DNA of 64,000 nucleotides from Bacteroidales bacterium (GTDB lineage Bacteria; Bacteroidota; Bacteroidia; Bacteroidales; WCHB1-69). Location of the stretch: positions 62,001-126,000 of the forward strand of contig JAFZIP010000003.1 of NCBI GenBank assembly GCA_017554325.1, in the 5' to 3' direction. Each line of letters starts with the position of its first letter. Positions within the stretch are counted from its first letter, which is position 1. Position numbers and translations under genes: made by a program. Below are positions 1 through 64,000 of this stretch, in pieces. Below the pieces are notes generated by a model. The model made no database searches. It was not told where the DNA came from and saw only the letters and a program-made list of their open reading frames with translations.

Positions 1-145
1 GCGAGATTCCGATAATAAAAGGACGAACTTAAGATCACCGAGAAGCATGAATGAACCGATTTTCACATCGAACTTTCATGTTCATAAATCTAAATAAATA
101 AGTTTGTACGCAATAATTATGAGGTTTTAACCCTTACAAAAACTC

Positions 146-1468
146 CTATTTCGTTTCGACAAGACGAACAGCACAGTATCTATGAGGTATCTCTCCTTTT
201 CTCAGTTCCTTACTTCCTTTCCAAAAAAACAGATACCACATACTATTTGTACTTTCTATTGTTGATGACCAATACATAGATTCACCAGGTCCAGTAAACA
301 TGCCTCCGACATTGCCTCCGAGATCAGCCCAACCTGACCCAGGAAGCAGTATATAATCACCACTTGGACCAATAACCTTATATTGATTATCTTCGATCCA
401 AATCCATTGACAAGTAATCAAAAGTTCTTCCCATTGTTCTTTGGTAGGTATACTATTTCCAAATTTGTTTGCTGCTTCAGTATAAGTGTATAGATTACCT
501 TTTTCTAAATTACGCTCATTATTCTGATAGTTTATTCTTTCTATGTCATATATTTGACGAAAACTATGTCCACCATTTTCATTTTTATCTCGCCATAATG
601 TACCGCTTGGCAATCCTAAATCAACTAATCCTCGACTTTGAAGATATGCTTTTCTTTCTTGTTCTTTTTCTGATTGTAATGTTGCAAAATCCTTCCCAGA
701 CGAAACCAATAGCACTATTCCGTTTTTCTTCTCTTTGGTCATATATTCACCACTACCAAGGTAATTATTAGCTCGCAACAAAGATAATTCCTCATTGGTC
801 GGGATACGCCAGTTGTTGTAACCATGTTGTGCTTGGGCATTTATCTGGCTTATAACTGAAGTCGGTTCTGCTTGGAACGTTCCAAGCTCATTAGGGAAAA
901 TCTTCAAATATCCATACAGTACTTCTACAGAAGTGCGTTTTCTTGGAGTTGCAGTAGCCGTTTGTGTCGCAGGTACAGTACTACCCGAAGTAATAGCAAT
1001 CTTGCTTGCTAATTTTTGCGCAACACTTTGCATACTGGATCTATAGGATGAGGTAGCAAATGTTGCACCTTCCGTAGCGGCTATAGTGCCTGTTTCTACA
1101 TTGATCACACGCGCATCCACTTGATATTGACCAAAAACATAGTTGATATCACCTACAACAATCTTGGACACATTCAATATCTCACCCACACGAACCATTT
1201 GGGCTTGTGTCATCCGTGAACGCTGGAACCCCTGTTCCTCAATTACTTTGTCTATCTGTGTTCGTTCCACCATTGTATATCCGGCAGGACGAAAATAGGT
1301 GATGAATATGGCGGAGATTCCATCCACATCAGCTTGTGAGATGCCGGAACCCGCTTTGAATTCCAATACTGCGCAACGCTGTGCGTTTACTGAAAATGCC
1401 ATTAAGCATAGAATGGCTACAATAAAAGTTTTTGTTAGAGCTTTCATTTTTTTTGTTGATTTATTCAT
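146..1468 (-). CDS. CsgG-like secreted protein with C-terminal FISUMP-like domain
   Basis: The 440-residue product starts with a signal peptide ending near residue 30 (AFSVNAQ). Residues about 31-150 resemble the CsgG/LpoB-like fold, with VLEFKAG, the MVERTQID stretch and a VGDINYVFGQY segment followed by DARVINVETG. After a Thr-rich linker, residues about 275-440 resemble the FISUMP/DUF1566 type, with the phrases LVDLGLPSGTLW, PTKEQWEEL, YWSST and YCAVRLVE. The ATG used overlaps the stop of the membrane-protein gene before it by 8 nt, so translation is probably coupled; an alternative ATG lies at 1447. It is the last gene of the candidate RiPP operon, but nothing in the protein itself shows a role in peptide maturation. 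The domain calls are by eye. Confidence 0.75.
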   Translation of the reverse strand: MNKSTKKMKALTKTFIVAILCLMAFSVNAQRCAVLEFKAGSGISQADVDGISAIFITYFRPAGYTMVERTQIDKVIEEQGFQRSRMTQAQMVRVGEILNVSKIVVGDINYVFGQYQVDARVINVETGTIAATEGATFATSSYRSSMQSVAQKLASKIAITSGSTVPATQTATATPRKRTSVEVLYGYLKIFPNELGTFQAEPTSVISQINAQAQHGYNNWRIPTNEELSLLRANNYLGSGEYMTKEKKNGIVLLVSSGKDFATLQSEKEQERKAYLQSRGLVDLGLPSGTLWRDKNENGGHSFRQIYDIERINYQNNERNLEKGNLYTYTEAANKFGNSIPTKEQWEELLITCQWIWIEDNQYKVIGPSGDYILLPGSGWADLGGNVGGMFTGPGESMYWSSTIESTNSMWYLFFWKGSKELRKGEIPHRYCAVRLVETK

Positions 1469-2228
1469 TGTCGTTCGTTAAAAAATAATCACTTATCACC
1501 TTGTCTCTTTCCTCATAGTAAGCCTTTTCCCTTCGTAATGTGAAGTTGTATAAATAAGCAAAATAGAAATACAGATGTTTGATCTCTTTGCCATTTTGGA
1601 TTTCTATAAGAGGCCTCAATCTTCCATACATATTCAAAATGGTTCGTCCATAATAATCTACAATAATGTTTGTCGTGGTATTATAGTATATGAAGCCCAA
1701 GTATTCCATTTTGCTGCAAAATCGTATAATCTTGTTGTATGATTGTTGCAGATGCTGCTTTTCATTCTCATCAATTTCACCCATGTTGTCTTTATAACAG
1801 GTGTCTTTAAAGTCTTGCAAGCTAATTTTCTCTTTTTTGTTTAGCTGTTTTATTCTTTCAATGTCATCGTCAAAAGAGGAAGAATTGATGTACTTTCGAC
1901 ATTCTTTGAAATCTTCTGTCCCTAATTCTTCCGAAACATTCGAGAAGACATCCATTTTGGTTTGTCCCTCTAATATGTTTATTTCCTTGTTTAGGTGTTC
2001 TTTTTGATCTTTCAAAGATGAGTATGTTGCCGCAAAAGCAATACCGGTAAAAAGTGCACTCGCAGACAGAAAAGAAATCTCGTAAAAATTTAGTGTGTCT
2101 TTTTCATCCCTATTAATATCTCCAGGTTTGAAAAATAGAGGTATAATAAAAGCTAAACACCAACCACTAAGAACATACATGAATGGTCTGGCCTTAACAA
2201 AATCTACCAGCCTCTTAAATATTTTCAT
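1461..2228 (-). CDS. Two-helix membrane protein of unknown function in the RiPP operon
   Basis: I do not recognise this 255-residue family. The ATG at 2228 is preferred over an in-frame ATG at 2285 because it lies 1 nt after the stop of the cysteine-rich peptide gene and gives a normal N-terminus (MKIFKRLVDF). Two hydrophobic segments are visible, near residues 15-33 and 50-69, followed by a charged helical stretch that may be a short coiled coil and a mostly helical cytosolic part. There are no ABC-transporter, peptidase or Walker motifs. The tight coupling to a precursor gene suggests a job in immunity, anchoring or export of the modified peptide, but this is inference only. Confidence 0.7.
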   Translation of the reverse strand: MKIFKRLVDFVKARPFMYVLSGWCLAFIIPLFFKPGDINRDEKDTLNFYEISFLSASALFTGIAFAATYSSLKDQKEHLNKEINILEGQTKMDVFSNVSEELGTEDFKECRKYINSSSFDDDIERIKQLNKKEKISLQDFKDTCYKDNMGEIDENEKQHLQQSYNKIIRFCSKMEYLGFIYYNTTTNIIVDYYGRTILNMYGRLRPLIEIQNGKEIKHLYFYFAYLYNFTLRREKAYYEERDKVISDYFLTNDNE

Positions 2229-2229
2229 A

Positions 2230-2400
2230 TTACCAGTCGCTATCACAGAATGAATTACAATCACAGTCATTACTATCGCAATCACAATTGCAATCGCAAG
2301 AATCGCAACCGAAACAGTTACCTTTGCTGTTCTCTTGCAGTTTCAAATTACTAAAATCGTATACAACGATGGTTTCTTCAAAATTGGTTGATATGTCCAT
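2230..2400 (-). CDS. Cys/Asp-rich RiPP precursor peptide B (56 aa)
   Basis: This small gene encodes a 56-residue peptide. Its leader contains the phrase VVYDFSNL. The C-terminal half is very rich in Cys and Asp, with nine Cys beginning at NCFGC and including CDCNCDC and CNSFC, ending in DSDW. The neighbouring peptide at 2468-2644 shares VVYD(F/Y)xNL, NCF(G/S)C, CDCD, CNSxC and the same Cys count, so the two form a family with a conserved leader and a variable core. The start at 2400 (MDIST) aligns with the sister peptide; an upstream ATG at 2433 would add 11 unmatched residues. It lies downstream of a radical SAM/SPASM gene, the usual place for a substrate. A metal-binding peptide that is not modified remains possible. 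Confidence 0.8.
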   Translation of the reverse strand: MDISTNFEETIVVYDFSNLKLQENSKGNCFGCDSCDCNCDCDSNDCDCNSFCDSDW

Positions 2401-2467
2401 ATAGTCTCTATTTAAAATTACAGATAGGCACATCCAATTCTTTCAAATTGAATATGTTACATTCTTA

Positions 2468-2644
2468 TTAGAAATCACAATAGCCATCAATGTCACAATT
2501 GCTGTTGCAGCCATCGTCACAGTCGCAATCACAAACACAGGGCTCGGCTTCACAGGAGAAACAATTGTCTTTGGCTGTGTTTTGGGTGGTCAAGTTGCCA
2601 TAATCATATACGACAAGTTCTTTTGCTTTTTTTGTTGTATTCAT
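2468..2644 (-). CDS. Cys/Asp-rich RiPP precursor peptide A (58 aa)
   Basis: Reading the minus strand from the ATG at 2644 gives 58 codons and a TAA at 2468. The leader is Lys-rich (MNTTKKAKEL) and carries VVYDYGNL. The core begins at NCFSC and has nine Cys, including CVCDCDC, GCNSNC and a last YCDF. The ATG lies only 4 nt after the stop of the radical SAM gene, so the enzyme and this peptide are translated from one message. It resembles its neighbour at 2230-2400 in leader motif, Cys number and Asp/Asn spacing. It is short enough to be missed by automatic gene calling. Confidence 0.8.
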   Translation of the reverse strand: MNTTKKAKELVVYDYGNLTTQNTAKDNCFSCEAEPCVCDCDCDDGCNSNCDIDGYCDF

Positions 2645-2648
2645 AGAA

Positions 2649-3971
2649 CTATTTTTTTGTGATTTTCAATATTTTTTTCCTCAATAGAAACGAAACAGTG
2701 TCTTGTATGGAAATATCATCTGAAGATAGACCAACTATTTGGCAAATCTTGGCAAAACTACAAATAGGATTTTTTTTTAATTGCTGAATGAAATCATAAA
2801 AGTTTTGGTTTATCATACAGAAAACATCATCTTCTGCATTGTAAATCAAAAACGCATCTTCATCCTCACGTCTCATTCGGATATTCCCCGTCAATTTCAA
2901 CAGCATGTCAGGCTTTAATTCAGTGTTTTCATTGTCATTTGCCGGAGGTTCCGTCAATTTCCCCGTACACCACATATCTTGTTTGTTCCAATCGCCATTA
3001 TACACTTTCGCGCTGGTGCGGCAACCGCCGTTGCAGCGATTGAGCCATGTGCAATCTGTGCATTCTTCGGGTATGTATTGCACCGAACGCCAATCGCCCA
3101 TCTTTTGCCAGATGTCTCTCAAGTCTTCTTCCAAAAGGTTTCCATAAGAGTAAGGGTTATGTGCACAGGGGCGCACTTCGCCGTTGCAGGATACGGCAAT
3201 CACCGTTCGCCCCGCTTGGCATTTTCTGTTCAGAAAAGCATGTTTACCTTTCAGCACACTTTCGGGGAACACACATTTTGGCAAAGCTTCCAATATATCC
3301 ACCTTCATTTTCAAATGCTTCTCTATCCATAGCAAGTCTGCAATAACATTACGCACTTCCTCAACAGTCAATAATAGGTCAAGACGAGGGTGTTCCACAT
3401 TCAACCCCATAGGAGTTGCCGCAAAAGATTTGCAACCCAACATTTTCATCTTTTCAGCAGTTGCTCGAATCTCATGAAGGTTTTCTTTAGTAACAACCAT
3501 ATTCACAGTAAACCGTACACCAACAGAAACCAATTTACTGATAGTAGTCTCAAACAGAGGAAAATTGTTTGTGCCAGTGAGTCTTGAAAACGAATCGGTA
3601 TCGCCAGAAGGGCAGGAAGTTAACACGCCAACTTGTTGCTCTTTCAGGAAATGTATAAAATCATTATCCGCAAGGGTGAGATTAGAGTTGAGCGACACTC
3701 GCGTTTTATTCTCTTTCAGCAGACGGATGACCTTTTTGGTGAGTTCTTTTTTTATCAAAGGTTCACCACCCGTGACTATGACGCTGAAAATTTGATTGTC
3801 AATCAATTTTTGCGCACAAGCCAACACGGTCTCATCACTCACTTTTCGCACTGGACGGTTCTCAATCGCCGAGTCAAGGTTGTAGCAGTGAATGCACCGA
3901 TGATTGCAGAAATCGGTGATTTCCAGCTGCGCCGTCAAGGGAAGTGACAAATATCGTTTCTCGACCTTCAT
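2649..3971 (-). CDS. Radical SAM/SPASM peptide maturase with PqqD-like C-terminal domain
   Basis: The 440-residue protein has the radical SAM cluster motif CNHRCIHC (C22, C26, C29) and the following GGEP motif near residues 68-71. A SPASM-type auxiliary-cluster domain spans about 251-335 (C251, C262, C269, C304, C307, C313, C317, C335; CNGEVRPC and CNGGCR are typical). Residues about 355-440 look like a PqqD/RRE fold, with AFLIYNAEDDVFCMIN, the part that binds precursor leaders in many RiPP enzymes. Two Cys-rich precursor genes follow directly. By analogy with SPASM enzymes it could make thioether or other Cys-based crosslinks; the actual chemistry cannot be read from the sequence. It is the first gene after the promoter at 3992-4019. 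Confidence 0.88.
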   Translation of the reverse strand: MKVEKRYLSLPLTAQLEITDFCNHRCIHCYNLDSAIENRPVRKVSDETVLACAQKLIDNQIFSVIVTGGEPLIKKELTKKVIRLLKENKTRVSLNSNLTLADNDFIHFLKEQQVGVLTSCPSGDTDSFSRLTGTNNFPLFETTISKLVSVGVRFTVNMVVTKENLHEIRATAEKMKMLGCKSFAATPMGLNVEHPRLDLLLTVEEVRNVIADLLWIEKHLKMKVDILEALPKCVFPESVLKGKHAFLNRKCQAGRTVIAVSCNGEVRPCAHNPYSYGNLLEEDLRDIWQKMGDWRSVQYIPEECTDCTWLNRCNGGCRTSAKVYNGDWNKQDMWCTGKLTEPPANDNENTELKPDMLLKLTGNIRMRREDEDAFLIYNAEDDVFCMINQNFYDFIQQLKKNPICSFAKICQIVGLSSDDISIQDTVSFLLRKKILKITKK

Positions 3972-3991
3972 ATAACATTATTTAGCCATCG

Positions 3992-4019
3992 CAAAATTAC
4001 ATTTTCCCAAACCTGCAAA
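3992..4019 (-). promoter_or_regulatory. Promoter of the RiPP operon
   Basis: On the minus strand a -33 TTTG (4016-4019) and a -7 TAATTTTG (3992-3999) are separated by 16 nt, matching the Bacteroidota sigma-ABfr pattern. The start codon at 3971 lies about 20 nt downstream. Confidence 0.6.
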
Positions 4020-4031
4020 CTAATTCCTACC

Positions 4032-4068
4032 GTAACTATCCGTTACAATCCATCGGAATAATCGTTAC
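4032..4068. promoter_or_regulatory. Candidate operator: repeated GTTAC boxes
   Basis: An inverted repeat GTAAC-5 nt-GTTAC (4032-4046) is followed by another GTTAC at 4064-4068. It lies just upstream of the RiPP promoter and at the 3' end of an HTH regulator gene, so it could be that regulator's binding site. This is inferred from position and symmetry only. Confidence 0.3.
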
Positions 4069-4340
4069 TATAGATTGTCTGTTTGGTTCACAGCTTTTGG
4101 ATAAGATGGGGATTTTCGCCAGTCGGAGCCGGCTTTGAAGAAGTCATAGTCCAAGGCATCGCATATTTTAAAAAGGACATCGGTATATATCCACTCTCGG
4201 CGCATGATTTTGTAGAGGTTTTCGCGAGTGTAGCCAATTTGTCGTGCCAGCCAGGTGATGCTTCTTCCCTGCCGCGCAAGCTCCGCCTTGATGGCATGTC
4301 CGATGTGAAAGGTTTCGATAGGGGTTTCGTTGTTGTCCAT
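4068..4340 (-). CDS. Small HTH DNA-binding protein (XRE-like)
   Basis: The start at 4340 (MDNNETP) gives 90 residues; an upstream in-frame start would add a low-complexity extension. Residues about 12-60 form a Cro/C1-like helix-turn-helix: IGHAIKAELARQGRSITWLA followed by RQIGYTRENLYKIMRRE, then LFKICDALDYDFF. It lies 97 nt upstream of the radical SAM gene on the same strand, separated from it by a promoter and by GTTAC repeats. It may regulate the peptide operon, though the small size would also fit a solitary regulator with other targets. Confidence 0.75.
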   Translation of the reverse strand: MDNNETPIETFHIGHAIKAELARQGRSITWLARQIGYTRENLYKIMRREWIYTDVLFKICDALDYDFFKAGSDWRKSPSYPKAVNQTDNL

Positions 4341-4414
4341 TGTTCCATTCGGTTTGGAACTTTCACCCTTACCCCAAAGCAACAAAAAAGGCGGAGAATC
4401 GTTCCTCTTGTGTG

Positions 4415-4549
4415 CTTATTTGCCACTTAGGTATCGGCAAACACCTGTTACACTAATAAGCACGGAATAATTCCCGCCCGATACGGAAACCTCCGCTGCT
4501 TATTCTCGTGTAACTTACAATTTTGCCGATTTTAAGTGGCGAGAATAAG
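4415..4549. repeat. Long imperfect palindrome between HTH gene and EF-G
   Basis: Outer arms 4415-4440 and 4523-4549 are imperfect inverted copies (CTTATT..GCCACTTA..ATCGGCAA). Inner arms 4447-4461 and 4498-4514 (GTTACAC..AATAAGC) are also inverted copies, leaving a 36-nt centre. The stretch 4341-4844 holds no gene that I can support. A second weaker stem, 4633-4651 with 4666-4685, follows. It could be a MITE-like relic or a structured leader of the HTH gene. Confidence 0.6.
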
Positions 4550-4689
4550 AGCGTAAAGCTCAGTTGTTATTATCTATGTTTCTTTATTCTTCTATAAGAC
4601 GCTTTTTTTGGACTTCTATTGTTCAATTCTTGGTGGTCTCAGCAAATGATGTGAAGTCCGTGGAACATCATTAGATGACAACCACGCAG

Positions 4690-4697
4690 CAAAGATA
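4690..4697 (-). promoter_or_regulatory. -7 box pointing toward the HTH gene
   Basis: The minus strand reads TATCTTTG, the Bacteroidota -7 consensus. If used, the HTH gene at 4340 would have a leader of about 350 nt that contains the long palindrome. No clear -33 box was found. Confidence 0.35.
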
Positions 4698-4748
4698 ATA
4701 ATTTTTCTATTGCCACAATATTTATGGGCAGGGCATGAAATTAAAAAA

Positions 4749-4774
4749 AGAGACGCGCCATGGCACGCCTCTAC
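4749..4774. repeat. Dispersed palindrome, copy 1 (AGAGACG...CGCCTCTAC)
   Basis: Imperfect palindrome of 26 bp, with centre GCGCCATGGCAC. It is one of five copies in the window (others at 7791, 17388, 45410, 46617), all intergenic. Here it lies downstream of the EF-G stop. Confidence 0.75.
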
Positions 4775-4844
4775 AATTATTAACGTTCAAAACTATTATT
4801 TCTACCAAGCTCTTGCCCCTAACGGGGCTGTTCAAGGAAAACTA

Positions 4845-6905
4845 TCATCTATTAACTCTCGATTTGATAATCTCCTCCTGCTTGGCCGCGGGCATCGGCA
4901 TGTACTGGTAGAACTCCATGGAGTAGTTGGCGCGGCCGGAGGTGACGTTGCGCAGCGCGGTGGCGTAGCCGAACATCTCCATCAGCGGACAGAAACCGTC
5001 CAGCTTTTGCGAACCCTTGCGGAAACGGCGCATGTTTTCGATACGGCCGCGGCGCTTGTTCAGGTCTCTCGTCACATTGCCGATGAAGTCGTCGGGAGTG
5101 TTGACCTCGATCTTCATCACCGGCTCCATGATGATGGGATTGGCTTTCTTGAACGCTTGCTTGAAGCACATTGCAGCACACAACTGGAAGGCCATGTCGC
5201 TGGAATCCACAGGATGGTAGCTGCCATCGACTAGCACACACTTCACATCCACCACAGGGTATTCGGCCACAGGACTCTTCTCCATGGCTTTGCGCAAGCC
5301 TTTCTCCACCGAAGGAATGAACTCCTTGGGAATCACGCCGCCCTTGGTGACGTCCACAAACTCGAATCCCTTGCCTGGGTTGGGCTCGAATCGGATGACG
5401 GTGTTGGCGAACTGTCCCTTGCCACCGCTCTGCTTCACGTGCTTGTAGGCCTGCTCCACGCTCGTGGTGATGGTTTCGCGGAACGACACAGACGGCTCGC
5501 CTACGGTGATAGGCACTTTGAACTCGTCGCGGATGCGCTCCACGAGGATTTCCAGATGCAGCTCGCCCATGCCGGAGATGATGGTCTCCTCCGTTTCCTC
5601 GTCAAAGTGGGAGTGGAAAGACGGGTCTTCGTTGCAGAGCTTGGCCAGTGCTTCGCCTAATTTGTCACGGCTCTTCTTGTCTTCCAGGTTCACTTTCATC
5701 TCGATAACCGCCGGCGGCACAGAGATGGACTCCAGCAGGATGGGTTGGCTCTCGTCGCACAGCGTGTCGCCCGTGCGGGTGTATTTCATGCCCACCAGAG
5801 CCACGATTTCGCCAGTGCCGGCTTCGGTGATTTCCTCACGTTCCTTGGCTTTGATGCGGAAGATGCGCCCTACGCGCTCGCTCTTGCCCTTGTTGGTGTT
5901 ATAGACGCTCATGCCGCTGGTGAGCTTGCCGCTCACAATGCGGATGAAGGTCTGCTGGCCCACATACGGGTCGTTGATGAGCTTGAACGCCAAGGCTGCG
6001 AATTTTTCGTTGTTGGAAGGGTTGCGCTGGATGGTGCGCTCCTCGTCGTACGGGTCGTGCGCCATCACTGCGCCGATGTCGGTGGGGGAGGGCAGGTAAT
6101 CGACGATGGCGTCGAGCAATAGCTGTATGCCCTTGTTCTTGTATGCCGCGCCGCACAGCACAGGGGTGATGAGCAGCTTGATGGTGGCCTCGCGGATGGC
6201 CTTCTTCAGCATCTCTTCGCTGATTTCGCCGTCCTCGAGATACAGCATGGCGATATCGTCGTTGTAGTCCGAAATCTTCTCAATCAGGGCTTTGCGGGCC
6301 TCCTGGGCGGCAGGCATGAGCTCTTCGGGGATGTTACCCACGAGGCGCTCCTTGTCGGTAAACGTGACCGCCTTCATAGCTACGAGGTCAATCATGCCTT
6401 GGAACTCGCTCTCTGCACCGATGGGCAGATGGATAGGCGTGGCGTTGGCACCGAGGTATTTGTTCATCTGAGCCACCACCTCGTTGAAATCCGCACCGGT
6501 GCGGTCCATCTTGTTGACGAACGCGATGCGCGGCACGCGGTACTTGTCGGCCTGGTTCCAGACGGTCTCGCTCTGGGGCTCCACGCCGCCCACAGCGCAG
6601 AAGACGGCTACCATGCCGTCGATTACGCGCAGCGAGCGTTCCACCTCTATGGTGAAATCCACGTGGCCCGGGGTGTCAATCAGGTTGATCTGGTGCTCTT
6701 TCCATTGCGCGGTGATGGCTGCGGAGGCGATGGTGATGCCACGCTCCTGCTCCTGTTTCATGAAGTCCATGGTGGCCTGTCCGTCGTGGGTTTCACCTAC
6801 CTTGCGGTTTACGCCGGTGAAGAACAAAATACGTTCCGATACGGTGGTCTTGCCGGCGTCAATGTGCGCAGCAATACCGATGTTTCTCAATTTGGATATT
6901 TGCAT
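4845..6905 (-). CDS. fusA: Translation elongation factor G
   Basis: EF-G is the GTPase that moves tRNAs and mRNA through the ribosome and, with RRF, helps recycle ribosomes. The 686-residue protein has intact G motifs near the N-terminus: AHIDAGKTT (G1), RGITIAS (G2), DTPGHVDF (G3) and [10 protein letters not shown] (G4). Domain II-V landmarks follow, including [14 protein letters not shown] and a C-terminal [15 protein letters not shown] loop typical of domain IV/V. It is not next to rpsL, rpsG or tuf genes, so it is either a relocated main copy or an extra paralogue. The intact AHIDAGKT loop separates it from the EF-G2 type of Bacteroides with a divergent P-loop. A hairpin with a T run sits just before its ATG. 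Confidence 0.95.
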
Positions 6906-6914
6906 AATTGTCTT

Positions 6915-6956
6915 AAAAAATCACATCCGCCATACCGGAAAGGTACGACGGATGTG
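6915..6956 (-). terminator. Hairpin plus T-run immediately before EF-G
   Basis: On the minus strand an 8-bp stem (CACATCCG with CGGATGTG, 6922-6929/6949-6956) encloses an inner TACC/GGTA pair and is followed by a run of six T. It has the form of an intrinsic terminator for the gene at 6991-7689, but it ends only about 10 nt before the EF-G ATG at 6905, so it would also be part of any EF-G leader made from further upstream. Confidence 0.55.
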
Positions 6957-6990
6957 TATGGTTCATTACATGTTAAAACGATGTTCAGGA

Positions 6991-7689
6991 TTAATCGGTA
7001 ATGCCGAATGCAGCCTTTAATTCATCAGGAGCATCTTTTATCGGTGTGGAGTCGGAAGGACGCAGGAAGTTGGAAGCCTTCACTTTCTTGTTCGGGGTCA
7101 CGCTCTTGGCCGTTTGGATGATGGTCACGTTCTCGCCGCTGATTTCACGTCCGATTTCCACGCTCAAAGGATAGCCCTTCAAACCAGGATAGTTGCTGAA
7201 GTTGATGTTGTCGCCGGTCAGCAGATCTTCAGTAACCCACAATACAATCGTGGTCTCTTCGTCAGACTCCAGGTCGGTGGTCTTCACTTCCACTTTCTTG
7301 CAGCTGTATCCGCAAATCTCTTTGGTTTCGGATGTGTAGTTGAATTCTTGTTTTACCTTTTCAAATGTCTTGTTGATATCGGCTTCTTCCTGTTCAATGT
7401 AATATTTGCCATAGCCGGGGATGTCGATGATGGTGGTTGCTAACTTGTAATCGCCGTTGGTGATGTGGATGATGCCGACACCCATTTGGTTGACAGCGGT
7501 TTTGGTATTGTTGCCCATGATGGTCACCTCTTCAGTCATTTCAGCGAGTTGGGCGGCAATGTTGGGGTCATCAGTACCTGATGCGGTAGTCTCAAAAACG
7601 ATGGTGCCAGCAAACGGTTTCTGGGCAAATGTGGTAATGGTGCCGAACAGCATGATGACGGCCAACCATAAGGTGATCTGTTTTTTCAT
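6991..7689 (-). CDS. Exported DUF4412-like protein
   Basis: Starting at ATG 7689 (MKKQITLWLA) the product has 232 residues with a signal peptide ending at about residue 22 (TTFAQ). The mature part begins KPFAGTIVFET and contains CGYSCKKVEVKT, a pattern seen in DUF4412-type proteins of Bacteroidota, which are small, beta-rich, exported proteins of unknown function. A TATTTTTG -7 box lies at 7727-7734 and an intrinsic terminator at 6915-6956, so it is probably transcribed alone. The earlier in-frame ATG at 7716 is less likely because it adds a charged extension before the signal peptide. Confidence 0.7.
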   Translation of the reverse strand: MKKQITLWLAVIMLFGTITTFAQKPFAGTIVFETTASGTDDPNIAAQLAEMTEEVTIMGNNTKTAVNQMGVGIIHITNGDYKLATTIIDIPGYGKYYIEQEEADINKTFEKVKQEFNYTSETKEICGYSCKKVEVKTTDLESDEETTIVLWVTEDLLTGDNINFSNYPGLKGYPLSVEIGREISGENVTIIQTAKSVTPNKKVKASNFLRPSDSTPIKDAPDELKAAFGITD

Positions 7690-7726
7690 TGTATTGATTT
7701 TTTTAAGTTTATTCAAAAATGCGCGG

Positions 7727-7734
7727 CAAAAATA
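7727..7734 (-). promoter_or_regulatory. -7 box for the DUF4412-like gene
   Basis: TATTTTTG on the minus strand, followed about 37 nt later by the ATG at 7689. TTGGGC further upstream could serve as the -33 element. Confidence 0.5.
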
Positions 7735-7790
7735 TAAAAAAAAACGTTGCCCAAGACGGAGAATATTAGGTAAGGTTTAATTGCCCATGC

Positions 7791-7818
7791 GTAGAGACGC
7801 AATGCATTGCGTCTCTAC
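7791..7818. repeat. Dispersed palindrome, copy 2 (perfect, 28 bp)
   Basis: Perfect 28-bp palindrome beginning GTAGAGACGCAATG, 6 nt after the cytochrome c peroxidase stop codon. It may act as a transcript-end hairpin for that gene; see the copies at 4749, 17388, 45410 and 46617. Confidence 0.8.
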
Positions 7819-7823
7819 CGATA

Positions 7824-8930
7824 TTATTCCAAAAATTCCTCATCCGTCAGTGTGTTCAGAAACGCCTTGAGGTCGGCAATCTCGGATGGGGTGAGCAGGA
7901 TGCCCCCATCGTTGATGTGGTGCATGAGCGGGCTTACGTAGGGAGAAGGCTGCAGTCCTTGGTTGTAGAAGTTCAGCACCTCGTCCAGCGTTTGGAACCG
8001 TCCATCGTGCATGTAGGGCGCAGAGACGGCCACGTTGCGCAATGAGGGAGCTCGGTAAGCTCCGTGATCGGCATCATGGCCGGTGAATGAGTATCGGTCT
8101 TGGGGATCTATGAAGACGTTGTCCAGACCGTTGTTGTAGAACAGGTTGGTGGTGAACAATGGCGAACCTTCGCTGCCGTGGCAGTGGAAACAGTCGGCGC
8201 CCTCCTCTGTGGTGAAGAGGATGTAGCCGTGCAGCTCTTGTGGAGTGAGCTGTTCCTTGCCTTGTAGATAGCGGTCGAATTTGGAGTTGCCGGACACTAA
8301 CGAGCGCACGTACTGGGCGATGGCCTTCTGCACGCGCTCCATCGTGATCTCTTCGGAGCCGAAGGCCTTGCCGAACATTTCGGGATATTTGCTGTCGGCT
8401 CGCAGTGCTGCCAGCGTGCGGGCTTTCGTGCTGCACAGCTCGTCATCGGCCTCGATGGCCATCAGTACGATATCTTCGATGCTCTGGCGGCCCTTGACGT
8501 TTTGCGGGCAGATGCTGCCGTTCCAAGAGTAGCCCTCGTGGTTGAATACCAAGTTCATCAAAGGCATGGCGTTGTGGTGGGTGGCCTTGCCCGTGCGTCC
8601 GACTGGGCGCCCGTTCACCAAACGCGGATTGTCAGGACCCAAGTCGTAGTTGTGGGCACGGTCGTGGCAGCTGGCGCACGACATCAGTGAGTCCGGATTT
8701 GTACCGGTATAGCCGCAAAGATGAGGATCGTGGAACAGAGCGCGACCCAACTCCACGCCCTCCACGGTCATGGGATTGTCATCAGGAATGTTCAGTCTGG
8801 AGGGGAATCCATACGGAATGGCAATGTCCAGCGGGGTAGGGTCCTCATAGCGATGCCTGCAGGCTGCAAACATGAGTACCACTGCCCCGGTCAGGCAAGC
8901 GATTTTCCAATATGTCTTGAATTTATTCAT
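7824..8930 (-). CDS. Di-haem cytochrome c peroxidase (MauG/CcpA family) lipoprotein
   Basis: The 368-residue protein starts at 8930 (MNKFKTYW), overlapping the end of parC by 8 nt. A lipobox ends at C24 (LMFAAC), so it is probably a periplasm-facing lipoprotein. Two haem c motifs are present: CASCH (C85-H89) and CFHCH (C247-H251). Other family signs are the LGRALFHDP segment, the FSANxC-like start of the mature region and the APYMHDGRF motif near the C-terminus. Such enzymes reduce H2O2 to water with electrons from c-type cytochromes or, as MauG relatives, oxidise other substrates. The overlap with a topoisomerase gene probably reflects compact packing. Confidence 0.92.
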   Translation of the reverse strand: MNKFKTYWKIACLTGAVVLMFAACRHRYEDPTPLDIAIPYGFPSRLNIPDDNPMTVEGVELGRALFHDPHLCGYTGTNPDSLMSCASCHDRAHNYDLGPDNPRLVNGRPVGRTGKATHHNAMPLMNLVFNHEGYSWNGSICPQNVKGRQSIEDIVLMAIEADDELCSTKARTLAALRADSKYPEMFGKAFGSEEITMERVQKAIAQYVRSLVSGNSKFDRYLQGKEQLTPQELHGYILFTTEEGADCFHCHGSEGSPLFTTNLFYNNGLDNVFIDPQDRYSFTGHDADHGAYRAPSLRNVAVSAPYMHDGRFQTLDEVLNFYNQGLQPSPYVSPLMHHINDGGILLTPSEIADLKAFLNTLTDEEFLE

Positions 8931-11679
8931 CGAAAATGGAGAGCTGCACGCCCTCTTCGTCCAGCTTGTTGGGGTCTGATTTCTGCGGTTCCTTCTCAGA
9001 CAGGAACAGCTCTTTGGCCACCGCATCATCCACACTCTCTGGAACGGTCTCCATTTCGGCGTCCTCGATCATCTCTTCCTCTTCTTCCTCGGGTTCCTCC
9101 TCCGGCTCCTCGTATGGCAGCGGGTCAATGAACTTGATGGACTTGATTTCGGGGAAGTTGATGCGCTTGCCGCGGGCACGGACCGTCATCGGCTCCGTGA
9201 ATTCCGAAGTGGCGATAATCTCGATGCTGTCCTCCTCCGCTTTCTTCTTGTGGTAGGTTACCTTGATTTGCGGCAGGTAGTCGATGGAGATGTCGAGAAT
9301 CTTGCAGGTGCCGTCATCGGGTATGAAGTCGGTCTTTTTGACGGTTTGATCGGCAGGAAAACGTTTCAGATAGTATTTGTCTTCTTTCTTTTGATGATAG
9401 ACGACTGTAATCATCAGATTCTTGTTCCATTTGCGGATATAGAGCAGGTCGTCTTCAAAGTGTGTGGAAATCTCGAATCCCGTGATACGGTACCATCCGC
9501 TCTTATAGACGGTCAGGATCTTGTCGTCCTCTTTGAAAGCACCCAAAAGTTGGCCTCTGCCATCATTGTTGAGACGCATCACGGAGTCTTCATAGTAAAC
9601 GTTGATGGCACTCAAGGTGGAAACGCCCTTTTGGCTCATCTCGATGTGGGACACAGGGTAACGGGTGAGTATGTTGCCCATCGCGGAACGACTCTTTACC
9701 GCCAACTGGCTGAAGTCGAAGTCGAACTCTTTCTTCTTGAGCTTGGGCTTGGGTTTCAGTTTCACGCGGATGACTTCCGCTTCACCATTGGGATTTGAGG
9801 TGAAATAGATAATCTTGGAACCAGCTTTGCCCTTGGTGAGGTCGTACTCCTTGTCGCGGGACACGCCGCCGATAGCGAAACGTTTGACCATGGCTGGTCC
9901 GTTGCTGCCGTTGGTATAGACCAGATTGTAAATATGGCGGTCGTCGCCGCGCTTGAAGACCTCCACATGGAGGATGTTCTTGCCCACAAAGTGCTTGTCG
10001 GCCACCTTGCTGATGGAGAAAGTGCCGTTTTCGTGGAAAACGATGATCTCGTCCAAATCGGAACAGTCGCAGGCGTATTCCACGCCCTCGTCTTTCTTCA
10101 GGGCAGTGCCCACAAAGCCCTCTTTCTTATCGACATACAGTTTTTGGTTGGCCACGGCCACAGTGGAGGCCACGATGTTGTCGAATTCTTTGATTTCCGT
10201 GAGACGCTGCTTGTCGCCACCGTATTTCTTCTTCAGCTGGCGGAAATAATTGACGGCATAATCCACCAGATGGGCGAGGTTGTTCATTACCTCTTCCATG
10301 TACAGCTCAATGTCGGCAATCTCCTGTTCGGCTTTCTTGATGTCGAACTTGGAAATCTTGCGCACGGGCTTCTCACAGAGGGAGAGGATGTTTTCGCGAG
10401 TGATTTCCTGGCGGAAAAGGGAACGGTAGGGGTCAAAAGCACGCTCGATGTTGGTGACTTGCGTGTCCCAGGTATCGGTGTCTTTCTCTAATTCCTTATA
10501 GATTCTCTTCTCGAAGAAGATTTTTTCCAAAGAGATCTTATGCCATTGCTGATCCAGCTCGTCGAGTTGTATTTCCAGCTCGCGTTTGAGCAGTTGGAGG
10601 GTGTTTTCGGTGTTGATTTTGAGAATCTCCTTCACGTTGGTGAACCTCGGCTTGCCGTCCCAGATGACGCAGGCGTTGGTATAGTAGGTCATTTCGCAGT
10701 CGGTGAAGGCGTAGAGCGCGTCGATGGTTTGGTCGGGCGACACGCCGGGCTGCAGGTGCAGATAAATCTCCGCATTGGCGGCAGTGTTGTCGTCAATGCG
10801 TTTGATTTTGAGTTTGCCGCTCTCTACGGCATTGGAGATGGAACTCTTGGCTTCGGAGATAAGCTTGCCAGTGGTGGTGCCGAATGGGATTTCGGTGATA
10901 ACCAGGGTTTTGTTATCGACGATATTAATCTTGGCGCGGTTGCGGATTTTGCCGCCCTGCGCACCGTTGTTGTACTTGCTCACATCGATGGTGCCGCCAG
11001 TGGGGAAGTCGGGGTAAATCTCAAAGTCTTCGCCCCGCAGAATCTTGATGGAGGCATCGATCAGCTCGTTGAAGTTGTGGGGCAGGATTTTGGTGGACAT
11101 GCCCACGCCTACGCCATCCACGCCTTGGGCTAACAGCAAAGGGAATTTGATAGGCAGCGCGATAGGCTCCTTGTTACGTCCATCGTAAGAGATCTGCCAC
11201 TCGGTGGTTTTGTGGTTGAAGACGACCTCCAAAGCGAACTTGGAGAGTCTTGCTTCAATATAACGGGGCGCGGCCGCGGGGTCGCCCGTGAGGATATTGC
11301 CCCAGTTGCCCTGCGTGTCGATGAGCAGCTTTTTCTGTCCCAACTGCACCAGTGCTCCGCCGATGGACTGGTCGCCGTGCGGGTGGTACTTCATCGTATT
11401 ACCCACAATGTTGGCCACTTTGTTGTATCGCCCGTCCTCCAACTCGTCCATGGAGTGCAGGATGCGGCGTTGCACGGGTTTCAAACCGTCGTACACATCG
11501 GGAAATGCGCGGTCGAGTATGACGTAGGAAGCGTAGTCCAAATACCATTCGCGGTACATGGTTTGCGCAAAGATGACTTTATGAAGATCGGAAGGCTCAT
11601 GGCCTTCAGCGGGAACAATTTCTTCGCTTACAGTATTCTCCTCGTTGGCATCGAGGAGCTTGTCGTTTTTATCTGCCAT
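8923..11679 (-). CDS. parC: DNA topoisomerase IV subunit A (ParC)
   Basis: This 918-residue type IIA topoisomerase subunit has the N-terminal breakage-reunion domain (YASYVILDRAFPDVYDGLKP, then KYHPHGDQS) with the catalytic tyrosine Y140 in AAPRYIEARL. A GyrA/ParC C-terminal beta-propeller follows; a clear GyrA box is not seen. The last 60 residues are very acidic (EEPEEEPEEEEEE). The N-terminal extension of about 30 acidic residues before DLHKVIF and the overall length fit the Bacteroidota ParC group rather than GyrA. It decatenates chromosomes together with ParE, which is not in the window. A promoter (TATCTTTG) lies just upstream at 11700. Confidence 0.9.
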   Translation of the reverse strand: MADKNDKLLDANEENTVSEEIVPAEGHEPSDLHKVIFAQTMYREWYLDYASYVILDRAFPDVYDGLKPVQRRILHSMDELEDGRYNKVANIVGNTMKYHPHGDQSIGGALVQLGQKKLLIDTQGNWGNILTGDPAAAPRYIEARLSKFALEVVFNHKTTEWQISYDGRNKEPIALPIKFPLLLAQGVDGVGVGMSTKILPHNFNELIDASIKILRGEDFEIYPDFPTGGTIDVSKYNNGAQGGKIRNRAKINIVDNKTLVITEIPFGTTTGKLISEAKSSISNAVESGKLKIKRIDDNTAANAEIYLHLQPGVSPDQTIDALYAFTDCEMTYYTNACVIWDGKPRFTNVKEILKINTENTLQLLKRELEIQLDELDQQWHKISLEKIFFEKRIYKELEKDTDTWDTQVTNIERAFDPYRSLFRQEITRENILSLCEKPVRKISKFDIKKAEQEIADIELYMEEVMNNLAHLVDYAVNYFRQLKKKYGGDKQRLTEIKEFDNIVASTVAVANQKLYVDKKEGFVGTALKKDEGVEYACDCSDLDEIIVFHENGTFSISKVADKHFVGKNILHVEVFKRGDDRHIYNLVYTNGSNGPAMVKRFAIGGVSRDKEYDLTKGKAGSKIIYFTSNPNGEAEVIRVKLKPKPKLKKKEFDFDFSQLAVKSRSAMGNILTRYPVSHIEMSQKGVSTLSAINVYYEDSVMRLNNDGRGQLLGAFKEDDKILTVYKSGWYRITGFEISTHFEDDLLYIRKWNKNLMITVVYHQKKEDKYYLKRFPADQTVKKTDFIPDDGTCKILDISIDYLPQIKVTYHKKKAEEDSIEIIATSEFTEPMTVRARGKRINFPEIKSIKFIDPLPYEEPEEEPEEEEEEMIEDAEMETVPESVDDAVAKELFLSEKEPQKSDPNKLDEEGVQLSIFDE

Positions 11680-11699
11680 AGGTATAGATTAATGGACGG

Positions 11700-11728
11700 C
11701 AAAGATACAAAAAATAGGGATACGGCAA
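11700..11728 (-). promoter_or_regulatory. parC promoter
   Basis: -7 TATCTTTG at 11700-11707 and a TTG at 11726-11728 as -33, 18 nt apart, on the minus strand directly upstream of the ParC ATG at 11679. Confidence 0.55.
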
Positions 11729-11738
11729 GGAACCCATG

Positions 11739-12197
11739 CTATTGTTCCGGGGCAGGGGCGTTTTGTGGCGTCTGCTCTTGGTAAGTCTGGTCCATGTCCA
11801 CGATGTCGATAGCGTCAGGATCGACAGGGGGCAGAGTGTCGGTGATGGCCAGCTCTTTTTTCTTGGCCATAAGAATGGCGTTCGCATCTATCACCAGTTT
11901 TTTTGCGGCATCCTCGTCGCCCATGTAGTATTGCATGGAGGTGTTGAACTGCTCGCGCGTGACGTGATATCGCTCAAAAAGGTCATGGTAGTATCCTCTG
12001 GCACTCTCCACATTGTTAAGTGTGTCGTCAGGATTCAGAGTGATGAGGCTTTCGATGATGTAGGCCTCTGCAAGAATGTTTGCCATGGTGCTACGGTTGA
12101 TGAGGTTATCGGGCCTCTTCTGCACCTGTTTTTTGTGGCAGCCGGCAGAGAACAGTACCAACGGAATCAAGAGGATGTATAAGAAAGTCTTTTTCAT
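11739..12197 (-). CDS. DUF4296 lipoprotein
   Basis: The 152-residue protein begins with a lipoprotein signal (VLFSAGC, lipidated Cys at residue 20). The rest is mainly helical with the phrases NILAEAYIIES and YHDLFERYHVTREQFNTSM that are characteristic of DUF4296, a Bacteroidota family of unknown function. The C-terminus is Pro/Gln-rich. Its ATG overlaps the stop of the CCA-adding enzyme by 1 nt (TAATG), so the two are translationally coupled. Confidence 0.8.
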   Translation of the reverse strand: MKKTFLYILLIPLVLFSAGCHKKQVQKRPDNLINRSTMANILAEAYIIESLITLNPDDTLNNVESARGYYHDLFERYHVTREQFNTSMQYYMGDEDAAKKLVIDANAILMAKKKELAITDTLPPVDPDAIDIVDMDQTYQEQTPQNAPAPEQ

Positions 12198-13645
12198 TAT
12201 GCTTCGGGATGATTGATGATTTCATAGCCTAACTTCCGACCTTCCTCCATCATTTTCCGGAGGGCGGCGGGACGTGTGTTCTCAATTTCGCCGTCAAGAA
12301 TGGCATCGCAAACTGCATCTTTGATGATGCCAATGTCTTTGCAGGGTTTCATATCGAAGGTCTTCATGATGTCCAAACCGTCGATGGGCGGGCGCCAGTT
12401 GCGGAGCCTGTCCTTTTCTTCAATCTCGTGCATTTTCTCGCGCACCTTGGCGAAGTTCTGGAAGCAGCGGGTGATTTTGGCGGAGTTCTTGGAGGTGACG
12501 TCCGCGTGGCACAGCATCATCAGGTCGTCGATGTCATCGCCGGCTTCGAAGAGGAGTCTGCGCACGGCAGAATCGGTAATGGTGTCCTCTACCAATGCGA
12601 TAGGACGCAGGTGCAGTCCCACGAGCTTCTGCACGTACTTCATTTTCTCGTTGTTGGGCATGTGCAGGCGGTGGAAGATGCGGGAAACCATCTTCACGCC
12701 CACGGCATCGTGCCCATGGAAAGTCCAGCCCGCGATAGGGTCAAAGCGTTTGGTGACTGGCTTGGCGATGTCGTGCAGCAGGGCGGCCCATTCGAGCCAC
12801 AGGTTGGGACGTTCGCTGGCCATGGCCACGTTGTCAACCACTTCCAGCGTGTGCAGGAAATTGTCCTTGTGCCCTTTCCCGTTGATGAACTGCACGCCTT
12901 TGAGTGCAATCATTTCGGGTAAAAATCTCTCCAGCAAGCCGCTTTCATCCAGCATGTGAAAGCCTTTGGATGGGCGCAGGCAAACCAGTATCTTGTTGAG
13001 CTCCTCCACAATGCGCTCCTTGGAAATGATATCCAGACGGTAGGCATTGCGTTGGATGGCCTCGAAGGTTTCTGGGTAGATGTCGAAGTTGAGCTGCGTG
13101 GCGAAGCGCACGGCGCGCATCATGCGCAGCGGGTCGTCGGAGAAGGTCTTGTCGGGATCGCAGGGCGTGCGGATGATCTTGCCCTTGATGTCGGCGATGC
13201 CGTCGAACGGGTCAATCAGCTCGTATGCATGCTCGCCGTTCAGGGCGATGGCCATGGCGTTGATGGTGAAGTCGCGGCGCATCTGGTCGTCTTCCAGCGT
13301 GCCGTCTTCCACCACAGGCTTGCGCGAGTCGTGGCTGTAGGATTCCCTGCGCGCACCCACAAACTCGATGACGGAGCCCTCGAAGTTGAACTGGGCGGTG
13401 CCGAAGTTCTTATAGACGTTCACATGCAGTTCGGGGTCGATGAGTGCGGCAGTCTTTTTGGCCAGCTCAATGCCACTGCCAACGGTCACAATGTCGATGT
13501 CGGTGTTGTGGCGGCGCATGATGATGTCGCGCACCACGCCGCCCACGACGTAAGCTTCCAGCCCCAGCTCATCGGCAGCTTGTGCCACGATGGGGTAAAT
13601 GGGGTGGGAGAGTTCCTGCTTGTATGTCTTCGTTGTTTGTGTCAA
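12197..13645 (-). CDS. cca: CCA-adding tRNA nucleotidyltransferase with HD domain
   Basis: This enzyme adds or repairs the 3'-CCA end of tRNAs. The class II nucleotidyltransferase head is clear: YVVGGVVRDIIM and DIDIV (the metal-binding DxD), then the RRDFTINAMAI motif, and a C-terminal HD domain (LLHDIAKP). A reading frame extends upstream to 13744 but would overlap the next gene and start in AT-rich DNA that contains a -7 box (TATTTTTG at 13669-13676). I therefore prefer a TTG start at 13645 (LTQTTKTYKQEL), giving 482 residues; the next Met lies too far inside the fold. The start is the only uncertain part. Confidence 0.9.
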   Translation of the reverse strand: MTQTTKTYKQELSHPIYPIVAQAADELGLEAYVVGGVVRDIIMRRHNTDIDIVTVGSGIELAKKTAALIDPELHVNVYKNFGTAQFNFEGSVIEFVGARRESYSHDSRKPVVEDGTLEDDQMRRDFTINAMAIALNGEHAYELIDPFDGIADIKGKIIRTPCDPDKTFSDDPLRMMRAVRFATQLNFDIYPETFEAIQRNAYRLDIISKERIVEELNKILVCLRPSKGFHMLDESGLLERFLPEMIALKGVQFINGKGHKDNFLHTLEVVDNVAMASERPNLWLEWAALLHDIAKPVTKRFDPIAGWTFHGHDAVGVKMVSRIFHRLHMPNNEKMKYVQKLVGLHLRPIALVEDTITDSAVRRLLFEAGDDIDDLMMLCHADVTSKNSAKITRCFQNFAKVREKMHEIEEKDRLRNWRPPIDGLDIMKTFDMKPCKDIGIIKDAVCDAILDGEIENTRPAALRKMMEEGRKLGYEIINHPEA

Positions 13646-13668
13646 AATCAGGTTTTGAATTTCGCGTG

Positions 13669-13676
13669 CAAAAATA
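13669..13676 (-). promoter_or_regulatory. -7 box for cca
   Basis: TATTTTTG on the minus strand, 24 nt before the proposed TTG start at 13645. It argues against the longer reading frame. No convincing -33 at normal spacing. Confidence 0.45.
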
Positions 13677-13704
13677 GCAAAAAAAACAAGGATTTTGCTT
13701 GTGA

Positions 13705-15399
13705 CTATTGTCCGAACGTTCCGAGGAGTGCGCCCGACACGCACCAGGAACTGAAACTGCCGCCTTCATTTTCTCCTTGCGGAATGGCGATGGTCATGGT
13801 GTGCTCGCCGGGCTTCAGGTCCGAGAGGTCGAAATAGACGGGCTGTGTGGCTGTGCCTGGGCACCAACCGGAGCGCGAGTAATCGGAGGATGACATCCCG
13901 TTCCAAAAGTTTCCGGATGCCGGATTGGAGGTCCTGTATGTGCCGCAGTCGCCGCGCCAAGGCGTGTAGATGTAGCGTGGAATACCATCAATCAGAATGG
14001 TGTTTGGCTTGGGCACAAATTCATCGCCCGTGTCCCAGCCGCCATGCCCCGTGGAAATGTAGCGCATCTTCAAATCCTTGAGACTGTTGGGTACATAGAA
14101 GACCACCTTCAAGCTGTCGGTGCGGAAGAACTTGCCGTAGTTCTGTCCAGCCATTTCCATGACATTGCACGTGTTGAACAGCGGCAGTAGCATCTCAACA
14201 TTGTCGTCGTCATATTCCCAGCGGTCATCTTCAGGGTAGGCTTTCAATGTGAGCGACAGCTTGTGCCCGCCCTTGTCGTAGTTGCCGATGAATACCCCGA
14301 TATAAACATCTCCTTGAAACAAGGGTTTCAAGTCGCTGATATCCTGTTTGTAAGAGACTTGTTCGGCCCACTCGCGGTCTGGCAATGAGCGGTACTCGTT
14401 GTAGTGCCGCACGCCGAATGGAGTGAAGAATCGCATCAGTTCTACTGGTGGAAGATATGTGTCGGTGTAAGTCATACCTTGGTAACGCTCACCCGACTTG
14501 TCGGTGAAGTAGGGGAGCACCTGTATGCTGTCCATCAAGGCGTGCAGGAACGACTGGCGCAGAGCCATGGGGATGACAAACACCGAGCCGGTGCGGTCGT
14601 AGGCGTCGCCATTGGAGTATTCGGACACTTCTACGAACACGCGATAGTGCTCCGGCAAGCGCGTCATATCCACCCTCTTCAGGATGATGGTGCCGTTAGC
14701 CAAATGGTAAACCGAATCGTACTCAATACTATAGGGCTTTTTTATCTGCGGGTTGAAGCATATTTGTTCCTCCTCGAAAATGGGGGTTGTGATGACCAAC
14801 TTGTCTTTCTCTAATTGATTCAGTTCCGAATAACTCTTTCTCTCACCAAAATCACTTGGGAACAGATCGGTGATTTCCTTGTCTTTGGTGGCGCTGGCTA
14901 ATTCCATGACTGCGTTGCCGTTTCGGAGATATTTGACTAGCACACCGGGTAATGATGCGAAACTGGCAATGGGAGTGGCTCGGAATTTCAAATCCTCAGT
15001 GGTCCACAATTCTATCTTGTTGGAAAATAAAACGATAGAATATTTGGTGCAGTTGTAGTCGTTCACTTTTTCCTTGCCTTCCTGTTTGAATTCGTAGTCT
15101 TTGCGGATGGAACTGCTGCAATAGTACATTTCATCAACTTGGTAGAACAATTGGGTGATGAGGGTGTCTTGCTTATAATCAAGATAGGTGTAATGCGTGG
15201 CTTTGCCGGGTACGGGGTGCTCCGTCGGTTTATCCGCCGACTGGATTTTCAGTTGCGTGCCCTGGCGTAACACTTCCGTGCGGGAGGTGTCGTTTCCGCC
15301 AATGGAATAGGATTGGTAGAGCAGTCGGTTTTGTGCCGAAACGGTTGTCAAGCAGCATGTTGTCAGGATGCTGATGAGGAGGATATATGTTCTTTTCAT
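13705..15399 (-). CDS. Exported GLPGLI / peptide-N-glycosidase F-like protein
   Basis: The 564-residue product starts at 15399 (MKRTYILLI) with a signal peptide to about residue 22 (TTVSAQ). Residues about 23-200 look like a GLPGLI-type domain (YNCTKYSIVLFSNKIELWTT and SLPGVLVKY). The C-terminal half resembles the two-domain PNGase F fold: YISTGHGGWDTGDEF, KPNTILIDG, WRGDCGTYR and RSGWCPGTATQPV match the order of landmarks in flavobacterial PNGase F. That enzyme removes N-glycans from glycoproteins at Asn. If active, the protein would support use of host or dietary glycoproteins; the active-site acids need alignment to confirm. Confidence 0.75.
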   Translation of the reverse strand: MKRTYILLISILTTCCLTTVSAQNRLLYQSYSIGGNDTSRTEVLRQGTQLKIQSADKPTEHPVPGKATHYTYLDYKQDTLITQLFYQVDEMYYCSSSIRKDYEFKQEGKEKVNDYNCTKYSIVLFSNKIELWTTEDLKFRATPIASFASLPGVLVKYLRNGNAVMELASATKDKEITDLFPSDFGERKSYSELNQLEKDKLVITTPIFEEEQICFNPQIKKPYSIEYDSVYHLANGTIILKRVDMTRLPEHYRVFVEVSEYSNGDAYDRTGSVFVIPMALRQSFLHALMDSIQVLPYFTDKSGERYQGMTYTDTYLPPVELMRFFTPFGVRHYNEYRSLPDREWAEQVSYKQDISDLKPLFQGDVYIGVFIGNYDKGGHKLSLTLKAYPEDDRWEYDDDNVEMLLPLFNTCNVMEMAGQNYGKFFRTDSLKVVFYVPNSLKDLKMRYISTGHGGWDTGDEFVPKPNTILIDGIPRYIYTPWRGDCGTYRTSNPASGNFWNGMSSSDYSRSGWCPGTATQPVYFDLSDLKPGEHTMTIAIPQGENEGGSFSSWCVSGALLGTFGQ

Positions 15400-15413
15400 G
15401 AAGATGAGGAATT

Positions 15414-16367
15414 TCAAAGGTTTGAATTGTTTGGAATGAGCAGAAAGTCTGCGATAACCATGGCGGCCATGGCTTCCACCACGGGCAATACGCGCGGGGA
15501 CACGCACAGGTCGTTGCGGTTGGAACCGTAATAGATAGCAGGATTGCCATCATAGTCGATGCTCTCTTGGTCGAAACGCACCGAGGGGATGGGTTTGAAA
15601 GCCACTCTGAAAACGACCTCCTGGCCGTTGGTGATGCCGCCTTGCACGCCTCCGTCGTGGTTGGTGCGGAACGAGAAGTCAGTATTTTGGAGATCATTGT
15701 ATTGGCTGCCAGACATTTCTGTGGCGTGGAAACCCTCGCCGATTTCGAATCCTTTGGCAGCGTTGATGGACATCATGGCGTAGGCGAGACGGGCGGAGAA
15801 CTTGTCATGCACGGGCTCGCCCAGCCCGGCCGGCAGGCCCTGGATGCGGCATTGCACGAGTGCGCCCACGCTGTCGCCCTCGCGCGCGGGAGTGCCCGTG
15901 CGGAGCGTCTCCGCCGTGATGGCAATGCCGTGGGGGCGCAGAATCAGTTTGGCGATGGCGCCCGCCACTACACGGCAGGCAGTCTGTCGCGCCGAAGCAC
16001 GGCCCATCTGCTCGTTGTCGCGGAAACCGTACTTCTTGAAGTAAGTGTAAGAAGCGTGCGACGGCTTGATTACGTGTCTATTGCGCTCGTCTATCTGAAC
16101 ATCTTGATTAGGTATCTGAAAGCGGATAGGCTCGCCTGTGGCAATGTGGTTTTCATCTATTCCTGACAGGAAAATGACAGGGTCTTTCTCGCGGCGTTGG
16201 GTGCTCTCGGCATTTTGGGATGGCGCGCGCCGGGCCATTTCGCTTTGGATGAAATCGAAATCGATGGGCGTGCCTTTGGGACAACCCTCAATCACCCCTT
16301 CCAGATAGGGATCATGCGTGCCACCTTTGTCGGTGAGCTTATAGAAGATTCCAAAAGTATCTGTCAT
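15414..16367 (-). CDS. aroC: Chorismate synthase
   Basis: Chorismate synthase makes chorismate from EPSP with reduced FMN, the last step of the shikimate pathway. Recognisable parts are EGCPKGTPID, RRAPSQ, the SHASYTYFKKYGFRD stretch with the conserved His, GRASARQTACRVVAGA, and a C-terminal FRTNHDGGVQGGITNG and RVAFKPIPS. At 317 residues it is shorter than the usual 350-400. The normally strict GESHG near the N-terminus reads GGTHD here. The gene ends 14 nt before the PNGase-like gene begins. Confidence 0.92.
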   Translation of the reverse strand: MTDTFGIFYKLTDKGGTHDPYLEGVIEGCPKGTPIDFDFIQSEMARRAPSQNAESTQRREKDPVIFLSGIDENHIATGEPIRFQIPNQDVQIDERNRHVIKPSHASYTYFKKYGFRDNEQMGRASARQTACRVVAGAIAKLILRPHGIAITAETLRTGTPAREGDSVGALVQCRIQGLPAGLGEPVHDKFSARLAYAMMSINAAKGFEIGEGFHATEMSGSQYNDLQNTDFSFRTNHDGGVQGGITNGQEVVFRVAFKPIPSVRFDQESIDYDGNPAIYYGSNRNDLCVSPRVLPVVEAMAAMVIADFLLIPNNSNL

Positions 16368-16391
16368 AGTATAGTTATGCCTCCAGCCATT

Positions 16392-16565
16392 ATCATAGTC
16401 TTACTCTTAGTCATAGTCATAGTCATGGTCATAGTTCATAGCCATAGTTCATGGTCATAGTTCATAGCCATAGTTCATAGTCATAGTTCAAAGTCATAGT
16501 TCAAAGTCATAGTTCAAAGTCATAGTTCAAAGTCATAGTTCAAAGTCATAGTTCAAAGTCATCGT
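16392..16565. repeat. 13-bp tandem repeat array
   Basis: Tandem copies of a 13-bp unit fill the gap between aroC and the SDR gene. The proximal half uses variants of TCATAGTTCATAG and the distal half is a more uniform run of about six TCATAGTTCAAAG units. There are no spacers, so it is not a CRISPR. The gradation suggests growth by replication slippage. Confidence 0.9.
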
Positions 16566-16572
16566 CATCTCA

Positions 16573-17373
16573 TTACATGGGCTTGATGGTGCGGGCGATG
16601 CGGGCGCACAGTCCCGGGAAGAAGCGTTTGATATAGACCATGACCAGCTCTTTGCTGCCTACGAGCACCTCGCGTTTTTGCTTGTAGATGGCCTTGACAA
16701 TCTTGTCTGCGGCCTTTTCGGGCGTGATGCCGCCGGCTTGTCCGGCATCCATTTTGCCGTGTTTCTCGCCGTTTTTCTCCAGGGCATTCACCGAAATGTT
16801 GGTCTGCACGCGCCCTGGCGTGACGATGGTGACGCGGATGTTATCCTTGTAGTTCTCGGCGGCAATGGTCTCGTAGAAGCCGTACAGCGCGTGCTTGGCG
16901 GACGAATACGCGCACCGGAGCGGGAAGCCGAACAGCCCGTTGATGCTGGTTGTCACGGCTAATTGGCCGCCGCCCTGCTCAATCATCTTCGGCAGGATGG
17001 CCTTGGTGAGGATGACGGGCGCGTAGTAGTCGATGTCCATCACCTTGCGGATAACGTCCATGCTCACCTCCACGGTGGTGCCGCGCTGGCTGATGCCGGC
17101 GTTGTTGTAGAAGACGTCGATACGGCCGTAGGCTTGCAACGCGTCCTGCGCCAACTGCGGCAGTTGGTCCAGTTTCGAGAGGTCGAAGGGCAGGGTAGTG
17201 ACGGCGGGCGAACCTAATGCCAGGCATTCCTGCTTCACCTCTTCGAGAAGGTCATCTTCCAAGGCGGTCAATATCAGGGTTGCGTTCTCTTGTGCAAAGC
17301 GCAAGGCCGTGGCCCTGCCGATGCCGGAGGACGCTCCGGTGATCCAGATGATCTTGTTCGTGAATTTTTGCAT
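16573..17373 (-). CDS. Short-chain dehydrogenase/reductase
   Basis: This 266-residue protein is a classical SDR. It has the NAD(P)-binding TGASSGIG (residues 10-17), NNAG, the catalytic Ser region TSINGLFG and the YSSAK active-site Tyr/Lys, with TPGRVQT after it. The start at 17373 (MQKFTNK) gives a normal N-terminus. Substrate cannot be read from sequence; the general form fits oxidoreductases acting on lipids, sugars or steroids. A copy of the dispersed palindrome lies just upstream at 17388-17414. Confidence 0.9.
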   Translation of the reverse strand: MQKFTNKIIWITGASSGIGRATALRFAQENATLILTALEDDLLEEVKQECLALGSPAVTTLPFDLSKLDQLPQLAQDALQAYGRIDVFYNNAGISQRGTTVEVSMDVIRKVMDIDYYAPVILTKAILPKMIEQGGGQLAVTTSINGLFGFPLRCAYSSAKHALYGFYETIAAENYKDNIRVTIVTPGRVQTNISVNALEKNGEKHGKMDAGQAGGITPEKAADKIVKAIYKQKREVLVGSKELVMVYIKRFFPGLCARIARTIKPM

Positions 17374-17387
17374 TGTTTTAAAATGAT

Positions 17388-17414
17388 GTAGAGACGTGCT
17401 TGGCACGTCTCTAC
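17388..17414. repeat. Dispersed palindrome, copy 3
   Basis: GTAGAGACGTGCT...GGCACGTCTCTAC, 27 bp with an odd centre, located between the threonine synthase-like stop (17421) and the SDR start (17373). Confidence 0.8.
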
Positions 17415-17420
17415 AAATGG

Positions 17421-18650
17421 TTATTCATCATCTATCATTTTCTTGAAGAAGCTAGCCCGCGCGGCGCCTTCCCCCGTGTTCAGGAGGACGGTTTCGCCGT
17501 TGCGGATCTGTCCCTCTTCCAGCGCTTTGTAGAAGCCGGCGAGGCAGACGATGGAGGCGGGGCCGAAGTAGATGCCGCGCTCTTGCTTGACAATCTTGCC
17601 GTAATGTGCTAACTCGCTCTCTTTTACCTGCAGGAAGGTACCTCCGCTCTTGCGCACGATGGGCGCCACGATGGGGTACATGCCCGGATTGCCGGCGGAG
17701 AGGATGGATACCATGGTCTGCGGATTCGGGATGATGGGGTAGTCCTTCTCATAACCCTCCGGGAATCCGGCGGCTACTGCTTTGTTCCAGCCCTGCACCA
17801 TCGGGTCGCAGGTGTCCTGCTGGATCAGCAACATACGGGGCAACTTGGTCTCAGGGAACGTGGTCTGCATGTCGCGCACGCCCTTGTCGAGGGCGATGGG
17901 ACCCGTGCCGCCCGCTACTGCTTGCATGTACACATCGGGCATCTTGCCCAGCTGTCGCAGGTACTCGAACACCATGGTCTTTTTGGCTTCCACACGGATG
18001 GGATCGATGTTGCCGGCGGAAATCAGCACGTGGTTCTTCTCATGGAAGTCGTTGGCTGCTTTCTTGGCATCACCATAGTTGCCGTCGCACACGACCACAT
18101 TCTGGCCGTAGGAGCGGATAGCTTGGACGGTGTCCTCGCACGCGTCGTGGGGCATGAAGACGGTGAACTTGATGCCCGCTTCAGCCAGATAGCGGCTGTA
18201 GGCCGTGGCCGTGTTGCCTGTGGAGGCCACACAGAACTCCTTCACGCCGTTTTCTTTGAAAATGGAGGCGGCCAACGAGGCGGCAATATCCTTGAAGGTG
18301 TTGCTGCCGCCGTTCAGGTCGTTGCGATAGACCATCACCTGGCAGTTGATACCGTATTTTTCTTTCGCTAACTTCTCCAAGAAATCCCACTCCTCAATCG
18401 GGATTGCGCCTTCACCGAAGGTGACAATGTTTTTCTTGTCCATTACAGGCAGAAAATCGAAGTAATGGTAGAAGTTGGCTGGTTTGTGCTCCGGCTTGGT
18501 CAGCTCGGTGATCTTGTGATAATCGGCGCTATAGACGACCTCGGCGCGTTTGCAGCCGCAGGGGCATTCCTGATTCATCTCAAACCATGTGGCGAAGTCG
18601 GGGACGACCTTGCCGCATTTGGTGCATACGAGTTTGTATTTATTTTCCAT
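17421..18650 (-). CDS. Threonine synthase-like PLP enzyme with N-terminal zinc ribbon
   Basis: Starting at 18650 (MENKYKLVC) the protein has 409 residues. Residues 5-35 carry a zinc-ribbon pattern (CTKCGK ... CPCGC). The main part is a fold-type II PLP enzyme with the lysine in GGSNTFKD, the phosphate-binding ASTGNTATAY loop, and the C-terminal LNTGEGAARASF. The family includes threonine synthase (O-phosphohomoserine to threonine) and related beta-family lyases; the zinc ribbon plus this size occurs in a threonine synthase-like branch. No thrA or thrB neighbour supports the pathway, so the exact substrate is uncertain. A divergent promoter region separates it from the Oar-like gene. Confidence 0.8.
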   Translation of the reverse strand: MENKYKLVCTKCGKVVPDFATWFEMNQECPCGCKRAEVVYSADYHKITELTKPEHKPANFYHYFDFLPVMDKKNIVTFGEGAIPIEEWDFLEKLAKEKYGINCQVMVYRNDLNGGSNTFKDIAASLAASIFKENGVKEFCVASTGNTATAYSRYLAEAGIKFTVFMPHDACEDTVQAIRSYGQNVVVCDGNYGDAKKAANDFHEKNHVLISAGNIDPIRVEAKKTMVFEYLRQLGKMPDVYMQAVAGGTGPIALDKGVRDMQTTFPETKLPRMLLIQQDTCDPMVQGWNKAVAAGFPEGYEKDYPIIPNPQTMVSILSAGNPGMYPIVAPIVRKSGGTFLQVKESELAHYGKIVKQERGIYFGPASIVCLAGFYKALEEGQIRNGETVLLNTGEGAARASFFKKMIDDE

Positions 18651-18678
18651 AATAAACCGTGTAAAAATTTTTGAAGCG

Positions 18679-18686
18679 CAAAAATA
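18679..18686 (-). promoter_or_regulatory. -7 box for the threonine synthase-like gene
   Basis: TATTTTTG on the minus strand, about 29 nt upstream of the ATG at 18650. Confidence 0.5.
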
Positions 18687-18700
18687 CAAAAAATGGGTGA

Positions 18701-18722
18701 TTGAGTTATTTTCTTATTTTTG
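18701..18722 (+). promoter_or_regulatory. Promoter of the Oar-like receptor gene
   Basis: A TTG at 18701-18703 and a -7 TATTTTTG at 18715-18722 on the plus strand; the start codon follows at 18776. The spacing is shorter than usual, so the -33 assignment is weak. Confidence 0.45.
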
Positions 18723-18775
18723 TCCTGCTTTTCAGCGTGAATTGAAAGACAAGTGGAATAATAAATAACTGCTTT

Positions 18776-21700
18776 ATGGTAAAATATTTACATCTTTTAA
18801 AGTCAAGTCTGCGGACCATCGTGTTGTTCGTGACAATCTGTTCCCTTTTCGTGTTGTCGGCCTACGCCCAGACCACAACTTCTTCTATTTCGGGCTTCGT
18901 GAGCGATGACGACGGTCCCATCACGGATGCTGTGGTTACAGCTGTGCACAATCCCACCAATACGGCCTATTATTCGATGACCAACAAGAAGGGCTATTAT
19001 GTGTTCAATAATGTGTTGCCTGGCGGGCCTTATACCATCAAGGTGGATAAGATGGGTTATCAGACCGTGATGATAAAGAATGTGTATGCGGTATTGTCAG
19101 AGAGTGTCTTGACCAACGCGCCGATGAACAAAGCGGCGGTGGATTTGGCGGAAGTGGCCATTTATGGCGAGTCGCAAGCCTCCACGATGAACATCCAGCG
19201 CTCAGGTGTGAGTACGTGGATAGATAGCCGCATGCAAGAGGCTATGCCCAATGTCAGTCGCAGTCTGAACGATGTGATGAGACTCGTTCCCCAATCCATG
19301 TACAGCAACAAAGGCATTTCGGTTGGCGGAAGCAACTACAGGGGCTCCGCGGTTTTCGTGGATGGTGCCACCTTCAACAACTCCTTCGGCATCGGCTCCA
19401 ACCTGCCCGCCGGAGGTGCACCCATCTCTTTGGATGCCATCGACCAGCTTGCCGTGAATATTACCCCGTTCAACGTACGCTACAGCGGGTTCCAAGGCGG
19501 TGCCATCAACATGGTGACCAAGCGCGGTACCAACACTTGGCACGGCTCGGTCTATGATTATTTCACCTGCAGCAAACTGCAAGGCCAGAAGGTTGATACC
19601 AATATGTTGACTACATCTTCTACATTGAACAACGTGACCGGCTTTACATTGGGCGGTCCCATCTTGAAAGACAAACTCTTCTTTTTCCTCAACGGTGAGT
19701 ACATTGTTGATAATCAGGCCGGTTCGACGATTCAGGCCCGTACAGATGAGAATCAAGCGTATGGCGGGAGCACTGGGTACAACCGTCCTACCGTTGCCCA
19801 GATGGACAATATCCTGAGTTTTCTCAATGAGAAGTTTGGCTACAATCCCGGTCGCTACCAGAACTATTCGCTCAGTACACCGGACTATAAGGTGATGGCT
19901 CGAATAGACTGGAATATCAACAAGGATAATATCCTCAATGTCCGTTTTAGCCACACTCACACTTCCACATCCGAAGACGCATCAAGTTCGATGACCCCGC
20001 TGGGTGGAACCAATACTGTTATTACAGACCTTCACGGCGATAGTTACAATGTCAATCGTTATGCACAGGGCCGCTTGTCAGACTACGCTCTGCCGTTTGA
20101 ATCGACACGCTATTTTCAGGATATGAACTTCACTTCCGTTGCGGCGGAACTCAACAGCCACGTGCTGGACGGCAAAGGTCATAATATGGCCCGTGTTATC
20201 TGGTCGTTGCAAAATGAGCCTCGCTCTTTTGTGGGCGACATGTTCCCCACAGTGGATATTTTGGAACCCTATATCAGTGAGGAAGGCAACCAGATGGCTT
20301 TCTATACTACTATTGGACCAGATCCGTTTACCTACGCCAACTTGCGGAAAGTGAATACGATTACCGCTACGGATGAATTTACCTACACTACGGGTATCCA
20401 CAATATCCTCACAGGCGCGCAATATGAGTGGAACCGCATCGTGAACGGTTTTATGCAGGGTGGCGCTGGCTGGTACATCTATGATTCATGGCAATCGTTC
20501 GTGAATGATGTGAACGGGGTAGAGGGAGCCCGTCCGGTGGCTTTCATGATTACGCATGCCAACTCCGATGATCCTACGGAAACGATGTATCCGACGTTTG
20601 ATTATTCGCAGGCTTCGGTTTATGCGCAGGACGAGATGGAGTTCAGCAAGTTCTTCAAGCTGACGGTGGGGTTGCGTCTGGAGATGCCGATTATCCGCTT
20701 CCCGAACAACAACCGCAATCTGGATTTCGACAGGGTGGCAGCCGCAAATCCCGAGAGCACTTTTGCCGGTCTCAGTACCGCCGATCTGCCCGGACTTACG
20801 GTCAATGTTTCGCCGCGCATCGGCTTCAACTGGGATATCAAGAAGGATCGCAAGATCATCATGCGTGGTGGTACGGGTCTCTTCACGGGCCGTATTCCGA
20901 ATGTATGGCTCGTGAGTGCCGCTGGCAACTCCAATTGCTTGCAATATCAATACATTGCCAACAACAATACGGGCAACCCAGTGGTCCACTTTGATCCGGA
21001 CCGTGCCGACATCATCAACAGCATATATGCGGGCAATGCGTTCCAGCAGCAGAATCTACCTGCACCAACCAGTGCTACCATCTTGTCCAAGGATTTGAGA
21101 ATGCCCACCAGCTGGAAATCATCTTTGGCATTCGATTTCACCATCCCCGGCGATGTTAAGTTGACGCTGGAAGGTGTTTATTCATACAATATTAACGAGG
21201 TTTATGCCTCCATGCTCGGTTATGTGGAGGACGGTACGGTGCAACTGCCCGGCGAGCCCGAAGAGAGACTCCATTATGGCAGGGAGAATATTACCAATAT
21301 GAGCGGTAGCAAGATGAACGGCTATTATCTCCATAACGAAAAAGGTATTCATGGACAGTATCTTGCGTTGACCGCCCAATTGTCCAAATCTTTTGATTTC
21401 GGTCTTGACCTGTTGGCCGCATACACATTCAGCCACTACACTTCCATTTCCGATGGTTCCGGCGACCAGGTCTCCACGTTTGCCAGCACGCCGAACCGTA
21501 ACGACGGCAATGCTCCCGAGCTGGGCTACTCCGCTTTCGTGGCTCCGCACCGTGTGATTGGCGCCATTGGTTATACCATTGACGAGGGCAAGCGTACGGC
21601 TACGAAGCTCGGCCTTTTCTACGAAGGCTGCAATATGGGTGTTTATGGTTACAATTACATGCCCCGTCATTCGTATCTCATCAACAATGTGAGCGGCATG

Positions 21701-22129
21701 GGCAACAATCCGCAACTCATGTATATTCCTACAGTGGACGAGCTGGCCGCCATGCCGTTTGTTTCCGAGGAGAACAAGGCGGCTTTTGAGGAGTTCATTG
21801 CCAGCGACCGTTATTTGAGCAAGCACAGAGGCGAATATTCCAAGCGCAACGCCGGCGTGGCTCCATGGTTGAACCGCATCAATTTCAAGTTTGCGCAGGA
21901 GTTCTACTTCAATGTGACAGGTCACAAGCACACCTTGGATGTGGGCTTGGACATCAATAATCTGGGCAATCTCTTCTGCAGCAAGTGGGGTGCGTACAAG
22001 GTTCTCAACAGCGATGTGGTGCTGAACTATAGCAACGGAACATACACCTTCAACCAGCCCACGTGGTCAGTCTATAACAATTTGTCTTCGACCTGGCAGA
22101 TTTTGTTGCATCTGCGATATGCTTTCTAA
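18776..22129 (+). CDS. Oar-like TonB-dependent outer-membrane receptor
   Basis: The 1117-residue protein has a signal peptide ending near residue 32 (VLSAYAQ) and then a carboxypeptidase regulatory-like domain (SISGFVSDDDGPITDAVV, GYYVFNNVLPGGPYTIKV). A plug region follows (RSLNDVMRLVPQ, ISVGGSNYRGSAVFVDG, QLAVNITPFNVRYSGF, INMVTKRGTN) and then a long beta-barrel ending in LHLRYAF with the expected terminal Phe. This order fits Oar-type receptors such as those of myxobacteria and Bacteroidota, which import unknown large substrates or act in adhesion. It has no SusD partner next to it, so it is not a standard polysaccharide utilisation locus. Confidence 0.9.
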   Translation: MVKYLHLLKSSLRTIVLFVTICSLFVLSAYAQTTTSSISGFVSDDDGPITDAVVTAVHNPTNTAYYSMTNKKGYYVFNNVLPGGPYTIKVDKMGYQTVMIKNVYAVLSESVLTNAPMNKAAVDLAEVAIYGESQASTMNIQRSGVSTWIDSRMQEAMPNVSRSLNDVMRLVPQSMYSNKGISVGGSNYRGSAVFVDGATFNNSFGIGSNLPAGGAPISLDAIDQLAVNITPFNVRYSGFQGGAINMVTKRGTNTWHGSVYDYFTCSKLQGQKVDTNMLTTSSTLNNVTGFTLGGPILKDKLFFFLNGEYIVDNQAGSTIQARTDENQAYGGSTGYNRPTVAQMDNILSFLNEKFGYNPGRYQNYSLSTPDYKVMARIDWNINKDNILNVRFSHTHTSTSEDASSSMTPLGGTNTVITDLHGDSYNVNRYAQGRLSDYALPFESTRYFQDMNFTSVAAELNSHVLDGKGHNMARVIWSLQNEPRSFVGDMFPTVDILEPYISEEGNQMAFYTTIGPDPFTYANLRKVNTITATDEFTYTTGIHNILTGAQYEWNRIVNGFMQGGAGWYIYDSWQSFVNDVNGVEGARPVAFMITHANSDDPTETMYPTFDYSQASVYAQDEMEFSKFFKLTVGLRLEMPIIRFPNNNRNLDFDRVAAANPESTFAGLSTADLPGLTVNVSPRIGFNWDIKKDRKIIMRGGTGLFTGRIPNVWLVSAAGNSNCLQYQYIANNNTGNPVVHFDPDRADIINSIYAGNAFQQQNLPAPTSATILSKDLRMPTSWKSSLAFDFTIPGDVKLTLEGVYSYNINEVYASMLGYVEDGTVQLPGEPEERLHYGRENITNMSGSKMNGYYLHNEKGIHGQYLALTAQLSKSFDFGLDLLAAYTFSHYTSISDGSGDQVSTFASTPNRNDGNAPELGYSAFVAPHRVIGAIGYTIDEGKRTATKLGLFYEGCNMGVYGYNYMPRHSYLINNVSGMGNNPQLMYIPTVDELAAMPFVSEENKAAFEEFIASDRYLSKHRGEYSKRNAGVAPWLNRINFKFAQEFYFNVTGHKHTLDVGLDINNLGNLFCSKWGAYKVLNSDVVLNYSNGTYTFNQPTWSVYNNLSSTWQILLHLRYAF

Positions 22130-22268
22130 TCTCTCACAATTAAGATCAAAGGCTATTCCGTCTGTTGCGTTCGCGATTAGCTGGGAGGATTAACTATTAA
22201 CGATGACTTTTAGATCGTATAACTTCGATGGAGGGCGTGGCCGTGGGGCTGCGCCCTTGCTTTTTTCA

Positions 22269-22319
22269 GTTAACGTTGGGGGTTCCGCCAGCTCTGCTGG
22301 CGGAACCCCCAACGTTAAC
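22269..22319. terminator. Perfect 24-bp inverted repeat hairpin
   Basis: Two 24-nt arms starting GTTAACGTTGGGGGTTCC are perfect reverse complements around a 3-nt loop. A smaller stem (AGGGCG with CGCCCT, 22233-22258) followed by a T-rich run lies just before it and could be the terminator of the receptor gene. The remainder of 22130-22511 holds no gene that I can support. Confidence 0.65.
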
Positions 22320-22413
22320 CGCGTCACTTTGCTACGATGTGCGCCATCGGAATAGTGTTGATGATACGTAGGATGGTAAATAAAAATTATTAAAAAATTA
22401 TCAATAAATTACC

Positions 22414-22440
22414 TTTGTTTTAAAATTATTCGTATTTTTG
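22414..22440 (+). promoter_or_regulatory. Promoter of the coiled-coil protein gene
   Basis: -33 TTTG at 22414-22417 and -7 TATTTTTG at 22433-22440; the gene starts at 22512. Confidence 0.6.
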
Positions 22441-22511
22441 CGACATCGCTTTTTGAGGAGAAAATACTTTCTCCCCCAACCGAGCATACATGATTCTAAA
22501 ATATTAAAACT

Positions 22512-23357
22512 ATGGAAAATATGACATTTCAACAGCAGGCACAGCTTACCTGGGAAGATCTGAAAAACATCGTTCTTGCTACCTCCAAACAGGTCGAGGA
22601 AACCGGCAAACAGGTCGAGGAAACCGGCAAACAAGTCAAGGAAACCACTAAACAGGTCAAAGAAACCACCAAACAGATGAAAGAGACTGACCGGAAATTA
22701 GAAAAACTGTTCAAGGAAAGGGACGAGCAGAAGAAAGAGGCTGACCGGAACTTAGAAAAACTGTTCAAGGAATCGAGTGAGCAGAGGAAAGAGACAGACC
22801 GGACATTAGCAAAACTGTTCAAGGAATCGAGTGAGCAGAGGAAAGAGACAGACCGGACATTAGCAAAACTATTCAAGGAAACGGACGAGAGGCTCAATCG
22901 GACCTCTAAGCAAATAGAGGAGGCCAACAAACGCTATGGCGGTTTCACGAACGAGTTCGGCAAGATAGTGGAAGACCTGTGCAGGCCGGCGGCGTTGAAA
23001 ATCTTCAGAAAGGAGGGCATTGATATCGACCATACCTACGAGGGGTCACGACGAGAGAGGGTAGGAGAGGAAGAAATGGAGGTGGATGTTTTGTTGTGCA
23101 ACAAGACGGAAGCCGTGGCAGTGGAGGTGAAGACAACATGTTATAAGAAAGACGTTGACTATTTTCTCCGGAAGATGAAACGCTTCAAGGGAATATTCCA
23201 TGAATTCGAGGGGAAGGCTGTGTATGCGGCTGTGGCTGCCATGCGCTTTGCCAATGGATCGGACAAATATGCCCGGCGCAAGGGCCTATATGTGCTCTCG
23301 CCCCTCAGCGACGGTATGTTTTCCTTAGAGAAACCGACCAAGCGAGAAGTGTTTTAA
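22512..23357 (+). CDS. Repeat-rich coiled-coil protein with PD-(D/E)XK-like C-terminal domain
   Basis: The 281-residue protein divides in two. Residues about 20-145 form a long coiled coil from near-exact repeats: first 7-residue units (KQVEETG, KQVKETT), then 18-residue units (KLFKESSEQRKETDRTLA). The DNA repeats as well, so the number of units could change by slippage. Residues about 150-281 resemble the DUF3782-type restriction-endonuclease fold: an early Glu in GGFTNEFGKIVE, then EVDVLL and VAVEVKTT supply the D-x(n)-ExK pattern. Function is unknown. The 3' end overlaps the convergent HAD hydrolase gene by 33 bp. Confidence 0.75.
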   Translation: MENMTFQQQAQLTWEDLKNIVLATSKQVEETGKQVEETGKQVKETTKQVKETTKQMKETDRKLEKLFKERDEQKKEADRNLEKLFKESSEQRKETDRTLAKLFKESSEQRKETDRTLAKLFKETDERLNRTSKQIEEANKRYGGFTNEFGKIVEDLCRPAALKIFRKEGIDIDHTYEGSRRERVGEEEMEVDVLLCNKTEAVAVEVKTTCYKKDVDYFLRKMKRFKGIFHEFEGKAVYAAVAAMRFANGSDKYARRKGLYVLSPLSDGMFSLEKPTKREVF

Positions 23358-23975
23358 CATCCCCTCATCATCAAACAATTCCTCCACCGTCATCCCGTCG
23401 GCGAGGTGGAGCGTCTGCAAGCCGCAGGCCTGCGCGCCCACAAGATGCTGGGGCGAATCATCAATGAACAGCGTCTCCTCCGGCGCAAGAGCATTCTCCT
23501 GTACGATGAGACGAAATCCTTCCGCTTTTGGCTTTCGGATATGCAGCCGTTGTGAGAAATAGCATTTCTTAAAATACTGGTCGAAAATGTCGTATCCGAA
23601 CTGGGCACGCATGTCGGCACGGAACTGGTCGTAATTCAACTGGTTGGTGTTGCTGAACAGATACAGATTGTAGTGCCGGCTGACCTTCTGTAGCATTTCC
23701 TCGTGCTCTTTCGGGAACCCCAACAGGATGGCGTTCCAGCAATCGTCAATCTGCTGGTCCGTGATGGGGTAGGAGGTAAGCGAGCGGATGTAATCGCGGA
23801 ATTCCTCCGTGCTGATCAGCCCCTCCTCGTATTGGTCCATCACCTCGTTCTGTTGCTGCTTGCTGTATATTTTCTCAAAATGCGGAATGCCGCACTTTGA
23901 AAAAGCATCGGGGATGTTCTTGTACCGAATGCGATACAGAACACCCCCGAAATCGAAAATTATGTTCTTAACCAT
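23325..23975 (-). CDS. HAD-superfamily hydrolase
   Basis: The 216-residue protein is a subfamily IA HAD phosphatase: IIFDFGGVLY (the nucleophile-containing motif I; DxG variant), FSNTNQLN (motif II), KPKAEGF with the motif III Lys, and FIDDSPQHLVGA (motif IV). Substrates of this group are small phosphorylated metabolites. Its start codon overlaps the stop of the PLP enzyme before it by 1 nt, so the two are co-translated. The motif I reads DFGGV, with Gly at the second Asp position; this is common in the YihX-like branch. Confidence 0.88.
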   Translation of the reverse strand: MVKNIIFDFGGVLYRIRYKNIPDAFSKCGIPHFEKIYSKQQQNEVMDQYEEGLISTEEFRDYIRSLTSYPITDQQIDDCWNAILLGFPKEHEEMLQKVSRHYNLYLFSNTNQLNYDQFRADMRAQFGYDIFDQYFKKCYFSQRLHIRKPKAEGFRLIVQENALAPEETLFIDDSPQHLVGAQACGLQTLHLADGMTVEELFDDEGMLKHFSLGRFL

Positions 23976-25240
23976 TATTGTTTGATCAAAGCCATGTCGG
24001 GCATCGGTTTGTCGTAGTCTCCCTTGGCCAGTCGCTCCTTGATGTCGCGGAAAGCGGCCAGCGTGCGGTTGACATCCTCCATGCTGTGGGCAGCGGTGGG
24101 GATGACGCGGAAGATGAGCATTCCGGGAGGGATGACGGGGTAGGTGACGATAGAGCAGAAGATGTTGTAGTTCTCACGCAAGTCAACGGCAATGTTGGCA
24201 GCCTGGTCCACGCCGCAGTACAGGTGCACCGGGGTGACGCATGCTTCTGCAGGTCCGATCTCGTAGCCAAGGTCGCGGAAACCTTTTTGCAGGGCGCGGG
24301 TGACTTCCCAAAGGTGGGCTCTCAGCTTGTCGCCTTCCTCGCTGCGGATGATTTCAAGACGCTTCAGACAGCCAACCACGATGGGCATTGGCAGTGATTT
24401 GGCGTACATCTGCGAGCGCATGTTATAGCGCAGGAAGTTGATGATCTCCTTCTTGGAGGCCACGAAGCCGCCGATGGTGGCCATGGATTTCGCGTATGCG
24501 CCGATATACACGTCAATGTCGTCCATAACGCCGAAATGTTCGGAGGTGCCGCGGCCGTGGGGCCCCATCACACCGAAACCGTGTGCATCGTCGATGAGGA
24601 TGCGGAACGGGTATTTCTTCTTGAGGGCTGCGATCTGATCCAGGATGCCGAGTGCGCCGGTCATGCCGAACACGCCTTCGGTGATCAGCAATACGCCACC
24701 GCCTTGTTCTTCGGCGATTTTGCAGGCGTTGCCGAGGATTCTCTCGCAATCCTTGATGTCGTTGTGGCGGAATTTGAATTTTTTGCCGATATGCAGACGG
24801 ATACCGTCGAGCAGACAGGCGTGGGCTTCGGCGTCATACACGATGACATCGTGGCGGCACACCAAGGAATCGATGGTGGACAGGATGCCCTGGTAGCCGA
24901 AGTTGAACTCGAAGGCGGCCTCTTTGTGCTCGAAGTCGGCCAGTTCTCTTTCCAGTTGCTCGTGGAGGGCGGTCTGGCCGGTCATCATACGGCTGCCCAT
25001 CGGGTACGCCATGCCCCAGCGCGCGGCGCCTTCCGCGTCAGCCTTGCGGATCTCGGGGTGGTTGGCTAATCCGAGGTAGTTGTTGATGCTCCAGCAGAGC
25101 ACATCCTTGCCGTTGAAGCGCATGTGCGGGCCGAGCTCGCCTTCCAACTTCGGGAATGCGAAATAACCGTCGATTTTTTCACGATACTGTCCAATCGGAC
25201 CACCTGAAGATTCCTGAATTCTTTCAAAAATATCCTTCAT
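23975..25240 (-). CDS. Alpha-oxoamine synthase family PLP enzyme (serine palmitoyltransferase-like)
   Basis: The 421-residue protein belongs to fold-type I alpha-oxoamine synthases, which condense an amino acid with an acyl-CoA. Seen: NNYLGLANHPE, GSRMMTGQTALHEQLE, DAEAHACLLDG, ITEGVFGM, IDDAHGFGVMG and the PLP Lys region YAKSMATIGGF. The family includes 2-amino-3-ketobutyrate CoA ligase, serine palmitoyltransferase and the cysteate enzyme of sulfonolipid synthesis. Sphingolipid or sulfonolipid formation is common in Bacteroidota, so one of these roles is likely; sequence alone cannot separate them. Confidence 0.85.
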   Translation of the reverse strand: MKDIFERIQESSGGPIGQYREKIDGYFAFPKLEGELGPHMRFNGKDVLCWSINNYLGLANHPEIRKADAEGAARWGMAYPMGSRMMTGQTALHEQLERELADFEHKEAAFEFNFGYQGILSTIDSLVCRHDVIVYDAEAHACLLDGIRLHIGKKFKFRHNDIKDCERILGNACKIAEEQGGGVLLITEGVFGMTGALGILDQIAALKKKYPFRILIDDAHGFGVMGPHGRGTSEHFGVMDDIDVYIGAYAKSMATIGGFVASKKEIINFLRYNMRSQMYAKSLPMPIVVGCLKRLEIIRSEEGDKLRAHLWEVTRALQKGFRDLGYEIGPAEACVTPVHLYCGVDQAANIAVDLRENYNIFCSIVTYPVIPPGMLIFRVIPTAAHSMEDVNRTLAAFRDIKERLAKGDYDKPMPDMALIKQ

Positions 25241-25272
25241 TTTGCTATGTCTTTTATGTTTTTTGTAGAAAA

Positions 25273-26793
25273 TTAGTTTTTCTGGCTTTGATTTAGGAGC
25301 CGCTCCGCTTTGTTCTTCTCCATTTTCTCGTATTCTTCGAAGAATTGCGGCAGGTTGTGCATGTCTATGCGCCGGTTCAGGATGATTTCATGCCGTGAGT
25401 TCATGATGAACATGGCGGGGTTGCCGCTCTCATAGATGCCGAAATAGTCCAGATAATCCATGTTGCCTTTGTTGCCACCCACATTGGTCCAGGGGTAGTT
25501 ATTCTCTTTGACGTACTTCTTCCAAGCCTCGATGGTGTCGTCGTTGCCGATGGCATACACATCAAAATTGCGCTTGCCTATGGTCTCCAGGGAGTCATAC
25601 ACTTGACGCAGTGCCTTGGATTCCTTCTTGCAGGTGGGGCAGTTGGGATCATAAAACCAGATAATGGTGTAAGGTTTTGTCATGCGGTAGGAGGAGTGCC
25701 AAAAGCGCACATCATCGGAGAGGGTGGTGTCGGGAATGATGAGCTCCGGAGCTATCTTGCCGATCAAGGTGGGTTCCAGTCTCTTGATGCGTTTCTGGTA
25801 TTTGCCAATCAGATCCTCATCCATCCAGTAGCACTTGCCGGCCAGCTGGTTGGTCTTGGCGATGTGGCAGAACACGGCGTCGTGGCCCACAATCTTGCTG
25901 GTCTCAAACTGGTAAGAAAGCCAATCCACGCAGTAGTGGTACATGAAGGTGTCTTTCTCCGTCTTGGCCAGGAACAGGTCAAGATACTTGTTGATGGTGT
26001 CCGATTCCTGATGGTAAAGCAGCTTGGTGAAATAATCCTTGAGCTTGGGGTCGAACGACGGAATGTAGATGAAGCGGTGGTCGCCGAGGTCAAAGTTGTC
26101 CCAATAATGGGTGCGGTAGTAGGCGGCCTGCGCCTCGTAGTCAGGATCCCCGTTCTCTTTCTTGTATTCGGGTACCTCAATCTGCATGTATGATTTCTGC
26201 ATCTTGGAGAAGAGATAGTCAGGATGCTTCTCGATGATCTCGTGGTTGATGAAGTCCAACATCTCATCGTTGATCTTGCTCAGCTTGTCCTTGTAATAGT
26301 CCGCGCTATCCTTTTGGCCGGCAGCGTCAAACTCCTTGTATTTCTTGGACCACTCGTTGGCTGATTTCTGTGCGATAGCCGTTCTGCGCTGGAATTTCAA
26401 CATCTCCTCGTTTTCAGGGGAATTTTTAGTGCTGAAATGTTCCACATCGGTGGTGGTGTCCAGATTGTATTCGAAGTGCTGGTTGCGGTCGATGATGAAG
26501 TTGAGATAGAGCTTCTTGTCACCCGAGACGAGTGAGTACAAGCCGTCGTCGTAGCGGTTGTCTCCTTTGAAGACGAACTTGCCAGGCGCCACCGGCGTGG
26601 TGGAATCCTTCAGAATCAGTTTCTCGTTGTAATGGATGACCAGATAGACCAAATTGTCTTTGGAATCCTTGATGTTGAACACCATCTCATGCCCCTTCTT
26701 CTGACCAGAGGTGTTGTTTTTTCCTTTTTGCGCATACAGATTCCCGCACAGGAAAGCTGCAATAACACACAATAGTAAAAATTGTTTTTTCAT
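25273..26793 (-). CDS. Exported thioredoxin-fold protein (TlpA/DUF5106-like)
   Basis: The 506-residue protein has a signal peptide to about residue 21 (GNLYAQ). A beta-rich N-terminal part resembling DUF4369 is followed by a long helical middle (DUF5106-like) and a C-terminal thioredoxin domain with the redox pair in WFYDPNCPTCKKE. The later GNPAMFIM loop holds a Pro at the expected cis-Pro region. Proteins of this form act in the periplasm in disulfide exchange. A related protein lies just upstream (26848-28215). Confidence 0.8.
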   Translation of the reverse strand: MKKQFLLLCVIAAFLCGNLYAQKGKNNTSGQKKGHEMVFNIKDSKDNLVYLVIHYNEKLILKDSTTPVAPGKFVFKGDNRYDDGLYSLVSGDKKLYLNFIIDRNQHFEYNLDTTTDVEHFSTKNSPENEEMLKFQRRTAIAQKSANEWSKKYKEFDAAGQKDSADYYKDKLSKINDEMLDFINHEIIEKHPDYLFSKMQKSYMQIEVPEYKKENGDPDYEAQAAYYRTHYWDNFDLGDHRFIYIPSFDPKLKDYFTKLLYHQESDTINKYLDLFLAKTEKDTFMYHYCVDWLSYQFETSKIVGHDAVFCHIAKTNQLAGKCYWMDEDLIGKYQKRIKRLEPTLIGKIAPELIIPDTTLSDDVRFWHSSYRMTKPYTIIWFYDPNCPTCKKESKALRQVYDSLETIGKRNFDVYAIGNDDTIEAWKKYVKENNYPWTNVGGNKGNMDYLDYFGIYESGNPAMFIMNSRHEIILNRRIDMHNLPQFFEEYEKMEKNKAERLLNQSQKN

Positions 26794-26847
26794 ACTAATA
26801 TGATTATGTCTTTTTACTCTAAACTCTTTACTCTAAACTCTAAACTA

Positions 26848-28215
26848 TTAATTCTCAATTTTCAATTGCACACTCTCTGTCTCAAAGAATTTTTGCAGCT
26901 CACTTAACGACATTTGTCGTGCAATTATTGTATGGTAATTGGAATTATCGACCAGCAGCAGTACGGGAGTGGTCATGATATCGAAATATTCGATAAAGTC
27001 TATGTTCTGTTCTCCCATGGATGTGCTCAGGTTAATCCAGTCCCAGAGGTTGTGCTCGTCGGAGAACGTCTTCCAGCGGTCGTAGTCGTCGTTTACCTCC
27101 ACGGCGAAGACCTCAAAGTCATAGTCGTCTGCGTGTTCCGTGTACATTTGGTGCAGCACGGGGGTCATCTCCTGACAGTGGTCGCAGTCGGGGTCCCAGA
27201 ACCAGACGACGGTGTATTTGGTCTTGATGTCGTTGGTGGAGTGGGCTTTGCCGTCGATGTCGTGGGAGATGAGCTCCGGGATTTTTGCCCCTGCCAGCAC
27301 GCGGTGCAAGGTCTCGATCTTGCGCTTGATGGCGCCCTCGCGCCCTTCCTCAATCCATGAATGGCTGTAATTGTCGTACAAGTGGACAAGCACCGGGTCA
27401 TAGACGGGGTCGTGAACATCCATCATCGTAAAGAAGTGTTTGAGATAGAAATTCTTCACGGTTTCATTGCCACAGCGTTGTAGGATATTGTCCATGGAGG
27501 CTATTATGGTGTCACTTTCATCTTCTCGCAGTACCCATTGATCAATGGTCTGCAAAGTGTTGATGGGGGTGAACAGCAGGCGTGGCTCCGAATAGTCCAG
27601 GTCGTCTATCATCTGCATCTCTTTGGCAGTCTCCAGCTCCGGTGTGCTGCTGCTCATCTGGTAGGTGCCGTAGGCGGCCATGAGGTACTTGCCCACAAAG
27701 CCGTTGGGTGACATGTCGCGGTATTGCTGGCACACCTCGCGCACATTGGGGGTGAAAACCGTCATCAGCCGGTTGCGGAAAGAATACAGCACATCGTTCT
27801 CCGGAGATCCGTCCAGGGCAATGTCGTTGATAAGGTATCCGGATGCGGAGTCCACATGCTGGGTATGTATGACGGTGAACTTGGTGTCTTGGTTGATGAC
27901 AAGTTCGCAGACGGGGGTGGACATGGTGTGTGATGGGTCAAAAACGGAAAGCAGATACACGCCGCAGGGGAGCTGGCATTTGGAACGCTTGAAGGTGGCC
28001 ACGCCGTTCTTGACCTCCGCGCTGTCGGCCATGTAATAGCCGTTGCCGTAGAATCCCTGAAGATAAAGTTTGTCAACTTTCAGGACCGTTTTGACTTTGA
28101 TTTTGTATTTGTTCACGAAAGGCGTGCCCGCGGGAAATTGTCGTTGGGCATACGTGACGCTCACACAGAGCATCATCAACATTGTGAACCATAATGTCTT
28201 GATTGATTTTTTCAT
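26848..28215 (-). CDS. Exported thioredoxin-fold protein (TlpA/DUF5106-like), second copy
   Basis: This 455-residue protein has the same layout as its downstream neighbour: signal peptide (VSVTYAQ), beta-rich start, long helical middle with STPELETAKEMQMIDD, and a thioredoxin fold with the pair in WFWDPDCDHCQEM and a TTPVLLLVD cis-Pro loop. The two probably arose by an old duplication, as identity outside the thioredoxin core is low. Its ATG overlaps the stop of the phosphohexosamine mutase by 1 nt. Confidence 0.8.
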   Translation of the reverse strand: MKKSIKTLWFTMLMMLCVSVTYAQRQFPAGTPFVNKYKIKVKTVLKVDKLYLQGFYGNGYYMADSAEVKNGVATFKRSKCQLPCGVYLLSVFDPSHTMSTPVCELVINQDTKFTVIHTQHVDSASGYLINDIALDGSPENDVLYSFRNRLMTVFTPNVREVCQQYRDMSPNGFVGKYLMAAYGTYQMSSSTPELETAKEMQMIDDLDYSEPRLLFTPINTLQTIDQWVLREDESDTIIASMDNILQRCGNETVKNFYLKHFFTMMDVHDPVYDPVLVHLYDNYSHSWIEEGREGAIKRKIETLHRVLAGAKIPELISHDIDGKAHSTNDIKTKYTVVWFWDPDCDHCQEMTPVLHQMYTEHADDYDFEVFAVEVNDDYDRWKTFSDEHNLWDWINLSTSMGEQNIDFIEYFDIMTTPVLLLVDNSNYHTIIARQMSLSELQKFFETESVQLKIEN

Positions 28216-29606
28216 CAGTCTTTTATCATTTCTCGGATGTCCATCATGATTTTCTTGGCGATGTTGTCGGCCATACTGTCTGTCATGGCTTCGGCGTATA
28301 TGCGGAGGATGGGCTCAGTGTTGGAACTGCGAACGTGCACCCAGCCGTCAGCGAAGTCGATTTTTACCCCGTCGATGGTGTTTACCTCGTATTGGGCGTA
28401 TTTCTCGGCTATGCTGGAGAGTAGTTTCTTTATGTCAATGCCGGCAGAGAGTTCGATTTTGTTCTTGGAGATGCAATAATCCGGGTAGGATGAACGGAGT
28501 TCGACACAGTCTTTGTCGCAGGTTGCCAGATGGGAGAGGAACAGGGCCACACCCACGAGCGCGTCGCGGCCGTAGTGCAGTTCGGGATAGATGACTCCTC
28601 CGTTTCCCTCGCCGCCGATGACGGCGTTGGTCTCTTTCATTTTTTCCACTACGTTGACCTCACCCACGGCGGCGGCATTATATGTCACACCGTATTTCTG
28701 GCTCACATCGCGCAACGCGCGGGTGGAGGAGAGATTGGAAACGGTGTTGCCCGGTGTGTGCGTCAGTATATAGTCTGCCACTGAAACCAGAGTGTATTCT
28801 TCGCCGAACATCTCGCCGTCGGGTTTGATGATGGCCAGACGGTCCACGTCAGGATCCACCACGAAGCCCACATCGTAATTTCCTTTCTTCATGGCCTCTG
28901 AGATGCCGTACAGATGCTCCGGGATAGGCTCCGGATTGTGGGCAAACACACCGTTGGGCTCGTCGTTCAGCACGGTGACCTTGCGGACGCCCAGTTGCTT
29001 CAAAAGCGGCGCGATGGAAATGGAACCGGTGGAGTTCACGGCGTCCACGATGACGGAGAAGTCGGCTTGTGCGATGGCATCCTTGTTGACCAACGGCAGC
29101 TTCAACACCGCGTCGATATGGTCTTGGATTGCGTTTTCGTAATAGGTATAGCTGCCAAGTTCATTGACTTCGGCATAGTTGAAATCACGGTCGGCGGCAA
29201 TTTGTTGCAGGCGCTTGCCTTCTTCACCGGAGATGAACTCGCCCTTGGCATTGAGCAGCTTGAGGGCGTTCCAGTGCATGGGGTTGTGCGAGGCGGTGAT
29301 GATAACGCCGCCGTCGGCGTGATGGTGTAGCACGGCCATTTCCGTGGTCGGTGTTGTGGAGAGGCCGGTGTCGATGACATCGGCGCCCATGCCTTGCAGC
29401 GTGCCGCACACCAGGCGGCTGACCATGTCGCCAGACACGCGCGCGTCGCGTCCGACCACAAGGGTTATCTTGCCTTCTGCACCGCTCTCTCGCAGGAGCG
29501 TAACGAATGCAGAAGTGAGTTCAATAATGTCAATGGGGGTGAGGTTTTCGCCAACCTTCCCACCGATGGTTCCTCGAATTCCGGAGATAGATTTTATGAG
29601 AGACAT
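28215..29606 (-). CDS. glmM: Phosphoglucosamine mutase-like alpha-D-phosphohexomutase
   Basis: The 463-residue protein has the four domains of alpha-D-phosphohexomutases. Seen: GIRGTIGGKVGENLTP at the N-terminus, the phosphoserine loop TASHNPMHWNALK, the metal loop DPDVDRLAI, the sugar loop GGEGNGGVIYPELHYGRDA and the C-terminal phosphate loop RSSNTEPILRIYAEA. The GEGNGG and SNTEP details fit phosphoglucosamine/phosphomannomutases rather than PGM. It would supply glucosamine-1-phosphate for cell-wall precursors. Promoter TACTTTTG at 29628-29635. Confidence 0.85.
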   Translation of the reverse strand: MSLIKSISGIRGTIGGKVGENLTPIDIIELTSAFVTLLRESGAEGKITLVVGRDARVSGDMVSRLVCGTLQGMGADVIDTGLSTTPTTEMAVLHHHADGGVIITASHNPMHWNALKLLNAKGEFISGEEGKRLQQIAADRDFNYAEVNELGSYTYYENAIQDHIDAVLKLPLVNKDAIAQADFSVIVDAVNSTGSISIAPLLKQLGVRKVTVLNDEPNGVFAHNPEPIPEHLYGISEAMKKGNYDVGFVVDPDVDRLAIIKPDGEMFGEEYTLVSVADYILTHTPGNTVSNLSSTRALRDVSQKYGVTYNAAAVGEVNVVEKMKETNAVIGGEGNGGVIYPELHYGRDALVGVALFLSHLATCDKDCVELRSSYPDYCISKNKIELSAGIDIKKLLSSIAEKYAQYEVNTIDGVKIDFADGWVHVRSSNTEPILRIYAEAMTDSMADNIAKKIMMDIREMIKD

Positions 29607-29627
29607 AGGGTGTTTTTATTAAGACCG

Positions 29628-29635
29628 CAAAAGTA
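29628..29635 (-). promoter_or_regulatory. -7 box for the phosphohexosamine mutase operon
   Basis: TACTTTTG on the minus strand, 22 nt upstream of the ATG at 29606. It diverges from the GH20 promoter. Confidence 0.5.
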
Positions 29636-29695
29636 CAAAAAAAAGAGATTCTCGTGGACCGTTAATATCAAGATGGGTTTAATAATTTGTTTTCG

Positions 29696-29703
29696 TATTT
29701 TTG
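29696..29703 (+). promoter_or_regulatory. -7 box for the GH20 gene
   Basis: TATTTTTG with TTTG about 7-10 nt upstream and a T-rich tract before it; the GH20 ATG is at 29724. Confidence 0.5.
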
Positions 29704-29723
29704 CACCCATAATTCCTGCTTTT

Positions 29724-32249
29724 ATGAAAAATGTTCTTGTATTCTGCCTTATAATTCTGCTGTCTGTCCCGATTTTTGCTCAAACTACCGGCATCATCCC
29801 GACGCCGCAACAGGTGGAGATGCGCCAAGGCGAACTGCTGTTGACCGCCGCTTCCGATTGCAAACCGATGAAAGAACTGATTTCCTCATTTCCCGTTGAC
29901 ACCAACGCTGACCAGGGCTACATTCTGGAAGTGACAGAAAAAGGTGTTTTGATACAGGCACTTACCGAAACGGGCCTTTTCTATGGCGAGCAGAGCCTCA
30001 AACAGATGTTGCGGTATTTTGCCAAAGAAGATGGCCGGGTGGCGATACCTTGTATGTGCATCGTGGATTACCCCAAACTGAAATACCGTGGCTGGATGGA
30101 TGACATCAGTCGCGGCCCCATTGTAAATATGGAATTCCTGAAACGCATGATCGCCACGATGGCGGAATACAAGATGAACTTCTTCAATCTCTATACCGAA
30201 CATGTTTTCAAACTGGACAATTACAACGACATTGCGCCTACCGACGGTCTTACCGCCGCTGAAATCAAAGAGTTGGAGGAATATGCCGCCCAATATCATA
30301 TCGAGTTCTTCGGCAACCAGCAATGCTTAGCGCACGCGGAGAAGACGCTGCGTATTCCCTATTATCAGGAGATGGCCGACACCAAGGCAAACTGGAATCC
30401 GCAAAAATCGAAAGATTTTCTGAAATATGAGTTGGAAACGGTTGCCAAGGCATATTCATCACCTTTTTTCAATATCAACTGCGATGAAACGGAAGCAATG
30501 GGCAGTGGCAAGGCGCGTTCGTATGTAACCAGCCATGGCGGTGCCTCGCAAGTGTATGCTGACCACATCAACTGGGTGTACAACGTCTTGAAACCGCTCG
30601 GCAAGCGCGTGATGATGTGGGGCGACATTGCCGCCAAGGATTCTGCCATCACGGCGCAATTGCCCAAGGACATGCTGATGATCGTGTGGGCCTATTCGCC
30701 GCTGGATAGTTATGTGAGCATGATGGAACCCTTTAAGAAACAGGGACTTGAGTTTATGGTAGCTCCGGGTATGAGCATGTGGGGCTCCGTGTTCCCGAGT
30801 TATGATACCTATACCAAGAATATCGCCAATCTGGTGCGCGATGGCTACCAGCAAGGGGCTTTGGGCATGATGAATACCGCGTGGGACGACTCTGGCGAGT
30901 CGCTCATTAACAGCGCGTGGCACGGGATGTGCTGGGCGGCGGAGATGGCGTGGAAGCCGCTGGAACAAACGGAGCCCGCCGCCGCCAATTTGGAGCGTGA
31001 AACTCGGCTCAATGCCTTTAATCCACTGTTTGAGAGCCGTTTCGCTGCACCTGCCGACCATTTTCAGTTGATGCGCGATTTGGAGAAGGTGCAAGTGCAG
31101 AACTTCTTCAACAGCGGCGCGTTGTACGAGAGTATCTGGGATTTCTATCCGACAAAAGTGAGCGATGAAACCTATCGCGAGAACCGCCGCGCGTATGACC
31201 TGATCAATCGCAGTATAGACCAATATAAATATAATGTTCAGAAGGATTCGCTTCAGTTTTCGGCTCCGATGCGCATCGCCTATTATGTGGCGTGGCATCA
31301 GATGGCCGTGGCCAAGCGCAATATGCTCCGATACAATATTTATCAGTATCTGCAGGGGAATCCTTTTCTTACAAAAGAGGATATTGCAGAAATTATACGG
31401 GAAGAAGTGGAATTGCTGCATGTGGTTAAGCGTTTGTATCTGAATTTGTGGGATGAAGAGTGCCGCCCATACAGTCGTGACATCGTGGAGAAACGCTACG
31501 ATCGCGTGGCGCAGGAGTTGATGGACATCCCCAACCATGTGCTTATGAACACACAGCTCAATGACGAGGGTGGGGTGGAGGTCTCCATGCGAACCCTTTT
31601 TGAAAACCAGCCCATCTATTACACCACTGACGGACGCAAACCCTGTGTGGGTGAAAACCGGTACACTGGTCCGATCACGCTTGCGCAGTCGGCTACCGTG
31701 CGCGCCATGACGCGCAATGCGATGGGGGAGGAGGTGCTCTCCGAACAATATGTGTTGTTGCACAAGGGCTTGGGCAAGCTGTCGAAGCTGAACTCACGCT
31801 ACGCCGACTATCGTCCCGAGTATGCGGCGTCTGGCGAAGGCGCGCTAGCCGACGGCAAGATTGGCGGCGATGCTTACAATGACGGCAACTGGCAAGGTTA
31901 TTGGGGCAACGACATCAATGTGGATTTTGATTTTGGAAAAACCACCGAGTTGAATAGTGTCAAGATGCGCTTTTTCCAGAATATCCACGACTGGATCATG
32001 TCGCCCAACATGGTGGATATCTACACCTCCAAAAACGGGAAAGACTATGTGTTGTACAGAACATTGGTTTTGCTGGAAGTGGACTATGATTCGGCGGATC
32101 CCAACATATACACGTTGCAGGCGGATGGTTTGAACCTCAAGGCGCGCTATGTGCGGGTGGTGGTGAACAACGCCGGTCCGCTGCCGAAGTGGCACCAGGC
32201 CAAAGGCCAACCCTCGTACATTTTCTGCGACGAGATTGTTTGGGAGTGA
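29724..32249 (+). CDS. GH20 beta-N-acetylhexosaminidase, exported
   Basis: The ATG at 29724 (MKNVLVFCL) gives 841 residues with a signal peptide ending near residue 20 (VPIFAQ); a longer frame upstream overlaps glmM and its promoter and is not real. A GH20 N-terminal domain (IIPTPQQVEMRQGELLL) precedes the (beta/alpha)8 barrel, with RGWMDDISRGPIVN, a DYPKLKYRG start and the catalytic Asp-Glu pair in NINCDETEAMG. A chitobiase-type C-terminal domain follows (YYTTDGRKP ... YTGPITL), then an F5/8-type C-like carbohydrate-binding domain near the end. It removes terminal GlcNAc or GalNAc from glycans. With the PNGase-like protein it suggests use of host-type glycans. Confidence 0.9.
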   Translation: MKNVLVFCLIILLSVPIFAQTTGIIPTPQQVEMRQGELLLTAASDCKPMKELISSFPVDTNADQGYILEVTEKGVLIQALTETGLFYGEQSLKQMLRYFAKEDGRVAIPCMCIVDYPKLKYRGWMDDISRGPIVNMEFLKRMIATMAEYKMNFFNLYTEHVFKLDNYNDIAPTDGLTAAEIKELEEYAAQYHIEFFGNQQCLAHAEKTLRIPYYQEMADTKANWNPQKSKDFLKYELETVAKAYSSPFFNINCDETEAMGSGKARSYVTSHGGASQVYADHINWVYNVLKPLGKRVMMWGDIAAKDSAITAQLPKDMLMIVWAYSPLDSYVSMMEPFKKQGLEFMVAPGMSMWGSVFPSYDTYTKNIANLVRDGYQQGALGMMNTAWDDSGESLINSAWHGMCWAAEMAWKPLEQTEPAAANLERETRLNAFNPLFESRFAAPADHFQLMRDLEKVQVQNFFNSGALYESIWDFYPTKVSDETYRENRRAYDLINRSIDQYKYNVQKDSLQFSAPMRIAYYVAWHQMAVAKRNMLRYNIYQYLQGNPFLTKEDIAEIIREEVELLHVVKRLYLNLWDEECRPYSRDIVEKRYDRVAQELMDIPNHVLMNTQLNDEGGVEVSMRTLFENQPIYYTTDGRKPCVGENRYTGPITLAQSATVRAMTRNAMGEEVLSEQYVLLHKGLGKLSKLNSRYADYRPEYAASGEGALADGKIGGDAYNDGNWQGYWGNDINVDFDFGKTTELNSVKMRFFQNIHDWIMSPNMVDIYTSKNGKDYVLYRTLVLLEVDYDSADPNIYTLQADGLNLKARYVRVVVNNAGPLPKWHQAKGQPSYIFCDEIVWE

Positions 32250-32252
32250 CTA

Positions 32253-33233
32253 CTAAGGCAGGCCGTTAGGTTTGCTATGCTTGTTAACCTGGGGTAAGGT
32301 GCGAGGCACGAGCACCGCCACTTCTCGCATGTCAATTTCCATTCTGCTGAAGGCGAACAGCTTCTTTCCGAGGTCTTTCAGCGATGCGCCGATGTGATAT
32401 ACGGTATCGTCGACAATCAAGAAACGGTCGTGGTAGCGGAGGCTTTCGCGTATGGTGATGGGCGGATATTGTCGGTTGTGCCGTTCAAGGTCCAGCGCCA
32501 GTGTTTCGGATAGTTGCTTTGTGACAATTTCCGCAGATACACCCTCGTTCCGTTTTGCCAGCATGAGTAACACCGACTCGTCAATGTAGTTGTCAATCAG
32601 AACAATCCTTCGCTTCGCCGACTTGATCAGTTCTGATGCGAAGGCATACGCGTCGAATATTTGTCCGTCATAGAAGATGCCTTCTTTGACTTGTACACCT
32701 TGATTCAAACGTTGAAACACTTCGTCTATTCGTTTATCTGCTTCAATTTGATGGTGCTCAAGTTCTATCAGTCTTTGTCTGATCTGTACATTTGAAGACA
32801 AAACATGTCGCATCGTAGTAAAAGCTCGCATAATTTGAATGTTTGTTGCGATTGCTTTTTCAGTATGCAGAACACTGCTGAGCATGGCCACACCGTTTTC
32901 AGTAAAAGCGTAAGGGGCATATCGAGTACCGCCCCTTTGTTTTGAGGTCGCAATTTGCGACCTCAAACAAACCAGTTCTTCTTGGTCCAACCTAAACATG
33001 AAATCTGGCGGGAACCTTTTGACATTGCGATTCACTTGTTCCTTCAATCTTTTGGTTTCAACACCATACAACATAGCCAAGTCGCGGTCAAGTATCACTT
33101 GTTGTCCCCGAATCACAACAATCATGGATTCTATGGAGGATTGTAGTTTATCGCATGGTGGCATTTTTTCATCATGTTGATTCATAATTAATTCGCCTTT
33201 TCCCACGGATGCCGAATAGTTTTCTGTTTTCAT
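32253..33233 (-). CDS. ORF6N-domain protein with PLD-like C-terminal region
   Basis: The 326-residue protein begins with an ORF6N domain (VVIRGQQVILDRDLAMLYGVETKRLKEQ, RNVKRFPPDFMF, YAPYAFTENGVAMLSSVL), a DNA-binding module found in phage antirepressors and in many bacterial proteins. Residues about 195-300 have a phospholipase D-like look (IVLIDNYIDESVLLML, YHDRFLIVDD, GASLKDLGKK), with HDR in place of the usual HxK. The final ~18 residues (VPRTLPQVNKHSK...) are encoded within a dispersed repeat (32291-32317). A TATATTTG -7 box lies at 33262-33269. The function is unknown. Confidence 0.85.
   Translation of the reverse strand: MKTENYSASVGKGELIMNQHDEKMPPCDKLQSSIESMIVVIRGQQVILDRDLAMLYGVETKRLKEQVNRNVKRFPPDFMFRLDQEELVCLRSQIATSKQRGGTRYAPYAFTENGVAMLSSVLHTEKAIATNIQIMRAFTTMRHVLSSNVQIRQRLIELEHHQIEADKRIDEVFQRLNQGVQVKEGIFYDGQIFDAYAFASELIKSAKRRIVLIDNYIDESVLLMLAKRNEGVSAEIVTKQLSETLALDLERHNRQYPPITIRESLRYHDRFLIVDDTVYHIGASLKDLGKKLFAFSRMEIDMREVAVLVPRTLPQVNKHSKPNGLP
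32291..32317. repeat. 27-bp dispersed repeat, copy in the ORF6N gene
   Basis: Identical to 33657-33683, starting GGGGTAAGGTGCGAGGCACG. It lies inside the 3' end of the ORF6N reading frame and encodes part of the C-terminus. A degraded relative may occur near 46542-46560. Confidence 0.8.
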
Positions 33234-33435
33234 CGTAAATTAATTTGTTTAAAAGTCGCTGCAAATATAAAGATAATTTTTAATATGTTGAAATTCAATG
33301 TATTGTTAAGAATTGATTGTTAAAAATGTCAAATTCATGGGTGCGACAGTATATCCTTATTATAGATATTGTTCATTCAAAAAAAGCGAAAAAGCAATTG
33401 TCTGGTTTGTTACGATAATATTTCGTCATCATGGA

Positions 33436-33769
33436 TTTCGCGGCGGCAAAGGGTGTGCCTTGGTGCAAACGACACCTGCGCCGCGATTGTTTCCCTGCGC
33501 ACCGTCTGTCCTGGGGTTGACACCCCAGGCTATCAGGCTGTAACGCCTACGGCGTTTGGTGCGTGCGTAGAGGAAAAGTGTTTGCAACTCCGGCAAGGGA
33601 TACCGTTCGATGGGGATTGCGGCGAAACCCCGTCAGGGGTTGCAGTTTGGTAGCCCGGGGTAAGGTGCGAGGCACGAGCACCGACACCCCGGGTTGGATG
33701 CGTGGTGTGTTGGCCGTTGCGGCGTAAGTGTTCCGTGCGATGAAATGCGACCCCCGCCGCCGCGAAACT
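33436..33769. mobile_element. MITE-like 334-bp element with 12-bp terminal inverted repeats
   Basis: The ends are TTTCGCGGCGGC (33436-33447) and GCCGCCGCGAAA (33758-33769), perfect inverted copies. Inside is a chain of short hairpins: 33510-33529, 33542-33556, 33626-33641 and the 27-bp repeat at 33657-33683 within a CCCGGGG...CCCCGGG stem. No transposase or credible coding frame is present. The 50-bp module at 33437-33486 recurs at 45470-45520. The rest of 33234-33865 has no gene that I can support. Confidence 0.55.
33657..33683. repeat. 27-bp dispersed repeat, intergenic copy
   Basis: Same 27 bp as 32291-32317, here inside the MITE-like element and within a larger GC-rich stem. Confidence 0.8.
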
Positions 33770-33865
33770 GACAAGCGGAAACAGATGTCTAATGAATTCA
33801 CCTTCCTGATACCAAAAATTGTGTACATTTGCAGCGTCTTGTTTCAAAATTCCCCAAGACTGACT

Positions 33866-34663
33866 ATGATGAAATTTTCATTTAATGATATGGTACACCA
33901 TTCCGCCGTGAACGCAGTGAGCGAGCGGAATCCCCATACTTTATTCCTTCTCCTACTGCTCGCCATGCCACTACTAACCTTGGCCCAGTCCGACTGCGGC
34001 ACGGTGACCGACTATGACGGAAATGTCTATCAGACCGTGCAGCTGGGCAAGCAGTGTTGGATGCGTGAGAACCTGCGCGTGACGCATTACGCGGACGGCA
34101 CGGCGCTGAAACTGGGGACCGTTACGGAGGCTTCGGAGCGCAACTACTACTATCCGGACGGCTCTGCCGAAAATGCGGAACGCTACGGGCTTCTTTACAG
34201 CTGGTTCACCGCCCTCAACGGGGCCAAACCTACGGAGGATGTGCCCAGCGGCTTGCAGGGCATTTGCCCCAAGGGCTGGCACCTGCCCTCCAACTTCGAG
34301 TGGATGGCGCTGGAAGACTTTCTCGGCTACAAGGACGAGCATCGCTGCGGCACCGACGTGAACAATGTGGCCAAAGCCATGGCCTCCTCCGAAAACTGGA
34401 TACTGGATGTAATGACCAAAGCTCCAGAGTGCTCCATCATGGACAACCCCGCCGCCAACAACTCCTCAAAACTCAACATACTGCCCGCCGGCAGCTTTTG
34501 GAACAGCAACTACGGCTTCGGCACTAACACCGGCTTCTGGACAGCCTCCGATGGCAGCGATGTAACCTCGCCCATACACTACCTCGTCAATACCAACGCC
34601 ACTGTTGAAATCAACTGCACACCCAAGGAAGCCGCCTATTCCGTGCGATGCCTGCGCGATTGA
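33866..34663 (+). CDS. Exported FISUMP-domain protein
   Basis: Starting at ATG 33866 (MMKFSF) the protein has 265 residues; an upstream frame to 33728 runs through the repeat element and is rejected. The N-terminal region ends in a hydrophobic LFLLLLLAMPLLTLAQ signal. Its unusual preceding residues (VNAVSERN) are encoded by a short hairpin repeat (33900-33931). The mature part is a FISUMP domain: VTDYDGNVYQTVQLGKQCWM, ENLRVTHYADG, YGLLYSW, GICPKGWHLPSNFEW, FWTAS and AYSVRCLRD. These secreted Bacteroidota/Fibrobacter domains have no settled function. Confidence 0.82.
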   Translation: MMKFSFNDMVHHSAVNAVSERNPHTLFLLLLLAMPLLTLAQSDCGTVTDYDGNVYQTVQLGKQCWMRENLRVTHYADGTALKLGTVTEASERNYYYPDGSAENAERYGLLYSWFTALNGAKPTEDVPSGLQGICPKGWHLPSNFEWMALEDFLGYKDEHRCGTDVNNVAKAMASSENWILDVMTKAPECSIMDNPAANNSSKLNILPAGSFWNSNYGFGTNTGFWTASDGSDVTSPIHYLVNTNATVEINCTPKEAAYSVRCLRD

Positions 34664-34680
34664 ACGATGACTATGAACGA

Positions 34681-34729
34681 TAATCTTTTAATCTCCTAAT
34701 CTTTTAATCTCCTAATCTTTTAATCTCCC
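34681..34729. repeat. 16-bp tandem repeat
   Basis: About three copies of TAATCTTTTAATCTCC in the gap after the FISUMP gene, followed by CTCAT/CCCC-rich low-complexity DNA up to the next gene. Confidence 0.8.
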
Positions 34730-34791
34730 CTTTACCTCATGAACCTCATATACCTCATTCACCCCATCTACCCCTTTTACCCTTTTAGCCT

Positions 34792-36093
34792 ATGACATTT
34801 GATACATTACGCCAACAATACCCCATTTTCACCTACGAAGGATACGATTATCATTTGCAGGATGGGGATTTGCATATACAGTTTTTCTACAAGATAGGGG
34901 AGAAGATTGCATTTCAGCCGAAGATGGTGCTGAAAGCGGGCTTGTACGCCCAATACCCGGAGGATTTGAAGTCGTTGGAGGGCATCATCTTCAATATCGG
35001 CATGATAGAGCTTATCAGCTACTGGAAGTGCACGTGCAGTCCCTTGGTGCACATCAAGCCTTACAAGCTCAACAGTGAGCAGGCGTACTGGTGGCGCAAG
35101 CTTTACTGGTATGGGCTGGGCGAGTTCTGTTACAAGAACAAGATCAAGTGCGATCCCAACGATTTCATGGACTTCACCTTCGCGGTTGGTGCTCCGGAGG
35201 CCAGCGCGTTGCCGTTTCCGAGAGTCCCTGAGAGTGCACGGGTCATCGTGCCCGTGGGCGGGGGCAAGGATTCAGTGGTAACGCTCGAGGAACTGAGAGC
35301 AGAACGCGAGGTGGTGCCCTTCATCATCAATCCCCGCGGGGCGACGCTCGAGTGCGCCCGCATTGCGGGGTTCCGTGCGTCGGAGGACATGATCGTGCTC
35401 CAACGCCAGATCGACCCCAACCTGCTGACACTGAACGCCGAAGGCTATCTCAACGGCCACACGCCGTTTTCTGCCATGCTGGCTTTCTACACTACCTTGC
35501 TGAGCGCCGTCACTGGCATCCGCGAGGTGGCTCTCTCGAACGAGTCGAGCGCCAACGAGCCCACCATCCCGGGTACCTACATCAACCACCAGTACTCCAA
35601 ATCGCTGGAGTTTGAGCAGGATTTCAGACAGTATGTGCAGGAGTTTATGGGCGATATAAATCACTATTATAGTTACTTGCGCAAGCTGACAGAATTGCAG
35701 ATCGCCGAGCGCTTTGCCCGCTATCCCGCTTATTTCAAGGTGTTCAAGAGCTGCAATGCGGGCAGCAAGGAGGACAAGTGGTGCTGCAACTGCCCCAAGT
35801 GCCTCTTCGCCTACATCATCCTGTCGCCCTTCATTGACGATGCCTCTATGATTGACATCTTCGGAGAAGATCTCCTTGACAAACCGTCGTTGGCGCAGAC
35901 TTTCGATGAGCTGGCGGGTCTGTCGCTCAACAAGCCCTTTGAGTGCGTGGGCACCATCGGCGAGGTGAACGAGGCTCTGCACCGCATTCTCGACAGCCGC
36001 AAGGACAAATATCTGATCAAACACTACATAAATAAACAATTATCTCAATTAGAAGACGGCATGTTGGACGAATACTACGCCATGGCACCGTAA
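34792..36093 (+). CDS. PP-loop ATPase-like protein, MurL-type epimerase candidate
   Basis: The 433-residue protein has a PP-loop-like VPVGGGKDSVVTLE (residues about 151-164), a later ALSNESSANEP segment and a Cys cluster WCCNCPKCLF. This pattern reminds me of MurL, the ATP-dependent epimerase of UDP-MurNAc-L-Ala-L-Glu that works with MurD2 to bypass free D-glutamate. No MurD2-type ligase is seen nearby, so an unrelated PP-loop enzyme is possible. The next gene is a sugar nucleotidyltransferase, which would fit envelope metabolism. I would hold the MurL name loosely. Confidence 0.6.
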   Translation: MTFDTLRQQYPIFTYEGYDYHLQDGDLHIQFFYKIGEKIAFQPKMVLKAGLYAQYPEDLKSLEGIIFNIGMIELISYWKCTCSPLVHIKPYKLNSEQAYWWRKLYWYGLGEFCYKNKIKCDPNDFMDFTFAVGAPEASALPFPRVPESARVIVPVGGGKDSVVTLEELRAEREVVPFIINPRGATLECARIAGFRASEDMIVLQRQIDPNLLTLNAEGYLNGHTPFSAMLAFYTTLLSAVTGIREVALSNESSANEPTIPGTYINHQYSKSLEFEQDFRQYVQEFMGDINHYYSYLRKLTELQIAERFARYPAYFKVFKSCNAGSKEDKWCCNCPKCLFAYIILSPFIDDASMIDIFGEDLLDKPSLAQTFDELAGLSLNKPFECVGTIGEVNEALHRILDSRKDKYLIKHYINKQLSQLEDGMLDEYYAMAP

Positions 36094-36164
36094 ATTAGTT
36101 TAGAGTTAAGAGTTGAGAGTTGAGAGATTGATTTTAGAAACAACTAACTAACTCTAATCTTTTA

Positions 36165-36226
36165 TTCTCTAAACCCTAAACTATAAACCCTAAACTATAA
36201 ACTTTAAACTTTAAACTTTAAACTTA
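36165..36226. repeat. AT-rich low-complexity tandem repeat
   Basis: Repeats of AAACTATAAACCCTAAAC and AAACTTTAAACTTT fill the gap before 36228. Similar TCTAAACTC-type runs lie at about 26812-26850. Confidence 0.7.
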
Positions 36227-36227
36227 T

Positions 36228-37103
36228 ATGTCCCCAACATTATTAATTCTCGCTGCCGGTATGGGCAGCCGCTACGGCGGATTGAAGCAACTGGACCGCA
36301 TGGGTCCGAATGGTGAAACCATCATGGACTATTCCGTGAAGTATGCGCTGGAAAGCGGCTACGGCAAGGTGGTCTTCGTGATCCGCCGAAGCATGGAGGC
36401 TGATTTCCGGCAATATGTGATGTCCCGCTATGTGGACAAGATTGCCGTGGAGTGCGTGTTCCAGGAACTGGACATGCTGCCGGAGGGCTTCAGCGTCCAT
36501 CCTGAGCGCAAGAAGCCGTATGGCACGGCGCACGCCATCCTAGTGGCGAAAGATGCCGTGAAAGAGCCGTTCACGGTGATCAATGCCGACGACTTCTACG
36601 GTCGCGAAGCATTTGAGGTGATGTCGGATTTCTTGCGGAATGCACCGGTAACTGTGCCACCCACGTATGCGATGGTGGGCTATCGGCTGGACAAGACCTT
36701 GTCGGAGCACGGCACTGTGTCCCGCGGCGTGTGCAGCACGGACGAGCAGGGCTTTTTGAAGACCATCGTGGAGAATCGCAAGATCGGCTATACGGAGAAT
36801 GGCATTGAGAACAACGAGGATAATCTTCATAATCTTTTCAAAGGAGATGAGCCCGTGAGCATGAACTTCTGGGGTTTCACGCCCGATTTCTTCGATTGTC
36901 TCAACGACCTTTTCGTCGATTTCCTCAAGGAGAGCCAGGATAACATCACGGCGGAGTTCCCCATCCCCAATGTTGTCTCGTACTTGATGAACAGCGGCAA
37001 AGCCAGAGTGAAGGTGCTCCACAGCAGTGCCGAGTGGTTCGGCGTGACCTACCAGGAGGACCGTCCCATGGTGGTGGCCAAGCTGGCGGCTATGGCTGAG
37101 TAA
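36228..37103 (+). CDS. Sugar-phosphate nucleotidyltransferase-like protein
   Basis: The 291-residue protein begins with the NTP-transferase signature LILAAGMGSRYGGLKQL and has FQELDMLPEGF, PYGTAHAILVAKD, and the metal-binding NADDFYG. It belongs to the GlmU/RmlA-type fold that activates sugars with a nucleotide. The length matches single-domain enzymes without an acyltransferase part. The sugar is unknown. A low-complexity spacer precedes it. Confidence 0.82.
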   Translation: MSPTLLILAAGMGSRYGGLKQLDRMGPNGETIMDYSVKYALESGYGKVVFVIRRSMEADFRQYVMSRYVDKIAVECVFQELDMLPEGFSVHPERKKPYGTAHAILVAKDAVKEPFTVINADDFYGREAFEVMSDFLRNAPVTVPPTYAMVGYRLDKTLSEHGTVSRGVCSTDEQGFLKTIVENRKIGYTENGIENNEDNLHNLFKGDEPVSMNFWGFTPDFFDCLNDLFVDFLKESQDNITAEFPIPNVVSYLMNSGKARVKVLHSSAEWFGVTYQEDRPMVVAKLAAMAE

Positions 37104-37152
37104 ACGTGTCTATTTCGTATGCTGTCGAAATTAAAAAGTATAAATAAATATA

Positions 37153-38001
37153 ATGTTTATGATCCCATTAGATAAATATCCTTACAGTGATGCGCAGATT
37201 CAGGAGCGCATTGCCGAATACACGTGCAAGGGCAACCCGTACATGGATGAGCAGACCGCTTATCGCTTTATTTTGAATTGCATAGACCTGACCACGCTGG
37301 AGGGTTCCGATAACCGCGCGGTGGTGGAGGCTCTCTGCCAAAAGGCCATCGATTTCAAGGATGATGCCCGCAACATCAAAAGCACGGCCGCCGTGTGCGT
37401 CTATCCGCCGTTTGCGGCTATTGCCAAAGAAAAGCTGAAAGGCACGGACATTCACGTGGCGTGCGTGGCGGGCGCGTTCCCCGCCGGCCAATCGCCCATT
37501 GAGGTGAAACTCGCCGAAGTGCGCTACGCACTGGAGCAGGGCGCCGACGAAATCGACATGGTCATCTCGCGCGGCAAATTTCTGGAAGGCAACTATCAGG
37601 AGGTGTTCGACGAAATCAAAGCCATCCGCGAAGCGTGCGCCAATGCGCGCCTGAAGGTGATTTTGGAGACGGGCGAACTGAAAACCGCCGACAACATCTA
37701 CAAAGCATCTCAAATTGCTATTGCGGCGGGTGCGGATTTCATCAAGACTTCCACCGGGAAAATCGCTGTGAATGCCACGCCCGAGTCGTTTCTCGTGATG
37801 CTGGATGCCATCAAGGCGCACTATGAGAAGACCGGCAAGATGGTGTCTATGAAACCCGCCGGAGGCATTTCCGACCCCGAAACCGCCCTGAAATTCGTCA
37901 GTATCTTGACTAATGTATTAGGAGAAAAATGGTTGGACAACCGATACTTCAGAATCGGTGCCAGCCGCCTCGCGAACAAGGTGTTTGACAAAATTCAATA
38001 A
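37153..38001 (+). CDS. deoC: Deoxyribose-phosphate aldolase
   Basis: DeoC splits 2-deoxy-D-ribose 5-phosphate into acetaldehyde and glyceraldehyde 3-phosphate in deoxynucleoside breakdown. The 282-residue protein shows AVCVYPPFAAIAKEKL, VAGAFPAGQ, EIDMVISRGKFLEG, the Schiff-base Lys in GADFIKTSTGK and KPAGGISD. An alternative ATG two codons later is equally good. Confidence 0.92.
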   Translation: MFMIPLDKYPYSDAQIQERIAEYTCKGNPYMDEQTAYRFILNCIDLTTLEGSDNRAVVEALCQKAIDFKDDARNIKSTAAVCVYPPFAAIAKEKLKGTDIHVACVAGAFPAGQSPIEVKLAEVRYALEQGADEIDMVISRGKFLEGNYQEVFDEIKAIREACANARLKVILETGELKTADNIYKASQIAIAAGADFIKTSTGKIAVNATPESFLVMLDAIKAHYEKTGKMVSMKPAGGISDPETALKFVSILTNVLGEKWLDNRYFRIGASRLANKVFDKIQ

Positions 38002-38039
38002 AAAAATCGCTAATTAGTGGAAAGTGAACAAAATAATTG

Positions 38040-38047
38040 TATTTTTG
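38040..38047 (+). promoter_or_regulatory. -7 box of the HU gene
   Basis: TATTTTTG, 47 nt upstream of the HU ATG at 38094. Confidence 0.55.
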
Positions 38048-38093
38048 CAGCCCCAAAAAAGAAGTATTTTTAATCATTTAAAATTTAAAAATT

Positions 38094-38378
38094 ATGACTA
38101 AAGCAGAAATCGTTAACGAAATTTCAGGTAAAACTGGTTTTGACAAAGGTAGTGTGCAAACCATCGTTGAAGTATTCATGTCTTCCGTAAAGAATTCCAT
38201 GATCGCAGGTGAGAACGTTTACTTGAGAGGTTTCGGTAGCTTCATTATCAAACAAAGAGCTCAGAAAACAGCCCGCAATATTTCCAAGAAGGAAACGATC
38301 ACCATCCCGGCACACAACATCCCGGCTTTCAAACCCTGCAAGACTTTTGTGAACGCAGTGAAGAAAAATACGAAATAA
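38094..38378 (+). CDS. HU-family DNA-binding protein
   Basis: The 94-residue protein is a typical HU/IHF monomer: an N-terminal helical dimerisation part (MTKAEIVNEISGKTGFDKG), GENVYLRGFGSFIIKQRAQK with the GFGSF motif, the basic arm, and IPAHNIPAFKPCKTFVNAVK at the end (usually P-x-F-K-x-G-K). It bends and packs DNA. Confidence 0.95.
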   Translation: MTKAEIVNEISGKTGFDKGSVQTIVEVFMSSVKNSMIAGENVYLRGFGSFIIKQRAQKTARNISKKETITIPAHNIPAFKPCKTFVNAVKKNTK

Positions 38379-38408
38379 TTATTAATTAATCATAAAAATA
38401 ATTTTAAT

Positions 38409-38498
38409 ATGCCTAGCGGAAAAAAGCGCAAACGCGCTAAAATGAACACACACAAGCGCAAAAAAAGACTCAGAAAGAACAGACATAAGAGCAGATAG
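38409..38498 (+). CDS. Very basic 29-aa COX24/AURKAIP1-type ribosomal peptide
   Basis: The frame from ATG 38409 to TAG 38496-38498 encodes 29 residues (MPSGKKRKRAKMNTHKRKKR and nine more). This peptide is highly conserved in Bacteroidota and is known as AURKAIP1/COX24-domain protein, related to mitochondrial ribosomal protein mS38. It lies 30 nt after HU and before RNase G, a common neighbourhood in the phylum. It is too short for many gene finders. Confidence 0.88.
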   Translation: MPSGKKRKRAKMNTHKRKKRLRKNRHKSR

Positions 38499-38517
38499 TT
38501 TTTTGCGTGTAATGAAA

Positions 38518-38560
38518 CGAAAACTAAATGTCCCAAAGGCATTTAGTTTTCGTTGTTTTT
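38518..38560 (+). terminator. Intrinsic terminator after the small ribosomal-type peptide
   Basis: A 13-bp perfect stem (CGAAAACTAAATG with CATTTAGTTTTCG) around a 9-nt loop, then TTGTTTTT. It lies just before the RNase G start at 38574, so either RNase G has its own promoter within this region or there is read-through. Confidence 0.7.
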
Positions 38561-38573
38561 AGAGAATAAGTTT

Positions 38574-40154
38574 ATGAGTGAAACAGAAATAACAAAAGAG
38601 ATTGTTATTACTTCCCATAACAACGAAGTCCAGGTGGCTCTTCTGGAGGACAAGAAACTCGTGGAGATCCATACGGAGAAGGCTTCGGCTCAATTCTCTG
38701 TCGGTGACATTTATTTAGGCAAGGTCAAGAAGATCATGCCCGGCTTGAACGCCGCTTTTGTGGATGTGGGCAGCGAGAAGGAGGCTTTCCTCCACTATCT
38801 CGACCTGGGCATCCATGCGCGCACGGTGAACGCCTTCGTGAGCCAGGCTATCACGACTGGCAAGCGCAGCATCAGCCGCGTGCAGTATCTGGAGGACGTG
38901 CCCAAGAACGGCAAGATCAGCGACGTGCTGACGTCCGGGCAACACATCATGGTCCAAGTGGCCAAGGAGCCCATCTCCACCAAGGGGCCGCGCATCACGA
39001 CGGAAATTTCGTTTGCCGGCCGTTTCCTTGTGTTGGTACCCTTCGGCGACAAAGTGTCCGTGTCGCAGAAAATACGGAGCACGGCGGAACGCAAGCGTCT
39101 CAAATCGCTGGTGCAGGGCATCAAGCCCCGCAATTTCGGCATCATCATCCGCACCGTGGCCGAGCACAAGAACTTGGAAGAGTTGTCCGCCGACCTCGAC
39201 CAGCTGCGCTACAAATGGGACACGGCGGTGGAGAATCTCTTCGCCTCCAAGCCCCCGATGCGCATCATCCAGGAGTCGGACTGTGTGACCACCATGATGC
39301 GTGACCTGCTGAACGATTCCTTCCACGCCATATACGTGGACAATGCAGAGATATTCAAGGAAGTAAAAAACTACATGCACCTCTATGCCCCAGAGCAAGA
39401 GGCCATTGTGAAGCTGTACAGCGACAAACAGCCCATTTTTGAGAAATTTAACGTGGCCAAGCAAATCAAGGGCTCTTTCGGCAAGGTGGTCACCGTGAAG
39501 AACGGCGTCTATCTGATTATCGAGCACACGGAAGCCATGCACGTGATTGACGTGAACAGCGGCAACCGTGTCAAGGCGACCCAGACACCCGAAGAGAATG
39601 CCCTGAACACCAATATGATTGCGGCTGCGGAAATAGCCCGCCAACTCCGTCTTCGCGACATGGGCGGCATCATCACCATTGACTTTGTCGATTTGCATAC
39701 TGCGCAGAACAAAGCCACACTTAACAAGGCCATGTCCGACTTCATGCGCAATGACAAGGCCAAGCACACCATATTGCCCCTCAACAAGTTCGGCCTGATG
39801 CAGATTACGCGGCAGCGCGTACGCCAGGCTACCATCATAGAAACCACCGAACAATGTCCCACTTGCAAAGGCACCGGCAAAATCAAACCTCCGATTCTGA
39901 TTGAGGACGAGATCGACAGCACCTTGGAATTCCTTTTCGACAAACAGCAGGAATGCAAGATCACCATCATGGTTCATCCGTTTGTCTATGCCTTTCTGAA
40001 ACAGGGATTTCCATCCATTTTATTAAAGTGGAGATTGAAATACAAGAAACATATCCGCTTGGTCTCCAATCAAAGTTATCACTTGATGGAACACCGCTTT
40101 TTCAATGCCAAGATGGACGAGATCATTTTGTGGAACGAACCCGCTAACGATTAA
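38574..40154 (+). CDS. rng: Ribonuclease E/G family endoribonuclease
   Basis: The start at 38574 (MSETEITKEI) gives 526 residues; the earlier in-frame ATG at 38553 lies in the terminator. An S1-like region (GDIYLGKVKKIMPGLNAAFVDVG) is followed by the RNase E/G catalytic domain with GPRITTEISFAGRFLVLVP, the metal-binding IDVNSGNR and IDFVDLH Asp pair and the zinc-link CPTCKGTGKI. It lacks the long scaffold tail of E. coli RNase E, so it is RNase G-like. It processes rRNA 5' ends and degrades mRNA. Confidence 0.93.
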   Translation: MSETEITKEIVITSHNNEVQVALLEDKKLVEIHTEKASAQFSVGDIYLGKVKKIMPGLNAAFVDVGSEKEAFLHYLDLGIHARTVNAFVSQAITTGKRSISRVQYLEDVPKNGKISDVLTSGQHIMVQVAKEPISTKGPRITTEISFAGRFLVLVPFGDKVSVSQKIRSTAERKRLKSLVQGIKPRNFGIIIRTVAEHKNLEELSADLDQLRYKWDTAVENLFASKPPMRIIQESDCVTTMMRDLLNDSFHAIYVDNAEIFKEVKNYMHLYAPEQEAIVKLYSDKQPIFEKFNVAKQIKGSFGKVVTVKNGVYLIIEHTEAMHVIDVNSGNRVKATQTPEENALNTNMIAAAEIARQLRLRDMGGIITIDFVDLHTAQNKATLNKAMSDFMRNDKAKHTILPLNKFGLMQITRQRVRQATIIETTEQCPTCKGTGKIKPPILIEDEIDSTLEFLFDKQQECKITIMVHPFVYAFLKQGFPSILLKWRLKYKKHIRLVSNQSYHLMEHRFFNAKMDEIILWNEPAND

Positions 40155-40165
40155 AAACGCATTTC

Positions 40166-40606
40166 ATGGATATTCCTGCAGACATTATCAGCAAAATGGA
40201 ACGCTATTGCGCTTACCAGGATCGGAGCGAGATCGAGGTGCGCAAGAAATTGGGCTCTCTGGCGGTTTCGGCCACATTGAGTGACGAGATAGTCAGAATC
40301 CTCAAGGAGGGTGATTTCCTCAATGAAACGCGCTTTGCGGAGGTTTTCATTCGCAGCAAGGTGAAAGACCATTGGGGCAAGTTCAAAATCCGTGAGGGCC
40401 TGTACGCCAAAGGAATACCAGCGGATATCATCAACGAGCAGATGGACTTGATTGACGAGGAGACTTATCAGGAGATGGTGCGCGAAACCATTGATAAATG
40501 GAAGCGACTGAACGCAGACGATGCGGACAACAAACCCAAACTGATCCGCCACATGCTCTCCAAAGGCTTTGCCATCGAAGAAATCATGTCGATTTTGAAC
40601 CAATAG
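40166..40606 (+). CDS. recX: Regulatory protein RecX
   Basis: The 146-residue all-helical protein has the RecX pattern of three-helix repeats: RYCAYQDRSEIEVRKKL, LKEGDFLNETRFAEVFIRSK, WGKFKIREGLYAKGI and LIRHMLSKGFAIEEI. RecX inhibits RecA filaments. It follows RNase G by 11 nt, so the two are probably co-transcribed. recA is not in the window. Confidence 0.85.
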   Translation: MDIPADIISKMERYCAYQDRSEIEVRKKLGSLAVSATLSDEIVRILKEGDFLNETRFAEVFIRSKVKDHWGKFKIREGLYAKGIPADIINEQMDLIDEETYQEMVRETIDKWKRLNADDADNKPKLIRHMLSKGFAIEEIMSILNQ

Positions 40607-40649
40607 AATAATTTTGAATTTTTAATTCTCAATTCTCAATTTATCAATT

Positions 40650-41733
40650 ATGGTCATTGCAGAACAAATAAAAGAACTCCATAGCAGGCTCAGTGGGCTA
40701 AGGAGGTATCTTTGACATCGATGGTAAGAAATCCGAAATAGCTGACAAAGAGGCAATCACGCAACAGGACGGATTCTGGGACGACCCGAAATCCGCCGAG
40801 AAACTGATGCGCGAGATCAGCGGCATCAAGAATTGGGTGAACGACTACGAGAAGGCTGTGGAGCTGGGCGACGAGTTGTCGGTGGTGAACGAGTTTTTCT
40901 GCACGGGCGACGCCACGGAGGCGGAATTGGATACAGCATACGTCGCTGCCTTAAAAGCGGTGGAGACTTTGGAATTCCGCAATATGATGCGCGACGAGGA
41001 GGATTCGCTGAACGCAATCATTAACATCAATTCCGGCGCTGGTGGCACCGAGAGCTGCGACTGGGCGGAGATGCTCCTGCGCATGTACACGCGCTGGGCC
41101 GAGCGCAACAACTACACCGTGAAGTTATTGGACCGTCAGGATGGCGAAGTTGTGGGCATCAAATCCGCTTCGATAGAGATTGACGGCCCGTATGCTTTCG
41201 GCTATCTGAAGAGCGAGATCGGCGTGCATCGGCTGGTGCGGCTTTCCCCATACGACTCTGCAAACAGAAGACACACCACTTTCGCTTCCGTGTTTGCCTA
41301 TCCGATTATCAACGATGATATTGTGATTGAGATCAATCCGGCGGACATTAGCTGGGACACGTACCGTTCCAGCGGCCACGGCGGGCAGAATGTGAACAAA
41401 GTGGAAACGGCCGTGCGCTTGCATCACGAGCCATCTGGCATCGTAGTGGAGTGCCAGGTCACGCGCTCGCAGATCCAGAACCGCGAAATGGCCATGCGAA
41501 TGCTGAAATCGCGTCTATATCAGATAGAGTTGGAGAAGAAACGTGAGAAACTGGCCGACATTGAAAGCACCAAGAAAAAGATAGAGTGGGGCAGTCAGAT
41601 CCGCAGCTACGTGATGCACCCATACAAGATGGTGAAAGACTTGCGTACGGGCTGCGAGACTTCCAATGTGAATGCGGTGATGGACGGCGATCTTGACGAC
41701 TTTATCAAGGCGTTTTTGATGAGCCGACAATGA
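40650..41733 (+). CDS. prfB: Peptide chain release factor 2 with programmed +1 frameshift
   Basis: RF2 reads UGA and UAA stop codons and releases the peptide. Translation starts at ATG 40650, runs 21 codons ([13 protein letters not shown]...) and meets an in-frame TGA at 40713-40715 within the classic CTT TGA C site, preceded by the Shine-Dalgarno-like AGGAGGT at 40701-40707. A +1 shift skips base 40713 and continues at GAC 40714 (DIDGKKSEI...), giving about 360 residues. [12 protein letters not shown], the [11 protein letters not shown] region and the catalytic GGQ in [10 protein letters not shown] confirm RF2. Without the shift only the part from 40807 would be called, missing the true N-terminus. 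Confidence 0.96.
40701..40716 (+). promoter_or_regulatory. RF2 autoregulatory frameshift site
   Basis: AGGAGGTATCTTTGAC: SD-like stimulator, slippery CTT and UGA stop. When RF2 is low, ribosomes pause at UGA and shift +1, making more RF2. Confidence 0.93.
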
Positions 41734-41747
41734 TTTTGAACTGGAGA

Positions 41748-41792
41748 AACTTGTTATCGAATGTGTTAATAATTGGTAACAAGTTTTTTTTT
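41748..41792 (+). terminator. prfB terminator
   Basis: A 9-bp stem AACTTGTTA/TAACAAGTT (41748-41756 and 41777-41785) followed by a run of T to 41792. Confidence 0.65.
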
Positions 41793-41811
41793 ATTGTATG
41801 GTTAGACTGAT

Positions 41812-41819
41812 TATTTTTG
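41812..41819 (+). promoter_or_regulatory. -7 box of prs
   Basis: TATTTTTG about 46 nt before the prs ATG; TTG at about 41795 may be the -33 element. Confidence 0.5.
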
Positions 41820-41864
41820 CAATACGAAAATTTTAAACCTTAAGTATAAAAATATTAAATAGTT

Positions 41865-42797
41865 ATGAGCTCAGAATACGTATTAGTGGCAGGCCGGGCC
41901 AATCCGGAACTGGCAAAACGCATTGCCGACAATCTTGGTAAACCGCTGTTCCCCGTGGACATCCTCCAATTCAAGGACGGCGAAATCCAGGTCTATTTCA
42001 ACGACACCATCCGTGGCAAGAATGTCTTCATCATCCAACCGACATTCTCTCCGGCGGACAACATCATTGAACTGTTGATCACGATCGACGCCGCCAAGCG
42101 CGCCTCTGCCCGCAATATCGTGGCTGTGATGCCCTATTTCGGCTATGCCCGTCAGGACCGCAAGGACAAGCCCAGAACCTCCATCGGTGCCAAGCTGATG
42201 AGCAATCTGCTCACCGCCGCCGGCGTCACCCGAATCATCACCATGGACTTGCATGCCGACCAGATCCAGGGATTCATGGAGTTCCCGGTTGACCATCTCT
42301 TTGTGTCCAATGTGTTCATTCCCTACATCAGGGATTTGAATTTGGACAATATCTGTATCGCATCTCCTGATACTGGTGGTACTAAGCGTGCCTCTACGTA
42401 TGCCAAAGCCTTGGAGTGCGAGCTGGCCATCGGTTACAAGCAACGCGAGAAACAGAATGAAGTGGCTTCTTTGCAGATTATCGGCGACGTGAAAGACAAG
42501 AATGTGATTCTCGTGGATGACATTATCGATACCGCCGGTACGTTGTGCAAGGCCGCAGCCCGCATCAAGGAAATGGGTGCGAAGAGTGTGCGCGCTATGT
42601 GTGCCCACGGTCTTTTCTCCGGCAACGCCATTGAGAATATCGAAAACTCTGTGTTGGACGAAGTCATCATTGCCGACACCATCCCATTGCGCCGCTCATG
42701 CAGCAAGATCAAAGTCATCTCCGTGGCGAAACTGCTGGCTGATGTCATCCAATCTGTTGTAGATGACACTTCCATTGCGTCCCATTATTTCGTATAA
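41865..42797 (+). CDS. prs: Ribose-phosphate pyrophosphokinase
   Basis: PRPP synthase converts ribose 5-phosphate and ATP into PRPP for nucleotide, His and Trp synthesis. The 310-residue protein has the N-terminal FKDGEIQVYFNDTIRGKNVF, the catalytic flexible-loop GYARQDRKDKPR, the metal-binding MDLHADQIQGF and the PRPP-binding DDIIDTAGTLCKAA. It is a normal class I enzyme. It has its own promoter and terminator upstream. Confidence 0.96.
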   Translation: MSSEYVLVAGRANPELAKRIADNLGKPLFPVDILQFKDGEIQVYFNDTIRGKNVFIIQPTFSPADNIIELLITIDAAKRASARNIVAVMPYFGYARQDRKDKPRTSIGAKLMSNLLTAAGVTRIITMDLHADQIQGFMEFPVDHLFVSNVFIPYIRDLNLDNICIASPDTGGTKRASTYAKALECELAIGYKQREKQNEVASLQIIGDVKDKNVILVDDIIDTAGTLCKAAARIKEMGAKSVRAMCAHGLFSGNAIENIENSVLDEVIIADTIPLRRSCSKIKVISVAKLLADVIQSVVDDTSIASHYFV

Positions 42798-42819
42798 TCT
42801 CATTGCTGTTGTAAACGAC

Positions 42820-43020
42820 ATGAAAAAGGCATTATACGTATTATGGGCAGTGACCATCGTTTACTTGGATATGGCCTTCATTTTCAAATTTATGCATTGG
42901 CCTGGCGGTAACACCATGTTTATTGTGTCAAGTTTTATGCTCATACCATTGACGGTCATTACTGCCGTGTATTTATGCATTCAGGATAGTCGGAAAAATA
43001 AACGTAATGAACATGAATAG
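42820..43020 (+). CDS. Small two-helix membrane protein with GldL-like HWPGG motif
   Basis: The ATG at 42820 (MKKALYVLWA) gives 66 residues with two transmembrane helices and a basic C-terminus. Between the helices it has FKFMHWPGGN, which recalls the K-x-x-H-W-P-G-A motif between the first two helices of GldL, a gliding/type IX secretion motor protein. The rest of GldL is missing. It is probably a small member of a broader 'HWPG' membrane family of unknown function. It overlaps the thiL start by 14 nt. Confidence 0.65.
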   Translation: MKKALYVLWAVTIVYLDMAFIFKFMHWPGGNTMFIVSSFMLIPLTVITAVYLCIQDSRKNKRNEHE

Positions 43021-44053
43021 TATGCAAACACCTGAATCCGAAAATACGCCGCAATTCGGCAAGTATGACCTGATTGCAGAACTCGCCCAGTGTTTCCCAA
43101 ATGACAATGCCTCCACCGTGGTGGGCATCGGCGACGACGCCTCCGTGATGGATACGGACGGCAACCATACCGTAGTTTCGACCAAGGTTTTTGTGGAGGA
43201 TATCCATTTTGACCTTACATACGTGCCGTTGAAACACTTGGGCTACAAGGTAGTCACCGTGGCGGTTTCAGATATTCTGGGCATGAACGCCATACCTACG
43301 CAGTTGACCGTCAATGTGGCCGTCTCTAACCGCTTTGATCTGAAAGCCGTGAATGAGTTGCTGTCTGGCATTGAGGCATGCTGCGAAACTGCCCACGTGG
43401 ATGTGGTAGGACTTGACCTGTCAACATCTCGTAAAGATTTGATTATCACGGTGACGGCAATAGGGGAGTGCGAGCCGGCCCGGCTGGTTACGCGCAAGGG
43501 CGCCTCAGACAACGAGCTGATTTGCGTGTCCGGCGACTTTGCTGCTGCATACGCGGGTCTGCTGCTGCTGGAGCGCGAGAAGAAGGTGTTCGAGGTAAAT
43601 CCTTCCACCCAGCCTGATTTCAGCGGCAAGGACTACCTGTTGCGCCGTCAATTGAAGCCGGAGCCGCGTTTGGACATCGTGGAAGCTTTGCGCCGCGAGG
43701 ACATCCTGCCCACGGCTATGTGCGTCATTCCCGACGGCATTGCCGCTGCTGTGATGCAGATTTGCCGCGCGTCTGGAAAGGGATGTGCTGTGTTTGAAGA
43801 AAAACTGCCTATGACTGAATTGGCCTTTACCACGCTGAAAGATTTGGACATCGTGCACACGGTGGCCGCTCTCAACGGCGGTGATGACTACGAGCTCATG
43901 TTCGTCATCAAGCAGGCAGATTTTGAAAAGATCAAGAATGTGGAGAATGTCTCCATTATCGGCTATATCAAAGAACAAGAGGCTGGTTACAAGTTGATTA
44001 CCGGCGACAATGTGCAGGTCGATATCCAGGCACAGGGATTCAAAAGAGCGTAG
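43007..44053 (+). CDS. thiL: Thiamine-monophosphate kinase
   Basis: ThiL phosphorylates thiamine phosphate to thiamine pyrophosphate. The 348-residue protein shows GIGDDASVMD, the STKVFVEDIHFD stretch, AVSDILGMNAIPTQLTV, GLDLSTSRKDLIITVTAIGE and NGGDDYELMF. The usual GGDTTSS reads GLDLSTS, a modest variant. It overlaps the small membrane gene before it and is 4 nt before ispG. Confidence 0.9.
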   Translation: MNMNSMQTPESENTPQFGKYDLIAELAQCFPNDNASTVVGIGDDASVMDTDGNHTVVSTKVFVEDIHFDLTYVPLKHLGYKVVTVAVSDILGMNAIPTQLTVNVAVSNRFDLKAVNELLSGIEACCETAHVDVVGLDLSTSRKDLIITVTAIGECEPARLVTRKGASDNELICVSGDFAAAYAGLLLLEREKKVFEVNPSTQPDFSGKDYLLRRQLKPEPRLDIVEALRREDILPTAMCVIPDGIAAAVMQICRASGKGCAVFEEKLPMTELAFTTLKDLDIVHTVAALNGGDDYELMFVIKQADFEKIKNVENVSIIGYIKEQEAGYKLITGDNVQVDIQAQGFKRA

Positions 44054-44056
44054 GTC

Positions 44057-45406
44057 ATGAACAGTCGCATGTCGTTCAATATCGGAAATATAACCATTGG
44101 CGGCGACGCGCCCGTGGTGGTGCAGTCGATGACCAACACCGACACCAACGATGTTGCGGCGTCCGTGGCGCAGTGCAAGCGGATGATAGCTGCTGGCGCC
44201 GAGATGGTGCGCCTTACGGTTCCTTCACTGAAAGAGGTGGATGCGATGCGTCAAATCAAGGAGCAGTTGCGCGCCGAAGGCATTGAAACACCATTGGTGG
44301 CCGATGTGCATTTCAATCCTAAAGTTGCGGAGGCCATGGCTGCCATCGTGGAGAAGGTGCGCATCAATCCCGGTAATTTTGTCGATAAGCGAAACTTTTC
44401 GCAACGCGACCTCACCGATGCGGAATATGAGGCTGCGGTAGAGCGCATGGCCCTGCGCGCCAGGCCCCTGCTGGACATCTGCAAGGAGCACGGTACGGCC
44501 ATCCGGTTGGGCATCAACCACGGCTCGCTTTGCGACCGCATTGTGACGCGCTACGGCAACACACCGATGGCCATGGTGCAGTCGGCGCTGGAATGGATTG
44601 ATATCTGCGAGCGGTACGACTTCCACAAGGTGGTGATTTCGATGAAATCGAGCAATGTGCAGACCATGATGGAGGCTACGGTGCTGCTGAAGGAGGAGAT
44701 GGAGAAGATGGGTTGCTCGTATCCCTTGCATATTGGCGTGACGGAAGCGGGCAGCGGCATTGAGGGCCGCGCCAAATCTGCCGCCGGTATCGGGGCACTG
44801 TTGATGATGGGGGTGGGGGACACCGTGCGTGTGTCACTGACCGAACCACCGGAGAACGAGACGCCCTTTGCCCACCAACTGCTGCAAGCGGTGCGCGAGT
44901 TGCAACCGTCGCAATGTGTGGTGACCAACGGCGCGTTGGAGTACGCGGTTGACGAGCCCGACTTTGACTTGTGGTTGGCGAAGGCTGCCGCATTGACCGG
45001 CTATGCGTATTATCATCACCATATCAAGGATTTGCATTTGCAGAATGCCTGTTTTAAGCCTGATGTGGTGCGCGACATGGAGTGCACCATCCTGCAGGCC
45101 TGCCGCATCAGGATGAGCAAAACGGAGTTCATATCCTGTCCCTCCTGCGGACGCACGCAATACGACATCCAGTCGGTGCTTTCGGAGGTGAAGGCGCGCT
45201 TCTCCAATTATCCCGGCTTGAAAATCGGCGTTATGGGCTGCATTGTGAACGGTCCCGGCGAGATGGCCGATGCCGATTATGGCATCGTAGGCGCCTCCAA
45301 CGGCCTGGTTTGCGTGTATGAGGGCAAGAAACGGGTTACGCAAGCGATTGAGTTGGAGGAGGCGATGGCGTATTTGCAGAAATTGGTTGATGGTACCCAA
45401 TTATAA
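44057..45406 (+). CDS. ispG: 4-hydroxy-3-methylbut-2-enyl-diphosphate synthase
   Basis: IspG converts MEcPP to HMBPP in the MEP isoprenoid pathway with a [4Fe-4S] cluster. The 449-residue protein has VVVQSMTNTDT, LVADVHFNPKVA, VRINPGNF, GTAIRLGINHGSLC, HIGVTEAG and the C-terminal cluster part SCPSCGRTQYD and GCIVNGPGEMADADYG. Many Bacteroidota IspG proteins carry a large inserted domain (around 600 residues), while E. coli IspG has about 370; this one is between the two. Confidence 0.95.
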   Translation: MNSRMSFNIGNITIGGDAPVVVQSMTNTDTNDVAASVAQCKRMIAAGAEMVRLTVPSLKEVDAMRQIKEQLRAEGIETPLVADVHFNPKVAEAMAAIVEKVRINPGNFVDKRNFSQRDLTDAEYEAAVERMALRARPLLDICKEHGTAIRLGINHGSLCDRIVTRYGNTPMAMVQSALEWIDICERYDFHKVVISMKSSNVQTMMEATVLLKEEMEKMGCSYPLHIGVTEAGSGIEGRAKSAAGIGALLMMGVGDTVRVSLTEPPENETPFAHQLLQAVRELQPSQCVVTNGALEYAVDEPDFDLWLAKAAALTGYAYYHHHIKDLHLQNACFKPDVVRDMECTILQACRIRMSKTEFISCPSCGRTQYDIQSVLSEVKARFSNYPGLKIGVMGCIVNGPGEMADADYGIVGASNGLVCVYEGKKRVTQAIELEEAMAYLQKLVDGTQL

Positions 45407-45409
45407 CGA

Positions 45410-45437
45410 GTAGAGACGCGCCATGGCACGTCTCTAC
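45410..45437. repeat. Dispersed palindrome, copy 4
   Basis: GTAGAGACGCGCC...TGGCACGTCTCTAC, 28 bp, 4 nt after the ispG stop. Confidence 0.8.
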
Positions 45438-45469
45438 TCGTCGTTTTTCCATATTGCCAGTGTGTGATT

Positions 45470-45835
45470 TTCGCGGCGGGGTAGCATACACCTTCGGTGC
45501 AGACCAGTCTCGCGCCGCGAGGGGACCTCACGCACGCCCCACGCCCCACACTTCCGTGTGGGGTACTCCGAAGGGAGTGTCCCTTTGGGACATGTCGTTC
45601 CGGCTCTGCGTGTTGCCGTCCTGCTATGACAGAGGTCTCGGAGAGACCACATTCTATTAACCCCAGACTGCAGTCAGGGGAGGAAAGTGACTCCATACCG
45701 CCTGCCGCGGTGCGGGACACACTTGCTCCGGAGCACTCAATCTGCTCACCGCGGAACAGAGCAACTATGATTGGTGCAAGCACGCTGCTTTCAGCAGGGT
45801 GAACGCAAGACTATAGGGGATAATACCGTAAAAAA
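45470..45835. mobile_element. Hairpin-chain repeat element
   Basis: The 5' module (45470-45520) matches the start of the 33.4-kb element (TTCGCGGCGG ... GCGCCGCGA with a CCTT(C/G)GTGCA centre). A string of small perfect hairpins follows: CCCCACACTTCCGTGTGGGG (45544-45563, also at 57004-57023), ACTCC/GGAGT, TCCC/GGGA, GGTCTC/GAGACC, CCCC-AGACTGCAGTC-GGGG, GCTCCGGAGC and CTGC/GCAG. There is no transposase or reliable reading frame. The gap 45407-45903 otherwise holds only the palindrome and the hicAB promoter. Confidence 0.5.
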
Positions 45836-45873
45836 TATTTCATGAAACCAATATTGTTTGTTAGTTTTTTTTC

Positions 45874-45881
45874 TATCTTTG
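45874..45881 (+). promoter_or_regulatory. -7 box of hicAB
   Basis: TATCTTTG, 23 nt upstream of the hicA start. Confidence 0.55.
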
Positions 45882-45903
45882 CCGCGAATATGAAAACAAA
45901 ACT

Positions 45904-46086
45904 ATGAAGTATTCAGAATTAGAAAAAATATTGAGAAAAGCAGGTTGCTATCTTGTGGGTAATAATGCACATCCAGTATGGTACAGTCCGAAAACAGGGA
46001 AACATTTCCAAACAGGGCATCACAAGTCGGAGGAAGTTAAAAAAGGAACATTAGGCAAGATTTTAAAACAAGCGGGCATCAAATAA
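45904..46086 (+). CDS. hicA: HicA-type mRNA interferase toxin
   Basis: The 60-residue protein has the dsRBD-like HicA fold: KYSELEKILRKAGCYLVGNN, the catalytic His in NAHPVWYSP, a second GHHK segment and the KGTLGKILKQAGI end. Toxins of this family cut mRNA and are held in check by the HicB partner, which follows 37 nt later. Confidence 0.9.
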   Translation: MKYSELEKILRKAGCYLVGNNAHPVWYSPKTGKHFQTGHHKSEEVKKGTLGKILKQAGIK

Positions 46087-46123
46087 CGACACTGTATAGT
46101 TGTTTTGAGAAATAAAAAAGATA

Positions 46124-46531
46124 ATGAATATGAGAGTTAGAGCTATTATAGAAACAGGTAAGAATTTGGATTACGACATCTACACCGATGACGAATCTTT
46201 GGATTTTATGCTGCTCGGACAAGGCAACACGATTGAGGAAGCAAAAGCTGATCTCCAGAACAGCAAAGAGGAAATGAAAGCAGTATTTGAAAAAGCAGGC
46301 GAGAGTTTCGATTTTGAACATCTTGAGTTTGAGTATGTTTTTGACACCATCTCGTTCCTCAAATATTCGCCATTTTCTCTTATTGGACTTTCAAAGGCAA
46401 CAGGCATCAATTGCAAACAGCTGAGCCATTATGTTACTGGATACAGAAAACCGTCACCAAAGACTGTGAAGCGTATTCAAGCGGGAGTGACCAAATTTGC
46501 CGAAACTATGCGGAATGCCGTGTTGGTGTAG
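46124..46531 (+). CDS. hicB: HicB-type antitoxin with HTH domain
   Basis: The 135-residue protein has the partial RNase H-like HicB start (VRAIIETGKNLDYDIYTDDE, LLGQGNTIEEAKADLQNS) and a C-terminal Cro/C1-like HTH (LSKATGINCKQLSHYVTGYR, PSPKTVKRIQAGV). It would bind HicA and repress the hicAB promoter at 45874. Confidence 0.9.
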   Translation: MNMRVRAIIETGKNLDYDIYTDDESLDFMLLGQGNTIEEAKADLQNSKEEMKAVFEKAGESFDFEHLEFEYVFDTISFLKYSPFSLIGLSKATGINCKQLSHYVTGYRKPSPKTVKRIQAGVTKFAETMRNAVLV

Positions 46532-46616
46532 CTGTTTTTATAATGCCTCGTGCCTTACCTGCCAAGCGCTTCAAGGGTGCATCCGGAATACATTTGCTGA
46601 TGAAGAATAATAAAAA

Positions 46617-46643
46617 TAGAGACGCGCTATCGCACGTCTCTAC
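46617..46643. repeat. Dispersed palindrome, copy 5
   Basis: TAGAGACGCGCTA...GCACGTCTCTAC, 27 bp, imperfect centre, between the convergent hicB and HerA-like genes. Confidence 0.75.
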
Positions 46644-46666
46644 ATTATTGAAAAATCTCTAATCGT

Positions 46667-48253
46667 TTATTTAATCAGATTCCCCAGAATATCACGAGTC
46701 AATTCCCTCGTAATGGTGCGTGTGGCCGCCGAGGTGGCACTCTTCACCACCTTCTCCTTGGCCGATTTGGTTGACTTAGTCTTCTTGCCAGTCACTTTGT
46801 CGCTTACCGCGTTGCCAACCAGTGTTCCGATAGTGGCAGTGACAGCGGTCAGGACTGCTTTCCCGACTTTGGATAATATGCCTGGCTTCTTCTTCTCGGA
46901 GACTTCTTTCCCCGATTTTTTCTCAAGTTCTCCGCCTTTTTCTTCGGAAGTGGCCGGGAGATTCTGTTCCTCGGCTTGTTGAACCAGCATCTCGTATGCG
47001 CTCACATTGTCAACGGGCGTGTCGTATTTGCCATAGATACGGCTGCTGCGGATGATAGTGTTGCGTTGTTCGGGGGTGACGGCTCCGATTTGGGAGAGCG
47101 GGAACAATATCTTGGCGCGTTGCACGATGTTCGGTGCTCCTTTCTCATCGAGGAAGCTGACCAACGCTTCGCCGGTTTCCATTGTGGAAATGGCCTCCTC
47201 GGTTTTGAATTCCGGATTGGGACGGAACGTCTCGGCGGCGGTCTTCACAGCCTTCTGGTCTTTGGGTGTATAGGCTCGCAGTGCGTGTTGCACGCGGTTG
47301 CCGAGTTGTCCCAGGATGTTCTCAGGGATGTCGTTGGGGTATTGGGTGATGAAATAGACACCCACGCCCTTGCTTCGGATCAGGCGGATAACCTGCTCGA
47401 TCTTGTCGGTCATGGCCTTGGAGGTGTCCTCGAAGAGCATGTGGGCCTCGTCGAAGAAGAAGACCAGCTTGGGCAGGTCGAGGTCACCGACCTCGGGCAG
47501 GGTGGAGTAGAGCTCGGAGAGGAGCCACAGCAGGAAGGTGCTGTAGAGCTTGGGTTGGAGCATCAGCTTGTCGGCGGCGAGTACGCTCAAAACGCCCTTG
47601 CCGTTTTCCACTTGCAGAAAATCGTGAATGTCGAAGCTAGGCTCGCCGAAGAACTGGTTGGCCCCTTGGTTTTCCAGTTGCAGCAATGCCCGTTGGATAG
47701 CTCCGACGGTGGCGGTGGAGATGTTGCCGTATTGGGTGGTGTATTCCTTGGCGTGTTTGGCCACATAGTCGAGCATAGCGCGCAGGTCCTTCATGTCGAG
47801 GATGAGCAAGCCGCGCTCATCGGCGATGCGGAACACGATGTTGAGTACGCCGTCTTGTGTCTCGTTGAGGCCGAGCAGACGCGAGAGCAGCTGCGGGCCC
47901 ATCTGGGAAATGGTGGCGCGGATAGGGTGTCCCTGTTCGCTGTACACATCATAAAAACGCACGGGACACGGCTGGAACTGCGGGTTCTCGATGCCGAACT
48001 CGGGCATGCGTTTCTCAATGAAGCCGCTCATCTGTCCGGTCTGGCTGATGCCGGAGAGGTCGCCCTTCATGTCGGCCATGAAGCAGGGCACGCCGGCTTG
48101 TGAGAAACTTTCGGCCATCACTTGCAAGGACACGGTTTTGCCCGTGCCGGTAGCTCCGGCGATGAGTCCGTGGCGATTGGCCATTTTACCTTGGATGGAG
48201 AGTGCGCCTTCCGCGCAATGGGCGATGTACAGCCCGCGTTCGATATCGTACAT
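46667..48253 (-). CDS. HerA-like ATPase (DUF853 family)
   Basis: The 528-residue protein is a HerA/FtsK-type P-loop ATPase of the DUF853 group. Seen: [16 protein letters not shown] (Walker A), [26 protein letters not shown] (Walker B), and the arginine-finger region [14 protein letters not shown]. Its C-terminal 100 residues are Lys/Glu-rich with a hydrophobic segment ([17 protein letters not shown]). The role is unknown; HerA relatives pump DNA. It diverges from the SOD gene. Confidence 0.88.
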
Positions 48254-48276
48254 GTGTGTCGTTTTTATTGTTTCTG

Positions 48277-48284
48277 CAAAAGTA
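48277..48284 (-). promoter_or_regulatory. -7 box of the HerA-like gene
   Basis: TACTTTTG on the minus strand, 24 nt upstream of the ATG at 48253. Confidence 0.5.
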
Positions 48285-48308
48285 GGAATTTTTTATTTTG
48301 TTTTAAAA

Positions 48309-48337
48309 TTGTGCAGAGATAAAAAACACTATCTTTG
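48309..48337 (+). promoter_or_regulatory. SOD promoter
   Basis: TTG at 48309-48311 and -7 TATCTTTG at 48330-48337, 18 nt apart; ATG at 48374. Confidence 0.55.
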
Positions 48338-48373
48338 CCGAAAAAAATAGAACACCTTTAAATTCCAAACAAA

Positions 48374-48961
48374 ATGTCAAAATTCGAATTGATTTCCCTG
48401 CCGTACGAGGCTAACACGCTGGAGCCCGTGATTTCCGCGCAGACTATCGGTTTCCACCATGGCAAACACCTGCAAGGATATGTCAACAACCTGAATGCCA
48501 CCATTGAAGGCACTCCGTTTGCCGAGATGGACTTGGTGGACATCGTGAAGAAGGCCTCAGGCGGCATGCTCAACAATGCGGGCCAGATTCTGAACCACAA
48601 TCTCTATTTCCTGCAGTTCGGTGCTCCGAAGGCCGACAACAAGCCTGTGGGCAAGCTGGCTGCCGCCATTGATGCCCAATACGGCTCATTTGAGGCTTTC
48701 CAGAAAGAGTTTATACAGGCTGGCGCCACCTTGTTCGGCTCCGGTTGGGTGTGGCTCTCCGCCGACGCCGACGGCAAACTGGTGATCTCCCAGGAGACCA
48801 ATGCCGCCAATCCCGTGCAAAAGGGCCTGAAACCGCTGCTTACCTTCGATGTGTGGGAGCACGCCTACTATCTGGACTACCAGAACCGCCGCCCCGACCA
48901 TCTGAATGCCCTGTGGCAGATTGTGGACTGGAATGTGATTGAGAAACGCTATCACGAGTAA
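48374..48961 (+). CDS. sodB: Superoxide dismutase (Fe/Mn family)
   Basis: SOD turns superoxide into H2O2 and O2. The 195-residue protein has the metal-ligand His in FHHGKHLQGYVNNLN, a second in LNHNLYFLQ, and DVWEHAYYLDYQNRRPDHL with Asp and His ligands. A Leu replaces the second His of the usual KHHQ, as I recall in Bacteroides SOD. The metal (Fe, Mn or either) is not settled by sequence. It is 5 nt before mnmA. Confidence 0.95.
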   Translation: MSKFELISLPYEANTLEPVISAQTIGFHHGKHLQGYVNNLNATIEGTPFAEMDLVDIVKKASGGMLNNAGQILNHNLYFLQFGAPKADNKPVGKLAAAIDAQYGSFEAFQKEFIQAGATLFGSGWVWLSADADGKLVISQETNAANPVQKGLKPLLTFDVWEHAYYLDYQNRRPDHLNALWQIVDWNVIEKRYHE

Positions 48962-48966
48962 GAGCC

Positions 48967-50049
48967 ATGTCCAAACGCGTCTTGATGGCCATGAGTGGCG
49001 GCATCGACAGCAGCGTGTCTGCGTTGATGCTTCTGGAGCAGGGATATGAGCTGGTGGGCGCCACTTTCCGCACGTTCGACTACATCAAAGAGTCGTGCCT
49101 GGCCAAGGAAAAGGGCTGCTGCTCGGTGGAGAGCATTATGGAGGCCAAGCATTTCGCCGAATCGCTGGGCGTGGAGCACCATATCCTGGATTTCCGGCAG
49201 CTGTTCCGCGACCATGTGATCGCCAATTTCGTGCAAGAGTACAAGCTCGGGCGCACACCCAACCCGTGCGTGCTCTGCAACTCGCACATCAAGTGGGGTG
49301 TGTTGCTGAAGGCCGCCGATGAGCTTGGCTGCGACTACATAGCAACAGGGCACTACGCGCGCATTGCGCAGCACCGTGGGCACTATTACCTGCAAACTGC
49401 CGCCGATGAGCACAAGGACCAGACCTATTTCCTCTGGATGCTTACCGAAGAGAACCTCAAACGCACCATTTTCCCGCTGGGCGACCTGACGAAGCCCGAA
49501 GTGCGGAAAATTGCGGCAGATCATCATTTCGAGAAACTGGCTAAGAAGAGCGAATCGCAAGAGATATGCTTCATTCCTAACAATGATTATCGCAGTTTCC
49601 TGGCTGAACAGGGCTGCGAAACCAGTCCGGGCAATTTCATTGATATGGAAGGTAAAGTGTTAGGCCAGCATCCCGGCTGCTTCAATTTCACAATAGGGCA
49701 GCGCAAGGGCATGGGCATGGCGTTCGGCTCGCCCAAGTATGTGACCAAAATTAACACTGAAACCCGCGAGGTTACGGTGGGTGATCGCGATGATCTGTTC
49801 TGCAACAATGTGTATGCCACCGATGTGCGCTTGCGTGACGAGGAGTGGTTGCGCGAGTCGCCGGAGCTGATGGCTCGCATCCGTTACAAATCGCCGGCCA
49901 CCGAAGCGAAATTGATTCTGGAGGATGATTTTTCAGATACCGGCCGCATCCGTCTGCATTTCCACAAGCCGGTTTGGGGCGTTACGCCCGGACAATCCGT
50001 CGTACTGTACAAGGATGGCTTGTTGGTGGGCGGCGGGTTGATAGGGTAG
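48967..50049 (+). CDS. mnmA: tRNA-specific 2-thiouridylase
   Basis: MnmA puts sulfur on U34 of tRNA Lys, Glu and Gln. The 360-residue protein has the PP-loop MSGGIDSSVSA, the first Cys in TPNPCVLCN, the second in SQEICFIP, IATGHYARI and KDQTYFLWML. It follows SOD by 5 nt and likely shares its transcript. Confidence 0.94.
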   Translation: MSKRVLMAMSGGIDSSVSALMLLEQGYELVGATFRTFDYIKESCLAKEKGCCSVESIMEAKHFAESLGVEHHILDFRQLFRDHVIANFVQEYKLGRTPNPCVLCNSHIKWGVLLKAADELGCDYIATGHYARIAQHRGHYYLQTAADEHKDQTYFLWMLTEENLKRTIFPLGDLTKPEVRKIAADHHFEKLAKKSESQEICFIPNNDYRSFLAEQGCETSPGNFIDMEGKVLGQHPGCFNFTIGQRKGMGMAFGSPKYVTKINTETREVTVGDRDDLFCNNVYATDVRLRDEEWLRESPELMARIRYKSPATEAKLILEDDFSDTGRIRLHFHKPVWGVTPGQSVVLYKDGLLVGGGLIG

Positions 50050-50059
50050 TGGTCAGTAT

Positions 50060-51178
50060 TTACGTGCACAGCCATTCCACTGTTCTTGCTTCGAACACTT
50101 TCGGAATGACCAGCTTGCCGAGCATTTTTTCGATGGCCGATTGAGGAACCGCATCTTCACGTGATTGATTTCTTTCCAATAAAGTCTGCCAATCTGTTTC
50201 AAGATAGACTATGTGAACATGGGCGTGATAGGTTTCGAAAAGATTGATGAGAGACTCTCTCATCTGCGAGGTGAAGTTGGTGGCATTCCATACAAACGAC
50301 TGGTGTTTGCGGAGATACTCCTTGGCTAAATCACGGGCAATGTTGGCCACACGGCCTTGCTCATCTGTTGGTAAGATTTTGTGCGCTTTTCGAATCTCAT
50401 CCAGGGAAATCATCGGCAGGTTCGGGATGTTTTTTTCAATCCAAAAGTCTTTTCCAGTGCCGGGCAATCCACTCATCATGATGACTTCCCCCCAGGTGTC
50501 ATCGTATAAGTTCTGCTCTTTCCATACATCCCGTCCAGAGAGGAATGCCCTTCGGGTATGTAGGGATGAAAAAGGATAGCACGCATCAAGGCAGCCCTCT
50601 TCCTTGGCCAATTCTTCGCACAGTGCAATTTTGTCGAGCAACTCCTGCTGGTCGCTACACTGACGGCCCAACATGTCGGCTTTGCAGAGAATGCAGAGCA
50701 TTTTGATGGAGAAGTCGGGAACCAACAAACTGTTTGCTGCCATGCGGTGCAATCTCAGTCGGGCGTTCAGATGCTCGATGGCGACAGGCGGAAAAGAATG
50801 ATAACGGATGAGCAGACAAATGGCTTCACGAACTTCCATCAGTTCTTGTTTCCCGCACAGTCCATACTCTTTCCACAGCAATTTCCGTACCATTCTGCTG
50901 CCTGTAGGCGCATGATGCGGGGTATGCCAGTCGCCGGATTCGAACACCGTGGTCGGAATCTTGCCGATGTCGTGTAGCAATGCCGCGACGTACAGAATAT
51001 GCTGATGCCGTTCGTTGAGTTCTTGATATTCGGGCAGGCTTTTTAAGGCTTCGATGACCATCATGGTATGTCGCAATACGTCCCCTTCGGCATGATATAC
51101 AGGCGACTGTTGCGTCTGGCGCAAGCCTTCTGCAAAGAGGTCAAGTACCGTTGATTCTATGTTGTTCCAGTCTATCAT
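50060..51178 (-). CDS. HD-PNK: HD phosphoesterase plus polynucleotide kinase
   Basis: The 372-residue protein joins two RNA end-healing domains. Residues about 25-190 are an HD phosphohydrolase (H37 in LRHTMMVIEAL, HD at 69-70 in ALLHDIGKIP, then HHAP). Residues about 228-372 are a P-loop kinase with MMSGLPGTGKDFWIEK and SLDEIRKAH. In characterised HD-Pnk enzymes of Bacteroidota the HD part removes 2',3'-cyclic or 2'-phosphate and the kinase phosphorylates 5'-OH, making ends ready for a ligase. The gene begins directly after the RNA ligase stop (no gap), as expected of a healing-and-sealing pair. It is the last gene of the four-gene operon. Confidence 0.88.
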   Translation of the reverse strand: MIDWNNIESTVLDLFAEGLRQTQQSPVYHAEGDVLRHTMMVIEALKSLPEYQELNERHQHILYVAALLHDIGKIPTTVFESGDWHTPHHAPTGSRMVRKLLWKEYGLCGKQELMEVREAICLLIRYHSFPPVAIEHLNARLRLHRMAANSLLVPDFSIKMLCILCKADMLGRQCSDQQELLDKIALCEELAKEEGCLDACYPFSSLHTRRAFLSGRDVWKEQNLYDDTWGEVIMMSGLPGTGKDFWIEKNIPNLPMISLDEIRKAHKILPTDEQGRVANIARDLAKEYLRKHQSFVWNATNFTSQMRESLINLFETYHAHVHIVYLETDWQTLLERNQSREDAVPQSAIEKMLGKLVIPKVFEARTVEWLCT

Positions 51179-51970
51179 CTACACAAATAATTCTTCCATT
51201 CTCTTTGTGATTCTGTTCGGTACAATGGGTCGGTCGAGCCAGTTCGTTTGTGATTCTTCAATGCTTTGAAGGAAAGAGGCGCGTACGTATTTCATCCTGT
51301 CAACCACCTTGCCGTTCTCTTCAATTTTGATGTATATGCCTTCCATGGTGCGCGACGCATCCGTCTCTCGGCAGATTTGGTCGCCATCCAACCCCAGACG
51401 TATCGCATCTTCGCGCAGGTGATCCATGTGATTTTCTGAGATGTAGAGAGAATCGCCCAAGTGTTTCAGAATCTCCTCTATGTTTTTGAAAACACCGCTG
51501 GCGAGCACCGGTACATGGCTTACGGGCAGGTTCTTCAGCAAATCATGGCGTGAAGGGGTGTCGAGGAACTTCCCGGTCTCGCGGTCTAGCACGTCAAATT
51601 CCATGAAATAATGCGGCAGCAGGTCGTAATAGATGCTGTGCTTGGCGTACATCCATTCTCCGTACATGATATATCGGCTTCCGAGAACCTCGTGAAACTT
51701 GTCCTGGTGTACGGCAGCCCATTGTTTCAGAAGGTCGTAGTGTCGCTCACGGTAGCCGCCAGTCAGGAAATGTCCGCGGCTTTGCAATCGCAGGTCACCG
51801 TTTTCAGAGAACGAAACTGCCGAGTTTGCCCCGTCAATTTTCTCTTCCAGCACCACGTGCCGGTCCACAAGATCGGTGAACGGTCGCTGACTCAAATCCT
51901 CGTCGCCTGGCTGTAATCTTGATCCTCGCAAATGCGGTGTGCGCGGGTATTTAATGATAATATCTTCCAT
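51179..51970 (-). CDS. ATP-dependent RNA ligase
   Basis: Starting at 51970 (MEDIIIKYP) the protein has 263 residues; a further ATG at 51997 would overlap the methyltransferase. It has the covalent nucleotidyltransferase motifs in order: motif I EEKIDGANS with the AMP-accepting K44, motif III-like YIMYGEWMYAKHS and FMEFDVLD, motif IV MEGIYIKIE and motif V DRMKYVRASF. This size and order fit Rnl-type RNA ligases rather than NAD- or ATP-dependent DNA ligases, which carry an OB domain. It would seal 3'-OH/5'-phosphate ends prepared by HD-PNK. Confidence 0.85.
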   Translation of the reverse strand: MEDIIIKYPRTPHLRGSRLQPGDEDLSQRPFTDLVDRHVVLEEKIDGANSAVSFSENGDLRLQSRGHFLTGGYRERHYDLLKQWAAVHQDKFHEVLGSRYIMYGEWMYAKHSIYYDLLPHYFMEFDVLDRETGKFLDTPSRHDLLKNLPVSHVPVLASGVFKNIEEILKHLGDSLYISENHMDHLREDAIRLGLDGDQICRETDASRTMEGIYIKIEENGKVVDRMKYVRASFLQSIEESQTNWLDRPIVPNRITKRMEELFV

Positions 51971-51977
51971 ATTCCGC

Positions 51978-52607
51978 CTATTGATTAATATATGCAACCA
52001 TCACTGTGTGATTCGTCACCGACATGAACTTCACTTTCACGCATCCTTGCTGCAAAAAAAGCAATCTCAAATCCTCTTTGGAAAACAGGTGGATGTGCTC
52101 CGGATTGTTATCGGGCTTGGATGGCACCGATACGATAACATAGTTTCTCGCCAATCGGACGGCATTGCGGACTACCGCTTGCGTGTCAGGAATATGTTCC
52201 ATCACTTCCAGCATGGTCACCACATCAAATGATTTGTCGGGGACGTTGTAGCAGCAGATGTCGCCCATGATCGGATGGAGGTTTTCAATGCCGCCGTCGT
52301 GGATGCATTGTAGTAATTCCACCCGATGAGGCAGTATGTCGAGGCTTGTCATCTCCATGTCTGGGAATTCCCTTAGCAGCGGGAAGAGGAACACACCCCT
52401 GCCGCTGCCTACATCGAGCAGCGACTGGCACTGTCCAAGCGCCACAATTCCTTGCAAAAATCCCAGCACCACCTGCACTCTCGGCAGATCGTCTTTTACT
52501 TTGAAGTAATAATCTTTCCGTTCGGGGGCTTTTTCCGCATCCTGGTATCGCATCTCGAAGCCCCGTTTGTATGCCTCAAAGAGTTGGGGAATGTATTGCT
52601 GTTCCAT
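51978..52607 (-). CDS. Class I SAM methyltransferase of the RNA-repair operon
   Basis: The 209-residue protein has the SAM-binding SLLDVGSGRGVFLFPLL (motif I), TSLDILPHRV (motif II) and the acidic DVVTMLEVMEHIPD. The E-x-x-E-H in LEVMEH and a later His in EHIHLFSKEDL echo the metal site of Hen1-type 3'-terminal RNA 2'-O-methyltransferases, although many other small methyltransferases share this pattern. Start and stop are within 2-7 nt of its neighbours. In this operon it might mark repaired or protected RNA ends; the substrate is inferred, not shown. Confidence 0.8.
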   Translation of the reverse strand: MEQQYIPQLFEAYKRGFEMRYQDAEKAPERKDYYFKVKDDLPRVQVVLGFLQGIVALGQCQSLLDVGSGRGVFLFPLLREFPDMEMTSLDILPHRVELLQCIHDGGIENLHPIMGDICCYNVPDKSFDVVTMLEVMEHIPDTQAVVRNAVRLARNYVIVSVPSKPDNNPEHIHLFSKEDLRLLFLQQGCVKVKFMSVTNHTVMVAYINQ

Positions 52608-52609
52608 TG

Positions 52610-54325
52610 TTAATTCCTGTTAAAAAGAGATAGAGTGTTCGGCTTGATGATGATGTTGCGGACTGTCATCAATGAATACCCCAATAAATTATCCAATTCC
52701 CAGTTGGCTGGATCTTGTATGCGTTCGTCTGTCCTGTCGAATCCGATTCCCCAATCGCTATCGCTACTGTCATATATTAGGATACGGTCTTTGGTTTCTA
52801 ATAACGCTTTCTTGCACGCTTCGTTCTGTGTGAATTTTTGATAGTTTCCGTATAAAGCAACCGAATTCCGGTAATTAACCCAAACATCATCATCAAATTC
52901 CTTTATTTGTTTCCCTAAATCCAGTATCTCTTGTTTGGAAGTGGCACGTAGGATTTTTTCTCGGGTTTGCATATCACTGAATATGCGTGCCTTTTCTGCT
53001 TCCAGGAACTGTCCTGCAGAATTATAAGACACATTTTCGATTCTTAGCGAACATGGCCACCAGAAACCGAAGATTTCTTCTTGATGGGAGGAAGATGTTT
53101 TTCCGTCATCATTAAAAAAGAAGAAATCAGAACTGTTATCTTTAAGCAATGTGTCAATGTTCGGCCACCAATTGCCAATCTTATCCTCGATGCCTGGAAT
53201 AGGATACCTGAAATCAAAGTGTGTCAATTCCAGATGAGGGAAACCGTGCGGATACATGTCGATGTATCTTGACATCCATTGTATTTGCTCTGATTGACTA
53301 TTATCACCATCGCTGAAATTGCAGCCTTGGGTCAAGTCATCGGCCAGCGCAATGATGACGTCTGATAGTTCAAGATTGTCCTTATGGTAGGACGGAATCC
53401 TGTCATAACCATAAATCGCCCCCATAATACTGCCACAAATGGCGGCTGACACACAACTGTTTCCGTCATGATTGGCAGCCGCTACAATGGCATCTTCAAA
53501 ACTGTCAAAATGCCTCAGGACGCAATATAATGCAATGGCCAGGGATTCATCACCAGTCCGTGCCCTGCCAAGTGATTGTATGTTCTCTTCATCAGAAAGG
53601 GAGTTCGTTGCCAGGCAAATAGACTTTTCCATCAACTCCAAACAGACCGACTTTTCCAATAGCAATGACATCCCCGATGCATTCAGTTCGTCTGGAAGGA
53701 CATCTGTTATGACAGAGCAAAGCGTGAGTATCATTTGACTCAATGTGCTTGCGGAGAATCCTTCTTTTTGACTGCAAATACAAAAGAGAAGCAAAGGCAA
53801 ATAAACAGAAGAGAAGTACCCTTTGGGAGAGCGGAAACAGCATTCATACGCTAATTTCAATACGCTTTCTTGCGTCCATTCGCAGCCTCGTGCTGTGCTT
53901 GCGGCTCCCCATAGTCCAAGCGGAAACAGACGCAAACCTTCGTCATAGACAGAACCTCTGTTTACATTTAAAGCGGCAATATCGCGGATCCAACAGAGAT
54001 GTTTTTCCTTGGAAGGAATGTTTTTGTGCGTCCACGCCCATTCAGAGTGTGCGTCCAGTATGAGAATATCAAGCTGTGGTGTTGTTCCCAGTACAGATGA
54101 TTTGGTGTCACCATGCAATATAGCATTTGCGGTGAACAAGGCCATCTGCGTTTCATTTGAAAACACGGCTATCCCATTGTTGTCCAATTCGAACTTTGTG
54201 ATTCCCGCATCGCCATACTTGTTTCTGATTTCTTGCAGAGAAATATTTGAGACAGGGTATCCTAAAGCGTCACCAATGGCCCCGCCGATCATCGAACCTC
54301 TTATTTTGTCTTGTAAAGTACTCAT
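52610..54325 (-). CDS. ADP-ribosylglycohydrolase-NADAR fusion with altered active-site residues
   Basis: The 571-residue protein is a two-domain fusion. Residues 1 to about 310 form an ARH/DraG-type fold (RGSMIGGAIGDALGYP, FSNETQMALFTANAIL, ANHDGNSCVSAAICGSIMGA). Residues about 420-560 form a NADAR/YbiA-like domain (FLEAEKARIF, LGKQIKEFDDDVW, KFTQNEACKKALLET, DWGIGFD, LLGYSLMTVR). ARH enzymes remove ADP-ribose; NADAR proteins remove ADP-ribose from guanine in nucleic acid. In typical ARH the first metal site reads (S/T)DDT and the second GDSDST-like; here they are SNET (56-59) and GNSCVS (288-293). In NADAR the usual E-Q/H-Y is GQF (G438). So both sites look changed. It is the first gene of the repair operon, with TATCTTTG at 54361. 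Confidence 0.82.
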   Translation of the reverse strand: MSTLQDKIRGSMIGGAIGDALGYPVSNISLQEIRNKYGDAGITKFELDNNGIAVFSNETQMALFTANAILHGDTKSSVLGTTPQLDILILDAHSEWAWTHKNIPSKEKHLCWIRDIAALNVNRGSVYDEGLRLFPLGLWGAASTARGCEWTQESVLKLAYECCFRSPKGYFSSVYLPLLLFCICSQKEGFSASTLSQMILTLCSVITDVLPDELNASGMSLLLEKSVCLELMEKSICLATNSLSDEENIQSLGRARTGDESLAIALYCVLRHFDSFEDAIVAAANHDGNSCVSAAICGSIMGAIYGYDRIPSYHKDNLELSDVIIALADDLTQGCNFSDGDNSQSEQIQWMSRYIDMYPHGFPHLELTHFDFRYPIPGIEDKIGNWWPNIDTLLKDNSSDFFFFNDDGKTSSSHQEEIFGFWWPCSLRIENVSYNSAGQFLEAEKARIFSDMQTREKILRATSKQEILDLGKQIKEFDDDVWVNYRNSVALYGNYQKFTQNEACKKALLETKDRILIYDSSDSDWGIGFDRTDERIQDPANWELDNLLGYSLMTVRNIIIKPNTLSLFNRN

Positions 54326-54360
54326 TGCTGGATGACCTTCCCTGAAATCATATTAGGATG

Positions 54361-54368
54361 CAAAGATA
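54361..54368 (-). promoter_or_regulatory. -7 box of the RNA-repair operon
   Basis: TATCTTTG on the minus strand, 36 nt upstream of the ARH-NADAR ATG at 54325. It separates the operon from the genes at 54384-55954. No clear -33 at normal spacing. Confidence 0.55.
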
Positions 54369-54383
54369 CACAAAATGCCGACC

Positions 54384-54617
54384 TTACTTGCCAGAATTGT
54401 TTACAGGCTCATTCATTTTCCGTATTTGGCGCACGATTAGAAAACAGAATACGAGGAGGGCAATGGTTGCCAAAACGGCCCCGATGATGACAAGGAGGTT
54501 ACCACTATTGATGGTGTCTTGTGCTTGGGCAACCTGATGAGTGTCCCTGACGACTTTGTGCGTACGGTAGAAAAATTCTTTACTAGGCGTGATGATGTCT
54601 AAAAGATTATTGATCAT
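54384..54617 (-). CDS. Small single-helix membrane protein
   Basis: The ATG at 54617 (MINNLLDII) gives 77 residues with one transmembrane helix near residues 44-65 (LLVIIGAVLATIALLVFCFL) and a basic C-terminus. I do not recognise the family. It starts 20 nt after the transporter stop and is likely co-transcribed with it. Confidence 0.6.
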   Translation of the reverse strand: MINNLLDIITPSKEFFYRTHKVVRDTHQVAQAQDTINSGNLLVIIGAVLATIALLVFCFLIVRQIRKMNEPVNNSGK

Positions 54618-54637
54618 TTTGGTTGAATTATAAGGGT

Positions 54638-55954
54638 TTATAAAATTTGAAAAAGTCTTATTGTCAATAGTATTAACAGACCGAAAAGGAAGCTGATCGC
54701 ATTGCAGATGATACTGTAAATAGTTCCAGTTTTCCAGCTGGAGGTGAGAAAGCGGTACCAAATGGCCTCAGCCAAGACGACCAGAATCTCGCCAACAGCA
54801 ATGGCTCCCCAGCCACCGTCAATGTATATGAGGCAGAGGTTCAGCGGAAGGTTGGTGAGGATGTTGACCATCACAGACGACCACAACACGTCGGCTCGTT
54901 TCTCGCGAAGCAGCCGCAGAACGCCCACTTCTATTGCGACGGTTAGTGTTAGGCTTAACACCAGTGGCAAAACATGGAGTGGGGTGCCCGAAATCTGAGC
55001 CAACAGATAGCCAGGCATTAGGGAGGCGGCCAGCAGTCCAAAAGCCACTCCCTCTCTTCCTGGCATTACGCTGTTGCACATATATAGCGTTACGGCCATG
55101 GTGAAATTGATGAACAGCACACCTGGAATCCAGAGCCACCCTGCGCTGCCTTTCAGCCAAAGGCAGGCTAATGTCCCTATGAGTGCCAAGAAGAGCGTCT
55201 GCCAAATTCCAATTCCCTTGGCCACCCATCCGCCCAGCCCTTTGCCCAGCATGGCGATGCCACCTATGAGCAGAATCATGTTGGCGGATTTTGTCACTCC
55301 CGTGGTGAGTGCTTCGCCAAGATAGGAGCGAATGCATACAAAAGCCATCAGCAACAAGGCTGCGCACCAGGCCCACCAGACTCTTCCTGAGAAGGTTATG
55401 GCAGAATCGGAATTGTTGTCAGCTGTATTGTCTGTGATACGGATGGCCACCACTGTTGTCAATGCAATGGCCGTCAGCAGTCCATAGAGCAACAACCACG
55501 AAGCATAGACAACGCCAATGGCAATTCCCATGGCCCCTGTGGCCACAAACACGCCGAGGGCACGAATGTCGTTGTGGGTAAGGACAGCCACGCGTTTGCC
55601 TCCCCAGACATGGAACAAAGAATTGCCCATTCCCAGCAGGATTGCAACGCAGAAAAAGATGACTTTTGGTGGCGTCGGAAGCAGTATTGCGGTCGATGTC
55701 ACCACGACAGCCATAGAAAGAAGGATACCAGCACTGAGAATCAGGATGTTGCTTTTTTGCAGAGCGTGGTCGGCCAACAATCCTGTCAAAGGCTGGGTCA
55801 GAAACGCCATTATTGTGTAAGTGATGAACACCCATGCATAGCCGGTGAAGCTGCTGCCACCAATCAGTATGTACAGGCTGCAGGCGCAAAGCCCGTCAAC
55901 GAGCAGGTGCATCAGGGCGCAAAGGGAGGTGGTTTTTGTCATGTTAGTATTCAT
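54638..55954 (-). CDS. Multi-helix membrane transporter (MFS-like)
   Basis: The ATG at 55954 (MNTNMTKTTS) gives 438 residues with about 12 hydrophobic helices. The first part has an MFS-like pattern (LTQPLTGLLADHALQKSN between helices 2 and 3). The last helices include YIDGGWGAIAVGEILVVLAEA. No substrate can be assigned. The longer frame to 56002 passes through a duplicated piece of the SUMF1-like gene and is probably not real. Confidence 0.75.
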   Translation of the reverse strand: MNTNMTKTTSLCALMHLLVDGLCACSLYILIGGSSFTGYAWVFITYTIMAFLTQPLTGLLADHALQKSNILILSAGILLSMAVVVTSTAILLPTPPKVIFFCVAILLGMGNSLFHVWGGKRVAVLTHNDIRALGVFVATGAMGIAIGVVYASWLLLYGLLTAIALTTVVAIRITDNTADNNSDSAITFSGRVWWAWCAALLLMAFVCIRSYLGEALTTGVTKSANMILLIGGIAMLGKGLGGWVAKGIGIWQTLFLALIGTLACLWLKGSAGWLWIPGVLFINFTMAVTLYMCNSVMPGREGVAFGLLAASLMPGYLLAQISGTPLHVLPLVLSLTLTVAIEVGVLRLLREKRADVLWSSVMVNILTNLPLNLCLIYIDGGWGAIAVGEILVVLAEAIWYRFLTSSWKTGTIYSIICNAISFLFGLLILLTIRLFQIL

Positions 55955-55994
55955 TGTAGCAGGGACTGTAGTTGCTCTGGGCCGAGAGGGTGAG
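55955..55994. repeat. 40-bp duplicate of a signal-peptide coding segment
   Basis: This segment repeats 56895-56934 with 2 mismatches. The other copy encodes the SAQSNYS end of the SUMF1-like protein's signal peptide. This one lies between that gene's stop and the transporter start, probably the remnant of a second SUMF1-like gene. Confidence 0.75.
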
Positions 55995-55998
55995 CCTG

Positions 55999-56979
55999 TC
56001 ACGGGACTAGGGCAAGGCGGAAGCCGTAGTAGTTGTGGCGGTAGTCAGGGCCGTTGGGGTCGCGGTCAGACACCCGGCAGTCCCAGGTGAAGTAGCGCCA
56101 GCTGCCACCGCGAAGCACACGGATCGAGCCCGAAGCCGGACCTTGGGGATTCTTGGATGGGGACACGCTGTAGTACTCCTTCAAGTACCAGTCCTGGCAC
56201 CACTCCCACACGTTGCCGCTCATGTCGTACAGACCCAGCTCATTCGCTCGCTTGCCTTTCACGGGATGGGTTGAGTTACCGCTGTTGTCATCGTACCATG
56301 CCACATTGTCAATGCTGTTGCCTCCGGCGTATTTGTAACCTCGGCTCTTGTTGCCGCCTCGCGCCGCATACTCCCACTCCGCCTCCGTGGGCAGACGGAA
56401 CGTCTTTCCCGTCAACTGGTTTAACTTGCGGATGAACTCTTGGCAGTCGTTCCAGCTCACGTTTTCCACTGGCAGGTTGTCCCCTTTGAAATAGGACGGG
56501 TTGTTCCCCATCACCGCCTTCCACAATGCCTGCGTTACCTCAGTTTCTCCTATGCAGAAATCGCTCAACGTCACGCTGTGCACGGGCTTTTCGTCAACAT
56601 GCGCGTAGCTGTCTTGCTCAGGAGTTGCGCCCATCTGGAACGTGCCGCCCTCCACATATATCATCTTGAACTTTACGCCATTCACTTCAAACTCCTGTTT
56701 ATTAGGGTCTTCCGCTTTTTGTTTTGCCCCGAACAGCTCTCTCAGTGCCTTGATCTTTGTGTCGCAGGCGTTGATTTTCTGCTGTGCTGCAGACGGGTTT
56801 CCTCCCTCGCACTGCTTGGCGTTGGTGTAATAGGTTCGGGCCTCGCTGTATTTGCCCTGGCTGAAGGCGGTGTTGCCCTTGCTCATGTTGTTGGTGTAGC
56901 AGAGGCTGTAGTTGCTCTGGGCCGAGAGGGTGAGGGCGGTGCAGAGGAGGATGAGGGTTAGGGTGTGTTTCTTTTTCAT
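55999..56979 (-). CDS. Exported SUMF1-type (formylglycine-generating enzyme-like) protein
   Basis: Starting at 56979 (MKKKHTLTL) the protein has 326 residues with a signal peptide ending near LTLSAQ. A short TPR-like segment (NTAFSQGKYSEARTYYTNAKQC) is followed by a SUMF1/FGE-sulfatase domain: FKMIYVEGGTFQMGA, IGETEVTQALWKAVMG, PVENVSWNDCQEFIRKLN, FRLPTEAEWEYAARGG, MSGNVWEWCQDWY and VLRGGSW. The catalytic Cys pair of true FGE is not obvious, so it may be a carbohydrate- or protein-binding relative rather than an enzyme. Confidence 0.88.
   Translation of the reverse strand: MKKKHTLTLILLCTALTLSAQSNYSLCYTNNMSKGNTAFSQGKYSEARTYYTNAKQCEGGNPSAAQQKINACDTKIKALRELFGAKQKAEDPNKQEFEVNGVKFKMIYVEGGTFQMGATPEQDSYAHVDEKPVHSVTLSDFCIGETEVTQALWKAVMGNNPSYFKGDNLPVENVSWNDCQEFIRKLNQLTGKTFRLPTEAEWEYAARGGNKSRGYKYAGGNSIDNVAWYDDNSGNSTHPVKGKRANELGLYDMSGNVWEWCQDWYLKEYYSVSPSKNPQGPASGSIRVLRGGSWRYFTWDCRVSDRDPNGPDYRHNYYGFRLALVP
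56895..56934. repeat. Source copy of the 40-bp duplicate
   Basis: Matches 55955-55994 with two mismatches; here it is in the signal-peptide coding part of the SUMF1-like gene. Confidence 0.75.
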
Positions 56980-57003
56980 ATTCTGTTGTTTTTTTTGTGT
57001 GCC

Positions 57004-57023
57004 CCCCACACTTCCGTGTGGGG
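57004..57023. repeat. 20-bp hairpin shared with the 45.5-kb element
   Basis: CCCCACACTTCCGTGTGGGG, identical to 45544-45563. The 56980-57167 gap has this and a CCTCTTCGAGG hairpin but no gene that I can support. Confidence 0.75.
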
Positions 57024-57167
57024 TTAATTGCACTGCGTACGTTTTGCCTCTTCGAGGCCGCTCAAGGATAAAATCTTTTGGATAAAACATGTCGCAGCAT
57101 CCGATCGATGACCTTTGTATCTCATCATGGCTTTTCTGTTGATTGGCATACGCTTGTTTTGATGATG

Positions 57168-58541
57168 TTATATAAGTCCTTCAATAAACTTGTCGAAATC
57201 GGAGAGTAACGTCCGGTCTTGGATTCTCCGGAACTTCTCGTATTCACCGAAAGCTTTGGCTTCGGCCTCTTCATAACTGATTGTGCCGGCATCCGGAAGA
57301 ATGTCAGCATCCGACACCTTCAGGTATTGCTCCAGTACGGATTTCCAATCATCCATCTTCGTTAGAAGGTGACGCTGTGCCCGCCGTTCGGCAATGTCCA
57401 GAAATGCGGTGGTTAGCAGGTTCAGTTCATTCACCTCCTTCTCTGACAGATAGTTTTTCGCTACAGTCACATCGCTTTTGATGACCCGCCCGTCAGGTGC
57501 GTTCTTCCAGGTCATCAATCCCATGTGAGGTTTCTCGGCATCGGCGCGGTCATATACAATCTCCGCCGCCGTCTTATGCGTAACGGCATAGTGCATCATA
57601 TTCTGCACCGTCTTGTAGAATGCTCGTGTTGTCACGCTGTCCCTGTCGTAGTCGATGCTGCATTCGGCATAGATGTCGGTGATTTTCTGGTAGTAGCGAC
57701 GCTCGGAGGTGCGGATTTCTCGGATGCGTTCCAGCAGCTCCTCGAAGTAGTCGGCACCGAAGGGATTCGTCCCCTTCAGCCGCTCGTCGTCCATCACAAA
57801 ACCTTTGATGATGTACTGCTTCAGCACCTCGCGAGCCCAGATGCGGAACTGCGTGGCCTCGTAGCTGTTCACGCGGTAGCCGACAGCGATGATGACATCG
57901 AGATTGTACATCAGAACGCCCTGTTCGTCCCATTTTTCCGACAGAATTTGAATTTTTCGAATAGCATCGGACAAATGGACTTCTCCACTTTCGTCAATTT
58001 GTTTTAGGTGGTAGTTGATAGTTGAAACATCAACAGAAAAGAGTTCCGACATCCTGCGCTGCGACAGCCAAAATGTCTCGTTGTTAAAGAGCACCGAGAC
58101 ATTCACCTTGCCGGTACTCGAACGGTATATCAGCACGTTGCCCTCTATGCTGGAGGCCAGTTCTTTCGATGTGATTTGAGCTGAGAAGTAATCTTTGGCT
58201 GTCTGTACCATAGGTTTTCTTTGGTCGGCATTTGTGACGATGGTTAGGCAGGCTGTCTTTGAAAGCATTATTGATGTTACTTGGCGCATGGTGCCGGCTC
58301 CCAGCTGTGCCATCTCCGTGATCTCCACCATGTGTTCATTTATATCCAGTCCCTTCTCTTGTTGCAGAAAAGCGGCGGCCTTGTCCATCAGTCGCTCGAA
58401 GTTCCAGTATTTTTGGTAACCGAGCAGTCGCGCCAGCTTGCGCGAGTTCCACCACTCGTGGCCTTCACCGTCCACAACCTTGATCGCCTCAAACGGCGAC
58501 TGCATTTCTTCGGGGTTTAACAATGTCTCTTTCTGTTCCAT
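57168..58541 (-). CDS. DinD-like N-terminal domain fused to RhuM-family protein
   Basis: The 457-residue protein has two known parts. Residues about 17-120 resemble the N-terminus of DinD/BRO-like proteins (GHEWWNSRKLARLLGYQKYWNFE, VEITEMAQLGAGTMRQV, LSKTACLTIVTNADQRKPM). Residues about 130-457 match virulence protein RhuM (LIYRSSTGKVNVSVLFNNETFWLSQ, SVDVSTINYHL, NLDVIIAVGYRVNS, FRIWAREVLKQYIIKGFVMD). DinD is DNA-damage induced in E. coli and RhuM was named in Salmonella; both are found in defence and mobile-element settings. A TATCTTTG promoter lies at 58564-58571. Confidence 0.85.
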   Translation of the reverse strand: MEQKETLLNPEEMQSPFEAIKVVDGEGHEWWNSRKLARLLGYQKYWNFERLMDKAAAFLQQEKGLDINEHMVEITEMAQLGAGTMRQVTSIMLSKTACLTIVTNADQRKPMVQTAKDYFSAQITSKELASSIEGNVLIYRSSTGKVNVSVLFNNETFWLSQRRMSELFSVDVSTINYHLKQIDESGEVHLSDAIRKIQILSEKWDEQGVLMYNLDVIIAVGYRVNSYEATQFRIWAREVLKQYIIKGFVMDDERLKGTNPFGADYFEELLERIREIRTSERRYYQKITDIYAECSIDYDRDSVTTRAFYKTVQNMMHYAVTHKTAAEIVYDRADAEKPHMGLMTWKNAPDGRVIKSDVTVAKNYLSEKEVNELNLLTTAFLDIAERRAQRHLLTKMDDWKSVLEQYLKVSDADILPDAGTISYEEAEAKAFGEYEKFRRIQDRTLLSDFDKFIEGLI

Positions 58542-58620
58542 AATGCTATTGTCGTTCCGAGTGCAAAGATACGCCTTTTTCGCTTAATTTTCCATAATCA
58601 CCGGGATTTCATGTCGGTTG

Positions 58621-58800
58621 TCAATGAAGATGCACTACCATCTTGTCGTGCTCACCGTTCTGGGTGTGTTCCTCCGCCTTTGACACAAGCCACTCCTTCT
58701 TCACCCACCAAAGGGTGGCTTGGATATACTTGGTGTAGGAGGATTTCTGCTTCATCTTTGTCAGGCATCCATGGATGCAAAAAAATGTCAAATTCCTCGC
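58621..58800 (-). pseudogene. Fused remnant: unknown secreted protein fragment joined to DUF3841 C-terminus
   Basis: Reading the minus strand, 58746-58681 encodes the same KYIQATLWWVKKEWLVS peptide as the DUF3841 gene at 60573-61175 and continues in frame (KAEEHTQNGEHDK...) to a TGA at 58621-58623. Just upstream, about 58750-58800, another frame encodes EEFDIFLHPWMPDKDE, close to EEYDNFLYPWMPDKDE in the gene at 61235-62359. The fragment is thus a deletion product that joined two genes of an ancestral duplicate block. The remaining frame has no good start. Confidence 0.75.
58681..58746. repeat. 66-bp direct repeat, remnant copy
   Basis: Identical to 60612-60677, the C-terminal coding part of the DUF3841 gene. 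Confidence 0.85.
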
Positions 58801-58802
58801 TT

Positions 58803-60116
58803 CTACATATCCTCAATCGAGAGACCTTTGAGCGAAAGGGCATATTCGCCGAAGGTTTTGGGCGGCAACACGCTAACTTTCTCTTGCAATTCCTTAAGGC
58901 TGATTTTTCGGGAATTGCGCTTGATTTCGGCCGCCATTCCCGTGTGGTCGAACTCGTTGAGGGCAATCATATCTATCTCGTTCTCGCCCTTGCGGTCCCA
59001 CCAATTGCCCACCAGGGTGTACTGTCCCGTCTCCATCGCCTGTGTCTGGAAATACTGCTCCATCGTCCTGCCGGTAAACTGCTCATAGTGCTGCCCCATA
59101 TTCTGACGCAACAATGCCAACTGACCACGTTCGACGAGCGACTGGTACGGCCACACAAAGCGGAACCAGAAACGCAGAAACTGGTCGGAAATCTCGTAGG
59201 AAGTCACCTTGCTGTTCGGTTTGGCAAGCAGTGGCTTCAGTCGGCTCACCATCAGGAAGTTCTTCTCCAGGTTCTGCAGATAGACACCCATGTCCTTCTG
59301 CATGGCCCCGTCGATTTCCGAGCGCGTGGTCAACCCTCCGGCAATCAGCTGCAGGATAGAGAAATAGGTGGCACTCTCGTCGCTGAACTCCTGATTCATG
59401 ATGTCGCGCCCTTCGGAGAGGAAATAGGAATCCTGACGGCAGACATAGTTCAGCATCTTCTCCTTCGTGTAGCAGCCAGCATCCATCAGCAATTCCACAT
59501 ATTTGGCCACACCGCCGGTAATCATGTATAGGCAAAGCAAATCCTCGTTTTTATAATCTGGACAGTGGTCGCGGAATATCTGCTTCAGAACGCTGATGGC
59601 GAAGGGCTTTAGCGTCAGTTTCGAAGTGGGGCGGCCGTAGAGCGGCTCGTTCTCGTTCTCGAAGATTCGCTTCATCAGCGACTGGATGCTGCCCGACGTG
59701 ATGAGATAGAGGTGTGATTCGCGGTGGTAGCGGTCCCACAGGTCCTGTATCTCGCTGAAGATGGCGGGGTTCACCTTGTAGAGCGTCTGGAACTCGTCGA
59801 AGATGATGATGAAATGGCGGTTCAGCGACTCCTTCATAATAACCTCAAACAGATCGCGGAAGTGGCTGACGGTGCCGTAGATGTGAATGCCCAGCTGCTC
59901 CTCCAGCGTCTGCTGGAATTTCTGGCAGAGCACCGCCTCGCTGTCCTTCGAGACGAAGAGATAGGCGTAGTCGTAATCCTTCAATGCCGTCGTGATTAGC
60001 GTAGTTTTACCTACACGCTTGCGTCCCATCAGTACTGTAAACACCGCACTCTTTCTCGACTGCAGTTCATTCTCTTTCAGAATATTTATCTCGCTCTCCC
60101 TGTCGTAGAATTTCAT
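58803..60116 (-). CDS. P-loop ATPase with DUF234/PD-(D/E)XK-like C-terminus
   Basis: The 437-residue protein belongs to the archaeal-type ATPase group common in bacteria and archaea. The start is MKFYDRESEINIL, then VLMGRKRVGKTTLI (Walker A), FIIIFDEFQTLYK (Walker B), LITSGS (sensor 1) and a winged-helix part. The C-terminal DUF234-like nuclease fold shows ENEIDMIALNEFDHTGMAAEIKR, with the D-(x)n-E-x-K order. These proteins are frequent in accessory and mobile regions but their role is not settled. A TATGTTTG box lies at 60163-60170. Confidence 0.85.
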   Translation of the reverse strand: MKFYDRESEINILKENELQSRKSAVFTVLMGRKRVGKTTLITTALKDYDYAYLFVSKDSEAVLCQKFQQTLEEQLGIHIYGTVSHFRDLFEVIMKESLNRHFIIIFDEFQTLYKVNPAIFSEIQDLWDRYHRESHLYLITSGSIQSLMKRIFENENEPLYGRPTSKLTLKPFAISVLKQIFRDHCPDYKNEDLLCLYMITGGVAKYVELLMDAGCYTKEKMLNYVCRQDSYFLSEGRDIMNQEFSDESATYFSILQLIAGGLTTRSEIDGAMQKDMGVYLQNLEKNFLMVSRLKPLLAKPNSKVTSYEISDQFLRFWFRFVWPYQSLVERGQLALLRQNMGQHYEQFTGRTMEQYFQTQAMETGQYTLVGNWWDRKGENEIDMIALNEFDHTGMAAEIKRNSRKISLKELQEKVSVLPPKTFGEYALSLKGLSIEDM

Positions 60117-60220
60117 AATATTAATCGCTATTTATATTAATTGTTGTTTACATTTTACGGTGCAAACATACGAATAAATATTGAACTAAGCGTTGAAATG
60201 ATGCCGAAAGTGTAAATATT

Positions 60221-60490
60221 TTATAGATTCGGCAGGAATTCGGGGAAGCTCACCTCCACTATCTTCATTGCACTTTTAACCAGGATGGGATTGTCGTGAG
60301 CCAGTACGATGTTGTCTCCGCTCACGTTTTCCACACGCAATTTCAAGCCAATTGTTTTGAAAATGCCCAAAACAGTGAAGGCTTTGCCGACTTTGATGGT
60401 CTGATCGTCAACGTAAGTGAGAGAAATCTCAGTCTTCACTTTAGATTGGAGCAGAGATTGGATTTCGGGATAAGAGATTTTAATGTTCAT
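60221..60490 (-). CDS. Hypothetical 89-aa protein
   Basis: The ATG at 60490 (MNIKISYPEI) gives 89 residues. No signal or membrane segment is visible; the sequence alternates short beta-like stretches (ISLTYVDDQTIKVGK, LKLRVENVSGDNIVLAHD). I do not recognise the family. An upstream extension to 60619 overlaps the next gene and is not supported. Confidence 0.5.
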   Translation of the reverse strand: MNIKISYPEIQSLLQSKVKTEISLTYVDDQTIKVGKAFTVLGIFKTIGLKLRVENVSGDNIVLAHDNPILVKSAMKIVEVSFPEFLPNL

Positions 60491-60572
60491 AGATATCGCA
60501 TTCCGCGCAGGGAGGCAGTATTCCACCCAATTCTTCTTCCTCGTTGGGAGGATAGCTGGGAGTTCAACCCGA

Positions 60573-61175
60573 TCATCGGGAGAACGGCATGGGACATACC
60601 ATTTTTTCCGCTGACACAAGCCACTCCTTCTTCACCCACCAAAGGGTGGCTTGGATATACTTGGTGTAGGAGGATTTGTGCTTGGGACGAATTTCAAAAA
60701 TCTTTTCCCAGCTCTTGAAATACTTTTTTTGTACATCGGGCGGAAACTTTTCCAAATTCCTGTAACCGAACAGCTTCTCTGCCTTTTTCAGGGAGCTTCT
60801 TTTATGGTGAATCAAATAGCCGCTATAGTTCAATGGAATATGCCACAGGTCGAAGTCGGACAGAAGAGCCTGGTTGTCGGGAACGTCCAGTTCCATCATC
60901 ACCTCTACGCCGGATGGGCAGTCGCCGCACGACATGGTGTTTTCCGAAAGGGGCGGTTTGCGCCATTTCCCCGATCCGTATTGGTACCATGCCCACACGG
61001 GGTATTGTATTTCAGGCAGTGGCGGTTCTCCGATGCGTTTCCGCATCTGATCTGCCATCCAGCGGTACGCCAGCACCATATCGTTGCCCAAATCACTAAG
61101 CTGGCGGCAGAAGGCGACACCATTCCGCATCAGTTCGTCATAAAACTCTTTTTGCTGTGTGGTCCAGATAATCAT
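60573..61175 (-). CDS. DUF3841-family protein
   Basis: The 200-residue protein starts MIIWTTQQKEFYDELMRNGVA, has WMADQMRKRIGEPPLPEIQYPVWAWYQY and VLSDFDLWHIPLNY-like elements (LLSDFDLWHIPLN), as in DUF3841. The family's function is unknown; it is small, cytosolic and common in accessory regions. Its last 12 residues (AEKMVCPMPFSR) differ from the fragment copy at 58621, so its 3' end may have been altered. Confidence 0.75.
   Translation of the reverse strand: MIIWTTQQKEFYDELMRNGVAFCRQLSDLGNDMVLAYRWMADQMRKRIGEPPLPEIQYPVWAWYQYGSGKWRKPPLSENTMSCGDCPSGVEVMMELDVPDNQALLSDFDLWHIPLNYSGYLIHHKRSSLKKAEKLFGYRNLEKFPPDVQKKYFKSWEKIFEIRPKHKSSYTKYIQATLWWVKKEWLVSAEKMVCPMPFSR
60612..60677. repeat. 66-bp direct repeat, intact copy
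   Basis: Same as 58681-58746; here part of the DUF3841 reading frame. Confidence 0.85.
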
Positions 61176-61234
61176 CGTTTTCTGTGCTTGGTGATTTTGA
61201 AATCATATCCTAACATTATGTGCTATTTCCTTTT

Positions 61235-62359
61235 TTACCAAATTTCACCGTTCCAAAACACATACATCCGTTCCAAAGCGCTTTGATTGCCGTATGAATA
61301 GGGCCCGTGACGCAAAATATTCACTTGAGCGCTAAGTCTTTGGAAAAGAAATCGTGCGGTGACATCATCCGGATGAGCCGCCACATACTTTAAGATAGTA
61401 TGCGCAACCAGCCGGCGATAGTAGTTGTAACGGATGTTAGGGCTGTAGCAGTCTTTCGACGCACAAGCATGTACCTCGTTATACAGGCATCGATAGGCAC
61501 GCCATAACGTGAAAAGCAGGGGAGAGTAGAGGCCTGCTTCCATCGATTGTTCCATTTCGTTCAGAACGCTCTCCTTGTAGTCATAGATATTTTCGCTTGC
61601 ACTGCACCCTGCCAGTGCAATCAGTTTGGCATTCCGCAAGTCGAAGTCGGTTTCCTTAAGCATGCTGTAATAGAGATTGGCTTTCTGTTCTTCACTGGGT
61701 TCTGCTTCCTGGCCGACGTAGGTGGAATATAATGACGGAATATAGGTGGCAGGATTGATGTCGCGAAAGAGTTGAGCTGTGTCCGTTTCATCTTTGTCAG
61801 GCATCCATGGATATAAAAAATTGTCATATTCTTCGCACAATTCATATATTTTGCCATTATTCTGAATGAATAATTTATTGTCCCAATTGAAATAGCCATT
61901 TTTTTGAAGCTTCTTTTCTTTCTGGTTGAAAATGGCAGCATTGAGGTCACGGATTTGTGCCACAATATTCCGGAATTCAGGATCACTGACCGAACTCACA
62001 TCCACCGCGCTGATTTCTTTGACCAGATCTTTTTCAGCATCCAAAAATCTAATATAAGCGTCACCATCGGTGGATATACTGCTATAGATATGGCAGGCAT
62101 TGTAATAATTCACCATATTCGTCAGCATCGTGTCGTTTTCCCATCCAGGACACAGTCTCAGCGGAAGAAGTGTCGAACAAACATATCTATATCCTTCAAT
62201 ATCCTTTTCACAAGCATAAAGGACACTGTCCTGAATGTAGCTGAGCATAAGACTGTCCCGACGGGCTTCCCCGCCGCAAGCATGTTGCCCAAAGGCATTT
62301 CCATCAAAGGCCAGCAGAAAAACCAGCAATAGTCCGAGTAAAAGTCTGCTTTTTTTCAT
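61235..62359 (-). CDS. Exported protein of unknown function
   Basis: The ATG at 62359 (MKKSRLLLG) gives 374 residues with a signal peptide to about FGQ (residue 25). The mature protein is helical and Asp/Glu-rich with several Cys (HACGGEARRD, CPGWEND, CSASENIYD, CASKDCYS). No family was recognised. A related fragment at 58750-58800 shows there was a paralogue in this region. Confidence 0.65.
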   Translation of the reverse strand: MKKSRLLLGLLLVFLLAFDGNAFGQHACGGEARRDSLMLSYIQDSVLYACEKDIEGYRYVCSTLLPLRLCPGWENDTMLTNMVNYYNACHIYSSISTDGDAYIRFLDAEKDLVKEISAVDVSSVSDPEFRNIVAQIRDLNAAIFNQKEKKLQKNGYFNWDNKLFIQNNGKIYELCEEYDNFLYPWMPDKDETDTAQLFRDINPATYIPSLYSTYVGQEAEPSEEQKANLYYSMLKETDFDLRNAKLIALAGCSASENIYDYKESVLNEMEQSMEAGLYSPLLFTLWRAYRCLYNEVHACASKDCYSPNIRYNYYRRLVAHTILKYVAAHPDDVTARFLFQRLSAQVNILRHGPYSYGNQSALERMYVFWNGEIW

Positions 62360-62448
62360 AGAAAGCGATTGTTTTGTAAATAAACTATTATTCTGCATTT
62401 TCAAACTCTATTATGTAGCTTTCTGTGCTGGTTCAACGCCAGTTTCAT

Positions 62449-63186
62449 TTATTCTCGTTCCCCAGTTCCACCACAAGTAACACACCGATAGGAACCGTAT
62501 CCACCACAACTGGGACATGGCGAACTGTATATACCATAATAAATTCTGCCTATTCCACCACAAAAACCGCAAGAGGCTTGGCCACTTCCGTGACAGATAT
62601 CGCAAGTTCCTCCCTGAGTCACCTCAATATTCAAGTGAATGTTGTCCTCTTGTACGGTCACTTTTCCCTTTCGATAATCACCCGTGTTTTTCTTGCAATA
62701 AATAGTAACGCTGTAATCGTTTTTATATGAATAAACTGTTAGCCAATCGTCTTCCGTTGAGGCTTTCCATTGACCGCCATCAGAAGACATATACAACGAT
62801 TTATTGCCGCCATTTTTATCAAAATGGATTCGGGTATCAGTGGGGGCAAAAGAAGTAGCCAATCCGTTTTGTCTTACATTCACGTATGCCACCTGCTTGC
62901 TACTGGTGATGATGATGGTTCCTTCCCGGTTCATGCCGGTGTGGTTAGGCTGGACCTCAACAAACAGCTTATTGCCGTTTTGACTGACATCTGCCCAATC
63001 GGGATGTTGTTTTACAGACCATTTGCGTCCGTCGGTATCAATGTTAATGCTGGTAGTTTTGCCCATTTTGGCTGCGCTGATACTGTTAGGCGAGACTTTG
63101 AGGTAGGTTGCAGGATGAAAGTCGCAACCCATCATGCATACAATCACTACCATTAATGCTGTTAATACAAAAAGCACTTTTTTCAT
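62449..63186 (-). CDS. BACON-domain lipoprotein with DnaJ-type zinc finger
   Basis: Starting at 63186 (MKKVLFVL) the protein has 245 residues with a lipobox (VCMMGC, C21). Two BACON-like beta-sandwich repeats follow (about 28-105 and 110-190; KWSVKQHPDWADVSQNGNKL and QWKASTEDDWLTVYSYKNDY). The C-terminal 50 residues hold four CxxCxGxG motifs (CDICHGSG, CGFCGGIG, CPSCGGYG, CVTCGGTG), the zinc-binding pattern of the DnaJ central domain. This combination is unusual: BACON domains are carbohydrate- or mucin-associated, while CxxCxGxG motifs bind zinc in cytosolic chaperones. Confidence 0.85.
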   Translation of the reverse strand: MKKVLFVLTALMVVIVCMMGCDFHPATYLKVSPNSISAAKMGKTTSINIDTDGRKWSVKQHPDWADVSQNGNKLFVEVQPNHTGMNREGTIIITSSKQVAYVNVRQNGLATSFAPTDTRIHFDKNGGNKSLYMSSDGGQWKASTEDDWLTVYSYKNDYSVTIYCKKNTGDYRKGKVTVQEDNIHLNIEVTQGGTCDICHGSGQASCGFCGGIGRIYYGIYSSPCPSCGGYGSYRCVTCGGTGERE

Positions 63187-63208
63187 ATGGAAATGTTTAT
63201 GATAACAA

Positions 63209-63289
63209 TCACTTCTTCGGCTCAAATCCACAGAAAGGGCAGAGTTTCCAATCAGCGGATATTTCTTTGTTGCATTTGGGACAGTTCAT
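63209..63289 (-). CDS. 26-aa zinc-ribbon peptide, truncated paralogue
   Basis: The frame from ATG 63289 to TGA 63209 encodes 26 residues (MNCPKCNKEISADWKLCPFC and six more). It is nearly identical to the first 26 residues of the protein at 63410-63871, then stops. It is either a relic or a real mini zinc-ribbon. Confidence 0.6.
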   Translation of the reverse strand: MNCPKCNKEISADWKLCPFCGFEPKK

Positions 63290-63409
63290 GTCTATTTATT
63301 AATGATTATCAACTTTGAATTTTCAACAATAAGTTCTTTTTATAAAATGCACATTTTTAATGAAATAAATTGAAATTATTTTAGAAGTGACAATTTGATT
63401 CTCTGAAAT

Positions 63410-63871
63410 TTATTTGAACAAAAGACGAGAAAACATATCTCGGGTTAAAGTTCTGCATAAGTGTTGTGGCACCCCTTCGACTGGCCAAATATAAGGCAAA
63501 AAGATCTCCACAGAATCAGAACTCAACAATTCATTTTTTGCTTTTTCGGCAGCCATCTTCAGACGCCACAATGCCATTTCGTCTTTTCTTAAATCGACAT
63601 TATAGTCTATCTTAAATTCATCTGCTAACCATTCAACAATAACACTTTTGACATCATCGGCAATAATATCTCTTTCATAGTTTAGAGTTTTTGTCGCTAA
63701 ACCAACGTCTTGTTTTTCCAATTGTGCGCCGCACACCGGACAATACTTTGCCTCTTGCGGAAGCCAACGCGGTGGACATTCGGGATTAGAACATTTCTTT
63801 GGCTCAAACCCGCAAAAGGGGCACAGTTTCCATTCAGAGGAGACTTCTTTGTTACATTTTGGACAGTTCAT
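63410..63871 (-). CDS. Zinc-ribbon protein carrying an Hsp70 (DnaK) fragment
   Basis: The 153-residue protein begins with four CxxC-type pairs (C3/C6, C17/C20, C27/C32, C44/C47). Residues about 73-151 match DnaK lobe II: WLADEFKIDYNVDLRKDEMA, LWRLKMAAEKAKNELLSS, VEIFLPYIWPVEGVPQHL and LTRDMFSRL correspond to the DnaK stretch LVDEFKKEQGIDLR ... ALQRLKEAAEKAKIELSS ... EINLPFI ... LTRAKFEQL. The rest of Hsp70 is missing. It could be a remnant of a zinc-ribbon-Hsp70 fusion or a small working domain. Confidence 0.75.
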   Translation of the reverse strand: MNCPKCNKEVSSEWKLCPFCGFEPKKCSNPECPPRWLPQEAKYCPVCGAQLEKQDVGLATKTLNYERDIIADDVKSVIVEWLADEFKIDYNVDLRKDEMALWRLKMAAEKAKNELLSSDSVEIFLPYIWPVEGVPQHLCRTLTRDMFSRLLFK

Positions 63872-63880
63872 ATAATTAAA

Positions 63881-64000
63881 TTAAACATTGAGTTGTTTTA
63901 ATTTTTCTTTCGCTTCTTTGTGACCTTGTTCAGCGGCTTCTCTGTACCATTTTATGGCCTCTCCCATGTTTTTATCCACACCTATACCCTCAGAATATAA
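63881..64000 (-). CDS. Sel1-like repeat protein, C-terminal part
   Basis: The frame is open to the window end and stops at TAA 63881-63883. Its 39 visible residues include YSEGIGVDKNMGEAIKWYRE and AAEQGHKEAKEKLKQL, a Sel1-like repeat (TPR-type). It reads into the zinc-ribbon gene on the same strand, 9 nt upstream of it. The N-terminal part lies beyond the window. Confidence 0.75.
   Translation of the reverse strand, partial: LYSEGIGVDKNMGEAIKWYREAAEQGHKEAKEKLKQLNV

Follow-up and report, generated by a model that had tools for sequence, protein, structure and literature searches.

In the window, the 64-kb stretch of DNA from a Bacteroidales bacterium analysed here, four genes appear to form an RNA-repair cassette, acquired horizontally, whose first gene encodes a protein that binds ADP-ribose without hydrolysing it, acting as a reader or an adapter; we put the probability of this reading at about one half. 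ORF calls place the four tightly packed genes on the minus strand, from 54325 down to 50060, in the order ARH-NADAR fusion, methyltransferase, RNA ligase and HD-PNK, with gaps of 2, 7 and 0 nt (Table 1). An earlier note on this DNA had described this layout, the three gaps and a TATCTTTG box, and all were found in place when the ORFs and the sequence were checked. From the spacing we infer that the four genes are co-transcribed. The box lies 36-43 nt 5' of the ARH-NADAR start codon and fits the Bacteroidota -7 consensus, TAnnTTTG. The window contains 47 instances of that pattern, counting both strands, and the chance of finding it on the correct strand within about 60 nt upstream is roughly 2%, so the promoter assignment of TATCTTTG is modestly supported; no clear -33 element was seen near it.

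Table 1. Features of the operon and its surroundings, in positions of the window.
Feature	Position	Strand	Evidence or remark
Candidate Bacteroidota -7 promoter element, TATCTTTG	54361..54368	-	Motif match only (TAnnTTTG)
Pseudo-ARH-NADAR fusion, 571 aa	52610..54325	-	Pfam ADP_ribosyl_GH 9e-32, NADAR 7e-33
Degenerated ARH metal motif 1, S56-N57-E58 (S-D-D in relatives)	54152..54160	-	Alignment
Degenerated ARH metal motif 2, N289-S290-C291-V292 (D-S-D-S in relatives)	53450..53461	-	Alignment
NADAR G438; Glu in 59/59 relatives (E88 of E. coli C7 NADAR)	53012..53014	-	Alignment
NADAR Y518-D519; Glu aligned with Y518 in 58/59 relatives (E125 of P. nicotianae NADAR)	52769..52774	-	Alignment
Class I SAM-dependent methyltransferase, 209 aa	51978..52607	-	Pfam Methyltransf_23 4e-13
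PF09414 RNA ligase, 263 aa from ATG	51179..51970	-	Pfam RNA_ligase 5e-37
HD-PNK, 372 aa	50060..51178	-	Pfam HD 1e-9 and AAA_33 kinase 1e-22
mnmA	48967-50049		Converges on operon; 10 nt between mnmA end and operon

The ligase and the HD-PNK both carry intact motifs. Nucleotidyltransferase motifs I (KxDG), III, IV and V are all present in the ligase (EEKIDGAN, GEW, EGIYIK, MKYVR), for which an alternative TTG start 27 nt upstream of the ATG is possible, and they are conserved across 16 aligned sequences, which come from Bacteroidales, Lachnospiraceae, cyanobacteria, planctomycetes, proteobacterial plasmids and viral contigs. The HD-PNK combines an N-terminal HD phosphohydrolase (HAEGDV..HT, LLHDIGK) with a C-terminal P-loop 5'-OH kinase (GLPGTGKD, WNATN), and in an alignment of 9 sequences H37, H69-D70, GLPGTGKD, D260 and WNATN are conserved. 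Genome, viral and plasmid collections together yielded 41 distinct HD-PNK loci. At 30 of these, a ligase gene lies no more than 3 kb away on the same strand, and the pair recurs in different phyla, plasmids and phages. Further plasmids beyond that count, Deinococcus among them, carry it too. The adjacency count and the plasmid cases together identify the ligase and HD-PNK as a widespread two-gene RNA-repair pair. Family knowledge and, in part, work on Deinococcus support a putative role of the two proteins in healing RNA ends and then sealing them.

The methyltransferase is a much rarer companion. It was seen only at the present locus and in genome G013 of the same genus, where the orthologue is 81% identical, and it lies within 4 kb of the HD-PNK at a single one of the 41 loci; a common partnership between this enzyme and the RNA-repair pair is thereby ruled out. 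None of the viral collections searched held a copy. The protein carries an ExxEH motif (LEVMEHIPD), which is not specific to Hen1 since UbiG-like enzymes have it too, and a Hen1-like role is no more than conceivable, with neither a match to the Hen1 model nor a structure match found. The AlphaFold model, made from an input of two sequences only, has a pLDDT of 34.

The protein that leads the operon joins an ARH fold (residues ~1-334) to a NADAR domain (~399-560) through a low-confidence linker (~335-398). Its predicted model has a mean pLDDT of 75 with structure matches to MJ1187, ARH3 and NADAR 8bau, and by fold and Pfam family the two halves belong to ARH/DraG and NADAR, respectively. The binuclear metal site of ARH/DraG enzymes (T/S-D-D and D-x-D-T/S) is absent: SDDT has become SNET and DSDS has become NSCV, with loss of the metal ligands. 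In human ARH3, each of the four metal-binding aspartates is needed for activity (PMC8141533). In addition, the N-x-S-K-G-C-G-G phosphate loop of the relatives is deleted and both conserved histidines are gone. We compared the fusion with the 112 columns that are invariant in five canonical relatives, 14 in the active site and 98 elsewhere. The fusion keeps 1/14 of the former and 70/98 of the latter (Fisher p=5e-6), and the bias persists if the columns of the deleted loop are set aside (1/8 vs 70/98, p=0.0017). Without its loop region, the ARH half may not bind ADP-ribose at all.

The NADAR half is altered at its carboxylates and preserved around the phosphates. Of the glutamate and lysine sought as NADAR marks (E88 and K95 of C7), the glutamate is replaced by G438 and the lysine is kept as K445. 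At the position of the catalytic acid (E125/D171), Y518 is aligned and D519 lies next to it, while K445, W482, D522 and W525 are retained. In the P. nicotianae enzyme, the distal ribose is contacted by E43 and E125 and the pyrophosphate by K50, W89 and W133, with D130 reaching it through water (PMC11543638). Because both active sites are altered, removal of ADP-ribose by the fusion is unsupported, and on its residues the protein looks catalytically dead. Recognition of ADP-ribosylated RNA is possible, because the phosphate-binding residues of the NADAR half are kept. Folds and phosphate grip preserved while the chemistry is lost are more in keeping with a binding protein than with a hydrolase or with a gene decaying at random.

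The fusion is a single copy in all data. At the sensitivity used, no second copy was found in ~800 other Bacteroidota genomes (393 sampled at the order level, 395 at the phylum level and 40 in the genus, partly overlapping), nor in the phage, plasmid and viral collections; throughout, matches were separate ARH or NADAR genes. No viral ARH locus has a NADAR domain, and the sole NADAR near a viral ARH is a separate gene. Within 6 kb of the HD-PNK, ARH occurs at 1 and NADAR at 2 of the 41 loci. The closest relative operon, that of G013, consists of methyltransferase, ligase and HD-PNK (the last 75% identical to the HD-PNK of the window) and has no ARH-NADAR; its nearest same-strand upstream gene is ~450 nt away and unrelated. 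The repair cassette therefore does not need the fusion, and these neighbourhood counts, together with the genus, order and phylum searches, rule out a conserved four-gene module.

Base composition and distribution point to acquisition. GC3 is 0.45 in the fusion, 0.57-0.61 in the other three genes and 0.72 in the adjoining mnmA. HD-PNK was found in 2 of the 36 genus genomes searched, at different places, and the mnmA neighbourhoods of four relatives lack the operon and have different flanks. Because of these observations, we consider that acquisition, from different sources, probably accounts for both the repair genes and the fusion. No structured RNA or tRNA was found in the window. The ART domain of the adjacent DarT/ART toxin gene expected of a DarT-NADAR toxin-antitoxin pair was absent from the operon and the neighbouring genes scanned. 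Neither KptA nor a second ARH gene was found in the host genome, which rules out both as partners encoded elsewhere.

These results divide what the earlier note had proposed. Its end-healing and sealing pair is borne out by the intact motifs and by the recurrence of the pair across phyla, plasmids and phages. Removal of ADP-ribose by the fusion, which the note had put forward for assay alongside binding, is unsupported, given the loss of the ARH metal and loop residues and of both NADAR glutamates. The note had also linked ARH-NADAR to RNA-repair operons, and had named absence of the gene from nearly all related operons as the outcome of an adjacency count that would tell against the link; this is largely what the counts and the G013 operon show, and the partnership is not conserved.

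How the operon might work can be outlined from the motifs and from what is known of the families. A ribotoxin or anticodon nuclease would cut RNA to leave 2',3'-cyclic phosphate and 5'-OH ends. The HD-PNK would strip the 2'/3' phosphate and phosphorylate the 5' end, and the PF09414 ligase would adenylylate and seal the ends, steps that the intact motifs and family knowledge suggest for each enzyme. The methyltransferase would probably modify the RNA or an associated protein. The fusion would most likely bind an ADP-ribose moiety without cleaving it and so tether or regulate the repair enzymes, its candidate ligands being ADP-ribosylated RNA, an ADPr-blocked end or a free ADPr derivative. A more specific version, in which two retired hydrolases have become a dedicated reader of ADP-ribosyl-RNA that recruits or licenses the end-healing and sealing complex on ADPr-marked, cut RNA, strikes us as rather improbable; we found no description of such a read-then-repair arrangement.

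The fusion could instead be an eraser whose NADAR half still works through D519, with the ARH half as a scaffold, so that the operon would remove ADP-ribose before healing and sealing the RNA. D519, beside Y518, could stand in for the catalytic acid, a part that D171 plays in E. coli C7, and such a rescue is conceivable because the C7 NADAR itself uses a displaced aspartate. Residues equivalent to K95, W89, R93, D130 and W133 are all kept, and NADARs do act on guanosine-ADPr RNA (PMC11833690). However, both carboxylates have changed at once, glutamates are retained at these positions in 59/59 and 58/59 relatives, and substitutions of E88 in the C7 enzyme abolish protection in vivo (PMC11543638), and we judge an active eraser unlikely. 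The main dull alternative to a role in recognition or docking is that the gene is a passenger, decaying or neutral, which happens to precede an RNA-repair cassette of the ordinary kind. A single known copy, lost active sites, absence from the sister operon of G013 and a base composition unlike that of the other genes are all what a passenger would show. Yet the 571-codon ORF is intact and ends 2 nt from the methyltransferase, the predicted folds are confident, the phosphate-binding NADAR residues are kept and the losses are not even, being clustered in the ARH active site; we doubt that the gene is a mere passenger.

A third proposal concerns the ligand rather than the fate of the gene: the fusion might sense or sequester a small ADP-ribose signal (cADPr, ADPr-1''-phosphate or ADPr>P) and not RNA, and so regulate the operon or a host defence. 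The pocket, whose phosphate-binding part is kept, would suit such a ligand, but the fusion has no DNA-binding domain, no TIR or KptA source gene is adjacent and the genome lacks KptA, which leaves this idea with little probability. We favour, at the strength given above, a non-hydrolytic ADP-ribose-binding protein placed before an acquired repair cassette.

Several known systems resemble parts of this arrangement. The DRB0100-DRB0099-DRB0098 operon of Deinococcus radiodurans likewise unites an HD-phosphohydrolase-P-loop kinase, a ligase and an ADP-ribose protein. There, DRB0099 is a PARG macrodomain and repair of ADPr-blocked RNA or DNA ends has been proposed (PMC1997131, PMC11833690); kinase activity was shown and the ligase was inactive on DNA (PMC1997131). 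The window differs in having a degenerate ARH-NADAR fusion in place of an active PARG macrodomain and an added methyltransferase, and its HD-PNK is only ~27% identical to the Deinococcus proteins found. The bacterial Pnkp-Rnl-Hen1 complex (PMC4411300), which acts on ribotoxin-cut RNA, also combines end healing, a ligase and a methyltransferase, but the architecture of its healing enzyme differs and the methyltransferase of the window has no Hen1 model match. In the accessible text of PMC7390403 and PMC10601310, the vertebrate pseudo-ARH ADPRHL1 is likewise an ARH-family protein that has lost catalytic residues, although in a heart-muscle context and without NADAR.

A closer parallel is a cluster in a related Bacteroidales genome (G167, locus L019), which encodes on one strand RtcB, an exonuclease, PrfH, KptA, ligase, HD-PNK, a Nudix regulator, a radical SAM protein, NADAR, ARH and Macro. 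Like the window, it brings RNA ligase, HD-PNK, NADAR and ARH together on a single strand, no more than 5 kb apart. Unlike the window, its NADAR (E kept) and ARH (SDDT and GGDTDT kept) are separate and canonical with no fusion, KptA, Macro and the Nudix regulator are present, and a methyltransferase of the window type is absent. This cluster shows that ADP-ribose handling can indeed stand beside RNA repair, a connection already made in the accessible text of PMC9503650, which describes NADAR as associated with RNA-repair systems and places NADAR and HD phosphatases in the neighbourhoods of ARG (ARH) genes. That same text does not mention a single-chain ARH-NADAR with both sites altered before a methyltransferase, ligase and HD-PNK. 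Thus, the link between RNA repair and ADP-ribose handling is already known and the specific arrangement is new, an earlier account in the 2016 RNA-damage/repair survey (10.1093/nar/gkw722) being conceivable.

In this operon, a widespread RNA-repair pair has gained two further genes, a rare methyltransferase and a degenerate ARH-NADAR fusion that is apparently unique. As a caution, ARH or NADAR genes should not be called hydrolases before their active sites have been checked. If the reader role is true, the fusion would give bacteria a means of recognising RNA-borne ADP-ribose and linking it to RNA repair, and it would offer a direct handle on the co-occurrence of RNA ADP-ribosylation and RNA cutting in bacterial warfare.

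The large RNA-repair/ADP-ribose cluster of L019, a locus in a related Bacteroidales genome, encodes RtcB, a 3'-5' exonuclease, PrfH, KptA, RNA ligase and HD-PNK, together with an NrtR-type Nudix regulator, a radical SAM protein, canonical NADAR, canonical ARH and Macro, and could well represent a complete system. The ARH-like and phosphatase-like layout of the long G169 protein (in L040), which a long open frame in G024 resembles, recalls that of the published ARG-phosphatase systems.

Features at the compared loci and upstream of the window operon
Feature	Location	Remarks
RNA-repair/ADP-ribose cluster	L019, about 6263-15991 (G167:C1:13000-32900)	all genes on one strand
845-aa protein	L040/L022 (G169:C1)	phosphatase-like part flanked by two ARH-like parts
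868-aa long open frame	L201 (G024:C20)	similar to G169 845-aa protein
146-aa ORF	L013, 995-1435	between ligase and HD-PNK; Bacteroidales genome other than the window's
RhuM-family protein	window 57168-58541	BRO-N-like part; upstream of operon
Archaeal-type ATPase/DUF234 protein	window 58803-60116	upstream of operon

At L013, whose HD-PNK is 73% identical to that of the window, the 146-aa ORF has no Pfam match and represents an alternative insert within the same ligase and HD-PNK pair.

The two genes upstream of the window operon are possibly mobile-element cargo. Two viral contigs (L121 and L122) carry HD-PNKs 61-63% identical to the window protein, nearer to it than all others found outside Bacteroidales genomes, and no ligase was found within 3 kb of either. 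These virus-borne HD-PNKs are a possible source of the bacterial HD-PNK gene.
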